DNA of 64,000 bases from an uncultured Hyphomicrobiales bacterium (GTDB lineage Bacteria; Pseudomonadota; Alphaproteobacteria; Rhizobiales; Xanthobacteraceae): positions 1-64,000 of the forward strand of contig CAIRGJ010000008.1 of assembly GCA_903878085.1 (NCBI GenBank). The letters run 5' to 3'. The translations under genes and the position numbers were made by a program. Within the stretch, counting starts at the first letter, position 1. Every line of letters starts with the position of its first letter. The notes below the pieces were generated by a model. That model was not told where the DNA came from, searched no databases, and was given only the letters and a program-made list of their open reading frames with translations. Shown in pieces: positions 1-64,000 of the stretch.

Positions 1-855
1 CTTGCGCGCTTCGCGGCGGGCAAAATCAAGCACGTCGCGCGACACCAGATCGTCGAACAGAATGACGTCGGCCGATTGCAGCGCGCGCACCGCGCGCAGC
101 GTCAACAACTCCGGATCGCCCGGCCCGGCCCCGACCAGCGTCACCGAACCGTTCTCGACCGCGGTGCCGAGGCCCTTCACTTCGGCAACGAAGCGTTCGA
201 AATCCGCTTCGCTCGGCTCGCTCTCGGGATTGGCCACCGCGTGCGCGGTGAACACCTGCCAGAACTTGCGCCGGCCGACGAACGACAGGCCGGACTCTTT
301 GACCAACGAGCGCCAGCGCGCCGCGGCGCTGGCCCAGTTGGCAAAACCTTTTGGCAGCAGCGCTTCCAGCTTGGCGCGGATCGCCTGCGCGAACACCGGC
401 GCCGCGCCGTCGGTCGAAATGCCGATCACCAAAGGCGAGCGGTTCACAATCGCCCCGAACGAAAAATCGCAGAACGCCGGCTTATCGATGACGTTGACCG
501 GAACGCCGGCGGCACGGGCAGCGGCGGCAAACGACGCCGCGCCTTCACTATCTTCAAAGGCGCCGATAGCGACCGCCGCGCCGCGGATATCGTCCGGCAT
601 CCAAGCGCGCTGAATGATAACGATCTCGCCGCGCGGCGCATCGGCCGCGACCTGCCGCATCTCGTCGGACACCTCGGGTGCATAAACCTCGACCCGCGCG
701 CCGGCCGCCGACAACAGCTCCGCCTTCCAGGCCGCAGCATGGCTGCCGCCGGCCAGCACGCAGCGCTTGCCCTCGAGCGCCAAGAACACCGGCAGCCGCG
801 CCAAAGCGCCCATACGTTCGGGGCGAGCTTCTACTGGCTCGCGAGGCTCGCTCAT
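1..855 (-). CDS. cysG: Siroheme synthase CysG, N-terminal 285 residues (cut by window edge)
   Basis: The reverse strand reads from an ATG at 855 to the window edge without a stop. The N-terminal part has the dinucleotide-binding pattern of precorrin-2 dehydrogenase/ferrochelatase ([16 protein letters not shown]), and the later part begins the SAM-dependent uroporphyrinogen III methyltransferase domain ([18 protein letters not shown]). In this family the fused enzyme makes siroheme from uroporphyrinogen III. The ATG overlaps the TGA of cysI by 4 bp (ATGA), so it is translationally coupled to the siroheme-using sulfite reductase. The remaining methyltransferase domain lies outside the window, so completeness cannot be judged. 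Confidence 0.93.
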
Positions 856-2564
856 GCCGACCGCTTCGCTCCGGTATTTTTGTGGAAATCGGCGCCGTTG
901 GTCGTGGCGGCGACAAAGCCGGCGCGAATGGTGAAATCGCCGAAATGCTCGCCTTTTTGCCGCTCTGCCAAATAGGCCGCAAAGATTGGATCGAGCGTCG
1001 CGACAATGCCGGCGTCTTCGACGTCCTCGGCATAGAGTTTCGACAGCCGCGAGCCGTCGAAAGCAGCGCCGAGATAGAGGTTGTAGCGTCCCGGCCCTTT
1101 GCCGACCAAACAGATTTCGGCGAGATAAGGCCGCGCGCAGCCGTTCGGGCAGCCGGTCATGCGGATGACGATGTCGTCGGCGGACAGCCCGTGCGCGGCC
1201 AGCCGCGCATCCAGCGCCGTGATCAGGTCGGGCAGATAGCGCTCGCTCTCGGCCAGCGCCAGACCGCAGGTCGGCAACGCGACGCAGGCCATGGCGTTAC
1301 GCCGCAGCCCTGACCACGGCGCCAGCAGTCCGGCTTCCTTGGCGATCCAGTGGATTTCCGTCTGCTTGTCGGTGGGGATATTGGCGACGATCAGGTTCTG
1401 GTTCGGCGTGACGCGGAATTCGCCGTCATGCAACTGCGCGATCTGGCGCAGCGCCGCCATTTGCGCGGCGCCGGCAACATCGTGGATGCGGCCGTTCTCG
1501 ACGAACAACGTCAGATGCCCACGGCCCTCGGTGCCCTGGCTCCAGCCGTAGCGGTCGCCGGTCGCGGTGAAAACGAAAGGTTTGGCCGGCTGCAGCAGCA
1601 CACCGGCACGCCGCATCACCTCGGTGCGGAATGCATCGAGGCCGCGATCCTCGATGGTGTATTTGAGCCGTGCGTGCTTGCGGTTGGCGCGGTTGCCCCA
1701 GTCGCGCTGTACGGTGACAACCGCTTCCGCGATGGCGACGGCGTCTTTGGGCGCGCAGAAGCCCATGACATCGGCGGTACGGGGATAGGTTTCCGGCTCG
1801 CCGTGGGTCATGCCCATGCCGCCGCCGACCGTGACGTTCCAGCCGAGAATGACGCCAGCCTCGTCGCGGATCGCGATATAGCCGAGGTCGTGCGCGAAGA
1901 TATCGACGTCGTTCGATGGCGGCACCGCCACCACGATCTTGAATTTGCGCGGCAGGTAGGTCTTGCCATAGATCGGCTCGACCACAGTGTCTTCGCCACC
2001 GGCGATGCGCTCGCCGTCGAGCCAGATCTCGCGATAGGCCGGCGTCTGCGGCGTCAGATGGTCGGAAATCTTGCGCGCCAGTTCCAGCGCCTCGGCATGC
2101 GCCGCGCTCTCGTCGGGATTGGCGCCGCACATGACGTTGCGGTTAACGTCGCCGCAGGCCGCGATCGAGCCCAGCAACACGCTGTCAATCTCCTTCAGCG
2201 TCGCCTTCAGGTTCGACTTGATGATGCCGTGCAGCTGCACCGTCTGCCGCGTCGTCAGCCGCATGGTGGTGTTGCCGTAAGTCCGCGCCACATGATCGAG
2301 CGCCAGCCACTGCGCCGCCGATAGCACGCCGCCCGGGATGCGCACCCGGATCATGAAGGAGAACGCCTTCTCCATTTTCTTGCGGGTGCGTTCGGAGCGC
2401 AGGTCGCGGTCGTCCTGCAGATACATGCCGTGGAACTTCACCAGTTGCTGGTCGTCCTCGACGATCGCGCCGGTGATTTCCTCGCGCAGGCCTTCCGCAA
2501 GCGTACCGCGCAGGTAATTGCTCGCCTCTTTGATGTACTCGTTGCGGGAAAGTTCGTCGGTCAT
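852..2564 (-). CDS. cysI: Sulfite reductase hemoprotein beta subunit CysI
   Basis: The product of 570 residues has the same length as E. coli CysI. It carries the two cysteine pairs that bind the coupled [4Fe-4S]-siroheme centre: [14 protein letters not shown] near residue 430 and [10 protein letters not shown] near residue 470. The enzyme reduces sulfite to sulfide with electrons from the flavoprotein CysJ encoded upstream. The open frame extends 40 codons further upstream to 2684, but that part runs through an intergenic palindromic repeat, so the ATG at 2564 ([18 protein letters not shown]) is chosen. It is followed directly by cysG with a 4-bp overlap. A ferredoxin-dependent reductase is less likely because cysJ is present. 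Confidence 0.95.
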
Positions 2565-2576
2565 GTACTGCCTCTT

Positions 2577-2709
2577 GTCCCGGACGCGGTGCAGCGCGAG
2601 CGTAAAGCGCGAAGCGGTGCGCCGCTGATCCAGGACCTTTTCATGCTTCGGATTCGTAACGGGCCCGGGTCTGTAGCGCAACACTGCGTGCTGCGCTGCG
2701 CCCGGGACC
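2577..2709. repeat. Two imperfect palindromic intergenic repeat units between cysJ and cysI
   Basis: Positions 2577-2636 run from GTCCCGGACGCGGTGCAGCGC to CCAGGACC, and 2661-2709 form an imperfect hairpin from GGGCCCGGG to CCCGGGACC around GCGCA/TGCGC. I recall this type of repeat as common between genes in Bradyrhizobium-related genomes. It fills almost the whole cysJ-cysI gap. If transcribed it would fold in the intercistronic mRNA and could affect relative expression of the two genes, which is inference. Confidence 0.6.
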
Positions 2710-2714
2710 AGGTG

Positions 2715-4463
2715 TCAGTAGGTATCCTGCAGGTAGCGCTTGTCGCGCTCCAGCCCGGCGACGGCCTGCTCGGCCGCTTCCGGCGTCAACGCCTTGACGT
2801 CCGCATAGGCGCGGACCAGCGTCGCCCGAACGTCTTTCGCCATATTTTTGGCATCGCCGCAAACGTAGAAATTCGCGCCGGCATCGAGCCATTCGATCAG
2901 GTCGTGGCGGCGGTCCCAAATCTTGTTCTGGACGTAGACCTTCTCCGGCGTGTCGCGGGAGAACGCCACATCCATGCGGGTCAGCGCGCCGTCCTTGAGC
3001 GCGTCCTGCCAGTCGAGCTGGTACAGGAAGTCGTGGGTGAACTGGCGGTCACCGAAGAACAGCCAGTTGCGGCCCTTGGCCTGCGTGGCGCGGCGCTCCT
3101 GCACGAAGGCGCGGAACGGGGCGACGCCGGTGCCGGGACCGACCATGATGATGTCCTTGTCGGACGCCGGCAGACCAAAATGCTTGTTCGGCTTGAGCTT
3201 CACCCGCACCTTGCTGCCGCGCTTGATGCGCTCGGCCGCGTAGTTCGAGGCGACACCCTTGCGCGCGCGGCCGCGGCTCGCGTAGCGCACCGCGGAAATC
3301 AGCAGATGCGCTTCCTCGCCGACTTCGCTGCGCGACGACGCGATCGAATAGGCGCGCGGCGCCAGCGGCCGGGTGACGGCGCGCAGATGCTCGGCGGTGA
3401 GCGCAATCGAGAACGTGGCGATCAGGTCGATCAACTGGCGGCCGACGATCCAGTCCTTGGCCTCGCCCGCCTCGAGCAACGCCTTGACGTAGTGATGGCC
3501 GGTCTGCGCAGCGAAGGTCTCAACCGTCTTGAGCGACAGCGTGGTGACATCGCGGGAACCGATGAACTCGGCGCGCAATTTGTCGTCACCCGACAGGCCG
3601 GCGAGCGTCAGCAATTCATCGACATAGGCCGGATCGTTCTCGGCATAGAGATCGAGCGAGTCGCCCGGCTCATAGGCCGGCGCCACGCCGTCGAAGGCGA
3701 GCGCGAGATGGATGGTCTCCTTGTCGGAGCGCGATGAGTTGAGGTTGACGTGCTCGGTGACCTCGGCCTCGACAATATCGGTGTTCGGCGACGCCAAAGG
3801 CTTGGCGCCGAAATCGACTTCGATGACGCGGCCGCGCCCCGCATCCGCCGGCGGCGCCAGCGCCTTGACCGCATCGCCGATCCATTCGGTCGCCGGCACG
3901 ACGAAGTCGAGATCGCAATCGACGCGGTCGACGACGCGCTTAGCGCCCAGCGCAGCCAGCCGCTCGTCGATCTTCTTGCCGACCGCGCAGAATTCCACAT
4001 AAGCGGTGTCGCCGAGCGCCAGCACGCCGAACTCGATGCCGTCGAGGCGCGGCGCGCCCTCGCCCATCAGTTCGTTATAGGTGCGCGTGGCGCGGGCCGG
4101 CGGCTCGCCCTCGCCCCAGGTGGCGGCGATGAACACCAGCCGCTTGGCCTTGGTGAGGTCGGCCATATCGAGATCGGCCATGTCGATCAAATTCGGCTTC
4201 AGGCCGTTCTTGCGCGCGGTCTTGGCCAGATCGTTGGCAAGTTTCTCGCAGTTGCCGGATTCGCTGGCGTAGACAATGTTGATCGGCTCGGCCGGACGCG
4301 GCGGCGCGGCGGGCTGCGCCGCTCCCGGCGCCGCCGAAGCATCCAAGCCCGCCAGAAATCCCGCCAGCCAGGCGCGTTGCACCGCTGTCGCCGGTCCGAC
4401 GACGCGGTTGAGGAGATCGATCTCCTCGTCCTGGAACGGGGCAGTCTTCGGGATCGGCGACAT
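2715..4463 (-). CDS. cysJ: NADPH-sulfite reductase flavoprotein alpha subunit CysJ
   Basis: The product is about 582 residues. The order is a short helical N-terminus (AVQRAWLAGFLAGLDA), a flavodoxin-like FMN domain (IVYASESGNCEKLANDL), a connecting/FAD domain (RAYSIASSRSE) and an NADPH-binding domain (GPGTGVAPFRAFVQERRA, then VCGDAKNMAKDV). It ends in RYLQDTY, like the aromatic C-terminus of the family. It passes electrons from NADPH through FAD and FMN to CysI. An ATG at 4463 is preferred; an in-frame TTG at 4475 would add four residues. It lies 29 bp downstream of a small membrane-peptide gene. Confidence 0.93.
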   Translation of the reverse strand: MSPIPKTAPFQDEEIDLLNRVVGPATAVQRAWLAGFLAGLDASAAPGAAQPAAPPRPAEPINIVYASESGNCEKLANDLAKTARKNGLKPNLIDMADLDMADLTKAKRLVFIAATWGEGEPPARATRTYNELMGEGAPRLDGIEFGVLALGDTAYVEFCAVGKKIDERLAALGAKRVVDRVDCDLDFVVPATEWIGDAVKALAPPADAGRGRVIEVDFGAKPLASPNTDIVEAEVTEHVNLNSSRSDKETIHLALAFDGVAPAYEPGDSLDLYAENDPAYVDELLTLAGLSGDDKLRAEFIGSRDVTTLSLKTVETFAAQTGHHYVKALLEAGEAKDWIVGRQLIDLIATFSIALTAEHLRAVTRPLAPRAYSIASSRSEVGEEAHLLISAVRYASRGRARKGVASNYAAERIKRGSKVRVKLKPNKHFGLPASDKDIIMVGPGTGVAPFRAFVQERRATQAKGRNWLFFGDRQFTHDFLYQLDWQDALKDGALTRMDVAFSRDTPEKVYVQNKIWDRRHDLIEWLDAGANFYVCGDAKNMAKDVRATLVRAYADVKALTPEAAEQAVAGLERDKRYLQDTY

Positions 4464-4492
4464 GGTGGCACTCAATTGTTGGAGCGGCGTAA

Positions 4493-4621
4493 TCAGCCGA
4501 GGAAGCGCGGCAGAACGCCGGTGATGATCAGCACGATGAGCGCGGTGGCGAGCGCCAGCGCCCAGCCGCCGCCCGACAGGCGCGGCACATGCGGCAAGGG
4601 CTCATAGGGGAAATCGGTCAT
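4493..4621 (-). CDS. Small membrane peptide (42 aa) upstream of cysJ
   Basis: This short reading frame starts at the ATG at 4621 and ends with TGA at 4493-4495. GGAG lies about eight bases before the start. The peptide begins MTDFPYEPLPHVPR, continues into one hydrophobic segment (WALALATALIVLIITGVLP, about residues 20-38) and ends RFLG. I do not recognise a named family. It has a clear start and ribosome site and is the first gene of the cysJ-cysI-cysG run, so it may be a small membrane subunit or anchor linked to sulfite reduction. That role is inference. Confidence 0.65.
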   Translation of the reverse strand: MTDFPYEPLPHVPRLSGGGWALALATALIVLIITGVLPRFLG

Positions 4622-4654
4622 GGGACGGCTCCGGTGCATCGACAGGAACCGCTA

Positions 4655-4668
4655 AATAGAAGACTATT
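4655..4668. promoter_or_regulatory. Candidate operator AATAG-N4-CTATT upstream of the cysteine operon
   Basis: AATAGAAGACTATT is an inverted repeat with 5-bp arms and a 4-bp spacer, 34 bp upstream of the first gene of the minus-strand sulfite reductase run. Position and symmetry suit a dimeric transcription factor. The factor is not identifiable from the window. Confidence 0.35.
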
Positions 4669-4816
4669 CCTCGAAATCGCAATAAGTGCTTGAAAATAAG
4701 AGGTTTTTTACTAGCGAACGGCGTCGGAAGCGAATGTCCTTTCTGTCCGAACCCGCTTGTGGAGAACGCCGGTCCCGCCGCTACGGACGGTTTTTATATG
4801 CGAAACACGGCATGCC

Positions 4817-5479
4817 ATGCCCAACCCCGCCTACCGCACCCGCCTGCGCAAGCTGCTGACGCCCGCCGAACGGCGGCTGTTTGCGCGGCTCGACACGCCG
4901 CAGAAAATCCAGACCTTCATCGACCGGCTACCGGCCAATTTCGAGCCGAACGGCGACACCATCATGTCGCCGCGCCGCATGATGCAGGACCGCGTGGCGC
5001 ATTGCGCCGAGGGCGCGCTGTTTGCCGCCGCGGTGCTGATGTTTCATGGCCAGGATGCATGGCTGCTGGATATCCGATCATTGCCGAGCGACCACGATCA
5101 CATCGTCACGTTGTTCAAGCAGCGCGGGCTGTGGGGCGCGATCAGCAAGACCAACCACGCCATTCTGCGCTGGCGCGATCCGATCTATCGCACGCCGCGC
5201 GAGCTCGCGATGAGCTTTGCGCATGAATACTGTTTGCCGAGCGGCAAGAAGTCGATGCTGGAATTTTCCAAGCCATTTTCGGTCGCGCGATTTGCGCCCG
5301 AGCGTTGGCTAATCGCCGACGAGGAGCTGCATTGGCTGATGGATAAACTCGACGCCGCGCCGCATGAGCCGGTGGCGCCGCCGCAGGCGCTGCGCAGCCG
5401 GCGGCGTTCGTCAAAGATCGAATTGCTGGCGCAGGAAGTGGTAGAATGGCAGAGGCCGCGCAAGCGCAAAGCCAAGTAG
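4817..5479 (+). CDS. Conserved hypothetical protein, possibly transglutaminase/cysteine-protease-like
   Basis: The product is 220 residues from the ATG at 4817 (MPNPAYRTRLRKLLTP). The frame is open further upstream to a TTG at 4757, but that extension looks non-coding. A central block holds a cysteine in VAHCAEGALFAA, then DHDHIVTLFK and SKTNHAILRWRDP. This Cys, His, Asp order is reminiscent of papain/transglutaminase-like folds, but the match is loose and I cannot name the family. The C-terminus is strongly basic (RPRKRKAK). It runs divergently from the cysteine operon and is followed 13 bp later by a thioesterase gene. Confidence 0.65.
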   Translation: MPNPAYRTRLRKLLTPAERRLFARLDTPQKIQTFIDRLPANFEPNGDTIMSPRRMMQDRVAHCAEGALFAAAVLMFHGQDAWLLDIRSLPSDHDHIVTLFKQRGLWGAISKTNHAILRWRDPIYRTPRELAMSFAHEYCLPSGKKSMLEFSKPFSVARFAPERWLIADEELHWLMDKLDAAPHEPVAPPQALRSRRRSSKIELLAQEVVEWQRPRKRKAK

Positions 5480-5492
5480 TGGAGCTAAATTG

Positions 5493-5911
5493 GTGACGTC
5501 TCTTATTTATCGCCGGCAACTGACCATCGAATGGGGCCACTGCGACCCGGCCGGCATTGTCTTCAATCCGCGCTTCTTCGAGATGTTCGACGTCAACTCG
5601 TGGAAGCTGTTTGAGACGGCACTCGGCGTGAAACAGGAATCGCTGGCGTCGACGTTTGGTATTATCGGCATCGCGCTGGTGGATGCGAGCGCCAATTTCA
5701 TGAAGCCCGCCAAATTTGGCGATGCCATAGAGATCGCATCGCGCATTAAGGAATTCCACCGCTCCAGCTTCGAGGTCGAGCACTTCATTTCGATCGACGG
5801 CGATCTCGCCGTTGAAGGCGGCGAAACGCGCATCTGGGCGGTGCACGACAAGAACGACCCCGACAAGATCGCCACGGCGGCGATACCGGCCGAGGTGATT
5901 GCGAAGTTCGG

Positions 5912-5915
<4 letters not shown>
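5493..5915 (+). CDS. 4-hydroxybenzoyl-CoA thioesterase family protein
   Basis: The 140-residue hotdog-fold protein carries the 4HBT signature with its catalytic aspartate (EWGHCDPAGIVFNPRFFEMFD, split here as GHCDPAGIV then NPRFF). Enzymes of this family hydrolyse aromatic or other acyl-CoA thioesters. GGAG at 5481-5484 fits the GTG at 5493 better than the TTG three bases earlier. Its stop overlaps the boxB stop by 4 bp in a tail-to-tail arrangement. Next to the box genes it may act on benzoyl-CoA or on a pathway intermediate to free CoA, a role proposed for thioesterases in other aromatic clusters. The substrate here is not shown by sequence. Confidence 0.85.
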
Positions 5916-7354
<1,439 letters not shown>

Positions 7355-7367
7355 GGCGAGGTCTCCT

Positions 7368-9038
7368 CTACACGCGTTCTTTGGCGAAAGTCGGCGACAC
7401 GCCGCTGCCATACAGCTTCAGGGCGCCCTGCTCGCCGATGGCGTTGGGCCGCTGAAAGATCCAGTTCTGCCAGGCGGTCAGGCGTCCGAAAATCTTGGTT
7501 TCCATGGTCTCCGGCCCGGCGAAACGGAGGTTGGCTTCCATGCCGGTCATGGCGTCGGGCGAGAAGCTGGTGCGCTCCTCGAGCATGACGCGCACTTCGT
7601 CGTCGAAATCGAAGTCTTCGTAGGCGACCGTGACGAGGCCGAGCTCGGCCGCGGCTTCGCCGTCGATCGGCGCACCGATCTTGGCCTTGGCTTGAACAAG
7701 CGTGTCCGGCTCGCCGAGAAACCGCGTCTCCAACCGGGTCAGACCATTGCCCATCGGGTACCACCCGAAATTGGCTGCACCCAAAGTGATTGCCGCAGGC
7801 GCACGGTTGTCGCCTTTGCGCGTGCCGACCAGCATCACCGAGCGATCGGCGGCGAAGGCCAGCTCGGCCAAATGGCCGGCAAAACACGAGCCCGGCTCGA
7901 TCAGCGCGATGAAGCTGCGCGGCGTCACGTCGATGCGCTTGAGTACCCGCTTGATATAATGGCGGATTTCCCGCATCAGCCAGTCGCTTTGGTTTTGCGC
8001 GAGGAAATCGTCATAGGCGAGGACGGCCTGCGCATCGCCCTCCGTGCGCAGCAGCACAACGCCAATTGGCGCTTCGTTGGCGCGCAAATGCAAAATGGCA
8101 TCTTCCAGTTCGCGCGCCACCGTCAGCGGCCAGAACTTGTCGCCCAGAGCATGGGCGGCTTCGACCGACGCCGGCGCCGCCTGTGACGGGCCGCGCACGG
8201 TGACGGTGACCAGGCCGCGCGGGCGGTCGATCTCGACCGCGACGTGCGAATAGGACACACGGTCGCCGTCGATCTTGCGGTCGAGCGCGCCCAACGTAAT
8301 GCCCTTGGCGTCGGTCGGGCGGTCGGAACGCGCAGCGATCTCGTGCGCGCGGGCCGCGACCGTCTCTTTCCATTTCGAATTCGGCACCACTTCGTCGACC
8401 AACCGCCATTCGACGGCCTTCGCGCCACGGATGCCCTCCTCGATCGAGCAAAACACGTCGGCGCGGTCGCGCCGCACCTTGCGCTTGTCGGTGACGCGCG
8501 TCAGCCCGCCGGTGCCCGGCAACACCGCGAGCAGCGGCGTCTCCGGCAGCGCCACCGCCGAGCGGCGGTCGTCCACCAGCATGATGTGGTCGGCCGCCAA
8601 CGCCAGCTCATAACCGCCGCCGGCGGCATTGCCGTTGATGGCGCAGATGTAAATCTGCTTGGAATTCTCGCTCGCGTCTTCGATGGCGAAACGCGTCTCG
8701 TTGGTGAACTTGCAGAAGTTCACCTTGTGGCCGTGCGTCGCCTTGCCGAGATAACGGATATTGGCGCCGGCGCAAAAAACGTTGTCCTTACCGGACTTTA
8801 TGACGACGCAGCGCACCTCCGGATGCTCGAAGCGCAACCGCTGCACCGCGTCGTTGAGCTCGATGTCGACGCCGAGGTCGTAGGAGTTGAGCTTGAGCTC
8901 ATAGCCTTCCGACAGGCCGCCGGCCTGATCGACGTCCATGATCAGATAGGCGACGTCGCCATCTGCCTCGATGCGCCAATGGCGGTAGCGCGACGGCTCG
9001 ATCTGAAAGTCGATAATGGGCCTGCTCCCGGTATGCAT
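7368..9038 (-). CDS. boxC: Benzoyl-CoA-dihydrodiol lyase BoxC
   Basis: The product is 556 residues from the ATG at 9038, with an N-terminus of the kind seen in BoxC (IDFQIEPSRYRHWRIEADG). Two crotonase-like regions are visible; the first has FCAGANIRYLG and INGNAAGGGYELALAADH, which form the acyl-CoA oxyanion hole. In the box pathway the enzyme opens the epoxide/dihydrodiol ring hydrolytically, releasing formate and a semialdehyde-CoA. The start codon lies inside a TGCA-N6-TGCA operator, so repressor binding would sit directly on the beginning of the gene. boxC precedes boxB in the operon. Confidence 0.95.
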   Translation of the reverse strand: MHTGSRPIIDFQIEPSRYRHWRIEADGDVAYLIMDVDQAGGLSEGYELKLNSYDLGVDIELNDAVQRLRFEHPEVRCVVIKSGKDNVFCAGANIRYLGKATHGHKVNFCKFTNETRFAIEDASENSKQIYICAINGNAAGGGYELALAADHIMLVDDRRSAVALPETPLLAVLPGTGGLTRVTDKRKVRRDRADVFCSIEEGIRGAKAVEWRLVDEVVPNSKWKETVAARAHEIAARSDRPTDAKGITLGALDRKIDGDRVSYSHVAVEIDRPRGLVTVTVRGPSQAAPASVEAAHALGDKFWPLTVARELEDAILHLRANEAPIGVVLLRTEGDAQAVLAYDDFLAQNQSDWLMREIRHYIKRVLKRIDVTPRSFIALIEPGSCFAGHLAELAFAADRSVMLVGTRKGDNRAPAAITLGAANFGWYPMGNGLTRLETRFLGEPDTLVQAKAKIGAPIDGEAAAELGLVTVAYEDFDFDDEVRVMLEERTSFSPDAMTGMEANLRFAGPETMETKIFGRLTAWQNWIFQRPNAIGEQGALKLYGSGVSPTFAKERV

Positions 9039-9047
9039 TATTTTGCA
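9034..9047. promoter_or_regulatory. BoxR-type operator O1 overlapping the boxC start
   Basis: TGCATTATTTTGCA matches the TGCA-N6-TGCA pattern known for BzdR/BoxR regulators. It covers the boxC ATG (9036-9038). BoxR is encoded 100 bp away on the other strand. Confidence 0.75.
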
Positions 9048-9117
9048 CGTTGATAGCACAACCCTGCGCCAACGACAATCACCTCTTTATTAAAAGGATA
9101 AATCGGAGCCCTTGTTT

Positions 9118-9131
9118 GGCATTATATTGCA
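9118..9131. promoter_or_regulatory. BoxR-type operator O2 upstream of boxR
   Basis: GGCATTATATTGCA shares 12 of 14 bases with O1 (one arm is GGCA instead of TGCA), and it ends 16 bp before the boxR ATG. This suggests autoregulation of boxR as well as control of boxC-boxB. Confidence 0.6.
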
Positions 9132-9147
9132 TGTTAGTCCAAGCGCC

Positions 9148-10068
9148 ATGAAACCGGACCGCACCAAAGCCACCCCGGCCAAATTTTCCGGCGACACCGA
9201 CAGCTATTTGAATCTGCTCGGCGAGCGCGTCCGCATGCTGCGCCACCAGCGCGGCATGACCCGCAAGGCCTTGGCGCAACATGCAAAAGTCTCGGAGCGC
9301 TACCTCGCCCAGCTCGAGGCGGGGCTCGGCAATATCTCCATCGTGCTGCTGCGGCGCGTCGCCCGGGCGCTTGGATTGCGCGTGGCGCAACTTGTGCATG
9401 ACGGCGCCGACCCGCCGCTCGATATGGTGCTGCTGACGCAATTTCTCGAGCGTCTGCCCGCGGACATGCTCGGTGAAGCCCGCAAGCTCGTCGCTGAGCA
9501 TTTTTCCTCGCCCTCCGAGGATGTGCGGAGGAAACGAATCGCGCTGATCGGTTTGCGCGGCGGCGGCAAGTCGACGCTCGGCGCGCTCTTGGCCGATCGC
9601 CTCGACATTCCCTTCATCGAACTCGACCGCGAGATCGAGCGGCGCAGCGGCGCGCCCTTGAGCGAAATCTTCGACATGTTCGGCCAGGAGACTTTCCGCC
9701 GCGCCGAGCGCGACGCGCTGGACGAGGTGCTGCACCGACATCCCGCCTTCGTCATCGCTACCAGCGGCAGCATCGTCACCGAACCGGGCACGCTCGAACT
9801 GCTGCTGTCGTCGTGCTTCACGGTCTGGGTGCGCGCCGAACCGCAAGAGCACATGAAGCGCGTGATGGCACAAGGCGACATGCGGCCGATGGCCAACAGC
9901 ATGCGTGCCATGGAAGACCTGATTTCCATTCTCAAGAGCCGCGAGCCACTTTACAGCAAGGCCGATGCCGCACTGACCACCACCGGCAAGACGCCGGAGC
10001 AGAATCTCGCCGACCTGTTGCGCCTCGTCGCAATTCCCGATAGTCGCATCAGCCGTAGATCAGCTTAA
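9148..10068 (+). CDS. boxR: Benzoyl-CoA-responsive transcriptional regulator BoxR (XRE HTH plus shikimate-kinase-like domain)
   Basis: The product is 306 residues. Residues about 18-75 form an XRE-type helix-turn-helix (MTRKALAQHAKVSERYLAQL). After a linker there is a shikimate-kinase-like domain with a P-loop (LIGLRGGGKSTLGALLADRL). This architecture is characteristic of BzdR/BoxR, where the kinase-like domain senses benzoyl-CoA and relieves repression. Residues upstream of the ATG at 9148 would run through operator O2, so that start is preferred. It is divergent from boxC and 12 bp upstream of the ferredoxin reductase gene, suggesting that boxR, the reductase and the ferredoxin form one transcript. 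Confidence 0.92.
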   Translation: MKPDRTKATPAKFSGDTDSYLNLLGERVRMLRHQRGMTRKALAQHAKVSERYLAQLEAGLGNISIVLLRRVARALGLRVAQLVHDGADPPLDMVLLTQFLERLPADMLGEARKLVAEHFSSPSEDVRRKRIALIGLRGGGKSTLGALLADRLDIPFIELDREIERRSGAPLSEIFDMFGQETFRRAERDALDEVLHRHPAFVIATSGSIVTEPGTLELLLSSCFTVWVRAEPQEHMKRVMAQGDMRPMANSMRAMEDLISILKSREPLYSKADAALTTTGKTPEQNLADLLRLVAIPDSRISRRSA

Positions 10069-11108
<1,040 letters not shown>

Positions 11109-11109
<1 letters not shown>

Positions 11110-11432
11110 TGCCTAAGATCACGTTCATCGAACATGACGGCACCGTGCACACCGTCGAGGCCGAGATCGGCTCGACCGTCATGGAAACCGCGCAGCGCAA
11201 CGACGTCACCAGCATCGTCGCCGAATGCGGCGGCTCTTGCACCTGCGCGACGTGCGTCGTCCATGTCGACGAGAAATGGAGCCCGGTCGTCGGCCCGCCT
11301 TCGGCCGAGGAAGAGGACATGCTCGACTTCGCCTTCGAGGTGAAGCCGACCTCGCGGCTGGCCTGTCAGATCAAGGTGACGGAAGCGCTCGACGGCCTCG
11401 TGGTCTACACGCCGGCCTATCAGGGAAGGTAG
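11109..11432 (+). CDS. [2Fe-2S] ferredoxin, adrenodoxin/putidaredoxin type
   Basis: The product is 107 residues with the cluster-binding pattern CGGSCTCATC followed by LACQIKV, which gives the four cysteines of a vertebrate/bacterial adrenodoxin-like [2Fe-2S] site. It begins on the last base of the preceding ferredoxin reductase stop codon. The pair forms a two-component electron chain from NADPH. Such ferredoxins often feed oxygenases, and BoxB is the nearest one. Confidence 0.92.
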
Positions 11433-11494
11433 AGCGACCTTGGCCGCCGGTCCGCGACGTTATTCAGCGCCGGGGAACGGTGAGGCCAACCACG

Positions 11495-11956
11495 CTAATG
11501 GACACCCAGCGTCTTCCAGACGCCATTGGCCGTTGCCACGACGCGCGTGCCGACCACGAGATCGGCGCTCATGAAGATCAGCGAGCGCGTCCGCCGCACG
11601 ACCCTGCACTTGGCTTCGACAAACTCGCCGATCTGAACGGGGCCAATGAAATGCACGTCGAGGTGGACGGTCGCCTGCGGCTGGCGCTCGTTCGCGTACC
11701 AGCAGGTCATTCCCATTGAGCGGTCCGCAAACGTCATCAGCATGCCGCCCTGCACGACGCCGCGGCGGTTGTGGTGCTTCGGCTCGGCCATGAAGGCATA
11801 GAGGTAGCTGTCGCCGAAGGAGCGCATCCAGAACGGGCCGACCAGGCCGATGAAGCCCTCGTCGGGGTACGGCTCCCAGCCCGCGGCCGCGGGATCGAAG
11901 ATCGCAATTTTGTCGGCAACGGCGGGCGGACCGGCCGGCGGCTCAGTGTTCGACAT
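11495..11956 (-). CDS. PaaI-like hotdog thioesterase
   Basis: The product is about 153 residues with the PaaI-type hotdog core HNRRGVVQGGMLMTFADRSMG, quoted here as HNRRGVVQGGMLMTFADR. Members hydrolyse acyl- or aryl-CoA esters. The open frame begins upstream at 11980, with further ATG codons at 11971 and 11956. MSNTEPP at 11956 is chosen without a convincing ribosome site. It is convergent with the ferredoxin gene and would fit CoA-thioester turnover in the aromatic region. Confidence 0.8.
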   Translation of the reverse strand: MSNTEPPAGPPAVADKIAIFDPAAAGWEPYPDEGFIGLVGPFWMRSFGDSYLYAFMAEPKHHNRRGVVQGGMLMTFADRSMGMTCWYANERQPQATVHLDVHFIGPVQIGEFVEAKCRVVRRTRSLIFMSADLVVGTRVVATANGVWKTLGVH

Positions 11957-12056
11957 CAGAGAAACTCGCATCGGCAGCACGCCGCAGATGCGACATGCGC
12001 GCGGCTTCTAGCATCGCGCAGCGGCAGCTTCCAGCAGCGAGGCAGAACGGCACACA

Positions 12057-13226
12057 TTAGAGCCGGCTCGCCAGCCAGTCGCCAATATAATCGATGCCGA
12101 CCTGCCGGTTGTCGACTTGCACATGATGATCGCCGCCCTCTTCCGGCGTGAACACCTTCAGCGTTTTATCCGTCGAGCCGACATTGTCAAATAACTGTTT
12201 GGCAATAGACGGCGGCGTCAGCAGGTCGCTGGCGCCATGTGCGATCAGGATCGGGCATTCGATCTTGTCGGCGACGCCCTCGAGGGTGAACTTCTTCACC
12301 TTCTCCATCGCGGATTCCATGTCGGGCGTGCCGAGCACCCACGGCAGCTGGAAGTGGGAGGTGGCGGCCGCATTCGGGCTGGCCTTGATCTTCTCCCAGC
12401 GCTCCACCCAGGCGGCGTGATAGTCGTAGTGCCCGCCCCAGGCGACAACCGCCTTGTAGCGCTTCTCGAACGCCACCGCGCGCGGCGCGTAATAGCCGCC
12501 GGCGCTGTAAGCCATCAGCGCAACGCGATCCTTGGCGACGTCGCTTCGGCTGGCGACATAATCGTAAGCCGCCCCCGCCGGCACTTCGTAGTCGTAGCGC
12601 GACGGCAGATTGCGCAGGCGCAAGGCCTCGCCCTGGCCCGGGCCGTCGATCGCCAGCACATGAAAGCCGCGGTGCGCGAGCTCGAGGCCGCCGAACAGCA
12701 CGCTCATCTCTTTGCAGTTGTCGAGGCCGTCGAACATCACCACCGTGGGCGCCGGACCTTTGGCCACGGCCGACTTCATGAAATAGGCCGGCAGCGCCGC
12801 GCCTTCATACGGCACATCGACGAACTCGATATTCGAATAGCGGCGCTTGAGGCCTTCGTGGAAGCAGTGCAGCGCTTGTCTGTACATCGCGGTCTTCTGC
12901 GCGCCCGGCTCGATCATGCGTTCGCCGGTGTAATAATAATTGCCGGCGCGCAGATAGTAGTTGCCCGCGGTGGCGTCGCGCTTTTCGCGGGCCGCGGCAT
13001 CGGCATAACCTTCGATGCGCGCGGCCATGGCGCCCCATTCTTCCCACCAGGCCTGCGGTTCATCGATGCGGGCATGCAGCCGCTGGACCACCTGGTCGAT
13101 CTCGCCGAGCGCCACGGAACCCGTCGGCGCCATGCCTTTGCAGACCAGCGTGGCGTTCGACCACTGATAGTGATCGGGGAAACTGTGGATCCAGTTGCCC
13201 AGATACGGCGTCGGCTTTGCGGTCAT
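12057..13226 (-). CDS. Alpha/beta hydrolase (FrsA/pseudooxynicotine-hydrolase-like)
   Basis: The product is 389 residues: a helical N-terminal cap domain followed by an alpha/beta-hydrolase fold. The visible catalytic elements are the nucleophile elbow MAYSAGGYY, the acid in HGASDLLTPP and the histidine in EEGGDHHVQVD. Relatives include esterase-like proteins and the C-C bond hydrolase acting on 2,6-dihydroxypseudooxynicotine; the substrate here is unknown. The start lies 3 bp after the stop of the gamma-glutamyltransferase-like gene, so the two are co-transcribed. Confidence 0.85.
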   Translation of the reverse strand: MTAKPTPYLGNWIHSFPDHYQWSNATLVCKGMAPTGSVALGEIDQVVQRLHARIDEPQAWWEEWGAMAARIEGYADAAAREKRDATAGNYYLRAGNYYYTGERMIEPGAQKTAMYRQALHCFHEGLKRRYSNIEFVDVPYEGAALPAYFMKSAVAKGPAPTVVMFDGLDNCKEMSVLFGGLELAHRGFHVLAIDGPGQGEALRLRNLPSRYDYEVPAGAAYDYVASRSDVAKDRVALMAYSAGGYYAPRAVAFEKRYKAVVAWGGHYDYHAAWVERWEKIKASPNAAATSHFQLPWVLGTPDMESAMEKVKKFTLEGVADKIECPILIAHGASDLLTPPSIAKQLFDNVGSTDKTLKVFTPEEGGDHHVQVDNRQVGIDYIGDWLASRL

Positions 13227-13229
13227 CTG

Positions 13230-15044
13230 TTATCGCCCCGCCGCGTAGCCTTGCATGCCGCGCGGATTGGCGGCGGCGCGGCGGCGTTTTCCCACGCGCG
13301 ACGCGGCGGTCAGGCGGCCTTCCGACCACGCCGGCCCGACTTCGACCTCGTGCCCACGCGCGCGCAATTCCTTGATGGTGGCTTCCGGCACGCGGGATTC
13401 GACCACCAGCACGCCGGGCCGCGACGTGCGCGGCCAGAACGAAATCGGGAAATGTTCGGAGTGCCAGGCCGGCGCGTCGATCGCCTCCTGCATGTTCATG
13501 CCTGAATGCGCGTGGCGCAGCAGGAACTGGGTGATCCATTGGTCCTGCTGGTCGCCGCCGGGCGAACCCCAGACGATGTAGGGCTCGCCGTCGCGCAACG
13601 CCAAAGTCGGCGACAGCGTCGTGCGCGGCCGCTTGCCCGGCACCAGCGCCGCCGGATGCTTTTCGTCGAGCCAGAACATCTGCGCGCGGCTGCCGAGGCA
13701 AAAGCCGAGTTCGGGGATGGTCGGCGACGATTGCAGCCAGCCGCCGGACGGCGTCGACGACACCATGTTGCCGGCCTGATCGATAATATCGAAGTGCACC
13801 GTATCGCCGTTGACGTTGCCCATGCGGCCGACCGTCGGTTCGCCGGCGCCGAGCGAGCCCACCGCCAGCCGCGGTCCGTCTTCGCGGCGCACCTGCACCA
13901 CGCCGCCGAAGCCTTCGACCGAACCCGGCCGCAATTCCAGCGAGGCTCTGTCGGTGATCAGCTTGCGGCGCTCGGCGTTGTAACGATCCGACAGCAGCGT
14001 CTCGACCGGCACCTTGACGAAATCCGGATCGCCGTAGAAGGCCTCGCGGTCGGCGAAAGCCAGCTTGGTGGCCTCGACCTGGAGATGGATGAAATCGGGA
14101 CCCACCGGATCGAGATCGTCGAGCGCATAGCCTTTCAACAAGGCCAGTTGCTGCAGCGTCACCGGACCCTGGCTCCAGACGCCGGCCTTGCACACCGTGT
14201 AGCGGCCATAGTCGTAAGTCAGCGGCGCCTCGACATGCGCCTGCCAGGCCGCCATGTCGGCGCCGGTCAGCACGCCGCGATGGCATTCGCCGGTGACGTC
14301 CATGATGTCCTGGGTGCGGCAGAACTTGTCGATCGCCTCGGCGACGAAGCCCTGCGACCAGGTCTTGCGGGCGCGCTCGATCTGCGCGATCCGGTCGCCG
14401 CCGGCACTTTGCGCCTCGCGCACGATACGAGAATAAGTTTCAGCCAGCGTGCGGTTGGTGAACATCGAGCCCGCCGCGGGGACATGACCGCCGGGCAGAT
14501 AGAGCGCCGCCGAGGTCGGCCAGTGATCCCTGAACAGATCTTCGACCATGGCGACGGTGGCGCTGGCGCGCTCCAGGAACGGATGGCCGTTATGGGCGTA
14601 GTAAATGGCCGGTGCCAAGACGTCGGCCGGCGCCAGGGTGCCGTAATCGCGCAGCAGCAGCATCCAGGCATCGAACATGCCGGGCACGCAGGCCGCCAGC
14701 AGGCCGGTGCCCGGCACCATGTCGAGGCCGAGGCCGCGGTAATGCGCGATGGTGGCGGCGGCCGGCGCCGGGCCCTGGCCGCAGACCACCTCCGGCTTTC
14801 CCTTTTTCACGTCATAGAGAATGACCGGCACGTCGCCGCCGGGACCGTTGAGATGCGGCTCCAGCACCTGCAGCACAAAGGCGGTGGCGACGCCTGCGTC
14901 GAAGGCGTTGCCGCCCTTCTCCAGGGTTGCCATGCCGACCGCAGTGGCGATCCAATGGGTCGAGGTAACGACGCCGAAGCTGCCTTCGATCTCGGGCCGG
15001 GTCGTGAACGGGTTGGGATTGATCTTGGAAACGCCGGCTCGCAT
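13230..15044 (-). CDS. Gamma-glutamyltransferase family protein
   Basis: The product is 604 residues from the ATG at 15044. It shows the N-terminal nucleophile hydrolase layout of the family, with AVGMATLEKGGNAFDAGVA near the N-terminus and the expected self-processing threonine in NGDTVHFDIIDQAGNMVS. A serine pair is replaced by PSGGWLQSS. The open frame further upstream reads through the intergenic region and the next gene in another phase. Many such proteins hydrolyse gamma-glutamyl bonds, but the family also includes amidases and acylases. No signal peptide is evident, so it is probably cytoplasmic. It sits between a ThDP enzyme and a hydrolase in one operon. Confidence 0.85.
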   Translation of the reverse strand: MRAGVSKINPNPFTTRPEIEGSFGVVTSTHWIATAVGMATLEKGGNAFDAGVATAFVLQVLEPHLNGPGGDVPVILYDVKKGKPEVVCGQGPAPAAATIAHYRGLGLDMVPGTGLLAACVPGMFDAWMLLLRDYGTLAPADVLAPAIYYAHNGHPFLERASATVAMVEDLFRDHWPTSAALYLPGGHVPAAGSMFTNRTLAETYSRIVREAQSAGGDRIAQIERARKTWSQGFVAEAIDKFCRTQDIMDVTGECHRGVLTGADMAAWQAHVEAPLTYDYGRYTVCKAGVWSQGPVTLQQLALLKGYALDDLDPVGPDFIHLQVEATKLAFADREAFYGDPDFVKVPVETLLSDRYNAERRKLITDRASLELRPGSVEGFGGVVQVRREDGPRLAVGSLGAGEPTVGRMGNVNGDTVHFDIIDQAGNMVSSTPSGGWLQSSPTIPELGFCLGSRAQMFWLDEKHPAALVPGKRPRTTLSPTLALRDGEPYIVWGSPGGDQQDQWITQFLLRHAHSGMNMQEAIDAPAWHSEHFPISFWPRTSRPGVLVVESRVPEATIKELRARGHEVEVGPAWSEGRLTAASRVGKRRRAAANPRGMQGYAAGR

Positions 15045-15115
15045 GTCAGGGCACCTATCGCAAATGATAGGCGCATCTGGCCCGGTTTGACGCTGCGAAG
15101 CAACGGGGGGGCCGA

Positions 15116-16915
15116 TCAGCCCGGGATGAACTGCTTGCCGATCGACGGCTTGCTCACGCCGAGACCCGGCAATTCCCAGACGCCGGCGCCGGCCGGATTG
15201 ATGTCGGCGGCGATGTCGACGTCGATCAGGTACGGCTTGTTGGCGGCAATGGCCTTCTTGATCGCTTCCGCGATATCGGCGGCACGATCGACGCGCACGC
15301 CTTCGACGCCGCAGGAGCGCGCCATCGCCGCGAAGTCCGGGTTGTAGCGCTGGCCGGTGAGCGGATCGTGGAAGTCGGTCGCCAGTTCGCGCTTGTCGAG
15401 GTAACCGCGCTGCAAGCCACGGATCGAGGCATAGGCGTAGTTGTTCCAGACGACCCAGACCACGGGCAGATTGTATTCGACCGCGGTACCGAGCACGTTG
15501 GCCTGCATGAAGAAAGCACCGTCGCCGCACACGGAGACGCACGGACGGTCGGGCGCCGCGTACTTCGCACCCAGCACACCGGCAACGCCGAAGCCCATGG
15601 CGCCGAAGCCCATGCAGCTGATCAACGAGTCCGGACGGCGCGGCTTGGTGTAGCCGAGCAGCCAGTTGTGATGCACGCCGATGTCGGAGACGAGGATCGC
15701 GTCGTCCGGCAGGCCGCGCTGAATTTCGAACGCGGCGCGCTGCGGATTGACCGGCTGGCTATCGTCGGTAAAGCCCGGCGCGACCAGCTTGTCCCACTCC
15801 TTGCGATAACCGTCGATCTGGGCAAGCCATTTCTTGCGGGCGTCGAGTTTCTTGTCGACGTCCTTGCGCTTCTCGAGTTCGGCGAGAACCTGCCGCAGGA
15901 AGGTGCGCGTATCCGCCATCAGGCCGAGCGCGACCGGATAGTTGCGGCCGATTTCATCCGGATCGATGTCGACATGGATGAGCTTGGTCTGCGGAATGGT
16001 GAAGGAGTAGCCCGGAATCCACGAGCTCGACGTACGGTCGTCGAAGCGGGTGGCGAGCGACAGCAGCACGTCCGCCTGACGCGTCGCGTGGTTGGCCTGA
16101 TAGTGGCCACCGCGGGCGACCATGCCGAGCGCGAGCGGATGAAGCGTGTCGATCACGCCGACGCCGCTCATCGAGGCGGCCACCGGAATCTGCAAACGCT
16201 CGGCGAGCTTCAGCAGTTCTGCCGCCGCACCGCCATGGCGCACGGCCTGACCGACCAGAATAACCGGACGCTCGGCGCTGAGCAGCATGTCGACGGCCTT
16301 GATGACGCCTTCCGGATCGGCGCCGCAACGGCTCGAAATATTGGCATTCCACTCGGCGGCCTTCGGCGCTTCTTCAGCGGCCGATTCAAGGAATACGTCG
16401 TACGGCACGTCGAGCACGACCGGGCCCGGACGGCCCGTCATCATCGTCTTCCACGCCTGACGCGTCGCGAGCGGCACCATGTCGCCGCGGGTCGGCTGGA
16501 ACACGCGTTTGCAGACGCTGCGCACGGTCGACGGGAAGTCGGCCTGGTTCTGCCGGTACATTTCCTGGAATGCGCCGCGGTTAAACTGGCTGGTCGGCAC
16601 GTTGCCGGTCACCGCCAGGAACGGCACGGAATCGAGATAAGCGGTGGCCAGCGCAATGGGCAACTGGGCCGAACCGGGACCGCACGACGTGAAAGTCGCG
16701 GTCGCCTTTCCGGACACGCGGTAATAGACGTCCGCCATGAAGCCGGCGACGCTTTCGTGATGCGTTGAGATGGTCTTGATCTCGGACGAGCGCTCGTACA
16801 GCGCATCGATGAATTGGATGTTGCCGTGACCGCACAGGCCGAACACCTGCGGCACCTTCTCCTGGATCAGGTAGTCGACAATGACCTGCGCGCCATTGAG
16901 CTTGTTATCGGCCAT
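15116..16915 (-). CDS. Thiamine-diphosphate-dependent enzyme, acetolactate-synthase-like
   Basis: The 599-residue protein has the three-domain layout of the acetolactate synthase/benzoylformate decarboxylase superfamily. The N-terminal pyrimidine-binding domain carries the activating glutamate (THHESVAGFMADVYYR). The C-terminal domain carries the diphosphate motif beginning GDGAFFMQANVLG and ending WVVWNN. No small regulatory subunit gene is nearby, and the operon partners are hydrolases, so a biosynthetic acetolactate synthase is unlikely. A decarboxylase, carboligase or oxalyl-CoA-decarboxylase-like function in catabolism is more likely, but the reaction cannot be stated. Confidence 0.85.
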   Translation of the reverse strand: MADNKLNGAQVIVDYLIQEKVPQVFGLCGHGNIQFIDALYERSSEIKTISTHHESVAGFMADVYYRVSGKATATFTSCGPGSAQLPIALATAYLDSVPFLAVTGNVPTSQFNRGAFQEMYRQNQADFPSTVRSVCKRVFQPTRGDMVPLATRQAWKTMMTGRPGPVVLDVPYDVFLESAAEEAPKAAEWNANISSRCGADPEGVIKAVDMLLSAERPVILVGQAVRHGGAAAELLKLAERLQIPVAASMSGVGVIDTLHPLALGMVARGGHYQANHATRQADVLLSLATRFDDRTSSSWIPGYSFTIPQTKLIHVDIDPDEIGRNYPVALGLMADTRTFLRQVLAELEKRKDVDKKLDARKKWLAQIDGYRKEWDKLVAPGFTDDSQPVNPQRAAFEIQRGLPDDAILVSDIGVHHNWLLGYTKPRRPDSLISCMGFGAMGFGVAGVLGAKYAAPDRPCVSVCGDGAFFMQANVLGTAVEYNLPVVWVVWNNYAYASIRGLQRGYLDKRELATDFHDPLTGQRYNPDFAAMARSCGVEGVRVDRAADIAEAIKKAIAANKPYLIDVDIAADINPAGAGVWELPGLGVSKPSIGKQFIPG

Positions 16916-17069
16916 CAGATCGTCTCCTACCGGTGTTGCCTTGGCCCCGGATGTGCCTTAGCCGGGGGTGGTATAGCTTGAAATCGAGGGGGAAAGCCCG
17001 CACGCGAAAAGCAGGCCTCTCCTACAATATGAGGTGCCGTTTGCCAATACTGGAACAGGACGCCTGACC

Positions 17070-18251
17070 ATGGTTTCCGAAGGCGAAACAACCGAGGCCC
17101 AGCGCTATCTGTTGGCGGCGGAACAGGCCGCGGCGGAGCATCCGGCCCTCGTCCCCAGCCCTGCCCGCCAGATCGATCAGGTGGCCATTATCGGCGCCGG
17201 CACCATGGGCACCGGCATTGCCATGTGCTTCGCCAATGCCGGGATCGCGGCGGTCCTCATCGACAGCAATGCCGACGTGGTGGCGCGCGGCCTGTCAGCC
17301 ATCGAGAAGCAATATGACTCGTCGGTTTCACGCGGCCGGCTCACCGCAGACGAGAAGCTGCGCCGGCTGGCGCTGATTTCGACGTCGGCCTCGCTAGCGG
17401 CAGCCAAGGAAGCCGACCTCATCGTCGAGGCGGTGTTCGAGGACCTCGACATCAAGACGTCGGTGTTTCGCGAACTCGATAGAATTGCAAAGCCCGGCGC
17501 CGTGCTGGCGACCAACACGTCCTATCTCGACATCAATGAGATCGCGAACGCCATCAGCCGGCCCGAAGCGGTGATCGGGCTGCACTTCTTCAGTCCGGCG
17601 AACGTGATGCGGCTGCTGGAGATCGTCAACGCCAAGGCGACCGATCCGGCGATCCTGGCGGCGATGTTTTCGCTCGGACGCCGGCTCGGCAAGGTGCCGG
17701 TCATCGTCGGCGTCTGCCGCGGCTTTGTCGGCAACCGGATGCTGCGGGTTCGCTCTGCGGCGATCGAAGAGTGTCTGCTGGAAGGCGCACTGCCGGAAGA
17801 GATCGATGCCGCGCTGGGCGCGTTCGGCTTCGCGATGGGGCCCTTGGCGGTGAGCGATCTCGCCGGACTGGATATTAGTTGGCGCATGCGCAAGGCCAAC
17901 GGCCTGCGCGCCGAGATCGGCGACGCGCTGTGCGAGGCCGGACGCTTCGGCATCAAGGCCGGCAAGGGATACTATCGCTACGAAGCCGGCTCGCGCCGGG
18001 GCTTGCCCGACCCCGCGGTGGCCGAGCTTATCGAGGGGGCTTCGCGGCGGTTGGGCGTTTCGCGGCGCAAGTTCAGTCCGGACGAAATCGTCGACCGCCT
18101 GATTACGCCGATGATCGACGAAGGCCGCCGCATCTTGGCCGAGGGCATTGCCCAGCGCGCCAGCGACATCGACCTCATTTGGGTTCACGGCTATGGCTGG
18201 CCGGCCGCACGCGGCGGGCCGATGTATTACGCCGACAGCCTGAAGCGCTGA
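17070..18251 (+). CDS. 3-hydroxyacyl-CoA dehydrogenase
   Basis: The 393-residue protein begins its fold with the NAD-binding VAIIGAGTMGTGIAMCFANAG and has the substrate-site histidine in GLHFFSPANVMRLLEIV. The C-terminal region shows two helical dimerisation domains as in the 3-hydroxyacyl-CoA dehydrogenase part of FadB/FadJ, without an enoyl-CoA hydratase domain. It oxidises 3-hydroxyacyl-CoA to 3-ketoacyl-CoA. Closeness to the box genes makes 3-hydroxyadipyl-CoA a possible substrate, which is inference. The ATG at 17070 is preferred over the GTG-type extension to 17034. Confidence 0.9.
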   Translation: MVSEGETTEAQRYLLAAEQAAAEHPALVPSPARQIDQVAIIGAGTMGTGIAMCFANAGIAAVLIDSNADVVARGLSAIEKQYDSSVSRGRLTADEKLRRLALISTSASLAAAKEADLIVEAVFEDLDIKTSVFRELDRIAKPGAVLATNTSYLDINEIANAISRPEAVIGLHFFSPANVMRLLEIVNAKATDPAILAAMFSLGRRLGKVPVIVGVCRGFVGNRMLRVRSAAIEECLLEGALPEEIDAALGAFGFAMGPLAVSDLAGLDISWRMRKANGLRAEIGDALCEAGRFGIKAGKGYYRYEAGSRRGLPDPAVAELIEGASRRLGVSRRKFSPDEIVDRLITPMIDEGRRILAEGIAQRASDIDLIWVHGYGWPAARGGPMYYADSLKR

Positions 18252-18272
18252 CGCAACCGCAGCGCGACGATT

Positions 18273-20468
18273 CTACATAAAAGATTCCGCCCGCTTGATG
18301 AGTTCATCGAGCCCGGGTTCGGCCGGATTCCGGGGCTTGCCCGGGTGGATGATCGAGACCTGACAACTCTCTGCGGCCTCCACAAGTTGACGGTAGGTGC
18401 CGGCATCCGGATTAATGATGGACGCCTGTTTGTTGGCATCGTAGCCGAACATCTTGTCGTTGATCGTTGTGCACTCGTTGCAGGTCGTGCAACGAGGGGT
18501 CTCGATATAGGCCTCGTCCGGCGATCTTTCGGGCGCCGCTTCGGCAATAGCGGGCGCGGCAGTTGCAGCGGCCGGCGCAACGGCAGCGGGCGTGGTCTCG
18601 GCAACGGCCGGCTTCGCCTCGGCGGCCGGCTTTGCTTGCTCCGCCCACACCTTGCGTTCGCGTTCGAGAAGGATGGCCGCGTGCGAGTTGTGAACGCCAC
18701 CGAGCTCCTGCAGGCTGCGCCATGCCTCGGCGCAACGGTGCGCCTCGCGCACCAGCCTGTCGTTGACGACCACTTTTTGCAGTCGATTGTCGCCGTCGAC
18801 CATCAACAGGCTCGGCACCTTTTCGACCAGATCAATCGGCTCGCGGTCGAGGAACTCCGAGGCCGGCACCAGATCGGCGGTCCATTTTGTCCGCGGCACC
18901 TTGGCAAAATGCTTGGCGCAGCGCGGATCGCACGCGGCAAAATCGACCAGCGTGAAAGCGACGGTTTCCGAGACGAGTTGTTGCTCCGCGTCTTCATACT
19001 CGAGCCGCTGCTGCGGCCAATCGAGATCGATTTGCGAGTTTCCGGCAAGCGAGAACCGCGATGCCCAGTCCGGCCCCGCCGACGGATCGTAGGTGAAGGC
19101 CGGGAAAGCCCGCGATTCCGCGGCCGCAGCCGCCGTCAGGTAAGGCGGAACGCCGGTGCCGCTGGCGCCGGAGAACACGCTGAACAAGGCCGGCCCGGAA
19201 TAAGCAATGCCACGAAGAATCTGTTCGCGCAGCCGGAATAGATTCGAGCCGCTCGATTGCAGGACATAGCACGCGCCAAGGCCGATCGCGGTGCTGGCAA
19301 GTTGCTTGCTGCGAAGCCCCGAAATCATGTAGTCGCTGCCGAGCGGCGACTGTTCGAGCAGATCGTCGGTCTGCACCACGATCTTGGCCGGCATGCCGGC
19401 GGCGAGCGCCTGCAAGATCAGGTCGCTCTCCGACGCCGCGAGATCGGCCGCGCCCAGGCAAATCAGATAATCCGGAAACAGAGCGAGGTCCTCCGGGTCG
19501 AGCCCGTTGTCGCCGAATTCCGCGAAAAAGGCATCGTGATGCGCTTCGCTGTATTTGCTTTCGAGTTCGAGCCTGGCGATTGCGATCGCTTTGGCCAACT
19601 CGACCATCCTCGGTAAACGCTCACGGTAGGCCGCGACTGCATCGGAGCATTTTTCGAACACGAAGGAATAGGGCTCGCCGACATCGATACCCTTATCGCC
19701 GTCGCTGGCCGCCGCATAAAAGCGTTGCGCCCTGAGCGTCGAAAGCAACCCGCGCACCCGCCGGCGCCGGCTTTCGGGCATCGGCACATTGACCGAACTC
19801 TCGGTCAGCAAGCGGGACATGGCATCGAAATCGAAATCACTCTGATGCGCCGCACCGACCGAGGCCCGCAGCCGCTCCGCGCTCAGGCCTTCCTTCGAGC
19901 GAACGAATTCCGCGCTCAAGATGTCGGACAACTTCATGATCAGTCTATTGACGTCGGCCCGGAAATTCTGCGCCTTGCGGTCCTGCCCGGCCTGCCAGAG
20001 GTGCTGAAACAGCCGAAACGGCAGCGTCTTGTCGCAATCGACAACCTCGCCGTCGATCTTCAGCGCGGCACGCAGCCGGCGCAGGCTGTCCTGCAACAGC
20101 TTGTCGTCTTTCGGGCCAACGCGGGTGACGCCGAGGTCCCACAATTTGCTCAGCGATCCGGTCGCGCCTTCCGCCACCAGCCGGCGCAACTCGCGCTCGA
20201 TCCGTAGCGCATGCTTTCTGAGGCGGTCAGCCTCGTCGCCCGCCGCGATGTCCTTCAGCGCACCATCGATCAGGCCGGACAGCGATTGCACCGGCTGTCC
20301 GCCGCCGCGGGCCAGAATGAGCGGGAAATCGTAGCGCAGCGACGTGAGGTCGCGATAGCCGGCAAAAATCGCAGGTTGCAGATCGCTGCTGGTCAGCGCG
20401 GCGAATTCACCCTGGGGCATTCGGCCGGTGAGATGAAACGCGATATGGGCTTGGAGTTCTGCTTGCAT
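18273..20468 (-). CDS. Large KorC-like electron-transfer subunit with degenerate PFOR-like region and C-terminal [4Fe-4S] ferredoxin domain
   Basis: The product is 731 residues from the ATG at 20468; a TTG at 20474 is an alternative. Residues about 1-300 are helical and not recognised. Around residues 340-500, stretches such as LGACYVLQSSGSN and IAYSGPALFSVFSG resemble the thiamine-binding C-terminal domain of pyruvate:ferredoxin oxidoreductases, but the diphosphate motif is missing. An Ala/Pro-rich linker (about 600-640) leads to a ferredoxin-like end with CTTCNECTTIN and a later ESCQVSIIHPGKP, giving four cysteines for one [4Fe-4S] cluster. It is the last gene of the nfnA-nfnB-korA-korB run, so it is probably a third subunit that carries electrons. 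The subunit role is inference. Confidence 0.75.
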   Translation of the reverse strand: MQAELQAHIAFHLTGRMPQGEFAALTSSDLQPAIFAGYRDLTSLRYDFPLILARGGGQPVQSLSGLIDGALKDIAAGDEADRLRKHALRIERELRRLVAEGATGSLSKLWDLGVTRVGPKDDKLLQDSLRRLRAALKIDGEVVDCDKTLPFRLFQHLWQAGQDRKAQNFRADVNRLIMKLSDILSAEFVRSKEGLSAERLRASVGAAHQSDFDFDAMSRLLTESSVNVPMPESRRRRVRGLLSTLRAQRFYAAASDGDKGIDVGEPYSFVFEKCSDAVAAYRERLPRMVELAKAIAIARLELESKYSEAHHDAFFAEFGDNGLDPEDLALFPDYLICLGAADLAASESDLILQALAAGMPAKIVVQTDDLLEQSPLGSDYMISGLRSKQLASTAIGLGACYVLQSSGSNLFRLREQILRGIAYSGPALFSVFSGASGTGVPPYLTAAAAAESRAFPAFTYDPSAGPDWASRFSLAGNSQIDLDWPQQRLEYEDAEQQLVSETVAFTLVDFAACDPRCAKHFAKVPRTKWTADLVPASEFLDREPIDLVEKVPSLLMVDGDNRLQKVVVNDRLVREAHRCAEAWRSLQELGGVHNSHAAILLERERKVWAEQAKPAAEAKPAVAETTPAAVAPAAATAAPAIAEAAPERSPDEAYIETPRCTTCNECTTINDKMFGYDANKQASIINPDAGTYRQLVEAAESCQVSIIHPGKPRNPAEPGLDELIKRAESFM

Positions 20469-20510
20469 GCTCAAATTGCCTTGATCGTGTTAGTCGGTGT
20501 TATCGGAACC

Positions 20511-21503
20511 TCAGGCGCCTGGCTGAATTTTGCCGTCGGCGGCCTGCGGCCAGATCGTGAACTTGTCGAACTCGGCTTCGAGACCCGCTTTGATGTAACG
20601 CGTCGACCGTTGCTGCCCGATATTGTGGATGTCTTCGTAGCAGGGCACATTCGGGTTGTTGTAAAGGATGCCGACCGGGATCGGATCCTGCAGCGAGGCG
20701 ATCTCGCGGGCCCGATTGATGTTCATCGGGTCGTGCCGCTCCTGCGTCTTGTAAACCTTGGACAGGTTCGGGCTGAGCGTCAGACCGTTTTCATGCGTCA
20801 GCAACAGCGTCCTGAGCGGATCCTGCATCCACGGCTCGAACGTGTTCGGCAGCCATTCCGGGCAACGCTGGATGATGCGGACGAACGAGAAGCCCTTGTG
20901 CTTAAAGGCCTTCGAGATGATGTCGTAGAGCACTTCGGGTATCCAGTCGACCGCTTGGGCAACGAAGGACACGTTCTGTACGCCGAGCGTCACCGTCAAC
21001 GGCTGCATCGCCTCGAGATAGCTACCGCCCGGCGTGGTGTTGCTCTTGGTCCCGCGCGGCGAGGTCGGCGACGCCTGCTTCTTGGTGAGACCATAGATCT
21101 GATTGTCGTGCAGCATCACCGTCATGTTCATGTTGTAGCGGATGGCGTGAATCCAATGTGCCGCGCCGATGCTGCAGCAGTCGCCATCGCCGGTATTGAC
21201 GAATACGTTGAGGTCCGGCCGCGCCATCTTGATGCCTTCGGCAACCGGCAGCGCGCGGCCGTGAATGCCGTGGAACCCGTAGGTCTTCATGTAATGCGGG
21301 AAACGGCTGGAGCAGCCGATGCCGGAAACGAACATCGTTTTCTCCGGCCGCAAATCCTCGTCGCGGCACAGCCGCTGCACCGCCGCGAGAATGGCGTTGT
21401 CGCCGCAGCCGGTGCACCAGCGCGGCACGCCGCTCTGATAATCCTCGAGCTCGTGATGCTGATCGTGCATCCGCAGGAGGCATTCGGTGGCATGAATGGT
21501 CAT
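20511..21503 (-). CDS. korB: 2-oxoacid:ferredoxin oxidoreductase beta subunit (KorB-like)
   Basis: The 330-residue product carries the thiamine diphosphate and [4Fe-4S] signatures of the beta subunit: WCTGCGDNAILAAVQ, SGIGCSSRFPHYM, NTGDGDCCSIGAAH and HDNQIYGLTKKQASPTS. The last motif is frequent in 2-oxoglutarate-specific enzymes, so 2-oxoglutarate is the likeliest substrate, converted to succinyl-CoA, CO2 and reduced ferredoxin. GAGG lies eight bases before the ATG at 21503. It starts 11 bp after the alpha subunit gene. A longer open frame upstream overlaps korA and is not used. Confidence 0.92.
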   Translation of the reverse strand: MTIHATECLLRMHDQHHELEDYQSGVPRWCTGCGDNAILAAVQRLCRDEDLRPEKTMFVSGIGCSSRFPHYMKTYGFHGIHGRALPVAEGIKMARPDLNVFVNTGDGDCCSIGAAHWIHAIRYNMNMTVMLHDNQIYGLTKKQASPTSPRGTKSNTTPGGSYLEAMQPLTVTLGVQNVSFVAQAVDWIPEVLYDIISKAFKHKGFSFVRIIQRCPEWLPNTFEPWMQDPLRTLLLTHENGLTLSPNLSKVYKTQERHDPMNINRAREIASLQDPIPVGILYNNPNVPCYEDIHNIGQQRSTRYIKAGLEAEFDKFTIWPQAADGKIQPGA

Positions 21504-21514
21504 GGTCGTTGCCT

Positions 21515-23425
21515 CTACTTTTTCTTCAGTTTTTCGAGCAGCACGCGCTCGATCGAATTCGGCTTGATCGGCTGGCCGCGCACTTCGCTCCAGCAATCGA
21601 CATCGATCAGGTAACGCGAGCGCAGCAGCATGGCGACCGCCGAATAACGGCGATTGCTCTCGTCGATGATCTCGTCGTTCGGGTCATCGCTCCAATTGCC
21701 TTCGATGGTGATAACCTTCTTGAAGCGCTGCATGATCTCCTTGATGCCCGGAGCCATCGGCTGCAGGAAGGTGAGATGCAGCGACGAGACCTTATGGCCT
21801 TGCTCGCGCAGGTTCGTCACGGCTTCCTCGATCGCGCCTTTGGTGCTGCCCCAGCCGATCACCAGCAGATCGCCTTTCGGATCGCCGAACACCGGCGGCG
21901 GCGTCAACGTCTTCTGCAGCGCGGCCAGCTTGTGACTGCGCGCGCGAAGGCTCCGTTCGTTGGTGTCGGGGTCATAGGCCACATGACTGAGCTCGTCATG
22001 CGCCAGCCCGGTCAAGGTATGCATGCCGCCGGGCTGCCCCGGGATGAAGCGGCGCGCCAAGCCGGTAACCGGATTCCAGTCGTAGGGCTTTTGCCCTTCC
22101 CCCACTTCGCTCTGATCGATCGGCGGCGCCAGCCAGGCCTCGCTGAATTGCGGCCGGGTGAACGGCGTCTGCGACGTCGCCAGGCTCGCATCGGAAAGCA
22201 CGACCACGACCATATTGAAGGTCTCGGCGATCTTGCGCGCGGTGATCACCGAATAAAAGCAATCCTCGATCGTACCGGGCGCGAGCACGACCTTGGGCGC
22301 GTCACCGTGACTGCCGAAGATCGACGTCATCAGATCGCCCTGCTCGACCTTGGTCGGCTGTCCGGTGCTGGGGCCGCCGCGCTGGACGTTGATGATGACG
22401 AGTGGAATCTCGCCCATCACCGCCAGTCCGATGCCTTCTTGCTTGAGCGAATAGCCGGGGCCGGACGTCACGGTGACGGCGCATTTGCCGGCATAGGACG
22501 CGCCGATCGCGAAGGTGCAGGCCGCGATCTCGTCCTCGGCCTGATGCACGATGCCGCCGACCTTCTCGAATGCGGCGCTAAGATAATGCGACACCGAGGT
22601 CGCCGGCGTGATCGGATACATCGCGCAGATTTCCATGCCGGAAGCGAGCACGCCGAGCGCCAGCGCGGTATTGCCGTCGATCACCATTTGCGGCTCGGTG
22701 CTACGGGTGGCCGGGATGCGATATTTGAACTCGAGGTTGCTTTCGGCCCAGTCAAACCCCGCGTTCAACAGCTTGACGTTCGACTCGATGACGCTGGCGT
22801 CCTTCTTGCCGAAGGTGCGGGCAATCTGGTCGCGGCCGAGTTGCAGATCGAAGCTATAGATGCTGCACAGCATGCCCAAGGCGAACATGTTCTTGCCGCG
22901 CTTGGCGTCGGCGACGATGGTGCGGCATTCGCGCTCCATCGGCGCTTCGATAACCTTGTAACCAGCCACCACCAGTTGATCGTGGGTCTCGACGTAGCTC
23001 GCGGCGATCCTGTTGTCGCGGCTCTCGCGCCACATGCTTTCTAGCAGAATGGTGCAGCCGGGCTTGAGCTCGCCGGTCCGGACGCGACCGAGCAGCACCT
23101 GCTCATTGAAGGCGATCACCAGGTCGGTTTCGTTGCCGCCATTGGTGACGGGACCCGACCCTAAACGGATGCGATTGCCGCTGCCGCCGGCGACGCTGCG
23201 GGCGGGCGGGCGGATTTCCGCGGGGATAATCTCGACGGTCCAGACGCCATTGCCCATCCGCGCGGCGATCGCGCCGAGAGCCTGGCCGCAGCGCTGGGCG
23301 CCCTCGCCGGAATCGCTGACGATCTCGACGATATGCCCGCTCAAGTTCTTTGCCGTCTTGCCGCGGGGAACGGCCGGCGCGGGTTTGTCCGCGGGAGGAC
23401 GGGTCTTGACTGCGGCTTCGGTCAT
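21515..23425 (-). CDS. korA: 2-oxoacid:ferredoxin oxidoreductase, fused gamma-alpha subunit (KorA-like)
   Basis: The product is 636 residues. The N-terminal gamma-type domain (HIVEIVSDSGEGAQRCGQAL to about residue 200) is fused to the alpha domain, which holds the thiamine-binding loop ICAMYPITPATSVSHYL and VTVTSGPGYSLKQEGIGLA. This fused form is typical of aerobic-type and beta-proteobacterial 2-oxoglutarate oxidoreductases. It forms the active site with KorB. The ATG at 23425 (MTEAAVKTRP) is chosen because the open frame upstream enters the 3' end of the flavoprotein gene. In anaerobic benzoate degraders such an enzyme regenerates reduced ferredoxin. Confidence 0.92.
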   Translation of the reverse strand: MTEAAVKTRPPADKPAPAVPRGKTAKNLSGHIVEIVSDSGEGAQRCGQALGAIAARMGNGVWTVEIIPAEIRPPARSVAGGSGNRIRLGSGPVTNGGNETDLVIAFNEQVLLGRVRTGELKPGCTILLESMWRESRDNRIAASYVETHDQLVVAGYKVIEAPMERECRTIVADAKRGKNMFALGMLCSIYSFDLQLGRDQIARTFGKKDASVIESNVKLLNAGFDWAESNLEFKYRIPATRSTEPQMVIDGNTALALGVLASGMEICAMYPITPATSVSHYLSAAFEKVGGIVHQAEDEIAACTFAIGASYAGKCAVTVTSGPGYSLKQEGIGLAVMGEIPLVIINVQRGGPSTGQPTKVEQGDLMTSIFGSHGDAPKVVLAPGTIEDCFYSVITARKIAETFNMVVVVLSDASLATSQTPFTRPQFSEAWLAPPIDQSEVGEGQKPYDWNPVTGLARRFIPGQPGGMHTLTGLAHDELSHVAYDPDTNERSLRARSHKLAALQKTLTPPPVFGDPKGDLLVIGWGSTKGAIEEAVTNLREQGHKVSSLHLTFLQPMAPGIKEIMQRFKKVITIEGNWSDDPNDEIIDESNRRYSAVAMLLRSRYLIDVDCWSEVRGQPIKPNSIERVLLEKLKKK

Positions 23426-23447
23426 GGTCTCGTTCACCTTGCTAGCT

Positions 23448-24950
23448 TTAGGCGGCGCGGATGCGCGCGAAGTTGCGTTCGCGCAGATCGATGCCGAAGA
23501 ACGTCTCGATGCCGGCTTCGCCGACACTGCCGGTTTCGATATCGCGAATTCTCAAATAGTCTTTCATGCCGCGCGCGGCCTTGCGGCCAGCGCCCATCGC
23601 TTCAATCACGGTGGCGGCGCCGGTGACGATGTCGCCGCCGGCGAATACGCCAGCCATCGAAGTCGCCAGATCGTCGCCGGCGGCGAGATAGCCGCGCTTG
23701 TTGAGGCGAAGATGCGACGTTTGCCCGATGATCGGGTTAGCGTTCGTTCCGATCGCGAACACTACCTGATCGGTCTCGAATTCGAACTCGCTACCCTTCA
23801 CCGGGATCGGACGCCGGCGCCCAGATTCGTCCGGCTCGCCGAGTTCCATTTTAATGCAGCGCATGGCGCGGACATTGCCTTTGCCATCGTCAAGAATTTC
23901 GACCGGGGCGGTGAGCCAATGGAATTCAACGCCCTCTTCCTCGGCGTGATGAACCTCTTCGGCGCGTGCCGGGCATTCCGTCCGCGACCGGCGATAGATG
24001 CAGTACACTTTCTCGGCGCCTAGCCGCAGGGAGACGCGCATGGCGTCCATGGCGGTGTTGCCGGCGCCGATCACGGCGACGCGCTTGCCGAGCGGCAGCG
24101 GCGTGTCGTAATTTGGAAATTCCTTCGCCCGCATCAAGTTGCAACGGGTCAGCAACTCATTGGCGGACAGTACGCCGTTGAGTGAATCGCCCGGGATGCC
24201 GAGCATCGACGGATAGCCGGCGCCGGTGCCGATGAAGACGGCATCGTAGCCGAGCTCGTTACGCATCTGTTCGATAGTGAATAGACGGCCAACCAGCGTA
24301 TTGCATTCGAACTTAACGCCGAGTTTGCGCAGATTTTCGATTTCCGCGTCGACCACCGTGTTGGGGAGGCGGAAATCCGGGATGCCGTATTTGAGCACGC
24401 CGCCGGCCTGATGGAAGGCCTCGAAAACCGTCACGTCACATCCGGCTTTGGCCATGTCCGCCGCACAGGCCATGCCGGCCGGTCCTGACCCGACAATTCC
24501 GATCTTATAGCCGCTCGGCTCGATATGCGGAACGTTGCTCCATTTTTCCTTGATGGCATAGTCGCCGACCCAGCGTTCGAGGCGGCCGATCGCCACCGGC
24601 TCAAGCGACTCGCCGACCACGCAGACGCCCTCGCATTGCGTTTCCTGCGGGCAGACGCGGCCACACACCGCCGCCAAGAGATTGCTGGCGGTGATGACGT
24701 TATAGGCGCCGCGAAAATCTTTGGCGCTAATCGCCTCGATGAATTTCGGGATATTGATATTAACCGGGCAACCAGCGACGCAGGCTGGGTCAGGACACAA
24801 CAGGCATCGCTCCGACTCGTTGAGCGCCTGTTCCAGAGTGTAACCGCAGTTCACTTCCTCAAAATTCTTCACCCGTATCAGCGGATCTTGTTCGCGCACA
24901 GGAGTCCGTAGCTGTGGAATGCTTCGGATCGTTTTCTTCTTTTTGGCCAT
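23448..24950 (-). CDS. NADPH-dependent flavoprotein NfnB-like (glutamate synthase small-chain family)
   Basis: The 500-residue product has the N-terminal double cysteine domain of glutamate synthase beta-like proteins (CLLCPDPACVAGCPVNINIP and AVCGRVCPQETQCEGVC), expected to bind two [4Fe-4S] clusters. FAD and NAD(P) sites follow (IGIVGSGPAGMACAADMAKAG; VAVIGAGNTAMDAMRVSLRLG). The upstream gene encodes an NfnA-like partner, so the pair resembles the NADH-dependent ferredoxin:NADP+ oxidoreductase NfnAB rather than a glutamate synthase, whose large chain is absent. It would couple ferredoxin produced or used by Kor to NAD(P)H. Confidence 0.85.
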   Translation of the reverse strand: MAKKKKTIRSIPQLRTPVREQDPLIRVKNFEEVNCGYTLEQALNESERCLLCPDPACVAGCPVNINIPKFIEAISAKDFRGAYNVITASNLLAAVCGRVCPQETQCEGVCVVGESLEPVAIGRLERWVGDYAIKEKWSNVPHIEPSGYKIGIVGSGPAGMACAADMAKAGCDVTVFEAFHQAGGVLKYGIPDFRLPNTVVDAEIENLRKLGVKFECNTLVGRLFTIEQMRNELGYDAVFIGTGAGYPSMLGIPGDSLNGVLSANELLTRCNLMRAKEFPNYDTPLPLGKRVAVIGAGNTAMDAMRVSLRLGAEKVYCIYRRSRTECPARAEEVHHAEEEGVEFHWLTAPVEILDDGKGNVRAMRCIKMELGEPDESGRRRPIPVKGSEFEFETDQVVFAIGTNANPIIGQTSHLRLNKRGYLAAGDDLATSMAGVFAGGDIVTGAATVIEAMGAGRKAARGMKDYLRIRDIETGSVGEAGIETFFGIDLRERNFARIRAA

Positions 24951-25050
24951 GCTGCAAACCCCGATTGCAAATCCCGTGCGACGAGCCGGCTATCTCGAAG
25001 TTGCCGATGGCCGGCCGATCGTAAGCCGGCCCGTTTGATACAGGCTCACG

Positions 25051-26001
25051 TTACCCTCCCAGCGTTTCTTCAAACGGATCGGGTAAGTCCATCGGCGAAT
25101 TGGCCACCCCACGACCCTTCAGGACCGGAGGGGCTTGATTCATCATTCGGCAGTGTTCCGACCAGCGGTCCAGGGCAGCTTTTTCCTCTTCGCGATATCG
25201 CTTGAGGCGCATCATCAGATCGTTGAAGTCGACTTTATGACCGTCGAAATCGGGACCATCGACGCATGCAAACTTTACTTCATCGCCGATTTTGACCCGG
25301 CAGCCGCCGCACATCCCGGTGCCATCGACCATGATCGGATTGAGGCTGACGATCGTCTTGATCGCATGCGGGCGCGTGACCTCGGCGCAGGCCTTCATCA
25401 TGATGGGCGGACCAATCGCGACAACTTCGTCGATGTTGCTATGTCCCGCGATGGCATGCTTGATGCCATCGCTGACGAAGCCTTTCATGCCGGCAGAGCC
25501 GTCATCGGTGCACAGAATTAGTTCATCGCAGCAGGCCCGAAATTTTTCCTCCCAGAAAACCAGATCCTTGGTACGAAATCCAAGAATGCCGATCACATAG
25601 GCGCCATTTTCTTTGAACCCGCGGGCCTGCGGGAAGATAGGCGCGACGCCCAGACCGCCGCCAACGCAGACGACCTTTTTCTTTCCTGCAAGTGGGCTTG
25701 GCACTCCCATGGGCCCAACCAGCCCATAGAGAGTGGTCCCTACCTGACAGAGCTGCTGCATCTCCTTGGTCGATTTCCCGACCGCCTGGACGACCAAGGT
25801 CACCGTTCCCTTGTCGCGGTCGAAGTCAGCGATGGTCAGAGGAATCCGTTCGCCGGACTCGTGCGACATCACAATGACGAATTGGCCTGGCTGTGCGGCT
25901 CTTGCCATCAACGGATGGCGGATGACCAAGGAATAGGTCACGTCGGAAAAATCTTCACGGGCCAGAATAGTGAAACCGGCCCCAGCATTGACGTCGAGCA
26001 T
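25051..26001 (-). CDS. NfnA-like FAD/NAD- and [2Fe-2S]-binding subunit (sulfide dehydrogenase/dihydroorotate dehydrogenase electron-transfer family)
   Basis: The product is 316 residues. It shows the ferredoxin-reductase-type FAD domain (QPGQFVIVMSHESGERIPLT), an NAD-binding loop (VVCVGGGLGVAPIFPQA) and the [2Fe-2S] cysteines in GTGMCGGCRVKIG and KFACVDGPDFDGH. In NfnAB this small subunit binds FAD and exchanges electrons with NADH. The ATG at 26001 is chosen; the frame is open to 26058. It is the first gene of the operon, and an FNR/FixK-like box is centred 75 bp upstream. A C-terminal extension (about residues 270-316) with several basic and acidic clusters is longer than I expect for the family. 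Confidence 0.85.
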   Translation of the reverse strand: MLDVNAGAGFTILAREDFSDVTYSLVIRHPLMARAAQPGQFVIVMSHESGERIPLTIADFDRDKGTVTLVVQAVGKSTKEMQQLCQVGTTLYGLVGPMGVPSPLAGKKKVVCVGGGLGVAPIFPQARGFKENGAYVIGILGFRTKDLVFWEEKFRACCDELILCTDDGSAGMKGFVSDGIKHAIAGHSNIDEVVAIGPPIMMKACAEVTRPHAIKTIVSLNPIMVDGTGMCGGCRVKIGDEVKFACVDGPDFDGHKVDFNDLMMRLKRYREEEKAALDRWSEHCRMMNQAPPVLKGRGVANSPMDLPDPFEETLGG

Positions 26002-26069
26002 CGATTCACCCGCGTTTGCGAGTTGCAGATTGAACAAAGAACTAATCGACGATCGCACCTGCTGCCGCT

Positions 26070-26083
26070 TTGATATAGCTCAA
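26070..26083. promoter_or_regulatory. FNR/FixK-type box between nfnA-like gene and hemerythrin gene
   Basis: TTGATATAGCTCAA fits TTGAT-N4-ATCAA with one mismatch. It is centred about 75 bp before nfnA (minus) and 88 bp before the hemerythrin gene (plus), so a site near -41 is possible for either or both. Confidence 0.6.
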
Positions 26084-26164
26084 AGTCCGTCGCTTAATTG
26101 GCACTAGGATTTATTTTCAATCCGATCATGAATCGCGAGGACGACGCGTCGTCGAGATCGAACC

Positions 26165-26737
26165 ATGACAAAGATTATCGGGGTGCTGCTTGAAGAGCAC
26201 CGCAACATCAAGAGACTGCTTCACGTTTTGGAGCAGGAATTGAACGTCTTCGATCACAGCGATCGACCGGATTACGAAATTTTGCAGGCGATCATCGATT
26301 ATTTCCAGGATTTCCCCGAGATCTGCCATCATCCGAAAGAGGATATGGTTTTCGCCAAGCTGAAAGTGCGAGAACCGGCTGTCGCGGAACGCATTGGCGA
26401 CGCGGAAGTCGAGCATTGCGTTGAGACCGAGCGCCTGCGCAATCTTGCTCTGGCGGTCGAGGATGTCCTGGCCGGCCGCGAGTTCCTGCGCAAAGACTTT
26501 CATAATGTCGTGCAGGACTTCATTGAGCATCAGCGCCGGCACATGGATAAGGAAGAGAACCTCCTGTTTCCTGCCGCCGCCAAGGCCTTGCGGGATGAAG
26601 ATTGGGCTGAAATCGATGCCCGCATGAACGACAGGAAGAATCCGTTGTTCGACGGCGCGGTCGATAATAAATTTCGTGCTCTGGAAAAAACGATTCTGCG
26701 GTGGGAACGCGAAACGCAGGCAAATCGCGTCATCTGA
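26165..26737 (+). CDS. Hemerythrin HHE-domain protein
   Basis: The 190-residue product has the metal-ligand pattern of bacterial hemerythrin-like proteins: LLEEHRNIKRLLHVLE near residue 10, EICHHPKEDMVFAKL near residue 57, and FIEHQRRHMDKEENLLFP near residue 120. It should bind a non-heme diiron site and may sense or carry O2 or handle NO. The last third is charged and not recognised. It is divergent from the Nfn-Kor operon and shares an FNR/FixK-like box with it, which points to expression at low oxygen. Confidence 0.88.
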   Translation: MTKIIGVLLEEHRNIKRLLHVLEQELNVFDHSDRPDYEILQAIIDYFQDFPEICHHPKEDMVFAKLKVREPAVAERIGDAEVEHCVETERLRNLALAVEDVLAGREFLRKDFHNVVQDFIEHQRRHMDKEENLLFPAAAKALRDEDWAEIDARMNDRKNPLFDGAVDNKFRALEKTILRWERETQANRVI

Positions 26738-26808
26738 GATCGCACCGCTCTAATCATTTCAAAAATTAGATACTGCTGCGCGCGCGCATGAGCCCAGTTC
26801 GCACGCGC

Positions 26809-26903
26809 CTATATAAAAAATATGCGGTGCTCGGCGCTGTTTTGACTTGAGAAAGCGGGCCTTTTCTCAAATCGCATCGAAATAATGTATAGAAAAAATG
26901 TAC
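26809..26903. promoter_or_regulatory. Pair of 17-bp upstream activator sites (A and B) for sigma-54 promoter P1
   Basis: Site A (26809-26825) is CTATATAAAAAATATGC and site B (26887-26903) is GTATAGAAAAAATGTAC. They fit GTATA-N7-TATAC loosely, as two arms of a palindrome around an A tract. They begin 182 and 104 bp upstream of the -24 element at 26991. The pair in front of P2 has the same spacing to the base. An NtrC-type activator is encoded at 31276-32712. Confidence 0.7.
26847..26870. repeat. Inverted repeat TTGAGAAA-N8-TTTCTCAA
   Basis: Perfect 8-bp arms with an 8-bp spacer lie between activator sites A and B. It has no counterpart at the equivalent place upstream of P2. It could be an operator or an RNA hairpin at the end of the hemerythrin transcript; there is no T run after it. 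Confidence 0.5.
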
Positions 26904-26990
26904 TTCGGCTGGCCGCTAGCGCCGGCGCCGCGTCCCGTCTCATCGCACAACCATCTGCAAATCATAGAGAAAAAGCCGCCGGCCACGCCG

Positions 26991-27005
26991 TGGCATGGCG
27001 CTTGC
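26991..27005 (+). promoter_or_regulatory. Sigma-54 promoter P1
   Basis: TGGCATGGCGCTTGC matches TGGCACG-N4-TTGC with one mismatch and has exact GG-N10-GC spacing. It lies 44 bp before the ATG of the first receiver gene. Confidence 0.82.
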
Positions 27006-27020
27006 TGAATAGTCAGCAAG
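27001..27020. repeat. Perfect inverted repeat over the -12 element and start region of P1
   Basis: CTTGCTGA-ATAG-TCAGCAAG has 8-bp arms and a 4-bp spacer, and its left arm contains the TTGC of the -12 element. It could be a repressor site or a 5' mRNA hairpin. Confidence 0.6.
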
Positions 27021-27049
27021 ATCCATGACTGCCAAGCAAGGTGGCCAAA

Positions 27050-27481
27050 ATGACCGAAAAAAACAGAATTCTCATCGTCGATGACGACGAAGTGGTGCGC
27101 CGGAGCTACCTGCGCTCGTTGGAAGGCATCTCCTGCAATGTCGCGGCCGCCAGCGATGGCGAAGAGGCGCTGCAGACGATGGAAGCGAATCCATTCGACG
27201 TCGTGTTGCTCGATATGCGCATGCCTGGCCAGGACGGAATGTCGGTGCTGCGCACCATCAAGCAAAAATGGCCCGATAGCGAGGTGGTGATCATCACCGG
27301 CTATCCGACCGTGGATAGCGCCAAGGAAGCGGTGCGGCTCGGGGCTTACGACTACGTCGCCAAGCCGGTCGGCCCGCAAGACGTCATCAATATCACCGAC
27401 GGCGCGATTTCGCGCAAACAATGGGCACTACGGCGCGTGCCGGAAGAATCGGACGCAGCAAATGGCAGCTGCGCGGCCTGA
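27050..27481 (+). CDS. Single-domain response regulator
   Basis: The 143-residue product is a receiver domain with the acidic pocket (ILIVDDDEVV), phosphoacceptor aspartate in VVLLDMRMPG (about D55), threonine in VVIITGYP and lysine in YVAKPVGP. After residue 120 only a short tail (about 20 residues) follows, with no output domain. GGTGG lies just before the ATG at 27050; a GTG at 27041 is possible. It is the first gene behind sigma-54 promoter P1 and is followed after 60 bp by a receiver fused to a membrane domain. It may act as a phosphate shuttle or by protein contact. Confidence 0.88.
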   Translation: MTEKNRILIVDDDEVVRRSYLRSLEGISCNVAAASDGEEALQTMEANPFDVVLLDMRMPGQDGMSVLRTIKQKWPDSEVVIITGYPTVDSAKEAVRLGAYDYVAKPVGPQDVINITDGAISRKQWALRRVPEESDAANGSCAA

Positions 27482-27541
27482 CGAACAGATGCATTCAAGC
27501 TGAAAACACGACACCAAAGAGCATTCAAATAGGAGAAGACC

Positions 27542-28267
27542 ATGACCGCATCACGCAAAGTACTTGTCGTCGACGACGATCCGGCCGTCCGCAAAAGCAT
27601 CGACCGGGTTCTCACGGGCAAAGGTTACGCCGTCATCACCGCCGAAAACGGTGAAGATGCAATGCGTAAGCTGAATGAGGAAAAATACGACCTCGTTTAT
27701 ACCGACATCCGCATGCCTGGAATGAGCGGGCTCGAGGTGGCCGAACAGGTCAAGGCGCGACGGCCGTGGACCCCAGTGGTGATCATCACCGGCTATGGCA
27801 CCGATGCCGCCGAAGCTCGTGCCAAGGCTGCCGGCGTCTCGAGCTTCATGCACAAACCGCTGTCTCCCGATATGATCGAAGATAGCGCCCGCGATGCCCT
27901 CGCAGCGCCCGCGGTTGCGGCCAATGTGATGGTTTTGCCGGTTGCCACCGAGGCGCCCTTGGCCGAACCGGCCGTCACGGGAAGCGCCCTGAAGAATATC
28001 GCCCTGTTCTTCGCCGCGCCTTTCATTGGCTTGGCCTACATCATCGCGCTTCCGCTCGTCGGCCTCGGCGTCTTTGCGGTGCTGGCGGCTCGCGCCGCGA
28101 GCAAATTCGAAGCGGTGCGGACCGTCGCCCGGGCACTGCGGCACATCGGGATGTTCATCGCGGCGCCGTTCATCGCACTGGCCTATGTCGTCACCTTCCC
28201 CTTCATCGGTCTCGGCTTGTTGATGTGGATGGCAGGCAAGGCCGCGGTCGCGCGGATCAAATCCTAA
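27542..28267 (+). CDS. Response regulator receiver fused to a C-terminal membrane domain
   Basis: The product is 241 residues. Residues 1-118 are a complete receiver (LVVDDDPAV, LVYTDIRMPG with D55, VVIITGYGTD, FMHKPLSPD). A linker (119-150) leads to two long hydrophobic segments (about 152-184 and 202-231), each built on the same pattern (AAPFIGLAYIIALPLVGLG; AAPFIALAYVVTFPFIGLG). The membrane part therefore looks like an internal duplication. A membrane-embedded output domain on a receiver is rare and I do not recognise the family. GGAG precedes the ATG. A strong terminator follows, and the next gene encodes a receiver-less paralogue. Confidence 0.85.
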   Translation: MTASRKVLVVDDDPAVRKSIDRVLTGKGYAVITAENGEDAMRKLNEEKYDLVYTDIRMPGMSGLEVAEQVKARRPWTPVVIITGYGTDAAEARAKAAGVSSFMHKPLSPDMIEDSARDALAAPAVAANVMVLPVATEAPLAEPAVTGSALKNIALFFAAPFIGLAYIIALPLVGLGVFAVLAARAASKFEAVRTVARALRHIGMFIAAPFIALAYVVTFPFIGLGLLMWMAGKAAVARIKS

Positions 28268-28310
28268 ATGCACATGGTAACTGCCGTCCCCGCGGACGGG
28301 CGATGGCTGA

Positions 28311-28337
28311 GGCCGGGGAATTTCCCCGGCCTTTTTT
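28311..28337 (+). terminator. Rho-independent terminator after the receiver-membrane gene
   Basis: GGCCGGGG and CCCCGGCC flank AATTT and are followed by TTTTTT. It ends the P1 transcript about 45 bp after the stop codon. Confidence 0.9.
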
Positions 28338-28350
28338 GTCGGGCGCCGGT

Positions 28351-28445
28351 GTATAGCAAAAATATGCGCCGGGAAAATCTAGCAAGTCATTGTAAATACT
28401 AGATAATAATCGACGCCGCCGCTGATCTGTATAAGAAAATCATAC
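28351..28445. promoter_or_regulatory. Pair of 17-bp upstream activator sites (C and D) for sigma-54 promoter P2
   Basis: Site C (28351-28367) is GTATAGCAAAAATATGC and site D (28429-28445) is GTATAAGAAAATCATAC. They begin 182 and 104 bp upstream of the -24 element at 28533, exactly as sites A and B do for P1. Site C shares 14 of 17 bases with site A. Confidence 0.72.
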
Positions 28446-28532
28446 CTCAACGCTGCCGCCGCGATCCCATCGGCGCCGGAAATATGAGCTAAGTATCTGA
28501 AATAATTTAATTAATTCTGCGCGGCCAAGCGC

Positions 28533-28547
28533 TGGCACGGCCCTTGC
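28533..28547 (+). promoter_or_regulatory. Sigma-54 promoter P2
   Basis: TGGCACGGCCCTTGC is a full match to the -24/-12 consensus with GG-N10-GC spacing. It lies 71 bp before the ATG at 28619. The 33 bp around it share 24 identical bases with the P1 region (26980-27012 against 28522-28554). Confidence 0.92.
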
Positions 28548-28618
28548 GATGTAGAGACCGAGAAAAAGAACCGAACACAAGAGCCTCGATGACCGAGGCA
28601 AAAAAATAGGAGCTAGCC

Positions 28619-29032
28619 ATGACAGCCGTCCGCAAAATCCTCATCAACGAAGAACCCGAATTCGCCGCCAACGTCGCCCGGGCACCCAAGCTCTACGTCG
28701 TGACGACCAATGCGCCGGCGGCAGCAGCAGCCCCGGAAGCAGCGGGCAACAACACCCTGGTGAACGTCCTCCTGTTCTTCGCCGCGCCTTTCATCGGCTT
28801 GGCCTACATCGTCGCACTTCCGCTCGTCGGCCTCGGCGTTCTGGCGGTGCTGGCCGTGCGCGCAGCGGCCAAGTTCGCAGCGGTCAAGACCGCCGGCCGC
28901 GTGCTGAAGAATGTCGCGCTGGTCGTCGCCGCGCCGGTGCTCGGATTGGCCTACGTCGTTTTCTTCCCGTTCATCGGATTGGCCGCGCTGGCTTATGTGG
29001 GCGGCCGGGCTCTGGTTGGCCGCGGGGCGTGA
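28619..29032 (+). CDS. Small membrane protein, receiver-less paralogue of the upstream receiver-membrane protein
   Basis: The 137-residue product starts MTAVRKILINEEPEFAANV, which resembles the first 20 residues of the upstream receiver protein (MTASRKVLVVDDDPAV). It then skips the receiver and goes, after an Ala-rich linker, to the same two hydrophobic units (AAPFIGLAYIVALPLVGLG and AAPVLGLAYVVFFPFIGLA). The acidic pocket and phosphoacceptor are gone. AGGAG precedes the ATG. It is the first gene behind sigma-54 promoter P2 and precedes the nonaheme cytochrome and cytochrome b genes. Its role is unknown; a membrane scaffold or partner in the electron-transfer complex is one possibility. Confidence 0.82.
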   Translation: MTAVRKILINEEPEFAANVARAPKLYVVTTNAPAAAAAPEAAGNNTLVNVLLFFAAPFIGLAYIVALPLVGLGVLAVLAVRAAAKFAAVKTAGRVLKNVALVVAAPVLGLAYVVFFPFIGLAALAYVGGRALVGRGA

Positions 29033-29091
29033 GATAGATCAATGAAAACTTCGCCGCTATGCGGCAGAAGACGACAAAGATACGATAATCG

Positions 29092-29127
29092 TCCGGGGGT
29101 TGAAAATCCCCGGATGACTTTAAAGTC
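29092..29127. other. Hairpin and palindrome in the leader before the nonaheme cytochrome gene
   Basis: TCCGGGG (29092-29098) pairs with CCCCGGA (29108-29114) around a 9-base loop, and GACTTTAAAGTC (29116-29127) is a perfect 12-bp palindrome. There is no T run after the hairpin, so it looks more like an mRNA processing or translation-control element than a terminator. Confidence 0.45.
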
Positions 29128-29148
29128 GAGGGTGCTAAGGGGGCAAAA

Positions 29149-30525
29149 ATGGATAGTTACGGCACCCTACGAAAATTCCCGCGCGCGCTACTGGGCAATA
29201 GCCTTGCCATCGCGACCATCGCCGCAGCGCTTTTTCTAATCCCCGCGACCACGGTGCCGGCATTTGCGGCCGACGAAGCGCCCCCGGCGGCGGATCAACA
29301 ATGTCTCGGCTGTCACGGCAGCGCCGGCATGGAAAAGAAGCTCGGGGACGGAACAAGCCTGCAGCTGCATGTGCAGGCCGATTTGTTCGCCAAGTCGGTC
29401 CACCGCGCCAATGGTTGTCAGAGCTGTCACTCCGACATCGATCTGACCGCGCATCCGCCCAGCAAAAAGGACATCAAGAGCGCGCGCAGCTATTCGGTCG
29501 CTGCGACCGAAGTCTGCAAGGGCTGCCATACCGACAAGTTCGAGCAATGGGACAGCAGCATTCACGCCGCGCTGGTCCGCAGCGGCAATCCGGCCGCGCC
29601 CATATGCACCGACTGTCATAATCCGCATGCGGTCATCAAGGATGCGGCGACAAAGCTCGACCAGGTTCCCTGCCAGAATTGTCACAAAGAGATATTCACG
29701 GCCTATCTCGGCAGCATGCACGCGAATGCGCGGCGCAATTCCGCCGAGAGTTATGCGCCGATCTGCTCGGGTTGCCACAGCGCCCACGACGTCAAGCCCA
29801 CGTCGCTCGGCGAGGGCCCGAAGGCGGCCTGTGTCGGCTGTCACGCCGGCGTGCTGGAAGCGCACCAGAAATGGCTTCCCAATGCAGCCCTTCACTTCGA
29901 GGTGGTGTCCTGTCCGGTCTGTCACGCACCGGGCGCGCAACGCAAAGTCGATCTGATGCTGATCGACAGCAAGGCCAAGCCGCGCGGGACCGAGCAAATC
30001 GGCGTGCCCTTGTTCGAAGCCAGCGCCAACTCAGACAGCAAGGGCATCGACGCCCAGACGCTGTGGAATTTGATGCAAACGCTCAATAGCGGCGGCGTTG
30101 CCGCCAACAAAACCGTCGTGCGCGGCCGCCTGACCGTTCGCACCGGTCCGCAGGCGCACCAACTCACTGATAAGAGCAAGGCGCTCAGCGACTGCCGGAC
30201 CTGTCATCGCGAGGGCTCCGAGGCCTTCCAGAGCGTGACTATTTCACTGGTCGGGCCGGATGGCCGACGCGTAGGCTACGGCGCTAATGCCGACGTCCTG
30301 AACTCAGTGATCTCGCTCGATTCGGTCAGCGGATTCTATGCAATCGGCGGCACCAGGATCAAATTGCTGGACATCCTGCTGATCCTGGCAATCCTCGGAG
30401 GTGTTGGCATCGCCGTCGGGCACGTGACTTTGGGATGGCTTTTCAGGCGCTACGGTTTATTCCAGCCGAACAACGGCGGGCACGGCAATCCACCGGCCGG
30501 CGGCGATAGTCCGAAGGCGGAATGA
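29149..30525 (+). CDS. Nonaheme c-type cytochrome with signal sequence and C-terminal membrane anchor
   Basis: The 458-residue product has an N-terminal signal (about residues 15-41, ending PAFAADEA), nine CxxCH heme-binding motifs (CLGCH, CQSCH, CKGCH, CTDCH, CQNCH, CSGCH, CVGCH, CPVCH, CRTCH) and one hydrophobic segment near the C-terminus (LLDILLILAILGGVGIAVG). Most of the chain should lie in the periplasm. The pattern resembles multiheme cytochromes that pass electrons between a membrane quinol oxidase and periplasmic acceptors. AAGGGGG precedes the ATG. The next gene, 30 bp downstream, encodes a cytochrome b, the natural quinol-side partner. Confidence 0.92.
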   Translation: MDSYGTLRKFPRALLGNSLAIATIAAALFLIPATTVPAFAADEAPPAADQQCLGCHGSAGMEKKLGDGTSLQLHVQADLFAKSVHRANGCQSCHSDIDLTAHPPSKKDIKSARSYSVAATEVCKGCHTDKFEQWDSSIHAALVRSGNPAAPICTDCHNPHAVIKDAATKLDQVPCQNCHKEIFTAYLGSMHANARRNSAESYAPICSGCHSAHDVKPTSLGEGPKAACVGCHAGVLEAHQKWLPNAALHFEVVSCPVCHAPGAQRKVDLMLIDSKAKPRGTEQIGVPLFEASANSDSKGIDAQTLWNLMQTLNSGGVAANKTVVRGRLTVRTGPQAHQLTDKSKALSDCRTCHREGSEAFQSVTISLVGPDGRRVGYGANADVLNSVISLDSVSGFYAIGGTRIKLLDILLILAILGGVGIAVGHVTLGWLFRRYGLFQPNNGGHGNPPAGGDSPKAE

Positions 30526-30555
30526 CGGCGCACAGGCGCTAAAAGGAACCGCAAT

Positions 30556-31221
30556 ATGCAAAGGCTCTACATCCACCCCATTCCGGTCAGGATATGGCAC
30601 TGGACCAATGCGGTCGGTTTCGTGCTGATGATTCTCAGCGGCATGCAGATCCGCTATGTCGGGCTCATCGATGTGGTGTCGTTCCGCGCCGCCGTCACCG
30701 TGCACAATTTTGTCGGCTTCGTGCTGATCGCCAATTTTTTCGTATGGTTCTTCTTCTATATCTTTTCCGATCGGATCAGGGCCTATCATTCTGAACTCAA
30801 TCCGCGGAAGCATTTCATCGGCAGTTTCAGGCAGATCTACTATTACGCCTTCGGCATCTTCAAAGGCGAGCCCAATCCCTTTCAGGTCAGCATCTATCGT
30901 AAGTTCAATCCGCTGCAGAGCATGATCTACCAGATCATCATGATGCTGCTTGTCCCCGTTCAGTTCTATACCGGCATCCTGATGTGGGACGTGAAACGTT
31001 TCTCCGCTCAGGTCAATTTCTTTGGCGGCGTGCGCGTCATCGATACCGTCCATGTTCTGATCTTCATCGCCCTCGTCTTCTACCTGCTGGTCCACGTCTA
31101 TCTCGGCACCCTGGGCCACACCCGAACGGCGCATTTCAAGGCCATGATGACCGGCTATGAAGACATGGAAGAAGAACCCGCCGCGGAGCCAAAGCCGTCA
31201 AGCGGCACCCATTCCACCTGA
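30556..31221 (+). CDS. Membrane cytochrome b (b561/thiosulfate-reductase cytochrome b type)
   Basis: The 221-residue product has four predicted membrane helices with histidines suited to two b hemes: PVRIWHWTNAVGF in helix 1, AAVTVHNFVGFVL in helix 2, and VIDTVHVLIFIALVFYLLVH in the last helix. It probably oxidises or reduces quinone and exchanges electrons with the nonaheme cytochrome encoded upstream. The C-terminus is acidic (EDMEEEPAAEP). AAGGAA precedes the ATG. It is convergent with the sigma-54 activator gene. Confidence 0.88.
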   Translation: MQRLYIHPIPVRIWHWTNAVGFVLMILSGMQIRYVGLIDVVSFRAAVTVHNFVGFVLIANFFVWFFFYIFSDRIRAYHSELNPRKHFIGSFRQIYYYAFGIFKGEPNPFQVSIYRKFNPLQSMIYQIIMMLLVPVQFYTGILMWDVKRFSAQVNFFGGVRVIDTVHVLIFIALVFYLLVHVYLGTLGHTRTAHFKAMMTGYEDMEEEPAAEPKPSSGTHST

Positions 31222-31275
31222 TCGGATAAATTAGGCGCCGCAGCCGGCGAGCGGACGCAACCGGGAAATCGCCAC

Positions 31276-32712
31276 TTACGACAGGTCCGAAACTTCGGTG
31301 GCGTCGCCGTCGTGTTCGGTGTCGCGCACCCGGATCATGTATTTTTTCATCAAGGCCTGGAAGTTCGGGCGCTGCATTCCGGTGCTCTCGGCGCTCTTGG
31401 TCACGTTCCATTCGTTGCGTTTGAGCGCCTCGATCACGAACTGCTTCTCGATTTCCTCGACCGACTTCTCGCGCGCGGCCTTCTTGACCCGCTTGAGTTC
31501 GTCGCCGGTTCGCGGCACAGCCAGGTCGGCCTGCGCCTGCGACGGATCGAGAATGTTGACAAGGTGGGCCTGGCGGATGACGTTGTCGCTGGTCAGGATT
31601 GCCGCCCGGTGCATGGCATTTTCGAGTTCGCGCACATTACCCGGCCAGCCGTAATTGACGAGCGCGCTCATCGCGCCTTCGGAAATGGCAGTAATTTTTT
31701 TCCCCAGCTCCGCGCCGAACACTTTGAGGAAATGGTAGGCGAGCGCTGGAACGTCATCCTTTCGTTCCCGTAGCGCAGGGGCGTGGATTGGGAAAATATT
31801 GATCCGGTAATAGAGATCGTCACGGAAAGTGCCGGCGGCCACCATGGCCTTGAGGTCCTTGTTGGTGGCGGTGACTAACCGAAAATTGGCGATCAGCGTT
31901 CGGGTGTCACCGACCGACCTGAATTCCCGTTCCTGCAGGACGCGCAGCAGCTTGGCCTGGATTGACATGGAAATATTGCCGATCTCGTCGAGAAAAAGCG
32001 TGCCGCTGCCGGCGACTTCGAACATGCCTTTCTTGTTCACGACCGCACTGGTGAAGGCGCCTTTGACGTGACCGAACAATTCACTTTCCAGCAGGTTTTC
32101 GCTCAAAGCGTTGCAGTCCACCGGAACAAACGGCTTGTCCTTGCGCAAGCTGTTGTAATGAATCGCGCGGGCGATCAGCTCTTTGCCGGTACCACTTTCG
32201 CCAGTGATCAAGACAGTCGTACTGGTGGGTGCACATTGCGCGACCAGGCGGTAGACGGCCTGCATTTGCGGACTCGATCCGACGATGTTTTCAAAACGAT
32301 ATTTCGAGCTGACCTCGCTCTTGAGGGTGAGGTTTTCCTGCAGCAGCTGGCGCCTCTCGAGCGCGCGCTGCACCACCAGTTTCAGTTCGTCCGGCTCGAA
32401 TGGCTTGGAAATGTAATCGAAAGCGCCGAGCTTCATCGCCTGGACCGCCGTATCGATCTGCGACAGGCCAGTGACCATAATGACGTCCACGTCGGGATGC
32501 GTCTCCTTGACCCGGCGCAGCACTTCGAGGCCGTCCATGTTGGGCATCATGACATCAAGGATCATCACGTCGTAAGGATTTTCTTCGACTTTGCGCAGCG
32601 CCTCGCGACCGTCCTGCACGGCTTCGACCTGGAATTCGTCGCCGGCGAGAATGCGCAGACAGCTTTTTATGACGATCTCCTCGTCGTCGACGACCAGAAT
32701 TCGGGCGCTCAT
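31276..32712 (-). CDS. Sigma-54-dependent NtrC-family response regulator
   Basis: The 478-residue product has a receiver (ILVVDDEEIVI, D53 in ILDVMMPNMD, K103 in YISKPFEP), an AAA+ domain with Walker A GESGTGKE (about 171-178) and Walker B TLFLDEIG, and a C-terminal Fis-type helix-turn-helix (NEWNVTKSAESTGMQRPNF). The sigma-54 contact loop reads GAFTSA (218-223) rather than the usual GAFTGA. It overlaps the sensor kinase gene by 4 bp. The only two strong sigma-54 promoters I found in the window are in the same island, so it is their likely activator. Confidence 0.93.
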   Translation of the reverse strand: MSARILVVDDEEIVIKSCLRILAGDEFQVEAVQDGREALRKVEENPYDVMILDVMMPNMDGLEVLRRVKETHPDVDVIMVTGLSQIDTAVQAMKLGAFDYISKPFEPDELKLVVQRALERRQLLQENLTLKSEVSSKYRFENIVGSSPQMQAVYRLVAQCAPTSTTVLITGESGTGKELIARAIHYNSLRKDKPFVPVDCNALSENLLESELFGHVKGAFTSAVVNKKGMFEVAGSGTLFLDEIGNISMSIQAKLLRVLQEREFRSVGDTRTLIANFRLVTATNKDLKAMVAAGTFRDDLYYRINIFPIHAPALRERKDDVPALAYHFLKVFGAELGKKITAISEGAMSALVNYGWPGNVRELENAMHRAAILTSDNVIRQAHLVNILDPSQAQADLAVPRTGDELKRVKKAAREKSVEEIEKQFVIEALKRNEWNVTKSAESTGMQRPNFQALMKKYMIRVRDTEHDGDATEVSDLS

Positions 32713-34343
32713 TGAACGCTCCCGCTGACTTTGCTCTCGAGTTCGGCTGCCGGCGGATTCAGCGGCAGAAAGACGCGAAACGTCGATCCCGCCCCCACCT
32801 TGCTCTCCACTTCGATGCGACCGCCATGAGCCGCGACAATTCCGTGACTGACCGAAAGCCCCAATCCGGTTCCCTTACCCACGTCCTTCGAGGTGAAAAA
32901 CGGATCGAATATGCGCTGCAGGTTCTGTTCCGAAATACCGCAGCCGGTATCGACAATCGATATTACCACCATAGGCGCGGTCTCAACAGCCTGCGCGGGT
33001 GCCCGTGGATCCGTTGAGCGGTAGGTTTTGACGGCGATGCTTCCCTTCTCCTCAACGGCATGTTGGGCGTTGACAAGTATGTTCATAGTCACCTGCTTGA
33101 TCTGATCGGCATCGATCCAAATTGGCGGCAGCGTCCGGTCAAGGTCCACGGCAATCGCGATGTCGCGCAAATGCGCGGGCCGCTCGACGATGCGCACTGT
33201 GTCCTCGATGACCAAATTAAGATCGGTGAATTTCTTCTCCGGCTGCTTTTCACGGGCAAAATCGAGCAACCGCTTGATGATCGCCGCGCATCGCTTGGTT
33301 TCGCGGATCACCAGGTCCAAGTCCTCCGCGTCCTGGCTGTTGTCTGGCATTTTCTTCCGCAACAGATGCGAGAAAGTCAGGATGCCGGTCAGCGGATTGT
33401 TCAATTCGTGGGCCACGCCCGAGGCCAGCAGCCCCACCGAGGCTAGCTTCTCTCCGCGCATGGTCTCCGCCTGAGCGCGGCGCAGATCATTTGTCCGTCT
33501 CTCCACTTTCTGCTCAAGCGTATGCCCCCATTCGCGCAACTGCGCCCGCGAATTGCGCAAGGCGTCGGTCATGCCGTTGAATAATCCGGCAAGCCTACCA
33601 AATTCGTCGGCGCTGCGCACCGGGATCGGCTGATCCAGGTTTCCGTCGGAAAGTCGCTGTGCGCCGCTTTCGAGGTCGCGCAGCGGCAAGTAGACCAGAC
33701 GGTGCACGAAGAAGCCGACCGACAACGACGCGATCACAATGAACGTCAAAGAAACGCCGGCGATTCCGAGCGTGCCGGTGTTCAGTTTTCGATCGATCTC
33801 GTCGAGCGAATAGACAATGTCGAGGACGCCAAGGACGGACGTCTCCTTCGAGTGCTGATGACAGGCGGCATTGTAGCAAGACGGCTCGTTTCGGATGACC
33901 CCCATGCTACCGAGCAACGACTCGCCATGCGAGCCTGTGAACGTCCAGGTTCGCGCGCTCCTGGGAACTTGTTCGAGCGGGCGCTCGCTCTGATGGCAAT
34001 GCGAGCAGGCCTCGGCGTTCCGGTCCACCGTCTGACCAATTTCAGGCGCGTAAGTCGAATGGGTGATCTTTCCCTCTTTACTCAGGATTCTGATCCGATC
34101 GATTTTGTCCTGATTGGCCACATCGTGGATAATCCGGTCGACATAGGTCGGCTGGTTCTGCAGCATCGCAAAGCGGGTGCTCTTGCTGATCACGTCGGAG
34201 AGTTGGATGACGTTATCGGATACCTTATCGAGGAGTTCCTTGTGCAAGAACCAGGCGACCAGCACGGTGAAAAAAAGCATCGCCGCCGACAGCGCGAGCG
34301 TGAGGTAAAGCACGACCTTGAACTTCAGGGTTTTCGGCTGCAT
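32709..34343 (-). CDS. Membrane sensor histidine kinase with two heme-c-type motifs in its periplasmic domain
   Basis: The product is 544 residues from the ATG at 34343; a GTG at 34355 is possible. Membrane helices lie at about 10-32 and 192-214. The periplasmic domain between them has CSHCH (C113-H117) and CYNAACH (C156-H162), a CX2CH and a CX4CH motif that could attach hemes covalently. A HAMP region, the phosphoacceptor histidine in ASGVAHELNNPLTGI (H311) and an ATPase domain (DTGCGIS, GKGTGLGLSV) follow. It probably senses redox state, O2 or NO through heme and phosphorylates the adjacent sigma-54 activator. A perfect FNR/FixK box lies 129 bp upstream. Confidence 0.92.
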   Translation of the reverse strand: MQPKTLKFKVVLYLTLALSAAMLFFTVLVAWFLHKELLDKVSDNVIQLSDVISKSTRFAMLQNQPTYVDRIIHDVANQDKIDRIRILSKEGKITHSTYAPEIGQTVDRNAEACSHCHQSERPLEQVPRSARTWTFTGSHGESLLGSMGVIRNEPSCYNAACHQHSKETSVLGVLDIVYSLDEIDRKLNTGTLGIAGVSLTFIVIASLSVGFFVHRLVYLPLRDLESGAQRLSDGNLDQPIPVRSADEFGRLAGLFNGMTDALRNSRAQLREWGHTLEQKVERRTNDLRRAQAETMRGEKLASVGLLASGVAHELNNPLTGILTFSHLLRKKMPDNSQDAEDLDLVIRETKRCAAIIKRLLDFAREKQPEKKFTDLNLVIEDTVRIVERPAHLRDIAIAVDLDRTLPPIWIDADQIKQVTMNILVNAQHAVEEKGSIAVKTYRSTDPRAPAQAVETAPMVVISIVDTGCGISEQNLQRIFDPFFTSKDVGKGTGLGLSVSHGIVAAHGGRIEVESKVGAGSTFRVFLPLNPPAAELESKVSGSVQ

Positions 34344-34471
34344 GAATGCCGTCACTTCCGTTCAGCGCCGGAAAGGGCCGCAACCTCTCGTCAGCGGCAG
34401 ATCACCGCCGGAAGCCCCCACGCGCCTAAAATCAACCGAATGACAGTCTAGCCGTTGCCGCAGCGCGGCAA

Positions 34472-34485
34472 TTGATACGTATCAA
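34472..34485. promoter_or_regulatory. Perfect FNR/FixK-type box upstream of the sensor kinase operon
   Basis: TTGATACGTATCAA is a perfect palindrome and an exact match to TTGAT-N4-ATCAA. It is centred about 135 bp before the kinase ATG, in the gap after the small cytochrome gene. Confidence 0.82.
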
Positions 34486-34548
34486 ACGGCAAGTTTCGAA
34501 ACCGGCGCGGAGGAAGATAGAATTGATATATTGCAAACGCCAAATGCC

Positions 34549-34570
34549 GGCGCCGGGCAATCCCGGCGCC
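34549..34570 (-). terminator. Strong hairpin after the small cytochrome gene
   Basis: GGCGCCGGG and CCCGGCGCC flank CAAT, giving a 9-bp GC stem 54 bp after the stop of the monoheme cytochrome gene. The following T tract on the minus strand is poor, so termination efficiency is uncertain. Confidence 0.55.
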
Positions 34571-34623
34571 TCGCAATGGGACCTTCACCGACCTACAAAT
34601 TCAGGGCGGGGTTGAACGCCGAG

Positions 34624-34833
34624 TTATTTCTTCTCGGTCTCCTTGTACTTCTTGCCGTAGTCATTGAGCGCTGGCGGCGCCGTGTGACATTTTGCGCATG
34701 GCTGGCTGGTCTTTTGCGCGATTGCCGGCGTCGCCATCGTCCGTCCCGATACGGCTATGATCATTGCGGCTGCCATCAATATTGCTGTCGCCGGTTTAGC
34801 GGCCCCGGCAATCATCAGTTTTGGATTTCGCAT
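34624..34833 (-). CDS. Small secreted monoheme c-type cytochrome (69 aa)
   Basis: The 69-residue product has a long hydrophobic signal sequence (about residues 7-38, AILMAAAMIIAVSG, probably cut after AIAQ) and a single heme motif CAKCHTAPPALNDYGKKYKE near the C-terminus. The mature part would be about 30 residues, very short for a cytochrome c, and holds one histidine and no methionine after the motif. AGGAGG lies seven bases before the ATG. An FNR/FixK-like box lies 131 bp upstream. It may be an electron carrier or heme-bearing peptide of the same regulon. Confidence 0.8.
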   Translation of the reverse strand: MRNPKLMIAGAAKPATAILMAAAMIIAVSGRTMATPAIAQKTSQPCAKCHTAPPALNDYGKKYKETEKK

Positions 34834-34963
34834 TGTCGAACCTCCTGACTATTGCGCCGATGCATCCGACATTCCCCAGATGAACTCTGGAACGGCGTCG
34901 CGGTAGCCAATAATGTGACGCCAAAATGTCGTTCGACATAACCAGAGCCGTTTTTCGTTGTCT

Positions 34964-34977
34964 TTGATATTCGTCAA
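34964..34977. promoter_or_regulatory. FNR/FixK-type box upstream of the small cytochrome gene
   Basis: TTGATATTCGTCAA matches TTGAT-N4-ATCAA with one mismatch. It is centred about 137 bp before the cytochrome ATG, almost the same distance as the perfect box before the kinase gene. Confidence 0.6.
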
Positions 34978-35151
34978 AGGCAATGACGGAGCGTTTGCGG
35001 GTTCACGTCTAGCGTTTCATCTGCGTGGCCTACCCGCGAAGAAGCCGCTTGTGCTGACTATGGCTACGCTCTGTTCAGGCCTTTATTGTCGCCGCCGGAG
35101 CAAGAATGCATCGGCTCGCCGGGCCAAAAGTACATCAGTGGCGCTGGCAAG

Positions 35152-35177
35152 AAGCCCCCCCGCACTGGGGCCTTTTT
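35152..35177 (+). terminator. Terminator-like hairpin with no assigned upstream gene
   Basis: GCCCC and GGGGC enclose a C-rich loop and are followed by CTTTTTCTT; AAGAA before the stem can extend pairing with the T tract. No plus-strand gene precedes it, so an unannotated small RNA is possible. Confidence 0.5.
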
Positions 35178-35372
35178 CTTCGAACATCAACTCGGGTGGG
35201 GCTATCCGCCGGCGATCTGGGGACCATTCGAACGAGCGAATTTTGGTCCCTTGGACATCATTGCTGCCGAGCCAAAAGATCTAAGGTCGCGAAGCAAACG
35301 ATCGCCATTCTCTCTTGGTAGGATATTGTGGATATAATAGAAATTCGCCAACGCTTGCGGGCACCTGAAAAA

Positions 35373-35409
35373 GGAACCATGGCCCGCTTTCGAGCGCTCC
35401 ATGGGTTCC
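35373..35409. repeat. Imperfect inverted repeat GGAACCATGG / CCATGGGTTCC
   Basis: The arms (35373-35382 and 35399-35409) differ by one extra base and enclose 16 bp. It lies in gene-free DNA and resembles a dispersed intergenic palindrome. Confidence 0.5.
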
Positions 35410-35647
35410 TCACCGGTCGCGCTTTAGACCGATTCAGCGCAAAAAACGGGCGACTACCTGCGCGGGTTTAGAGGATAGGGAGAATCATCCGGTGAATAAG
35501 CGCCCAAGAATGACCTCTCCATTGCTAAGCGCATCAACGGCTTAGCGCGCCGATTAACACCCGCCAGGCGCGGGCGTCACGTCTCCGACTTGAGCCGACA
35601 ACCGAATTCAAAATTCGTACAAACGCGCCACAGTGACTTAGCCTCGG

Positions 35648-35676
35648 CAAAGAAGGAAGCCGACCTGGCGGCCTCC
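35648..35676 (-). terminator. Terminator after the ABC substrate-binding protein gene
   Basis: On the minus strand GGAGGCCG pairs with CGGCTTCC around a 6-base loop, followed by TTCTTT, 20 bp after the stop codon at 35696. Confidence 0.7.
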
Positions 35677-35695
35677 CTCTCTGCCTTCGGGCCAA

Positions 35696-36682
35696 TTATT
35701 TCATTGCCTCATAAACCGCGTGCGTCCAGGCACCCACCGGCTTCTTGGTAATGACGGGATCTGACTTGCCGCTCATCAGGATTGAAACCGTCTGATCGTA
35801 ATCCTTCGGGTCGAGTTTGCCATCGCCGCTGGCGAGCAGTTTGCCGACTTCGCCCATCATGCGCTTCTGGTCTTTTTCGGTCTTCGCGCCGGTCGTGTCG
35901 CCAGCGAGGATGATCTTCACCGCCTCATCCGGATGCGCCTTGGCGTAGTCCCAGCCCTTCATCGACGCCTTGACGAATTTCGCCATTTTGGCGACGAAAG
36001 CCGGGTCCTTGAGCTTCGGCTCCATGGCATAGAGACCGTCTTCCATCGTCGCGACACCTTCGGTCTCATATTTGAAGACGACGAGATCGCTTGGCTTGAA
36101 ACCGCCGTCGACGATCTGCCAATACTCATTGTAGGTCATCGCCGACACACAATCGGCCTGCTTCTGCAGGATAGGATCGACGTTGAAGCCCTGCTTGATG
36201 ATCTTTACGCCATCCTTGCTCCCGTCGGTTTTGAAGCCGAGCTTCGACATCCACGACAGGAACGGATATTCGTTGCCGCCGTACCAGATGCCGACGGTCT
36301 TGCCCTTGAGATCGGTCGGCTTGGTGATGCCGGTGTCTTTGCGGCAGACGACCTCGAGGCCGGAATGCTTGAAGGTCTGCGAGATGTTGACAAGCGGTAC
36401 GCCCTTTTCGCGCGAGGCCAGCGCCGAGGGCATCCAATCGACCACCACGTCGGCGCCGCCACCGGCAATCACCTGCGGCGGAGCCACGTCTGGACCGCCC
36501 GGGTTGATGGTCACGTCGAGACCGGCGTCCTTGTAGAAGCCCTTCTCCTTGGCGACGAAATAGCCGGCGAACTGGGCCTGCGCGACCCATTTCAATTGGA
36601 TCGTCACCTTGTCGGCGGCTTGGGCACTGGTAAGCGAAAGTCCGAAGGCCACGCTCGTTGCTAGCATCGTTATCTTTTTCAT
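35696..36682 (-). CDS. NitT/TauT-family (NMT1/THI5-like) ABC transporter substrate-binding protein
   Basis: The 328-residue product has a Sec signal (MKKITMLATSVAFGLSLTSAQA) and the NMT1/THI5-like core VTIQLKWVAQAQFAGYFVAKE with NPGGPDVAPPQVIAGGGADVVV. The family binds pyrimidine-like compounds, sulfonates, nitrate and other small molecules; the ligand here is unknown. It is the last gene of an operon with two permeases and an ATPase. The ATG at 36682 is chosen because the signal sequence starts there; the open frame runs 132 bp further upstream. Confidence 0.9.
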   Translation of the reverse strand: MKKITMLATSVAFGLSLTSAQAADKVTIQLKWVAQAQFAGYFVAKEKGFYKDAGLDVTINPGGPDVAPPQVIAGGGADVVVDWMPSALASREKGVPLVNISQTFKHSGLEVVCRKDTGITKPTDLKGKTVGIWYGGNEYPFLSWMSKLGFKTDGSKDGVKIIKQGFNVDPILQKQADCVSAMTYNEYWQIVDGGFKPSDLVVFKYETEGVATMEDGLYAMEPKLKDPAFVAKMAKFVKASMKGWDYAKAHPDEAVKIILAGDTTGAKTEKDQKRMMGEVGKLLASGDGKLDPKDYDQTVSILMSGKSDPVITKKPVGAWTHAVYEAMK

Positions 36683-36708
36683 GTGTCCATACTCCACGAA
36701 CCGCCGAG

Positions 36709-37833
36709 TCAGGTCCGATATGACGGATGCCAGAAGGTCGTCGCACGCTCGGCGAGCGCGACAATTCCGTAGAAAGCCATGCCGGCGATCGCCGCCAGCG
36801 TTATCTCCGCCCACACGACGTCAAGCGCCATGCGGCCGGCTTCGATCGAGATTCGAAAGCCGATGCCTTGCGTCGGTGTGCCGAAGAATTCCGCGACAAT
36901 CGCCCCGATGAAGGCGAGCGTCGAATTTATTTTCAGTGCGTTGAAGATGAACGGCATTGCCGCCGGCAAATACAATTTGCCGAGCGTCTGCGCGTGCCCC
37001 GCGCCATAGGAGCGCATCAGGTCGCGCTCGATGTGTCCGGCCGCGGCAAGGCCGGCGAGGGTGTTCACCAGCATCGGGAAAAACGTGATGATGGCGACCA
37101 CGGCGGCTTTCGACGGCCAGTCGAAGCCAAACCACATCACCATGATCGGCGCGATGCCGACAATCGGCAACGCGGAAACGAAATTTCCGATCGGCAGCAG
37201 GCCCTGCCCGAGAAAACGGTAGCGATGCGCGATGAGCGCGACCATAAAGCCAGCCCCGCAGCCGATGACATAGCCGGTGAGCATGCCGAGGATGAAAGTC
37301 TGCACGAAGTCGGCCCACAGCATCGGCAACGAATGCACAAAGCGCACAGCGGTCGCGCCCGGCGACGGCATCAGAACGGCGGGCACGCCGAAGCCGCGCA
37401 CGGCGACTTCCCAAAGATAGATGACCATGGCGCCGAACAGCAGCGGAATGGCAAGATTGACCGTGCGGGCAACCGCGTTGTCGCGCGGGCGAAGATTGGC
37501 AAGCCGGGTGACGCACAGCCCCGCCGCGAGCCAGGTCGCCAGCACCGGTAGCCAGAAGCCAAAGGCCGCGTTGCCGGCAATGGCTGGATCGCCAAGCAAG
37601 TCTAGGCTCATGGCGCAACCGATAACGACGCCGGCGAAGCCGGCCGCGATCGACCAGACCGGCGGCAGCAAACCAGCGGCGGCAAAGAGCGCAGCGGCGG
37701 CGAGAGTGGCCGTGAGGGGTAGTGGACGGCCATAAAGCGCCATCGCCGGTTCGCTCGACAACGGCAATCCGATAGCCGCCAACATCCCAATCACGGCGAT
37801 TGCCAAAGCGCCTGCGAACTGACGTTCGGTCAT
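36709..37833 (-). CDS. ABC transporter permease, NitT/TauT family (extended N-terminus)
   Basis: The product is 374 residues, about 100 longer than most members. The first third holds four extra hydrophobic segments (for example LPLTATLAAAALFAAAGLL). The typical BPD-type permease core follows, with the ATPase-contact loop EAA-like stretch SYGAGHAQTLGKLYLPAAMP. It overlaps the stop of the ATG-proximal permease gene by 4 bp. The extra segments may be a fused membrane module; their function is not recognised. Confidence 0.88.
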   Translation of the reverse strand: MTERQFAGALAIAVIGMLAAIGLPLSSEPAMALYGRPLPLTATLAAAALFAAAGLLPPVWSIAAGFAGVVIGCAMSLDLLGDPAIAGNAAFGFWLPVLATWLAAGLCVTRLANLRPRDNAVARTVNLAIPLLFGAMVIYLWEVAVRGFGVPAVLMPSPGATAVRFVHSLPMLWADFVQTFILGMLTGYVIGCGAGFMVALIAHRYRFLGQGLLPIGNFVSALPIVGIAPIMVMWFGFDWPSKAAVVAIITFFPMLVNTLAGLAAAGHIERDLMRSYGAGHAQTLGKLYLPAAMPFIFNALKINSTLAFIGAIVAEFFGTPTQGIGFRISIEAGRMALDVVWAEITLAAIAGMAFYGIVALAERATTFWHPSYRT

Positions 37834-38750
37834 GACCGCGCCCCCATGGCGCGCGCCGCCGCGCGCTCGGTAAGGCCGACCAAGGCAATCAGGCCTGCCG
37901 CTAGCATCGAGGCGGCCAGCAGCGCTGCCCAGAGCTGGATGGTCTGCCCGTAATAGGAACCCGCCAGCAGGCGGGCGCCGATGCCGGCCTGCCCGCCGGT
38001 CGGCAATTCAGCGACGATGGCGCCGATCAGCGAAATCGTGATCGCGACCTTGAGGCTGGCGAACAGCAGTGGAACCGCCGACGGCCAACGCAGCTTCCAG
38101 AATACCTGCGACGGCGTTGCCGACCAGGTCCGCATCAGGTCGCGCTGGATCGGATCGGGCGAACTCAGGCCTTTGACCATCCCGATGGTCACCGGAAAGA
38201 AACACAGATAGGCCGAGATCAGCGCCTTCGGGAAAAGCCCATGAACACCGATGGCGCCGAGCACCACGATGAAGATCGGCGCCAGCGCCAGGATTGGCAC
38301 CATCTGCGAGCATATGATCCAGGGCAGCAGGCTTTTCTCCAGCGTCCGAAACTGCACGATCAGGATCGCCAGGAAGATGCCGAACACCGCGCCCATGACA
38401 AAGCCGAGGAACGTCGCCGAGAGCGTGACGGCGCTGTGATAAATCAGGCTGCGCGGCGAGTTCGGCGGATAGCCAAAAATATCGTCGGCGAAAGTCGCGA
38501 CGATCTGATGTGGCGCCGCCAGCAAAGGCCGTTCCGCCGTCATGGTCCCAGCGATCAACTCGGCGGTCGTGTATTTCGTCTCCTCGCGCTCGAAACCGTC
38601 GCGCACCAATTTCATGTTCATCAGGACGGCGCCGACGTACCAGATCGCCAGCAAAGCCAACACCACCGCCAACACCGGCATCTGCCGTTTGACGGCCGGA
38701 TGCCGCCACGGCGCGGTGGAAGGAGTGAGGGCTACAGCGCTATTCGTCAT
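37830..38750 (-). CDS. ABC transporter permease, NitT/TauT family
   Basis: The 306-residue product has about six membrane helices and the BPD-type contact loop (MRTWSATPSQVFWKLRWPSAVP). A large periplasmic loop of about 60 residues follows the first helix (RDGFEREETKYTTAELI). It pairs with the second permease as a heterodimer. The ATG at 38750 overlaps the end of the ATPase gene by 11 bp. Confidence 0.88.
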   Translation of the reverse strand: MTNSAVALTPSTAPWRHPAVKRQMPVLAVVLALLAIWYVGAVLMNMKLVRDGFEREETKYTTAELIAGTMTAERPLLAAPHQIVATFADDIFGYPPNSPRSLIYHSAVTLSATFLGFVMGAVFGIFLAILIVQFRTLEKSLLPWIICSQMVPILALAPIFIVVLGAIGVHGLFPKALISAYLCFFPVTIGMVKGLSSPDPIQRDLMRTWSATPSQVFWKLRWPSAVPLLFASLKVAITISLIGAIVAELPTGGQAGIGARLLAGSYYGQTIQLWAALLAASMLAAGLIALVGLTERAAARAMGARS

Positions 38751-39570
38751 AGGAATGACCGGCGCGCAAACCATTGCGCACACGCTGGGCGATCTTGATG
38801 AATTCCGGCGTCTCGCGGATTTCCAGCGTGCGGTCGCGAGGGAATTCGCAGTCGATGATATCGATGATGCGGCCCGGCCGCGGCGACATCACCACAATCT
38901 TGGTGGAGAGGAACACCGCCTCTGGAATCGAATGCGTGACAAAGACCACCGTCTTGTTGGTCTTGTCCCAGAGCCGCAGCAATTGCTCGTTGAGATGGTC
39001 GCGCACGATTTCGTCGAGTGCGCCGAACGGCTCATCCATCAGCAGCAACGCCGGATCGAACGACAATGCGCGGGCGATCGATGCGCGCTGCTGCATGCCG
39101 CCGGAAAGCTGCCAAGGAAACTTGCGCTCGAAGCCCGAGAGATTGACCAAGGCCAGATACCGCTTGGCACGCTCGCGCCGTTCGCTATCGGAAAAACCCA
39201 TGACCTCAAGCGGCAGCATCACGTTCTTCTCGATCGTCCGCCACGGATAGAGCGCCGGCGCCTGGAACACGTAGCCGTAGGCGCGCTCCAGCCGCGCTTC
39301 GCCGGCAGTTACCCCGTTGACCAGGAGCGTGCCCGAGGTCGGCTGCTCAAGATCGGCGATTAGGCGCAACAACGTGGTCTTGCCGCAGCCGGAAGGCCCG
39401 ATGAAGGAAACGAACTCACCTTCGGCGATCTGCAGTTGCACGTTCGCGAGCGCGTTGACCTTGCCGTCGGCGGTCTCGAAAGTCAGCGAAACATCGCGCA
39501 CATCGACGGCCAGGCGGCGGACGGCGGGGTCGGCTTTAACGTCAGTCACTTTGTCCGCCATTGGCTGCAT
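38740..39570 (-). CDS. ABC transporter ATP-binding protein, NitT/TauT family
   Basis: The product is 276 residues with Walker A (GPSGCGKTTLLRLIADLE), signature LSGGMQQRASIARAL and Walker B LLLMDEPFGALDE, and the switch histidine in VVFVTHSIPEAV. It powers the importer formed by the two downstream permeases and the binding protein. ATG codons at 39570 and 39561 are both plausible. It is the first gene of the operon and is divergent from the molybdenum hydroxylase genes, which suggests that the imported compound is their substrate. Confidence 0.92.
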   Translation of the reverse strand: MQPMADKVTDVKADPAVRRLAVDVRDVSLTFETADGKVNALANVQLQIAEGEFVSFIGPSGCGKTTLLRLIADLEQPTSGTLLVNGVTAGEARLERAYGYVFQAPALYPWRTIEKNVMLPLEVMGFSDSERRERAKRYLALVNLSGFERKFPWQLSGGMQQRASIARALSFDPALLLMDEPFGALDEIVRDHLNEQLLRLWDKTNKTVVFVTHSIPEAVFLSTKIVVMSPRPGRIIDIIDCEFPRDRTLEIRETPEFIKIAQRVRNGLRAGHSYDE

Positions 39571-39875
39571 TGGATCGACCACATGCAAATGCCTTGCCGG
39601 ACGGCCGCGCGCGCGAGCAGCAGCGGTTTCGCCAGGAGGCATCCATTGTGGCACGCCACGAGCCATTGCGGAATATTCGCAAGTTTCGGTCGAGATAGCG
39701 CGCCCAATGTTTGTTCATAGGGCGGGTAAAATAGGCATGGCCGGCCATCGGCAGGCGAAATGCCGCTATCGATTTTTCCGATGCGGTCAGCGCGCACGAT
39801 TTTTGCTTAAAGATCGCGGAGGCCCTCATCGTTTTGCCCTCCCCGTTCCGTCTATTTCGTGGTTCCTTTCCATCC
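39571..39875. other. Divergent control region between the ABC importer and the molybdenum hydroxylase genes
   Basis: No gene is seen in these 305 bp. GTGGC-AC-GCCAC at 39648-39659 is a small inverted repeat that could be an operator. A sigma-54-like TGGCACG at 39650 lacks the TTGC half. No regulator gene is adjacent. Confidence 0.4.
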
Positions 39876-40748
39876 ATGAAGCCCGCGCCGCTCAAATACA
39901 TGGCCGCCACCTCGCTCGATCACGCCTTGCGGCTGAAGGCGGACTACGGCGGCGAGGCAAGCTTTCTGGCCGGCGGCCAGAGCCTGATCCCGACCATGAA
40001 TTTTCGTCTGGCGCAGCCGGCCGTGCTGATCGACATCAACCAGCTGAGCGATCTGGCGGGCATCGCGCGCGACGGCCAGACGATCCACATCGGCGCAATG
40101 ACGCGCTATCGCGCGCTGGAGCGCGATCCCCTCCTTGCCGACGCATTGCCGCTGATGACCGAAGCGCTACCGCATATCGCGCATCCGCAAATCCGCAATC
40201 GCGGCACACTCGGCGGCAACCTCGCGCATGCCGATCCGGCTTCCGAAATGCCGGCCATCGTCGTGGCGTTGGGCGGGCGCTTGCGCGCGCGGTCGGCTGC
40301 GGCCGAGCGCTGGATTGAGGCGCGCGATTTCTTCGTGGGGCCGCTGACCACCGCGCTGCACGATGACGAGATGCTGGTCGAGATCGAATTGCCGGCGCCG
40401 GTGCCGCGAAGCGGCTCTTGCTTTATGGAGGTAGCGCGCCGGCGCGGCGACTTCGCCATGGTCGGCATTGCGCTCATGCTGACGCTCGGCAAGAACGGTG
40501 ATTGCAGTAGCATCCGCATCGCGCTCTGCGGCGCCGGTGAGACGCCCGTCGATGCCAGCGACGCCGCCAGCGGGCTGATCGGACAGCCCATTGACGGCGA
40601 AGCGATAGGCGACGTGGCGGCTTCAGTGCAACAGTCGATCGATCCGCCCGGCAACATGCAGGCCAGCAAGGAGTTCCAACGCCATCTCGCCGGCGTATTG
40701 GTCAAGCGCGCGCTACGCGCCGCATGGGAGCGTGCGACGCATGGATAG
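39876..40748 (+). CDS. Molybdenum hydroxylase FAD-binding (medium) subunit
   Basis: The 290-residue product has the two FAD-binding motifs of the xanthine oxidase/CO-dehydrogenase medium subunit: AGGQSLIPTMNFRLAQP and RGTLGGNLAHADPASEMP, the second in HPQIRNRGTLGGN. It passes electrons from the [2Fe-2S] subunit onward. The ATG at 39876 (MKPAPLKYMAATSLDHAL) fits the family start. Its end overlaps the start of the [2Fe-2S] subunit gene by 8 bp. Confidence 0.92.
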   Translation: MKPAPLKYMAATSLDHALRLKADYGGEASFLAGGQSLIPTMNFRLAQPAVLIDINQLSDLAGIARDGQTIHIGAMTRYRALERDPLLADALPLMTEALPHIAHPQIRNRGTLGGNLAHADPASEMPAIVVALGGRLRARSAAAERWIEARDFFVGPLTTALHDDEMLVEIELPAPVPRSGSCFMEVARRRGDFAMVGIALMLTLGKNGDCSSIRIALCGAGETPVDASDAASGLIGQPIDGEAIGDVAASVQQSIDPPGNMQASKEFQRHLAGVLVKRALRAAWERATHG

Positions 40749-41229
40749 CGAGAAGCACGACATCGTCGTCACCGTCAACGGCATGCGCTACCTGCGGCAG
40801 GCCGAGGCGCGCATGTTGCTCAGCGATTTTATCCGCCACGAATTGCTATTGGCCGGCACCCATGTCGGTTGCGAGCACGGCGTCTGCGGCGCCTGCACCA
40901 TCCTGTTCGACGGGCACCCGGTGCGGGCCTGTTTGATGCTGGCGCCGCAAGCCAACGGCCACGAGATTACAACCGTCGAAGGCCTCGCGCCCTCCCCCGA
41001 CCAATTGCATCCGCTGCAACAGGCGATGCATGACAAGCACGGGCTGCAATGCGGCTATTGCACGCCCGGCATTTTGATGACCATGACCGCGTTCCTGGCG
41101 GAACATCCCGTCCCGGACGAGGCGCAAGTGCGCGAGGCGCTGTCCGGCAATCTCTGCCGCTGCACCGGCTATCAGCACATTGTCGACGCCGTGCTGGAGG
41201 CCGCCGAAAAAATGCGGGACGTCAAATGA
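40741..41229 (+). CDS. Molybdenum hydroxylase [2Fe-2S] (small) subunit
   Basis: The 162-residue product has the plant-type [2Fe-2S] motif CEHGVCGACTILFDG and the second cluster motif CGYCTPGILM with LCRCTGYQHIVDAV, as in CoxS and the small subunits of nicotinate or isoquinoline dehydrogenases. It carries electrons from the molybdenum centre to FAD. The ATG at 40741 is preferred over a GTG at 40732. It overlaps both neighbours (8 bp and 4 bp), so subunits are made together. Confidence 0.94.
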   Translation: MDSEKHDIVVTVNGMRYLRQAEARMLLSDFIRHELLLAGTHVGCEHGVCGACTILFDGHPVRACLMLAPQANGHEITTVEGLAPSPDQLHPLQQAMHDKHGLQCGYCTPGILMTMTAFLAEHPVPDEAQVREALSGNLCRCTGYQHIVDAVLEAAEKMRDVK

Positions 41230-43577
41230 CCACCCGTTATTTCGGCGCCCCGATCAAACGCAACGAGGACAAGCGGCTGCTCACCGGGCAGGCTTTGTTC
41301 GTCGACGACGTCGAACTGCCCGGGATGCTGCACGCCGCATTCCTGCGCAGCCAGAATGCTCATGGCCGGATCAAAAGCATCGACGTGTCGACGGCCCGCG
41401 CCCGCAAAGGCGTGGTCGCGGTCTATACCGCCACCGATCTTGGCTATTACTGGCAACCCGGCCCGCTGCTGGTGCCGCCGCCGCCGATCGCCGGCATCGT
41501 CTTCAACCAGCGCACCCAGGTGCCACTGGCCAAGGACAAAGTACGCCATGTCGGCGAGCCAATCGCGATCGTGATCGCCGAAAGCCGCTACATCGCCGAA
41601 GACGCGCTCGCCGATATCATGATCGACATGGAGCCCCTGCCGGCTGTCGTCGACCTCGAAAAGGCTCTCGCGGCCGGCTCGGCGACGGTGCACGACGACT
41701 TGCGCTCGAACGTCGCCGCCCATGTGCGGCAGACCAAGGGCAACTACGCGCAAGCCGCGGCGAAGGCACACTGCATCATCAAGCGGCGGTTTCTTTACGA
41801 TCACGGCATGTCGTCGCCGATGGAAACCCGCGGCGTGGTGGCGCAATGGGACGCGCGCGCCGGCCAGCTCACCGTCTGGGATACGACGCAGGCGCCGGTG
41901 TTCGTGCGCAACGGACTCGCCGGCATGCTGAGCTTGAGCGAGCGGCAGGTGCGCGTCATCGCGCCTTTCGTCGGCGGCGGCTTCGGCCCGAAGATCATGA
42001 TGTTCTATCCGGAAGAAGTGCTGCTGCCGTGGGCCGCGATCAAGCTCAACCGGCCGGTCAAATGGATCGAGGACCGGCTCGAGCATTTCTTCGCCACCAC
42101 CCACGAGCGCAGCCAGATTCACGACGCCGAGATCGCGCTTTCGAGCGACGGCAGGATCGTCGGCGTCAAGGACGTGTTCCTGCACGATACCGGCGCCTAC
42201 GACCCTTATGGACTGACGGTGCCGATCAACAGCCAATGCACGCTGCTTGGCCCCTATGTAGTGCCGCATTACGATTCAATCTTCACCGCCGTCTTCACCA
42301 ATCTGCCGATCGTCACGCCCTATCGCGGCGCGGGGCGCCAGCACGGCGTCTTCGTCATCGAGCGGCTGCTGGATTTTGCCGCGCGCGAACTTGGGCTCGA
42401 CCGCGCCGAAATCCGCCGCCGCAATCTGATCCCGCCGGACGCGTTCCCCTACAACAACGAGATCATCTACCAGGACTTCGCCCCGCTCTCCTATGACAGC
42501 GGCAATTACGAGCCCGTGCTGGACAAGGCGCTGGCGCTGATCGGCTACAAGGACTTCATCGCCAGCGAGCAGCCGAAGCTGCGGGCGCAAGGCCGCCACG
42601 TCGGCGTCGCCATTGCCTGCTACGTCGAAGGTACCGGCATCGGCCCCTATGAGGGCGCCAAGGTGCAGGTGCAGGCCAACGGCAAAGTGAGCGTCGCCAC
42701 CGGCATCGGCACCCAAGGCCAGGGGCATTTCACCGTGTTCGCGCAAATCGCCGCGGACCAGGTCGGCGTCGATGTGCGCAATGTCGATGTGGTGACCGGC
42801 GATACCGACCAGTTCTATTGGGGCGCGGGCACCTTCGCCAGCCGCGGCGCCGTGGTCGCCGGCAACGCCGTCAACGAGGCTTCCAAAGTGGTACGGCAGA
42901 AGATTCTCAAGCTCGCCGCCGAGCACTTCGAATGCGCCGAGGACGATCTGGAGATTGCGAATGGCGAAGTCTCAATTGTCGGCGTGCCGGGCCAATTTAT
43001 TCGTCTCGGCGAACTCGCCATGCGCGCTAATCCGATGCGCGGTGCGGTCAAGCCCGGCACCGAACCGGGGCTGGAGTCGACGCAATACTTCGGCCCGCCC
43101 AGCGGCGCGACCGCCAACGGCGTGCACGCCATGATCGTCGAGGTCGATCCCGATACGCTGATGCTGCAGGTTTTGAAATATGTCGTGGTGCATGACTGCG
43201 GCACGGTGATCAATCCGCTGATCCTCGCCGGGCAGATCCATGGCGGCGTGGCGCAGGGTATCGGCAACGCGTTCTATGAGAAACTGGTGTTCGACGACGA
43301 AGGGCAGTTGCTCAACGCCTCGCTCACCGATTACCTGTTGCCGACCTCGCTCGACGTGCCGCGCATGGAGCTGGCGCATACGGTGACGCCCTCGCCGCTC
43401 AATCCGATGGGCATCAAGGGTGCGGGCGAAGCCGGCGCAATTCCGGTTGGGCCTCTATTCGCACAGGCGATCGAGGACGCGCTCGGGCTTGCGGCTCAGA
43501 ATGTCGAACTTTGCGAAATTCCGCTCAGCCCCAATCGGCTTTGGGAGCTAGTCGGAAAGGCGCACAGTAAATCATGA
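41226..43577 (+). CDS. Molybdenum hydroxylase large (molybdopterin-binding) subunit
   Basis: The 783-residue product has the molybdopterin contacts GGGFGPKIMMFYPEEV and the active-site glutamate in GIKGAGEAGAIPVGP. The loop TPYRGAGRQHGVFVIERL lacks the cysteine of form I CO dehydrogenase, so it belongs to the aldehyde/heterocycle hydroxylase (form II) group and probably does not oxidise CO. The enzyme would hydroxylate an aldehyde or N-heterocycle with water as oxygen source. It overlaps the small subunit gene and the next gene by 4 bp each. The substrate is probably the compound taken up by the divergent ABC system. Confidence 0.92.
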   Translation: MTTRYFGAPIKRNEDKRLLTGQALFVDDVELPGMLHAAFLRSQNAHGRIKSIDVSTARARKGVVAVYTATDLGYYWQPGPLLVPPPPIAGIVFNQRTQVPLAKDKVRHVGEPIAIVIAESRYIAEDALADIMIDMEPLPAVVDLEKALAAGSATVHDDLRSNVAAHVRQTKGNYAQAAAKAHCIIKRRFLYDHGMSSPMETRGVVAQWDARAGQLTVWDTTQAPVFVRNGLAGMLSLSERQVRVIAPFVGGGFGPKIMMFYPEEVLLPWAAIKLNRPVKWIEDRLEHFFATTHERSQIHDAEIALSSDGRIVGVKDVFLHDTGAYDPYGLTVPINSQCTLLGPYVVPHYDSIFTAVFTNLPIVTPYRGAGRQHGVFVIERLLDFAARELGLDRAEIRRRNLIPPDAFPYNNEIIYQDFAPLSYDSGNYEPVLDKALALIGYKDFIASEQPKLRAQGRHVGVAIACYVEGTGIGPYEGAKVQVQANGKVSVATGIGTQGQGHFTVFAQIAADQVGVDVRNVDVVTGDTDQFYWGAGTFASRGAVVAGNAVNEASKVVRQKILKLAAEHFECAEDDLEIANGEVSIVGVPGQFIRLGELAMRANPMRGAVKPGTEPGLESTQYFGPPSGATANGVHAMIVEVDPDTLMLQVLKYVVVHDCGTVINPLILAGQIHGGVAQGIGNAFYEKLVFDDEGQLLNASLTDYLLPTSLDVPRMELAHTVTPSPLNPMGIKGAGEAGAIPVGPLFAQAIEDALGLAAQNVELCEIPLSPNRLWELVGKAHSKS

Positions 43578-44425
43578 TCCTGGTCACCGGCGCGGCCGGA
43601 AAAACCGGCAAAGCCATCGTCAAGGCGATGGTGGCGCGCGGGCAAGCCGTCCATGCCTTCGTGCACCGCGAGGTGCATCGCTCGGCGCTGATGGCGCTCG
43701 GCGCAACCACGGTGAGCGTCGGCACGCTCGACGATGTGGCGGCGATCGCGCTCGCCGCGCAGGGTGCCCGCGCGGTCTATCACATCTGCCCGAACGTCAG
43801 CCCGCTCGAACTGCCCTTCGCCCGCGCGGTCGCAGACGGCGTCGCACGCGCCGGCGTGAAGCGCTTCATCTTTCACTCGGTGCTGCATCCGCAGATCGAA
43901 GCCATGCCACATCACTGGCAGAAAATGCGGGTTGAGGAGATGCTGTTTGCCAGAGGCCTCGATGTCACCGTGCTGCAGCCGACCGCCTATATGCAGAACA
44001 TCCTCACCGGCTGGCAGACCATCGTAACGCAAGGCGTCTATTCCGTGCCCTATCCGGCTTCGACGCGCATCAGCCTGATCGATCTCGACGATGTCGCCGA
44101 GGTGGCCGCGCTGGTGACCCCTGACGATGCCCATATCGGCGCCAGCTACGAGCTGGCCGGCACCGCTCCGCTGTCGCAGACCGAGGTGGCGAACACGCTA
44201 AGCGCCGCCTTGGGTAAGCCGGTGCGCTTCGAATCGGAATCACCCGACGCCTGGGCGGCGCGCGCCCGCGCCGCCGGCATGGACGAGTACCGGCGCAACA
44301 CGCTGGAGAAGATGTTTCGCTACTACGAGGAGCACGGCCTGGTGGGCAATCCGACCGTGCTCACAGCGCTGCTCGGTCGCGAGCCTACGACGCCGGCCGA
44401 TTTCGCCAAACGCAATATGCGGTAA
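43574..44425 (+). CDS. NmrA-like NAD(P)-binding protein
   Basis: The 283-residue product starts with a Rossmann motif (MILVTGAAGKTGKAIVKAM) and continues like NmrA/atypical short-chain dehydrogenases (VKRFIFHSVLHPQ, VLQPTAYMQNIL). The classical YxxxK catalytic pair is not evident, so it may be a redox sensor or an isomerase/reductase. Its start overlaps the large hydroxylase subunit stop by 4 bp, which ties it to that operon. It could help maturation or act on the hydroxylated product. Confidence 0.82.
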   Translation: MILVTGAAGKTGKAIVKAMVARGQAVHAFVHREVHRSALMALGATTVSVGTLDDVAAIALAAQGARAVYHICPNVSPLELPFARAVADGVARAGVKRFIFHSVLHPQIEAMPHHWQKMRVEEMLFARGLDVTVLQPTAYMQNILTGWQTIVTQGVYSVPYPASTRISLIDLDDVAEVAALVTPDDAHIGASYELAGTAPLSQTEVANTLSAALGKPVRFESESPDAWAARARAAGMDEYRRNTLEKMFRYYEEHGLVGNPTVLTALLGREPTTPADFAKRNMR

Positions 44426-44460
44426 TCGCTGAGCATCTTGGGGCGCACGTTGGACGATCT

Positions 44461-45393
44461 TTAGGCATAAGTCGCTGCAAGGCGTGACTTCAGGTAATCA
44501 GCAGCTATGATGGCGGGATATTTCGATGGGAGCACATCGGTGCTGCACCCCGGCAAACACTCGACGACCGTCTCGGGATTTGGATCGAGGAAGAAGGCGA
44601 TCGAGTAACGGTCGCGGCCCGCAGGATTGGTCACACGGTGCGGCGTGGACAGATAGATGTCGTTGCTCCAACGCATCAAGCAATCACCTATATTACACAC
44701 GAAGGCGCCGGGGATTGGCGGCGCACTGACCCAGGTGCCGTCACGGTGCCGGACTTCCAGGCCGCCGGCGTCGTCTGTGAGCAATAAAGTGAGACTGCCA
44801 TAGTCTGTGTGCTCTCCGGCACCGACGCTGGAGGCCGCCCCCACGGGTCGTGGCGGATAATGCAGCAACCTCAGAGTCGCCATTGGTCTGTCGAACTTGT
44901 CGGCAAAGAAGGTTGGCGACAGACCCAGATCGGCCGCGATCGCCAAATGAATATCGCGGCCCAACCGCCAGGTAGCGTTGAAATAGTCCAGCATCGTGTC
45001 GCGGAATAGCGGCATCGCTGCCGGCCACAAATTGACGCCACGGAATGGCTTATTGTTCAGCACCTCGGGATCATTGCGATCGAGGTCTAGGCCGACGTTG
45101 AAGGCCTCTTTTAGATCGGCGTGTTTGCTATCGAGCCGCTCCGATGCAAGGCCGGCGTAGCCCCGATTATGCTTAGACTTGGCGATCGAAAGCTCGTTCT
45201 TGAGGTCGACCGGCAGCGCGAAAAACCCTTTCGAGATCGAAAACACTCGGTCGATCAATTCCTGCGGGACGCCGTGATTACGGACATAGAAGAAGCCAAC
45301 CTCGCGGCACGCTGTGCCGATATTTTTGGCAATTCGCTCGATAGCGACCGGATCGCTATCCCGCAAGCCACCTAAATCGATTACGTCCAGCAT
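44461..45393 (-). CDS. 2-oxoglutarate/Fe(II)-dependent dioxygenase, isopenicillin-N-synthase-like
   Basis: The 310-residue product starts MLDVIDLGGLRDSDPVAI and shows VGFFYVRNHGVPQELID near residue 35. The iron ligands are in GEHTDYGSLTLLL and STPHRVTNP, and the 2-oxoglutarate-binding arginine is in RDRYSIAFFLDPN. The family includes thymine dioxygenase-like and naringenin-type enzymes that hydroxylate small molecules; thymine/uracil-type substrates would fit the nearby pyrimidine-like importer, but this is inference. The ATG at 45393 is chosen; the longer open frame upstream reads through the control region of the next operon. It is convergent with the molybdenum hydroxylase operon. Confidence 0.88.
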   Translation of the reverse strand: MLDVIDLGGLRDSDPVAIERIAKNIGTACREVGFFYVRNHGVPQELIDRVFSISKGFFALPVDLKNELSIAKSKHNRGYAGLASERLDSKHADLKEAFNVGLDLDRNDPEVLNNKPFRGVNLWPAAMPLFRDTMLDYFNATWRLGRDIHLAIAADLGLSPTFFADKFDRPMATLRLLHYPPRPVGAASSVGAGEHTDYGSLTLLLTDDAGGLEVRHRDGTWVSAPPIPGAFVCNIGDCLMRWSNDIYLSTPHRVTNPAGRDRYSIAFFLDPNPETVVECLPGCSTDVLPSKYPAIIAADYLKSRLAATYA

Positions 45394-45499
45394 CGCAGAA
45401 CTCCGGCCTTCTAGTGCAAACGCCCTGATTCTACTGATCTGCAATAAACAGGCCGCCCGGCCGAGAGTGGCACGGCACTTGCTCGTTCGACCTCCGGGA

Positions 45500-45511
45500 A
45501 TTGTATACAAT
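45500..45511. promoter_or_regulatory. Perfect palindrome ATTGTATACAAT before the BMP importer operon
   Basis: The 12-bp palindrome is of the type bound by GntR/FadR-family repressors (TTGTATACAA core). It lies one base before the ribosome site of the first importer gene, and no GntR gene is in the window. Confidence 0.55.
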
Positions 45512-45522
45512 AGGAGGTTTGG

Positions 45523-46626
45523 GTGATTGGCTCTCTGAATTTGAACCGTCGGCGTTTCTTGCAAGGCACGGCAGCCGCGGCGGTTGCCGGGACTGCCGGC
45601 ATCAGGCTCGCGCAAGCGGCCGACGTTACGATCGGCATCGTTTATGTCGGCCCCCGTGACGACTACGGCTGGAACCAGGCTCACGCCGTCGCCGCCAAGG
45701 CGCTGAAGGGCGTGTCCGGCGTCAAGGTTGTCGAGGAAGAGAACGTTCCGGAGACCGATGCTTGCGCCAAGACCATGGAATCCATGATCAATCTCGACGG
45801 TGCCAAGATCGTACTGGGCACCTCGTTCGGCTACTACTCCCCGTTCATGGTCGACATGGCGAAAAAGTATTCGGCGGTGCAGCTGCGCCACGCCGCGCCG
45901 CTCTGGACTCCCAAGGACCCGAAGAACCTCGGCAGCTATTTCGGCTACCTCAACCAGGCTCACTACGTCGACGGTGTCGCGGCGGGCCTATCCACCAAGT
46001 CAAACAAGCTCGGCTTTGTCGCCGCTAAGCCGATCGCCTCGGTGCTCAGCAACATCAACTCCTTCATGCTCGGCGCCAAGTCGAGCAACCCGAGCGCCAC
46101 CGTGCAGGTGATATTCACCGGCGACTGGTCGATGCCGGTCCGCGAGGCCGAAGCCACCAACGCGCTGGTCGATGCCGGCTGTGACGTCATTACCTGCCAC
46201 GTCGATGGCCCAAAGGTCGTGATCGAGACCGCCGAGAAGCGCGGCGCCAAGACCTGCGGTCATAACGCCTCGCAGGCTCCGCTGGCGCCCAAGGGCTTCA
46301 TCACCGGTGCGGAATACAAGTGGATCACGATCTACAAGAGCTATGCCGACGATCTCGCCGGCGGCAAAGCACTCCCGAACATGGTCAGCGGCGGCTATGA
46401 AGCGGACATGGTGGCGAACAGTCCGTTCGGCGCCGGCTGCACGCCGGAAGGCAAGAAAGCCGCGGAAGCCGCCATCGCCGGTCTCAAGGCCAAGAAGCCA
46501 ATCTACACCGCCGGCCTGAAGGACAACAAAGGCAAGGTCGTCATGGACAAGACCTATGACAACCTCGATCCCTACCTCGACCAGATGAACTACCTGCTTG
46601 AAGGCGTCGTGGGTTCGATCACCTGA
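45523..46626 (+). CDS. BMP-family ABC transporter substrate-binding protein (nucleoside-like ligands)
   Basis: The 367-residue product has a Tat-type signal (NRRRFLQGTAAAAVAGTAG, cut near QAAD) and the BMP/PnrA-like core (VTIGIVYVGPRDDYGWNQAH, VVEEENVPETD). BMP proteins typically bind purine nucleosides, but many alphaproteobacterial members serve other heterocycles. GGAGG precedes the GTG start. It heads an operon with two permeases, a hydrolase, an ATPase and an amidohydrolase. Folding before export, as the twin-arginine motif implies, is uncommon for this family. Confidence 0.9.
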   Translation: MIGSLNLNRRRFLQGTAAAAVAGTAGIRLAQAADVTIGIVYVGPRDDYGWNQAHAVAAKALKGVSGVKVVEEENVPETDACAKTMESMINLDGAKIVLGTSFGYYSPFMVDMAKKYSAVQLRHAAPLWTPKDPKNLGSYFGYLNQAHYVDGVAAGLSTKSNKLGFVAAKPIASVLSNINSFMLGAKSSNPSATVQVIFTGDWSMPVREAEATNALVDAGCDVITCHVDGPKVVIETAEKRGAKTCGHNASQAPLAPKGFITGAEYKWITIYKSYADDLAGGKALPNMVSGGYEADMVANSPFGAGCTPEGKKAAEAAIAGLKAKKPIYTAGLKDNKGKVVMDKTYDNLDPYLDQMNYLLEGVVGSIT

Positions 46627-46642
46627 CCGTTTAGGGTAATCG

Positions 46643-47767
46643 ATGGCCGAGATCGCCAACCATTTGGGTACGCCACCTGCCGCGACGCGTATGAACGATT
46701 TGTCCATACGCGTCCGGCGCAGTGCCGAATATGTGGCCATTCCGCTATTTGCATTGGCGGTTTCGGCCGTTCTCTTTTCTCTCTTCTTGCTGGCACTGGG
46801 CAAATCGCCTAGCGAGTTCTTCCAACTTGTCATCCGCGGTGGATTCGGCACCGCGTTTTCGCTTCAAAACACGTTGCAACGTTCAGCGCCGTTGATCCTG
46901 ACGGCGCTGGCCGTTGCCGTGCCGGCGCGCATCGGTCTCGTCATCATCGGCGGCGAAGGCGCGTTGGTCATGGGCGGCTTTGCCGCCGCGGCGCTCGCAA
47001 TCCCAATGGTCGTCGGTCATTGGCCACCGCTGCTGACGTGGTTCATTATGGCCGTTACGGCGGCGCTGGTCGGCGGCATCTGGATCGGTATCGTCGGCTA
47101 TCTGCGCCACGCGCGCGGCGTCAATGAAACAATCTCATCGCTGCTGATGACCTATATCGGCATCGCGATCATGAACTTCTTTGTCGAAGGAGCGTTGCGG
47201 GACCTGTCCAATCCGAACAAGCCGTCGACCATGCCGCTCGGCGACGCTTACATGCTCGGCAAGATGCCCGGGACCGATGTGCACTGGGGTCTGGCGGTCG
47301 GCGTCATCTTGGCGATCATTTTGCAAATCCTGCTGACGCGCACAACGTTCGGCTTCGCCGTCCGCGTCGCCGGTGGCAATGCCCGCGCTGCACTGGCGCA
47401 GGGCCTGCCGGTGGGCAAGCTCATCGTCATCTGCTGCATGATCGCCGGCGCGTGTGCGGGCCTCGCCGGCTTCTTTGAGGTCGCTGCCATCCAAGGCCGA
47501 GCCAATGCCTCGCTTGTCGCGGGCTATGGCTTCACCGGCATACTTGTGGCGTTCCTGGCGCGGCATAATCCGATTGCCATCATTCCGGTGGCGATCATGT
47601 TCGGCGGTATCGTTGCATCCGGCGGATTGATTCAGCGGCGCATGGATCTTCCCGATGCGACGGTTCTCGTCTTACAAGGGCTGACCTTCGTCGTGCTCTT
47701 GACGTCGGAGACGCTGTACGGCCGCTTCAAGATATTCCAGCCGCCAACCACGGACGACCGCACATGA
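46643..47767 (+). CDS. BMP-type ABC transporter permease 1
   Basis: The 374-residue product has about nine hydrophobic segments and the pattern of the nucleoside importer permease YufP (SAPLILTALAVAVPARIGLV, VNETISSLLMTYIGIAIMNF). It should form a heterodimer with permease 2. The start is 16 bp after the binding-protein stop, and the stop overlaps the next ATG by 4 bp. Confidence 0.9.
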   Translation: MAEIANHLGTPPAATRMNDLSIRVRRSAEYVAIPLFALAVSAVLFSLFLLALGKSPSEFFQLVIRGGFGTAFSLQNTLQRSAPLILTALAVAVPARIGLVIIGGEGALVMGGFAAAALAIPMVVGHWPPLLTWFIMAVTAALVGGIWIGIVGYLRHARGVNETISSLLMTYIGIAIMNFFVEGALRDLSNPNKPSTMPLGDAYMLGKMPGTDVHWGLAVGVILAIILQILLTRTTFGFAVRVAGGNARAALAQGLPVGKLIVICCMIAGACAGLAGFFEVAAIQGRANASLVAGYGFTGILVAFLARHNPIAIIPVAIMFGGIVASGGLIQRRMDLPDATVLVLQGLTFVVLLTSETLYGRFKIFQPPTTDDRT

Positions 47768-48684
47768 GCGACAGCGCCTTTGCGATCGTATTTTTCGCCA
47801 TCGTCGGCGGTGCTCTGCGCGTCTCGACGCCCTTCATGTTCGTTGCGCTCGGAGAATGCCTCACCGAGAAGTCCGGCCGCGTCAATCTCGGTCTCGAAGG
47901 CACTTTGGTGCTCGGCGCGATGACCGCTTACGCCGTCTCCTACCATTCCGGCTATCCGTGGCTGGGTGTATTTGCCGCGGGACTCTCCGGCGCGGTGCTG
48001 GGTGCCATGCACGGCTATATCTGCAAGCTGCCAAAGGTGAACGACATCGCCGTCGGCATCGCCATGATGCTATTCGGGACGGGCATCGCCTTTTTTTTCG
48101 GCAAGGCCTACATCCAGCCTTCCGCGCCGCGCCTGGAATCATTTTCGCTCGGCGCCTGGACCGGCAATCAGCAAATCGCCACCGCGCTGCAGATCAATCC
48201 GTTGCTACTGGTCGGCATCGCGGTCGCCATCTTGATGGCCTGGGCTTTCGCCAACACCAAATGGGGCCTGATCGTGCGCATGGCGGGCGACAGCGCGCCG
48301 GCGGCAACCGCGATGGGCGTTTCCGTCGATCTGGTCCGCTTCCTGTCGACCACGTTTGGCGGATTTCTCGCCGGCGTCGGCGGCGCATTTCTGTCTTTGT
48401 TCTATCCCGGCTCGTGGAACCAAGGCCTCTCGTCTGGGCAGGGACTAATGGCTGTCGCGCTCGTCATCTTCGCGCGCTGGTCGCCTGTCCGTTGCATCAT
48501 AGCGGCGCTGCTATTTGGCGCCGCGGGCGCGATCGGACCGGCCCTGCAGTCCGTCGGCATTACCCAGGGCTACTACTTCTTCAACGCAGCGCCTTACATC
48601 CTGACACTTCTCATTATGATCGCTTCGGCGGGATCGAAGCGCGCCATGCGCGACGTGCCGGGCGAATTGAGCATCACGAAATAG
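47764..48684 (+). CDS. BMP-type ABC transporter permease 2
   Basis: The 306-residue product matches the YufQ type with a short N-terminus and the pattern LRVSTPFMFVALGECLTEKSG and GRVNLGLEGTLVLGAMTAY. It is the partner of permease 1. It overlaps permease 1 by 4 bp and is 6 bp before the hydrolase gene. Confidence 0.9.
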   Translation: MSDSAFAIVFFAIVGGALRVSTPFMFVALGECLTEKSGRVNLGLEGTLVLGAMTAYAVSYHSGYPWLGVFAAGLSGAVLGAMHGYICKLPKVNDIAVGIAMMLFGTGIAFFFGKAYIQPSAPRLESFSLGAWTGNQQIATALQINPLLLVGIAVAILMAWAFANTKWGLIVRMAGDSAPAATAMGVSVDLVRFLSTTFGGFLAGVGGAFLSLFYPGSWNQGLSSGQGLMAVALVIFARWSPVRCIIAALLFGAAGAIGPALQSVGITQGYYFFNAAPYILTLLIMIASAGSKRAMRDVPGELSITK

Positions 48685-48690
48685 CGGGGC

Positions 48691-49367
48691 ATGATGGCAA
48701 CGGTCGCAAGCGATCCCTATCCCTGGCCCTTCGACGGCGATCTCAAGCCCGAGAACACCGCGCTCATCATCATCGACATGCAGACCGACTTCTGCGCGAA
48801 AGGCGGCTACGTGGACAAGATGGGTTACGACCTATCTCTCACGCGCGCGCCGATTGAGCCGATCCGGTCGGTGCTCGAAGCGATGCGCGCTAAAGGTTAT
48901 GGCATAATCCACACACGTGAGGGACACCGGCCCGACCTCACCGACCTGCCCGCCAACAAGCGCTGGCGTTCGCAGCGTATCGGCGCCGGCATCGGCGACC
49001 CCGGGCCTTGTGGCAAGATTCTCGTGCGCGGCGAGCCAGGCTGGGAGATCATTCCGGAACTAAAGCCCGCGGCCGGCGAACCCATCATCGACAAACCGGG
49101 CAAAGGATCGTTCTGCGCGACCGATCTCGAACTACTGCTGCGCACCAAGGGTTGGCGCAACATCGTGCTCAGCGGGGTCACTACCGACGTCTGCGTCCAC
49201 ACCACCATGCGTGAGGCCAACGATCGCGGCTTCGAATGCCTGCTGCTCGAGGACTGCTGCGCGGCGACCGATCGCGGCAATCATGACGCTGCGATCAAGA
49301 TGATCAAAATGCAGGGCGGCGTATTCGGCGCGGTGTCGAATTCCAAGGCCTTCGTGGAGAACCTGCC

Positions 49368-49371
<4 letters not shown>
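48691..49371 (+). CDS. Isochorismatase-family cysteine hydrolase, close to biuret hydrolase BiuH
   Basis: The 226-residue product is closely similar, as I remember it, to Rhizobium biuret hydrolase: it shares [54 protein letters not shown] and [17 protein letters not shown]. The catalytic triad is aspartate (IIIDMQ), lysine (DKPGKGSF) and cysteine (TDVC). Biuret hydrolase converts biuret to allophanate and ammonia; related enzymes act on other ureido or carbamoyl compounds. No allophanate hydrolase is in the window. Its stop overlaps the start of the ATPase gene by 4 bp, so import and hydrolysis are coupled. Confidence 0.85.
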
Positions 49372-50912
<1,541 letters not shown>

Positions 50913-50926
50913 AGGCTCACGTTTCC

Positions 50927-52360
50927 ATGCGGAAGATTTCGTGTGCATACGTTGTTTCGCGCGCCGATAGACCGGCCGCGCCCATGCAGGACATCGCGAT
51001 CGAGGGCGGCAAGATCGCATCGGTGAGCGCAGGCGCGGCCGGTAGCAACATCTTCGCAATGCCGGCGCTCGTGAACTGCCACGACCACGGCCGTTCGGCG
51101 CGGCCAAGCTCGATCGGCGGCAGCGGTAAGCCTCTGGAGTCCTGGCTGAGCTATGCCGGCCTCCTTCCTTCGGTCGATCCTTATCTCAACAGCCTCGTTT
51201 CGTGCTCGCACAGCGCGCTGGGCGGCGCCGGCACGGTGATGATGCATTATACGCGGGCGCAAGGCCTGACGGATCTGCCGACCGAAGCCACCGAAGTCGC
51301 ACGTGCGGCTCGGGATGTCGGCATCCGGGTCGGATTCGCCGTCTCGATGAAAGACCGCAATCCATTGGTCTATGGTCCGTCCGAGCCGATCCTCGCCGCG
51401 CTGGCGCCCGATGCGCGCGCCGAAATCGAGCGGCGCCTACTGCGGGCTCCGCTCAAACCTGCCGAATTCATTGCTCTGGTCGAGGCCGTCAGCGCCGCAG
51501 CGCATTCGCCGACTTTCGATGTACAATTTGGGCCGAACGGCGTGCAGTGGTGCAGTAATGAGCTGCTTGAGGCGATCGCCGACGCCTCTAGGCGCACCGG
51601 CCGTCACATTCACATGCATTTGCTGGAGACGCGCTACCAGCGCGCGTGGCTCGATCAGAACTATCCCGATGGTGTCGTGAAATACCTCGATTCCATTGGC
51701 TTTTTATCGCCGCGCCTGACGCTTGCCCACTGCGTCTGGATCAGGCCGGACGAACTCGAACTTCTGGCCGCGCGCGGCGTCACTATTTCCGCCAATCACA
51801 GTTCGAACCTGCATCTACGTTCGGGCATTCCGCCGGTGCAAACTATGCTCGCCGCGGGCTGCAATGTCTCGCTCGGCATCGATGCCGGCGCCTTCGACGA
51901 GGACGACGACGCAGTACGCGAGATGCGGGTCGCGAAGCTGCTGCAGGTCGGAAATGGCTTTGACGTTAAAGTGAGCTATGCGGATGTTTTGAAGATGGCG
52001 TTCGTCACCGGCCACCTCGGCGTCATGAACAAAAGCCGCGACAGCAAGCTCGAAGCAGGTGAGCCTGCGGATTTGCTGCTGCTCGATTGGTCACAAATCA
52101 ACGACGAAAATCTGCGCAGCGATATTGACCCGATTCCGGTCTTTTTCGCTCGCGCCAACGCCAGCCATGTCGTCGAATTGATCGTCGCCGGCCGCACCGT
52201 GGTGAAAAATGGCGCAGTGACGAATGTCGACTACCCGTCAGCCCGTCGCGAAGTCCTAGAAAGAATGCGAGCGGGCCTCAAGCACGAGCCCCTTCTCGGT
52301 GCAATGCCCATGCTAGAGGAAGCGATTAAACAGTTCTACCAGGACCCTGTCTGCTGCTAA
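50927..52360 (+). CDS. Amidohydrolase-family deaminase/hydrolase (cytosine-deaminase/AtzB-like)
   Basis: The 477-residue product has the metal ligands of the amidohydrolase superfamily: HDHGR in PALVNCHDHGRSARP, HMHLLETRYQR, LAHCVWI and the aspartate in SLGIDAGAFDEDDDAVREM. The order HxH, H, H, D with glutamate in LLET suits aminohydrolases that deaminate heterocycles (guanine, isoxanthopterin, s-triazines). The start at 50927 lies 15 bp after the ATPase gene; an open frame upstream overlaps it. Together with the biuret-hydrolase-like gene it suggests stepwise breakdown of an N-rich ring. Confidence 0.88.
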   Translation: MRKISCAYVVSRADRPAAPMQDIAIEGGKIASVSAGAAGSNIFAMPALVNCHDHGRSARPSSIGGSGKPLESWLSYAGLLPSVDPYLNSLVSCSHSALGGAGTVMMHYTRAQGLTDLPTEATEVARAARDVGIRVGFAVSMKDRNPLVYGPSEPILAALAPDARAEIERRLLRAPLKPAEFIALVEAVSAAAHSPTFDVQFGPNGVQWCSNELLEAIADASRRTGRHIHMHLLETRYQRAWLDQNYPDGVVKYLDSIGFLSPRLTLAHCVWIRPDELELLAARGVTISANHSSNLHLRSGIPPVQTMLAAGCNVSLGIDAGAFDEDDDAVREMRVAKLLQVGNGFDVKVSYADVLKMAFVTGHLGVMNKSRDSKLEAGEPADLLLLDWSQINDENLRSDIDPIPVFFARANASHVVELIVAGRTVVKNGAVTNVDYPSARREVLERMRAGLKHEPLLGAMPMLEEAIKQFYQDPVCC

Positions 52361-52534
52361 GCGGTGGGCCCGCGCACCTCATCGAGCAAGTGGACGATCC
52401 TATCAACGAGCACCACGCCGACGGTGGCAAGATGCGCAAGTTGCAGCAGGAGGAAAGGCGAACGGATTCTGCAAAACGACGACAAAACGGATCCGGTTGA
52501 CCAACCTCAAACAACTGTAAGTGTTTGAAATGAT

Positions 52535-52610
<76 letters not shown>

Positions 52611-52744
52611 GGATTGCTGTCGGCGGGAGACCCGCCCAGCGAGGTTCGCTTAGCAAAGGCGGAACGGGGTGTCCAGCCGCGCGGCCAGGCATAACCACAA
52701 GACTTGTCACAGGAAAATCTGGCCACCGGGACCTCTGGCACAGC

Positions 52745-52770
52745 AAAAGCCGCCGGGCGGACCCGGCGGC
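52745..52770 (-). terminator. Rho-independent terminator after the Spy/CpxP-like gene
   Basis: On the minus strand GCCGCCGGG and CCCGGCGGC flank TCCG and are followed by TTTT, 63 bp after the stop codon. Confidence 0.88.
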
Positions 52771-52832
52771 CTCTCAAAGCCGTGGCTGGCGCGTCGGGGA
52801 GACCACGCCGACCAGGCCTGCTTCCCTAGAGG

Positions 52833-53390
52833 CTACTGGGGCCGCGGGCCGCCGTCGGGGCCCATCGGGCCACGTTCGCCGCCGCGCATGCCGTGATGCA
52901 TCCAGCCGCCCTCGCCGCGATGGCCGTGCGGGCCGCGCTCGCCGCCCATCTGCGAGCCACCAAACCGCGCCAGGATCATCAGGCGCTGCTTCTGGCCGTC
53001 GTCGAGGCTCTTGTAGAGCGGAGCCGCCGCATCGGCGAGCTTCTTCAGGGCGGTGCCGGTCTGCGTCATCATGTCGGCGCGCAGGTTGAGGCGCTCGATC
53101 GGGTCTTTCGGAACATCGGCGCTGGCGCGGGCGGCGAAGCGCTCGGACCGCTGCTTGGCGAGATCGCGCAGCGCGGTTTCCACCGCCGGCCAGATCTTTT
53201 CCTGATCGGCGTTGAGCTTGAGACCGGCGTGAACCGCAGCGATGCGCGCATCAGCGAACGCGCCGATGTCTTCCGCGCTCATCGTCCAGTGCGGCCCGCG
53301 GCCCGGTCCAGCGGGCCCCTGTTGCGCGTACACTAACGAGGTACCGCCGATGGCGAGCGCCGCGGTACCGGCGAGAACAGTCTTCCACAT
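52833..53390 (-). CDS. Periplasmic Spy/CpxP-like protein
   Basis: The 185-residue product has a Sec signal (MWKTVLAGTAALAIGGTSLVYAQ) and a helical body with the family pattern of two LTxxQ-like blocks (GLKLNADQEKIWPAVETAL and APLYKSLDDGQKQRLMILA). The C-terminal 45 residues are rich in Gly, His, Arg and Met (HGHRGEGGWMHHGMRGGE), which may bind metal ions. Family members are periplasmic chaperones or envelope-stress sensors. GGAGG precedes the ATG. A single-gene unit is likely, as tRNA-Lys and a terminator follow. Confidence 0.85.
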   Translation of the reverse strand: MWKTVLAGTAALAIGGTSLVYAQQGPAGPGRGPHWTMSAEDIGAFADARIAAVHAGLKLNADQEKIWPAVETALRDLAKQRSERFAARASADVPKDPIERLNLRADMMTQTGTALKKLADAAAPLYKSLDDGQKQRLMILARFGGSQMGGERGPHGHRGEGGWMHHGMRGGERGPMGPDGGPRPQ

Positions 53391-53519
53391 GGCTTATCCT
53401 CCAAAGGCATTTCTGATGCCGGGGATAATGATCCGCCGCCGCGCGTTATCAAGTTAAAGTTTAGACAGGGATTACACGCACGCAATGTTCACGGACGTTT
53501 GTTCATCGCGCCGCAAAGG

Positions 53520-54848
53520 TTAATACAACATGCCGAGCATGCGCGGCAGCCACAGCGACAATTCCGGCACGTACGTCACCACGCCGAGGAAACACAGCAT
53601 CGTCAGCAACCATGGCCACACCGCTATGGTGAGTTCGGTGATGCCCATCCGGGCGATGCCGGATGCAACATAGAGGTTGAGCCCGACCGGCGGATGGCAC
53701 ATCCCGACCTCCATGTTCACCGTCATCAGGATGCCGAGGTGAACCGGGTGGACGCCAACGCCGACCGCGACCGGAAACAAAATCGGCGCGGTGATCAGCA
53801 CGATCGATGACGGCTCCATGAAGTTGCCGGCCACCAACAGCAAGACGTTCACAAACAGCAGAAACTCTACCTGCCCGATGCCAGACCCGGTGACCCAGGC
53901 GGTGATCGACTGCGGAATTTGCTCGCTGGTCATCAGGAACGAGAACAGCACCGCGTTGGTGATAATGTAGAGAATCATCGCGCTCATGTTGGCCGATGAC
54001 AACAGCACCCTCGGAACGTCCGACAGCTTCAGATCGCGATAGACAAACACCGCGACCACAAAGGCATAGACCGCGCTCACGGCCGCGGCTTCGGTCGGCG
54101 TGAACAAGCCGCTGTAGATGCCACCGAGCACCAGCACGATCAGCAGCAGGCCCCAGACCGAGTGGCGGAACGCGTTCAGCGATTCCAGCCACGTGGCCTT
54201 CTGCATGCGTGGATAGTTGCCCTTCCAGGCGCGATAGAACGTGGTCATGCCGAGCAGGAAGGCGAGGATCACTCCAGGCACGACGCCCGCCATGAACAGC
54301 TGGGCGACCGAAGCCGAGCCGACGCGATGGCCCAATGGGTCAAGCGCGACGCTGCCGCCGGTCGCCACCGCATACAGCACCATGACGATCGAGGGTGGGA
54401 TCAGGATGCCGAGCGCGCCGGAGGTGGCAATGACGCCGGCGCCGAAGCGCTTCGGATAGCCGGCCTGCACCATTGCCGGCAGCAGGATCGAGCCGATCGC
54501 CACCACGGTCGCCGGCGACGAGCCCGAGATGGCTGCAAACAGCGCGCAGGCCAGAACCGCGGCGAGCCCTAGCCCGCCGTACCAGTGCCCGACCAAGGTC
54601 GTCGCGAATGCGATCATGCGGCGGGCCACGCCGCCATGCGTCAAGAAATTACCCGCCAGAATGAAGAACGGGATCGCCATAATCTCGAAGCTCTCGATGC
54701 CGGTGAACAGCTTGAGCGCCACCGCCTCGATCGGCACCGTGGTCATGACGTACAGGAAGCTGAGCACGGTGAGGCCGAGCGCGATCGAGATCGGCATGCC
54801 AGTGAGCATCAGCGCGATCAGCCCGCCGAAAATCAGTGCGCTGTTCAT
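53520..54848 (-). CDS. dctM: TRAP transporter large permease DctM
   Basis: The 442-residue product has about twelve hydrophobic segments and DctM signatures (FFILAGNFLTHGGVARRMIAF; AISGSSPATVVAIGSILLP; SGALGILIPPSIVMVLYAVA). It is the secondary-transport channel subunit for the binding protein encoded upstream. Its start overlaps the stop of the small permease gene by 4 bp. Confidence 0.94.
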   Translation of the reverse strand: MNSALIFGGLIALMLTGMPISIALGLTVLSFLYVMTTVPIEAVALKLFTGIESFEIMAIPFFILAGNFLTHGGVARRMIAFATTLVGHWYGGLGLAAVLACALFAAISGSSPATVVAIGSILLPAMVQAGYPKRFGAGVIATSGALGILIPPSIVMVLYAVATGGSVALDPLGHRVGSASVAQLFMAGVVPGVILAFLLGMTTFYRAWKGNYPRMQKATWLESLNAFRHSVWGLLLIVLVLGGIYSGLFTPTEAAAVSAVYAFVVAVFVYRDLKLSDVPRVLLSSANMSAMILYIITNAVLFSFLMTSEQIPQSITAWVTGSGIGQVEFLLFVNVLLLVAGNFMEPSSIVLITAPILFPVAVGVGVHPVHLGILMTVNMEVGMCHPPVGLNLYVASGIARMGITELTIAVWPWLLTMLCFLGVVTYVPELSLWLPRMLGMLY

Positions 54849-55456
54849 CGCGTGCCACCGTTGCTGGCGAGTTCTTCGGCGGCGAGATCCTTGGCAGCAT
54901 GGGCGCTTTCGACCACGCCCTCGACGTGGCCGGGATCATGATGCGGCAGTTCACCGGTGTGAAGATATTTCCAAGCGACCTGCAAGAAGCGGAAGCACAT
55001 CAGATAGGAGCCGAGCGGCACGCAGAGGAAGATGATCCAGCGCGGCATCTCGAGATCGGGCGAGACCTGGTCGGTCGGATAAAGTTCGATGATGAACTTG
55101 GCGCCCATGGTGCCGACGACGAAAGTGAAAAACGCGCCGGCCATCAGTCCAAACATCACCACCCGCTTGCGCGCCGGCGGTTTAAGCATGTTGACGATGA
55201 CGTCGACGCCGACATGTATGCCGGTGCGCACGCCATAAGCTGCGCCGAACTTGGCCATCCACACGAACATATAGATGCACAGTTCCTGCGCCCAGGTCAG
55301 GTTGAAGTGATAAAAATACGGATAGAAAAACGGCACGCCGATGAGATAGCGCTGCACCACCGCGACGAAGATCAACAGCGTCGCCGCCGCGATCAAGCTC
55401 GCGATGATGATTTCTTCAAGACGGTCGAGAATACGAAGAAACACAAATCCCCTCAT
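54845..55456 (-). CDS. dctQ: TRAP transporter small permease DctQ
   Basis: The product is about 203 residues with four hydrophobic segments (LEEIIIASLIAAATLLIFVA first) and the DctQ pattern LTWAQELCIYMFVWMAKFGA followed by AYGVRTGIHVGVDVIV. The tail after the last helix (about 35 residues) is longer than usual and acidic. ATG at 55456 is preferred over the in-frame start at 55501. It follows the binding-protein gene, with a hairpin between. Confidence 0.9.
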   Translation of the reverse strand: MRGFVFLRILDRLEEIIIASLIAAATLLIFVAVVQRYLIGVPFFYPYFYHFNLTWAQELCIYMFVWMAKFGAAYGVRTGIHVGVDVIVNMLKPPARKRVVMFGLMAGAFFTFVVGTMGAKFIIELYPTDQVSPDLEMPRWIIFLCVPLGSYLMCFRFLQVAWKYLHTGELPHHDPGHVEGVVESAHAAKDLAAEELASNGGTR

Positions 55457-55554
55457 GCTCGTGGGACGCGCAGCCGCGCCCCAGCGGAAGAAGATTCCCA
55501 ATTGACGAAGAAGCGGCGCCCTTCAGCCGCCCGGCACCGTGGAATCCCCACCTG

Positions 55555-55590
55555 AAACAAAGGGGAGCCCCAGCATTCGCCGGGGCTCCC
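55555..55590 (-). terminator. Intercistronic hairpin between dctP and dctQ
   Basis: On the minus strand GGGAGCCCC and GGGGCTCCC flank a 10-base loop, and CCTTTGTTT follows, ten bases after the dctP stop. A leaky terminator here would keep the binding protein more abundant than the permeases. Confidence 0.78.
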
Positions 55591-55599
55591 TTATTCTCG

Positions 55600-56601
55600 T
55601 TAGTTGGTCGCGCCCTGCGCGGTTTTGCGGACGTCATCGATCAGTTGCTTGCCGACGCGGCTGGCCATGTCGTTATAGAGCGGCTCCATGGCTGTCTGCA
55701 TCGCCGCCATCTCTTCCTTGGTCGGAACGATGAACGTGGTCTTGGCGTTCTTCTTCATGGTGTCGAGCGCTTCATCGTTCTCTTGGGCCGAACGGGTGTT
55801 GGCGAATTCGGTCGATTCCTTCATCGCCTTCTCGAGTTGGCCACGAATGTCGGCCGGCAGGCCATCCCAGAACTTCTTGTTCACGACGACGACGTAACCG
55901 ATGTAACCGTGGTTGGTCAGCGTCGTGTACTTCTGCACTTCATCCATTTTCTGGGTGTACATGTTCGACGGCGTATTCTCCTGGCCATCGACCACGCCGG
56001 TCTGCAGCGCCTGATACACTTCCGAGAACGCCATCACCTGCGGCGTTGCGCCGAGCAGGCGGAACTGAGCCTCAAGCACCTTCGAGGACTGGATGCGGAA
56101 CTTCTGGCCTTTGTAGTCGGCCGGCATGTGCAGCGGCTTGTTGGCGCTCATCTGCTTGAAGCCGTTGTCCCAGTACGCGAGGCCGACCATGCCCTTGGAG
56201 TCGAGCAAAGTGAGCATCTTCTTGCCGATCGGGCCTTCGGTCACCTTGCGCAGCGACGCCAGGTTCGGCAGCAGGAACGGCAGATCGAACACCTCGAAGT
56301 CCTTGATACCGATCGGGCCGAACTTCGAATTCGACGGCGCCAGCATCTGCACGGCGCCAAGCTGCAGCGCCTCGAGTTCTTCCTTGTCCTTGTACAGCGT
56401 CGAGTTCGGGTAGACTTCGACCTTGACCTTGCCGGCGGTGTATTTCTCGGCAAGCTCTTTGAATTTCTCGGCGCCCAAGCCTTTCGGCGTGTTCGGCGCG
56501 ACGACGTGACTGAACTTGATGATGATGGGGGCCTGCGCCAGGACGGCGCTCGGAACCACGATGATGGCGGCCGCAGCCGCAGCGATGAGCCATTTACGCA
56601 T
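55600..56601 (-). CDS. dctP: TRAP transporter substrate-binding protein DctP
   Basis: The 333-residue product has a Sec signal (MRKWLIAAAAAAIIVVPSAVLAQ) and the DctP core (IIIKFSHVVAPNTPKGLGAEK; LPFLLPNLASLRKV; GFKQMSANKPL; RIQSSKVLEAQFRLLGATP). The arginine in KFRIQSS is the usual salt bridge to a carboxylate ligand, so an organic acid is probable. GGAGGAAG precedes the ATG at 56601. Confidence 0.93.
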   Translation of the reverse strand: MRKWLIAAAAAAIIVVPSAVLAQAPIIIKFSHVVAPNTPKGLGAEKFKELAEKYTAGKVKVEVYPNSTLYKDKEELEALQLGAVQMLAPSNSKFGPIGIKDFEVFDLPFLLPNLASLRKVTEGPIGKKMLTLLDSKGMVGLAYWDNGFKQMSANKPLHMPADYKGQKFRIQSSKVLEAQFRLLGATPQVMAFSEVYQALQTGVVDGQENTPSNMYTQKMDEVQKYTTLTNHGYIGYVVVVNKKFWDGLPADIRGQLEKAMKESTEFANTRSAQENDEALDTMKKNAKTTFIVPTKEEMAAMQTAMEPLYNDMASRVGKQLIDDVRKTAQGATN

Positions 56602-56742
56602 TCGAGCTTCCTCCAAATTTGGTGCCTTAGAACGGCTTTTTATTGAACTTTTCTCAGGTTCAGGTTTGCCATTAAACCACATGACCGGCAAGTAGACCAA
56701 ATGTCACCCTTTGCGACCCTTGGCTTTGATATATCGCAACGC

Positions 56743-56773
56743 AAAATGCCGCGCCTCATGCGAGTCGCGGCAT
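56743..56773 (-). terminator. Rho-independent terminator after leuA
   Basis: On the minus strand ATGCCGCG and CGCGGCAT flank a 12-base loop and are followed by TTTTGC, 25 bp after the leuA stop. Confidence 0.82.
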
Positions 56774-56797
56774 CTTTGATCGTATAGCGGGGGACCG

Positions 56798-58387
56798 TCA
56801 GCCGACGTCGGTGGAATGAATCCGGTTCTCGACGCCCGGCACCCGGTTGCGCTTGCTGGTCAGTTTGTTGAGCGCGCCGAGATAGGCCTTGGCCGACGCG
56901 ACCAGGGTATCGGGGTCCGCGCCCTTGGCGGTGTAGGACCGCCCCTCTTCCGACAGCCGCACCGAAACCTCGGCCTGCGCGTCGGTGCCCTCGGTCACCG
57001 CGTGCACCTGATAAAGCTCAAGCTTGGCCTCGTGCGGCACCAATTCACGGATCGCCTTGAAAATGGCGTCCACCGGACCGTTGCCGGTGGTCTGCGTGGT
57101 GATGTGCTTGCCCTCGATGTCGAGGGTGAGCGTGGCAGATTGCGGGCCCATGGTGCCGGCGATCACCGTCAACGACAGCACCTTGATGCGGTCGTGCGCG
57201 GTGGCGATTTCTTCATCGACCAGTGCCTCGATATCCTCGTCGTAGATCTGCTTCTTCTTGTCGGCCAAAGCCTTGAAGCGCACGAAGGCGTCTTCGAGCT
57301 GGTTGGCCGCTAACTGATAGCCGAGTTCTTCCAGCTTATGCACGAAGGCGTGGCGGCCGGAGTGCTTGCCCATGACCAGCGAGGTCTGTTTCACGCCGAC
57401 GGTCTCCGGCGTCATGATTTCGTAGGTCTGCGCGTTCTTGAGCATGCCGTCCTGGTGGATGCCGCTCTCATGGGCGAAGGCGTTACGGCCGACGATCGCC
57501 TTGTTGTACTGCACCGGGAACGAAGTGGCTGCCGACACCAGTTTCGACGCGCGCGTGAGCATGGAGGCGTTGATACCGGTCCAGTACGGCAACACGTCGT
57601 TGCGTACTTTCATCGCCATCACGACTTCTTCCAGCGCGGTATTGCCGGCACGCTCACCGATGCCGTTGATGGTGCATTCGATCTGGCGGGCGCCGCCGGC
57701 GACGCCGGCGAGCGAATTGGCCACCGCCATGCCGAGATCGTCGTGGCAATGCACCGAGAACACCGCCTTGTCGGAGTTCGGCACGCGCTCGCGCACCATC
57801 TTGAACAGCGCGAGATATTCCTCCGGCACGGTGTAGCCGACAGTGTCGGGGATGTTGATGGTGGTGGCGCCGGCCTTGATCGCCGCTTCCACGCAGCGGC
57901 AGAGAAAATCGTGCTCGGTGCGGGTGCCGTCCTCGGCAGACCACTCGACGTCGTCGGTGTGGCTGCGCGCGCGGCTGACCTGCCCGATCACCATCTCGTA
58001 GACCTCGTGCGGCTCCTTCATGAGCTTGTATTTCATGTGCACCGGCGAGGTAGAAAGGAAGGTGTGGATGCGGCGGCGCTTGGCAGGCTTGATCGCCTCG
58101 GCGCAGCGGTCGATGTCTTTCGGCGAGGCCCGCGACAGCCCGCAGATCACCGAATTCTTGGCGCGCCTGGCGATTTCGTTGACCGCGGCGAAGTCGCCCT
58201 CCGACGCGATCGGAAAGCCGGCCTCGATGACGTCGACGCCCATGGTGTCGAGCAACTCGGCGACTTCGAGCTTCTCTTCATGGGTCATGGTGGCGCCGGG
58301 GCACTGCTCGCCGTCGCGCAAGGTGGTGTCGAAGATAACGACGCGGTCCAAGGTACGGTCCTTGTCGGACTGGGTCTGGGAAGTCAT
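56798..58387 (-). CDS. leuA: 2-isopropylmalate synthase LeuA
   Basis: The 529-residue product starts the catalytic TIM barrel with VVIFDTTLRDGEQCPGATM and has the metal-site motif VFSVHCHDDLGMAVANSLAG and GIGERAGNTALEEVVMAM. A C-terminal LeuA regulatory domain follows (about 400-529, with TGNGPVDAIFKAIRE), where leucine binds in the family. It condenses acetyl-CoA with 3-methyl-2-oxobutanoate, the first step of leucine synthesis. It is preceded by a leucine-rich leader peptide and alternative hairpins. Confidence 0.95.
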   Translation of the reverse strand: MTSQTQSDKDRTLDRVVIFDTTLRDGEQCPGATMTHEEKLEVAELLDTMGVDVIEAGFPIASEGDFAAVNEIARRAKNSVICGLSRASPKDIDRCAEAIKPAKRRRIHTFLSTSPVHMKYKLMKEPHEVYEMVIGQVSRARSHTDDVEWSAEDGTRTEHDFLCRCVEAAIKAGATTINIPDTVGYTVPEEYLALFKMVRERVPNSDKAVFSVHCHDDLGMAVANSLAGVAGGARQIECTINGIGERAGNTALEEVVMAMKVRNDVLPYWTGINASMLTRASKLVSAATSFPVQYNKAIVGRNAFAHESGIHQDGMLKNAQTYEIMTPETVGVKQTSLVMGKHSGRHAFVHKLEELGYQLAANQLEDAFVRFKALADKKKQIYDEDIEALVDEEIATAHDRIKVLSLTVIAGTMGPQSATLTLDIEGKHITTQTTGNGPVDAIFKAIRELVPHEAKLELYQVHAVTEGTDAQAEVSVRLSEEGRSYTAKGADPDTLVASAKAYLGALNKLTSKRNRVPGVENRIHSTDVG

Positions 58388-58429
58388 GGGAGGTTCGTCC
58401 TTCTCGTCGAATGCGCCCGTGCGGCGCGT

Positions 58430-58498
58430 CTCAGGGGGCTGGCTTCATTCCGGTCCCCCGAGTGCCCAGGCGCGAATGGCCCAGCCGGCTCTCAGGGG
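58430..58498 (-). promoter_or_regulatory. Alternative hairpins of a leu attenuator
   Basis: On the minus strand CTCGGGGG (58455-58462) can pair either with CCCCTGAG at the end of the leader peptide (58491-58498) or with CCCCCTGAG (58430-58438). The choice would depend on where the ribosome halts on the leader. No T run follows, so control may act on translation or through Rho. Confidence 0.6.
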
Positions 58499-58614
58499 CG
58501 GATAAGCAGAAGGAGCGTTCCCAGAATGAGGGCGGCAACCGGCGCGGGCCTTGCGGCCGCCGGTTCGATCGCGCAGATGGGCTGCCGCGTCGACATGTGC
58601 CTCGTTATCCTCAT
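58492..58614 (-). CDS. Leucine-rich leader peptide of leuA (40 aa)
   Basis: A short frame from the ATG at 58614 (a second ATG at 58596 has GAGG before it) ends at 58492, 105 bp before leuA. Its C-terminal part reads VAALILGTLLLLIRP, with six leucines and two isoleucines in twelve residues. This placement and composition are those of leucine attenuation leaders. The frame is too short for a structural protein, and the ribosome site of the first ATG is weak. Confidence 0.75.
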   Translation of the reverse strand: MRITRHMSTRQPICAIEPAAARPAPVAALILGTLLLLIRP

Positions 58615-58738
58615 CGTCGACACTGAAGGTGACGGACTCGGGTAAAGTCCGCGTTAACCGCGTGCCGGAAGCCAGCTTCTAGCGGAAACCGCCTGCGCAA
58701 ATCAAGCGCGCCGATAGGTCAGCATTGCTGACCCGCCA

Positions 58739-59623
58739 TTACGACTTTTCCGCCGTCAAGGCGGCCCGAACCGCCTGCAATTCCTTGAGCGCCTTGCCCT
58801 CGACCCGCGGGAATTCGAGCTTGAGCCGCTCCATCGCATCGACGATCGCACCGGCCACCACCAGACGGGTGAACCATTTGTTGTCGGCCGGCACCACGAA
58901 CCAGGGCGCCTCCGGCCGGCTGGTTTCGCGGATCAGGTCCTCGTAGGCGTCCATGTATTTCGGCCAGAGCTTGCGCTCGGCGACGTCGCTCATCGAGAAC
59001 TTCCAACGCTTGCCCGGCTGTTCGATGCGGTCGAGGAAGCGTCTGCGCTGCTCGTCACGCGACACGTTGAGGAAGAACTTCAGGACCAGCGTGCCGTTGC
59101 GCGCCAAGTGCTCCTCGAAAGTGCGGATGTCCTTGAAACGCTGGTGCCACAGCGCCTTGCCGGCCGATTGCGGCGGCAGTTTCTGCCGCTTCAGCAGTTC
59201 GGGATGCATGCGCACGGTGAGCACTTCCTCGTAGTGCGAGCGGTTGAAAATGCCGATGCGCCCATTCGCCGGCAGCCGCTGGGCGACGCGCCACAGGAAA
59301 TCGTGCGAGAGTTCCTCATCGCTCGGCTGCTTGAACGAATGCACGTCGACGCCTTGCGGATTGACGCCGCTCATGACGTGCTTGATCAGGCTGTCCTTGC
59401 CGGCGGCGTCCATCGCCTGCAGCACGATCAGCACCGACCAGCGGCTGTCCGCGTAGAGCTTCTCCTGCATCGTACTCAGCCGCGCGATGCCCTCCGCGAG
59501 CATCGTCTTGGCCTCGGCTTTATCGATGCTCAGATCGCAGCATTCACCGGGGTCATGCTTCGACAGCCGGAATTTCTCCGGCTTGTCGATGCGGAAGCGC
59601 GTGGCGATGGATTCGAGCTTCAT
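58739..59623 (-). CDS. ppk2: Polyphosphate kinase 2 family protein
   Basis: The 294-residue product has the PPK2 P-loop (LIVLQAMDAAGKDSLIKHV), the lid region (GIFNRSHYEEVLTVRMHP) and the pair RRRFLDRIEQPGKRWKFS. PPK2 enzymes move phosphate between polyphosphate and nucleotides; members of this size often act on AMP or ADP. It is followed 9 bp upstream of its start by the Nudix gene on the same strand, so Nudix, kinase and pyridoxal kinase genes may form one operon. Confidence 0.9.
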   Translation of the reverse strand: MKLESIATRFRIDKPEKFRLSKHDPGECCDLSIDKAEAKTMLAEGIARLSTMQEKLYADSRWSVLIVLQAMDAAGKDSLIKHVMSGVNPQGVDVHSFKQPSDEELSHDFLWRVAQRLPANGRIGIFNRSHYEEVLTVRMHPELLKRQKLPPQSAGKALWHQRFKDIRTFEEHLARNGTLVLKFFLNVSRDEQRRRFLDRIEQPGKRWKFSMSDVAERKLWPKYMDAYEDLIRETSRPEAPWFVVPADNKWFTRLVVAGAIVDAMERLKLEFPRVEGKALKELQAVRAALTAEKS

Positions 59624-59632
59624 GCAGCCACT

Positions 59633-60340
59633 TTAGCCGCTGGCAAAGCGGCGCGCCATGAAGGTTTTCACGAACTCACGCATCTTCGGATCGAAATCCG
59701 CGGGGCTGCGGACGATGCGGATGTCGGCAAGCTCCGGCTGTTTTTCAGCCGCATTAAATTGCAGGATGCGGTTTCTCAATACCACCGCGTTTTCTTTCGA
59801 ACGCAGCACCTTGATCAGCGCCACCAAGGCGCCATGCGTGACCATGGTCCAGCCGGGCTCCGGCGTGAATTCCGAGATATCCAGCCCGGTTTCTTCTTTC
59901 AGCTCGCGGCTGACGTTGAACTCGATATCGACCTTGCCGTTGCGCACATCACCGGGATCTGGCGTTCCGCACGGCAAATAGATGTGGCCCGCGTTAAAGG
60001 TGTGCGCGGCCATGACACCCAGCAAAATGGCGCCATCGGCGCTGATCATCGCCGCCGCGCCGAAGCAATCGCGCACGTCCTTCGCCGGCCAGCCCCACTC
60101 GCTCCACGCCGCGAAGCTTGCATAGTCGGTCTCTAGACATTCGCCGCGCAGCACGCCGTCGACCACCTCATAATTATGCAGCACCAGCGCGCGTCCGTTC
60201 CACATCGCGGGCTTTTGCCGCACGAGGTCGGCAAAAAATGCGTCGATCTCCGCCCGCCGCTCGATCGCAAAGGGCCACGGCTTCGGCGCAAAACGCAGAT
60301 CGACGCCGTCGATGTGGCGAACGACAGGTACTTCATTCAT
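59633..60340 (-). CDS. Nudix-fold hydrolase-like protein
   Basis: The 235-residue product has a Nudix-box-like stretch (GKVDIEFNVSRELKEETGL), which is one residue short of the consensus spacing between the first glycine and the glutamate. The N-terminal 100 residues are not recognised. It probably hydrolyses a nucleoside-diphosphate-linked or CoA-type compound, but no substrate can be assigned. It overlaps the end of pdxY by 4 bp. Confidence 0.75.
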   Translation of the reverse strand: MNEVPVVRHIDGVDLRFAPKPWPFAIERRAEIDAFFADLVRQKPAMWNGRALVLHNYEVVDGVLRGECLETDYASFAAWSEWGWPAKDVRDCFGAAAMISADGAILLGVMAAHTFNAGHIYLPCGTPDPGDVRNGKVDIEFNVSRELKEETGLDISEFTPEPGWTMVTHGALVALIKVLRSKENAVVLRNRILQFNAAEKQPELADIRIVRSPADFDPKMREFVKTFMARRFASG

Positions 60341-61191
60341 GAACGAATTTCTTCCGCTTCAAACATCCGGCTGGAACTAACGAATTCGTCCTGCGCGGCG
60401 ATGATCTGGATTTCGCGCGCGCCGGCTTCCGCCGTCTTGGACAGCACGCCGAAGATACTGGACGCCGCCTGCGCCAGCGCCCGGGCGATATCGCCGGTCC
60501 GCAGGTAATGCGCAAAGAACAAAGCCGCGATGGCGTCGCCGGCGCCGTTCACCGACAGCGGCAGCTTCGGCGTGCGCAAGCGGAACACGCCGCTGTCGTC
60601 CGACGCCATGAGATCGATCGCGTCGTCCGGGGTCTCGTCGGTATGCAGCGAGGTCACCAGAATGGCGCGCGGCCCGAGATCATGCACCGCCTTGAGCGCA
60701 TCGCGCGCCGTGGCAAGCGTGGCGCTGCCGCGGCCCGACAGATAATCCAGCTCGAACTGGTTGGGCGTAACGATGTCGGCGGCCGGCACCGCCTTGGCCT
60801 TCATGAACTCCGGGATACCCTCGCGCACAAAAATACCGCGCCCGACATCGCCGATCACCGGGTCGCAACAATAGCGCGCCGCCGGATTGGCGCGCTTGAC
60901 CGCCGCAACCGCGTCCAGAATGGCGCCGCCGATGTCGGCCCCGCCCATATAGCCCGACAGCACGCCGTCGCATTCGGCCAGCACGCCGCGCTGCCCGATG
61001 CCAGCCACCACGTCGCGGATCATGGCAGCATCGAACACCTGGCCGCGCCACGCGCCATAGCCGGTATGGTTGGAAAACTGCACGGTATGCACCGGCCAGA
61101 CCTCGACGCCGATACGCTGCAGCGGGAACACCGCGGCGGCATTGCCAACATGGCCGTAGGCGACATGAGATTGGATGGAGAGGAGATTCAT
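60337..61191 (-). CDS. pdxY: Pyridoxal kinase PdxY
   Basis: The 284-residue product matches the family from its start ([17 protein letters not shown]) with the conserved [27 protein letters not shown] and the ATP-site motif [17 protein letters not shown]. It phosphorylates pyridoxal in the salvage of vitamin B6. Its stop overlaps the Nudix gene start by 4 bp. The ATG at 61191 matches the usual start. Confidence 0.93.
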
Positions 61192-61245
61192 GCGCCCCGC
61201 ATAGCGCAGAACTCCTTGTCTTGGAATCGATTATCTTGAGCAATT

Positions 61246-61275
61246 AAGGGGCCGGCGACCCGCCGCCAGCCCCTT
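61246..61275 (-). terminator. GC-rich hairpin after the ABC substrate-binding protein gene
   Basis: AAGGGGCCGGCG pairs with CGCCAGCCCCTT (one G-T pair) around six bases, 28 bp beyond the stop at 61303. The T run is clearer on the plus side, so it may work in both directions. Confidence 0.65.
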
Positions 61276-61302
61276 TTTGACGTCACGCCAAATGGCTGCG
61301 GG

Positions 61303-62325
61303 CTACTTCATGCCCGTCGTCTTGCCGGCCGCTTCGACATATTTGTTGGTGTAGGTTTTGCTGACGTCGACATTGGCCTTGGCGACCTCGGGCGACGACA
61401 GGCTGAACACCGCGAGCACCGCCGCCGCACCTTTCGGGTCCATCAGGCCGGTGGTCGAGTACATCGGAATGGTGTTCTTGAGCGCCTCGAGATAGCCGGG
61501 CTTGTCGGGGCCGACCAGATTGGCCGGCATTTTCGCCATCACTTCTTCCGGCGTGTGTGAATGAATCCAGGCCAGCGTGTTGACGATCGCCGTAGCCAGG
61601 CCTTGGGTTTCCTTCGGATGCTTCTCGATCCAATCGGCCTTGGAATAAAGCGCGCCGCCCGGATAATCGCCGCCGAACACCGCCCGTGTGTCATGCTCGG
61701 TGCGCGTGTCGCTGAGAATCTTGAGATCCTTGAACTTGCCTTGCAGCACGGTCACGGACGGATCAAGCATGATGGCGGCGTCGATCTGCCCCTGCTCCAT
61801 CGCGGCCACCGCGGTGGCGCCAAGACCCACGCCGATCACCGCGACCGAATTCGGATCGACGCCGTTCTTGCTCAGCATGTATTTGAGAAAGAAATCGGTG
61901 GATGAGCCCGGCGCGCTGACGCCGACTTTCTTGTTGGCCAGATCCTTGATCGATTTGATCTCGGCGTTGTGCGACGGTGACACCACCAGCGCAAAGCCGG
62001 GATAGCGGTCATAGACCACGAAAGCGGTCAGCGGCTGGTTCTTGGCGGCCAAATTGACGCAATGATCGAAGTAACCCGACACCACGTCGGCGCTGCCGCC
62101 GATCACCGCGGTGAGCGATTGCGAGCCGCCCTTGAAGTCGACGAGTTCGGCATCGATGCCGGCTTTTTTATATTCGCCCAATTCCTGCGCCAGCACCGTC
62201 GGCAAATAACAAAGGCACGCCGCACCGCCGATCGAGATAATGACTTTGGATTGCGCCATTGCCGCGCCGGACAACAGCGCGAGCGCCGTCAGCGACGATA
62301 GCAGAGTGCGGGTCAGCGTTTTCAT
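61303..62325 (-). CDS. NitT/TauT-family ABC transporter substrate-binding protein
   Basis: The 340-residue product has a Sec signal (MKTLTRTLLSSLTALALLSGAAMAQ) and the family core (VIISIGGAACLCYLPTVLAQELG; FKGGSQSLTAVIGGSADVVSGY; SAPGSSTDFFLKYMLSKNG). GGAGG precedes the ATG at 62325. The cupin gene on the other strand and a permease gene follow at a distance; the ATPase partner is not in the window, so it may lie beyond the edge. The ligand is unknown. Confidence 0.88.
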   Translation of the reverse strand: MKTLTRTLLSSLTALALLSGAAMAQSKVIISIGGAACLCYLPTVLAQELGEYKKAGIDAELVDFKGGSQSLTAVIGGSADVVSGYFDHCVNLAAKNQPLTAFVVYDRYPGFALVVSPSHNAEIKSIKDLANKKVGVSAPGSSTDFFLKYMLSKNGVDPNSVAVIGVGLGATAVAAMEQGQIDAAIMLDPSVTVLQGKFKDLKILSDTRTEHDTRAVFGGDYPGGALYSKADWIEKHPKETQGLATAIVNTLAWIHSHTPEEVMAKMPANLVGPDKPGYLEALKNTIPMYSTTGLMDPKGAAAVLAVFSLSSPEVAKANVDVSKTYTNKYVEAAGKTTGMK

Positions 62326-62469
62326 GGGGTTCCTCCATCTTTTTCTGTTGGCGGGCACGATAAAGCAGTGCGCCGGTTCTGAGAAGCCTACCGCAAGCTC
62401 TGGTCAGCCCCGCAGCGCCGGACTACCTTTGACCGTCAACAAAGCAAAAAACTCTGGGAGACGACGTCC

Positions 62470-62919
62470 ATGAAACGCACCCTATTTCTCGCCTCCGTTA
62501 CCGTCGCATTTGTCGCCGGCTGCGGCGCGGCGCGCCTGCTGCCCCCGGCCCTCGCCGCCGACATGATGACCGCGCAGGTCATTCACGTGCCGGACCTGAC
62601 CGGCGACGCGCTCGGGCCCGCCACGCTCACTGGATTGCGTTCCAAGACGTTCGTCTCCGCAGATGGAATGACCATCTCCGTCCAGGACGGCAACGTGCCC
62701 AAGCACATGCATCCTCAAACCAATGAAATTCAGTATATTCTCGAGGGCACCGGCACAATCTGGCTCGGCGACAAGGAAATAAAAGTGAAACCGGGCGATC
62801 TGATCGTCATCCCGAAGGGCACCGCCCATGGCGGCAGCAAACCGGATAGCCGCACCTTGAAGGCGATCGCCATCAAGACGCCGCCGCAGCCTCAGGGCGA
62901 CACCACGTTGCTGCCATAG
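62470..62919 (+). CDS. Exported cupin-domain protein, possible lipoprotein
   Basis: The 149-residue product has a signal sequence with a lipobox-like VAGC at about residue 18. A single cupin barrel follows, with metal-site histidines and glutamate in HMHPQTNEIQYILEGTG and IPKGTAHGG. Such small cupins bind metals or small ligands; the role is unknown. It sits between the two minus-strand ABC genes, with only three bases between its stop and the end of the permease gene. Confidence 0.82.
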   Translation: MKRTLFLASVTVAFVAGCGAARLLPPALAADMMTAQVIHVPDLTGDALGPATLTGLRSKTFVSADGMTISVQDGNVPKHMHPQTNEIQYILEGTGTIWLGDKEIKVKPGDLIVIPKGTAHGGSKPDSRTLKAIAIKTPPQPQGDTTLLP

Positions 62920-62922
62920 ACG

Positions 62923-63708
62923 CTAGGCGCGGGTTTCCGCCACTGGCCGCCAGACGAGAAGGCGTCGTTCGACGACGCTGACCAGCATATCGATGACGAT
63001 CACGAAGGCCGCCAGCACGAACATGCCGGCGAACACGCCGGCGACGTCGAACACGCCTTCCGCCTGCTGGATCAGATAGCCCAGACCCGCGGCCGAGCCG
63101 AGATATTCGCCCACCACCGCGCCCACCACCGCAAAACCGACCGAGGTGTGCAGCGACGAGAACATCCACGACAGCGCCGACGGCCAATAGACGTGGCGCA
63201 TCAACTGCCGCTCGTTCATGCCGAGCATGCGGGCATTGGCCAGCACCGTCGGCGAGACTTCCTTGACGCCCTGGTAAACGTTGAAAAACACGATGAAGAA
63301 CACCAAGGTGACGCCGAGCGCCACCTTCGACCAGATCCCTAAGCCCAGCCATAGCGTGAAGATCGGCGCCAGCACCACGCGCGGCAGCGCATTGACCATC
63401 TTGACGTAAGGATCGAACACCGCGGCGGTGCGCGGCTGGCGCGCGAACCAGAAGCCGACCAGCACGCCGCCGGTCGAGCCGATCACAAAGGCGAGCAGCG
63501 CCTCGATCAGCGTCACCCACAAATGTTTCCAGATCACGCCGGAGACGAACCAGGCGACGATCTGATTGGCGACATCCAACGGATTGGAAAAGAAAAACGG
63601 CGGCAGCACCATTTTGCCGAACACCGGATAGGTCGTGAGCACGTACCAGATCGCGATCGAGACGACCGCGACGAGGATCTGCAACAGGATGAGCGTAATG
63701 CGCGACAT
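62923..63708 (-). CDS. ABC transporter permease, NitT/TauT family
   Basis: The 261-residue product has about six membrane helices and the ATPase-contact loop NARMLGMNERQLMRHVYWPSA. It probably works with the binding protein encoded at 61303-62325. ATG at 63708 is used; a TTG at 63711 is the alternative. The plus-strand cupin gene between it and the binding-protein gene is an odd interruption of an importer set. Confidence 0.9.
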   Translation of the reverse strand: MSRITLILLQILVAVVSIAIWYVLTTYPVFGKMVLPPFFFSNPLDVANQIVAWFVSGVIWKHLWVTLIEALLAFVIGSTGGVLVGFWFARQPRTAAVFDPYVKMVNALPRVVLAPIFTLWLGLGIWSKVALGVTLVFFIVFFNVYQGVKEVSPTVLANARMLGMNERQLMRHVYWPSALSWMFSSLHTSVGFAVVGAVVGEYLGSAAGLGYLIQQAEGVFDVAGVFAGMFVLAAFVIVIDMLVSVVERRLLVWRPVAETRA

Positions 63709-63734
63709 CAATTAAAGTCTCACGACGCGAGCGG

Positions 63735-63760
63735 TCCCTCCCCCGCACGCGGGGGAGGGA
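63735..63760. repeat. Perfect palindromic intergenic element
   Basis: TCCCTCCCCC and GGGGGAGGGA flank GCACGC, a 10-bp perfect stem. Similar C-rich palindromes are scattered in related genomes; here it could end the PEBP-like transcript. Confidence 0.6.
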
Positions 63761-63769
63761 GAAGCAGGA

Positions 63770-64000
63770 TCAAAGCGGGTTCTTGAACAGCCCGATGATG
63801 CCGGTCGAGCCCTTCACGTGGCCGTTGAGCTTATCGAACAGCTCCAGCTTGGTGAGGCCGGCCGGCAGCGCCTTCGCGTCCAGATCGGTCGCGATCAGCA
63901 CGAAGGTGTAGTGATGCGGCGATCCCGGCGGCGTGCAGGGACCCATATAGATGCTTTGCTTGGCGGTGCCGATGCCGCCGACATATTTATCCGACGGCTT
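63770..64000 (-). CDS. YbhB/YbcL-type PEBP-like protein, C-terminal 76 residues (cut by window edge)
   Basis: The reverse strand is open from the window edge to a TGA at 63770. It reads YMGPCTPPGSPHHYTFVLIA and LFDKLNGHVKGSTGIIGLFK, the conserved end of phosphatidylethanolamine-binding/Raf-kinase-inhibitor-like proteins. The N-terminal part lies outside the window. Function of the bacterial family is poorly defined. Confidence 0.85.
   Translation of the reverse strand, partial: KPSDKYVGGIGTAKQSIYMGPCTPPGSPHHYTFVLIATDLDAKALPAGLTKLELFDKLNGHVKGSTGIIGLFKNPL

Follow-up and report, generated by a model that had tools for sequence, protein, structure and literature searches.

Paired candidate activator sites at conserved spacings from sigma-54 promoters in a putative regulon of a multiheme cytochrome module

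Two sigma-54 promoters, each preceded by a pair of 17-bp upstream sites (UAS1 and UAS2), have been identified in the window, which is the whole 64,000-nucleotide stretch of DNA analysed here, in an island with genes for a nonaheme cytochrome c, a cytochrome b, an NtrC-type activator and a sensor kinase with heme-c-type motifs. The sites, their spacings, their conservation, their tie to an activator family and the in-register IHF-type elements of many relatives are features of the sequences themselves. It is quite probable from this arrangement that the kinase and the activator drive the cytochrome c/cytochrome b operon through a loop of fixed UAS-IHF-UAS-IHF-promoter geometry. As for a conserved enhancer grammar UAS1-IHF-UAS2-IHF-promoter, with spacings shifting mostly by whole turns and the activator assembling across two successive IHF bends, the chances appear about even.

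The coordinates of sites, promoters and genes are collected in Table 1. The four A-rich sites described in the first-pass annotation, in two pairs starting at 26809, 26887, 28351 and 28429, were recovered, and so were the distances given for them, which are 182 and 104 bp from the sites to the -24 element (starting at 26991 and 28533) and 78 bp between the sites of a pair at both promoters. The identity of 24 of 33 bases around the two promoters was also reproduced in the best 33-bp comparison, and both promoters fit TGGCAY-N5-TTGC upstream of a gene. The description of the sites as palindrome-like holds with a restriction, as they are imperfect, three having one mismatch to GTATA-N7-TATAC and one having two. 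The downstream genes had been considered related membrane proteins, and this is correct for the second gene behind promoter 1 (27542-28267) and for the gene 28619-29032, which have a membrane domain in common, but not for the gene directly behind promoter 1 (27041-27481), which codes for a stand-alone response regulator (RR1) with the receiver domain as its sole Pfam match. A receiver domain was also looked for in the product of 28619-29032 and none was found. The spacer of promoter 1 contains an inverted repeat, TTGAGAAA-N8-TTTCTCAA.

Table 1. Proposed regulatory elements and genes of the island, in coordinates of the window
Feature	Position	Strand	Basis or remark
UAS1 of promoter 1 (CTATATAAAAAATATGC)	26809..26825	+	motif match, distances
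UAS2 of promoter 1 (GTATAGAAAAAATGTAC)	26887..26903	+	motif match, distances
Degenerate IHF-like element, promoter 1	26948..26960	-	43 bp before -24; 2 mismatches
Sigma-54 promoter 1 (-24/-12)	26991..27005	+	consensus match
RR1, stand-alone receiver protein	27041..27481	+	Pfam PF00072, synteny
RR2TM, receiver domain and C-terminal hydrophobic repeats	27542..28267	+	domains, synteny
UAS1 of promoter 2 (GTATAGCAAAAATATGC)	28351..28367	+	motif match, distances
IHF-like element 1, promoter 2	28383..28395	-	in register at UAS1+32; 2 mismatches
UAS2 of promoter 2 (GTATAAGAAAATCATAC)	28429..28445	+	motif match, distances
IHF-like element 2, promoter 2	28490..28502	-	43 bp before -24; 1 mismatch
Sigma-54 promoter 2 (-24/-12)	28533..28547	+	consensus match
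TM protein, homologous to the membrane part of RR2TM	28619..29032	+	domain comparison
Multiheme cytochrome c, 9 CxxCH motifs	29149..30525	+	motif count, domains
Cytochrome b561-type membrane protein	30556..31221	+	family models
NtrC-type sigma-54 activator, proposed binder of the UAS pairs	31276..32712	-	domains, homology
Sensor histidine kinase	32709..34355	-	CSHCH and CYNAACH motifs N-terminal to HAMP

The genes coding for the activator and the kinase, the latter of the HisKA type, are convergent to the cytochrome and receiver genes. The activator has the domains of a group I bEBP, namely a PF00072 receiver, a PF00158 Sigma54_activat AAA+ domain and a PF02954 Fis-type HTH, and its gene is, as previously annotated, the only NtrC-type gene of the window (the genome has eight PF00158 matches, five of them strong). 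Its scores were below the NCBIfam equivalog cut-offs of AtoC (the best, 471 versus 714), NtrC (416 versus 558.6), NtrX, NifA and ZraR, and below those of all 25 NCBIfam models listed for it. The sigma-54 contact loop reads GAFTSA in this protein and GAFTGA or GSFTGA in the other 25 relatives with at least 68% identity, and because of this replacement the activity of the window activator is uncertain. The genome contains rpoN and encodes IHF alpha and beta (ihfA, ihfB), both above the equivalog cut-offs.

In the window, the pattern GTATA-N7-TATAC with at most one mismatch gave three matches versus 0.06 expected, and at least three matches appeared in 0 of 100 shuffles. In the whole 4.4-Mb assembly the same pattern was found at 9 places, three of them in the window, versus 16 for the reversed control, so that single sites are background elsewhere in the genome; other single-site searches of this genome gave 9 places versus 6 in the control, and at least 84/96 versus at least 186/173 in the control. 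Strict TGGCAY-N5-TTGC had 23 matches in the assembly (control counts, 3 on one strand and 7 on the other). Among the 33 sigma-54-like sites of the loci around all these 23 matches, only the two window promoters displayed the paired geometry, and no further regulon member with it was found among those 33 sites.

Named genomes were scanned with the activator, and the best 80 of 586 relatives were used. At E 1e-60, 297 genomes of the order yielded the kinase twice, in the own genome and in G161, which belongs to another family of the order. At E 1e-120 it was found in the own genome alone, both among 385 genomes of the class and among 398 of the phylum, and at E 1e-100 in 7 of 399 genomes of the family of the L020 genome, this one included. 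The cluster is rare and thinly spread over Alpha-, Beta- and Gammaproteobacteria, and it is usually arranged as promoter-RR1-RR2TM-cytochrome c-cytochrome b, with the activator and kinase genes convergent to these.

Activators with at least 68% identity were present in 26 rows, and the 14 clusters with DNA upstream of RR1 were examined (W, that is the window, L092, L016, L019, L020, L021, L022, L024, L025, L054, L191, L193, L194 and L013, the last through L166). In all 14, window included, a proximal site lies 104-126 bp before a sigma-54-like promoter. The matrix score of this site is 15 or more in 13 of them, and UAS2 of L194 (GCATGAACGGAATGTAC), which is below the matrix threshold, was read by eye. 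The -12 or -24 of L019, L025, L187 and L194 fits the relaxed consensus only, and the L025 promoter precedes a gene for a 68-residue TM-type protein, itself upstream of RR1. L015, with RR2TM and without RR1, has a degenerate version of the layout (182/105). In eleven other rows (L012, L014, L017, L018, L023, L026, L027, L039, L189, L190 and L192) RR1 or the DNA upstream of it was absent from the stretch examined; no promoter of this kind was found in L189, whose stretch includes neither RR1 nor RR2TM, and a lone UAS-like site is present in L027 and in L039, where no sigma-54 promoter was recognised. RR2TM has an additional promoter upstream of it in L092 and in L178, and so does a TM-only gene in L187. 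An exact-site search in the genomes of 13 relatives gave 37 places, spread over 12 genomes and including promoters already known, and 16 of these stretches, chosen mostly for A/T-rich cores, were examined. Two (L166 and L178) are promoters of the paired kind and 14 are without a paired promoter, L174 having one site upstream of a weak sigma-54-like sequence.

The first-pass annotation had connected the sites with the NtrC-type gene of the island and had supposed that their geometry is kept under selection. Both proposals gain support from the relatives with 68-85% identical activators, which retain the site pair and the promoter. With the same thresholds, the paired geometry was found at 13 promoters in 12 of 15 relative loci (58 sigma-54-like sites; L019, L187 and L194 fall short) versus 0 of 157 sigma-54-like sites around non-orthologous activators (58 loci, 949 kb), a comparison in which the 15 loci had been picked for holding a promoter, 6 of the 15 had supplied matrix sites (seven of the 13 promoters come from such loci and six do not), and the relatives with no promoter in the DNA examined, L015 and L028-L031 were in neither group. 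In 12 of the 26 rows a strong site lies 75-140 bp upstream of a sigma-54-like element, most of the others being without promoter DNA, and the loci with strong sites mostly have the activator HTH NVTxSAExTGMQRxNFQALMKKY or one near to it. The motif is also found with the activators of L028-L031, 56-57% identical, whose record titles are Syntrophaceae, Deltaproteobacteria, Zixiibacteriota and Nitrospirae. Two rows do not fit, since in L037 the HTH is similar and no site passes the threshold (one site scores 14.0), and L035 has a less similar HTH, yet a site over the threshold. For the most part, motif presence follows the HTH sequence of the activator, and the sites have been assigned to the linked activator mainly because strong sites accompany its HTH type.

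The distance from the proximal site to the -24 element in 18 promoters was 104-106 bp (6 promoters), 111-117 bp (10, with L019 at about 115-116 bp) or 125-126 bp (2). At a period of 10.5 bp, Rayleigh R was 0.69 for the proximal distances (p about 2e-4) and 0.53 for the distal ones (p about 0.008, n 17), p values that are optimistic because the middle class is broad and the promoters are related. Expressed at 10.5 bp per turn, UAS2 lies 9.9-11.2 or 11.9-12.0 turns from the -24 element in 15 of the 18 promoters, i.e. about 10, 11 or 12, and 10.6-10.8 turns in L022, L178 and L187. The UAS1-UAS2 spacing is 78-81 bp in 14 of 18 promoters by the matrix (W twice, L092 twice, L016, L020, L021, L022, L024, L025, L054, L166, L191 and L193), 79 bp by eye in L187 and 89 bp in L178, and it was assumed to be 79 bp in L019 and L194, in which the distal site UAS1 is unrecognisable. 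The separation of the two sites, about 7.5 turns (8.5 in L178), would place them on opposite faces of straight DNA. The distal-proximal gap in the distant relatives is 70 (L030), 71 (L031) and 79 bp (L029). Six promoters (L166, L178, L187, L191, L193 and L194) were found after the matrix and the IHF offsets had first been seen, and they have proximal distances of 105-117 bp and spacings of 79-80 or 89 bp (L187 by eye, L194 assumed). The promoter counts are not independent because the promoters are related by descent, and those of L191 and L193 are nearly identical in the part compared.

Fixed-position IHF-type elements, which are absent from the first-pass annotation, were observed in the relatives behind UAS1 and before the promoter. 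Both spacers were searched with the IHF consensus WATCARNNNNTTR, as given in PMC3897727 and PMC7962754, after an initial search with a stricter consensus, WATCAANNNNTTR. With at most one mismatch, WATCARNNNNTTR was found at UAS1+30..34 in 9 of 18 promoters and 41..45 bp before the -24 element in 12 of 18, or 14 of 18 when 52..54 bp was added, in offset windows chosen when twelve of the promoters were already known and slightly widened later. Perfect elements are present in L191, L178 and L187. The 14 elements between UAS and promoter are located at 41-44 or 53 bp, the two extra ones at 53 bp belonging to L016 and L024, with the proximal site one turn further out. The stricter consensus gave 9/18 and 11/18 where the published one gave 9/18 and 12/18. 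In shuffled spacers the three counts had means of 0.08, 0.07 and 0.11 (maximum 2), and slid windows gave counts of 0-2. The counts were 8, 11 and 13 of 16 without L019 and L194, and 6, 8 and 8 of 9 in the nine promoters giving no matrix site; five of the six later promoters have the element behind UAS1 and all six the one before the promoter. Each of the 14 promoter-proximal elements is the top match in its spacer on that strand, and the inter-UAS elements with at most one mismatch anywhere are nine at +31..33 and one at +42 (window promoter 2). The stricter consensus, again with at most one mismatch, matched 23 of 36 spacers on this strand versus 2 on the other. The full IHF footprint presented in PMC8899819 predicts a T-run at a set distance from the core, where the T frequency was 0.56 in 23 elements (T-run unselected) versus a shuffled mean of 0.37 and maximum of 0.49; the AA of the footprint was shifted one base, with A at 0.39 in the predicted place and 0.61 one base earlier. 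The proximal site lies 61-62 or 70-73 bp from the IHF element.

The corresponding elements of the window are degenerate, with 2 and 3 mismatches to the IHF consensus in promoter 1 and 1 and 2 in promoter 2. The case for IHF is therefore strong in the family as a whole and weak at the two promoters of the window. Between UAS and promoter, an element with at most one mismatch is present in promoter 2 and not in promoter 1 (2 mismatches), where a second place in the UAS2-promoter spacer ties with the element of Table 1. A one-mismatch match in promoter 2, at 28393-28405, lies 10 bp beyond in-register element 1. The IHF-type elements are weak as well in L092 promoter 1 and L019, and in L028-L031 IHF-like matches are present in which the register is not kept.

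The equal distances of the two promoters had been explained in the first-pass annotation by duplication of a promoter-gene unit, and this explanation was not supported. Window promoters 1 and 2 align to their counterparts in G161 with z values of 30 and 26, respectively, versus 3.6 between the two window promoters, small z values being rough because window promoter 2 aligns with z 9 to the L193 promoter. The two promoters diverged therefore before the split from G161 and, according to these alignments, are old and separate. A recent duplication with the spacing inherited and not selected, which the 24 identical bases and the membrane domain common to 27542-28267 and 28619-29032 could suggest, was rejected on these z values and has a very low probability, also considering that the proximal distances in G161 are 116 and 114 bp, about one turn longer than in the window (104/104). 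The common membrane domain makes an older gene duplication still likely. From the same distances, both promoters of one lineage differ from those of the other by about one turn; other genomes are less neat (111 and 113 bp in L022/L178, 105 and 112 bp in L193/L187). The match within a lineage could possibly result from co-adaptation to the same activator or from conversion.

Two other explanations concern the proteins involved. The 17-bp sites could belong to the activator and the intermediate elements to another bending protein, another regulator or intrinsic curvature, and not to IHF, a reading that would account for the poor IHF matches in the window and in L092 promoter 1. TTGAT, moreover, occurs also in FNR-type half sites. 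This reading is considered rather unlikely in view of the 13-bp core combined with a T-run where the full IHF footprint would place it, the strand preference of the spacer matches (23 of 36 versus 2) and the lack of TTGAT-N4-ATCAA in the 23 elements listed. It is very improbable that a factor different from the linked activator would bind the 17-bp sites, even if the genome has four other clear sigma-54 activators and the L037 and L035 rows do not fit, since the motif accompanies the linked activator and its HTH across classes, the 56-57% identical proteins of L028-L031 included, and among the remaining rows only L035 has an over-threshold site at a fitting distance.

In the mechanism proposed, both promoters would be targets of the activator 31276-32712, paired with the kinase 32709-34355. 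Through its heme-c-type motifs, the kinase probably responds to a redox condition in the periplasm, and it would phosphorylate the activator, whose dimers would bind UAS1 and UAS2. IHF would bend the DNA twice, in the UAS1-UAS2 spacer and in the UAS2-promoter spacer, and in the resulting fixed-geometry loop the activator assembly would contact and remodel the sigma-54 RNA polymerase. With about 7.5 or 8.5 turns separating UAS1 from UAS2, the dimers could face each other only with IHF folding, and an IHF fold between both sites could set them face to face. The genes switched on would be those for RR1, RR2TM, the TM protein and the two cytochromes (nonaheme c and b), which together make up an electron-transfer module equipped with receiver proteins of its own. 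Protein binding, phosphorylation, looping, the signal and the physiology are what we infer in this scheme.

Sigma-54 enhancers are the bacterial model for action at a distance, and the promoters described here constitute a natural series of homologous enhancers in which evolution has varied the spacers mostly in helical steps. The second bend predicted between the two activator sites makes the assembly of dimers on distant sites directly testable, together with what IHF adds besides the promoter loop, and a regulon, a motif and a probable input have been defined for a multiheme cytochrome module. In the open-access literature searched, no report was found of this regulon or of an IHF site lying in this register between UASs about 80 bp from each other. 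The parts are known, and the composite grammar and the regulon are apparently undescribed there.

Several known systems, as far as the accessible text of each source describes them, are similar in part. In the Desulfovibrio sigma-54 regulome (PMC4641369) activator motifs were also reconstructed comparatively, and one regulon corresponds to an octaheme cytochrome complex; its main text includes no word that starts with GTA. The orp promoters of Desulfovibrio vulgaris (DVU2106, IHF; PMC3897727) also combine a palindromic activator site, an IHF site and a sigma-54 promoter, but their IHF sites are located between the activator site and the promoter, and the target genes are different. The CbrB targets crcZ, crcY and PP2810 of Pseudomonas putida (PMC6296734) have IHF between the activator sites and the sigma-54 promoter, and several activator subsites on one helix face; these subsites, however, are non-palindromic and 20-25 bp apart, and the IHF site is the one between activator sites and promoter. 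The qrr enhancers of Vibrio (LuxO, sigma-54; PMC4740811) also depend on an NtrC-type activator and a sigma-54 promoter, and their loop lengths of about 80 to 120 bp, clustered about 11 bp apart, share the helical clustering of the present family. The LuxO sites are grouped in a single tandem ahead of a single loop, whereas the family described here has two sites about 80 bp apart with, in many relatives, an IHF-type element behind each of them.

In three lineages (the window and the relative loci L025 and L187), a promoter of this type precedes a TM-only relative of RR2TM, which lacks the receiver domain that RR2TM carries before its hydrophobic part, as if this domain had been lost or gained more than once. 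The spacing of the paired upstream sites also varied, with 89 bp separating UAS1 (distal) and UAS2 (proximal) in L178, from the same genome as L022, versus the usual 78-81 bp, about one helical turn longer; both IHF elements predicted in L178 were perfect consensus matches. The UAS1-UAS2 spacer of promoter 1 contains an inverted repeat, TTGAGAAA-N8-TTTCTCAA.

The L016 cluster likewise has remote relatives of GltD and Kor nearby, at 36 and 33% identity, which may hint at a low-potential electron link.

Features of the window with their positions
Feature	Position	Strand	Remark
2-oxoacid:acceptor oxidoreductase alpha, GltD-like and DHODB-like genes	21515-26058	-	beside module
Hemerythrin gene	26165-26737		adjoins oxidoreductase genes
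Inverted repeat	26847-26870		
TM	28619-29032		
Activator	31276-32712	-	
Molybdopterin dehydrogenase genes	39834-43577		beside ABC uptake operon
Sigma-54-like site (strict), third in window	45468-45482	+	55 bp upstream of ABC uptake operon
PnrA-like binding protein	45523		in ABC uptake operon

No paired site was found upstream of the third sigma-54-like site, which together with its ABC operon could possibly serve nitrogen-controlled purine uptake, a guess.

The sigma-54 contact loop of the NtrC-type activator reads GAFTSA, starting at residue 218, and GAFTGA or GSFTGA in all 25 other relatives (at least 68% identical). In NorR, control is uncoupled by changes at the corresponding glycine of GAFTGA.
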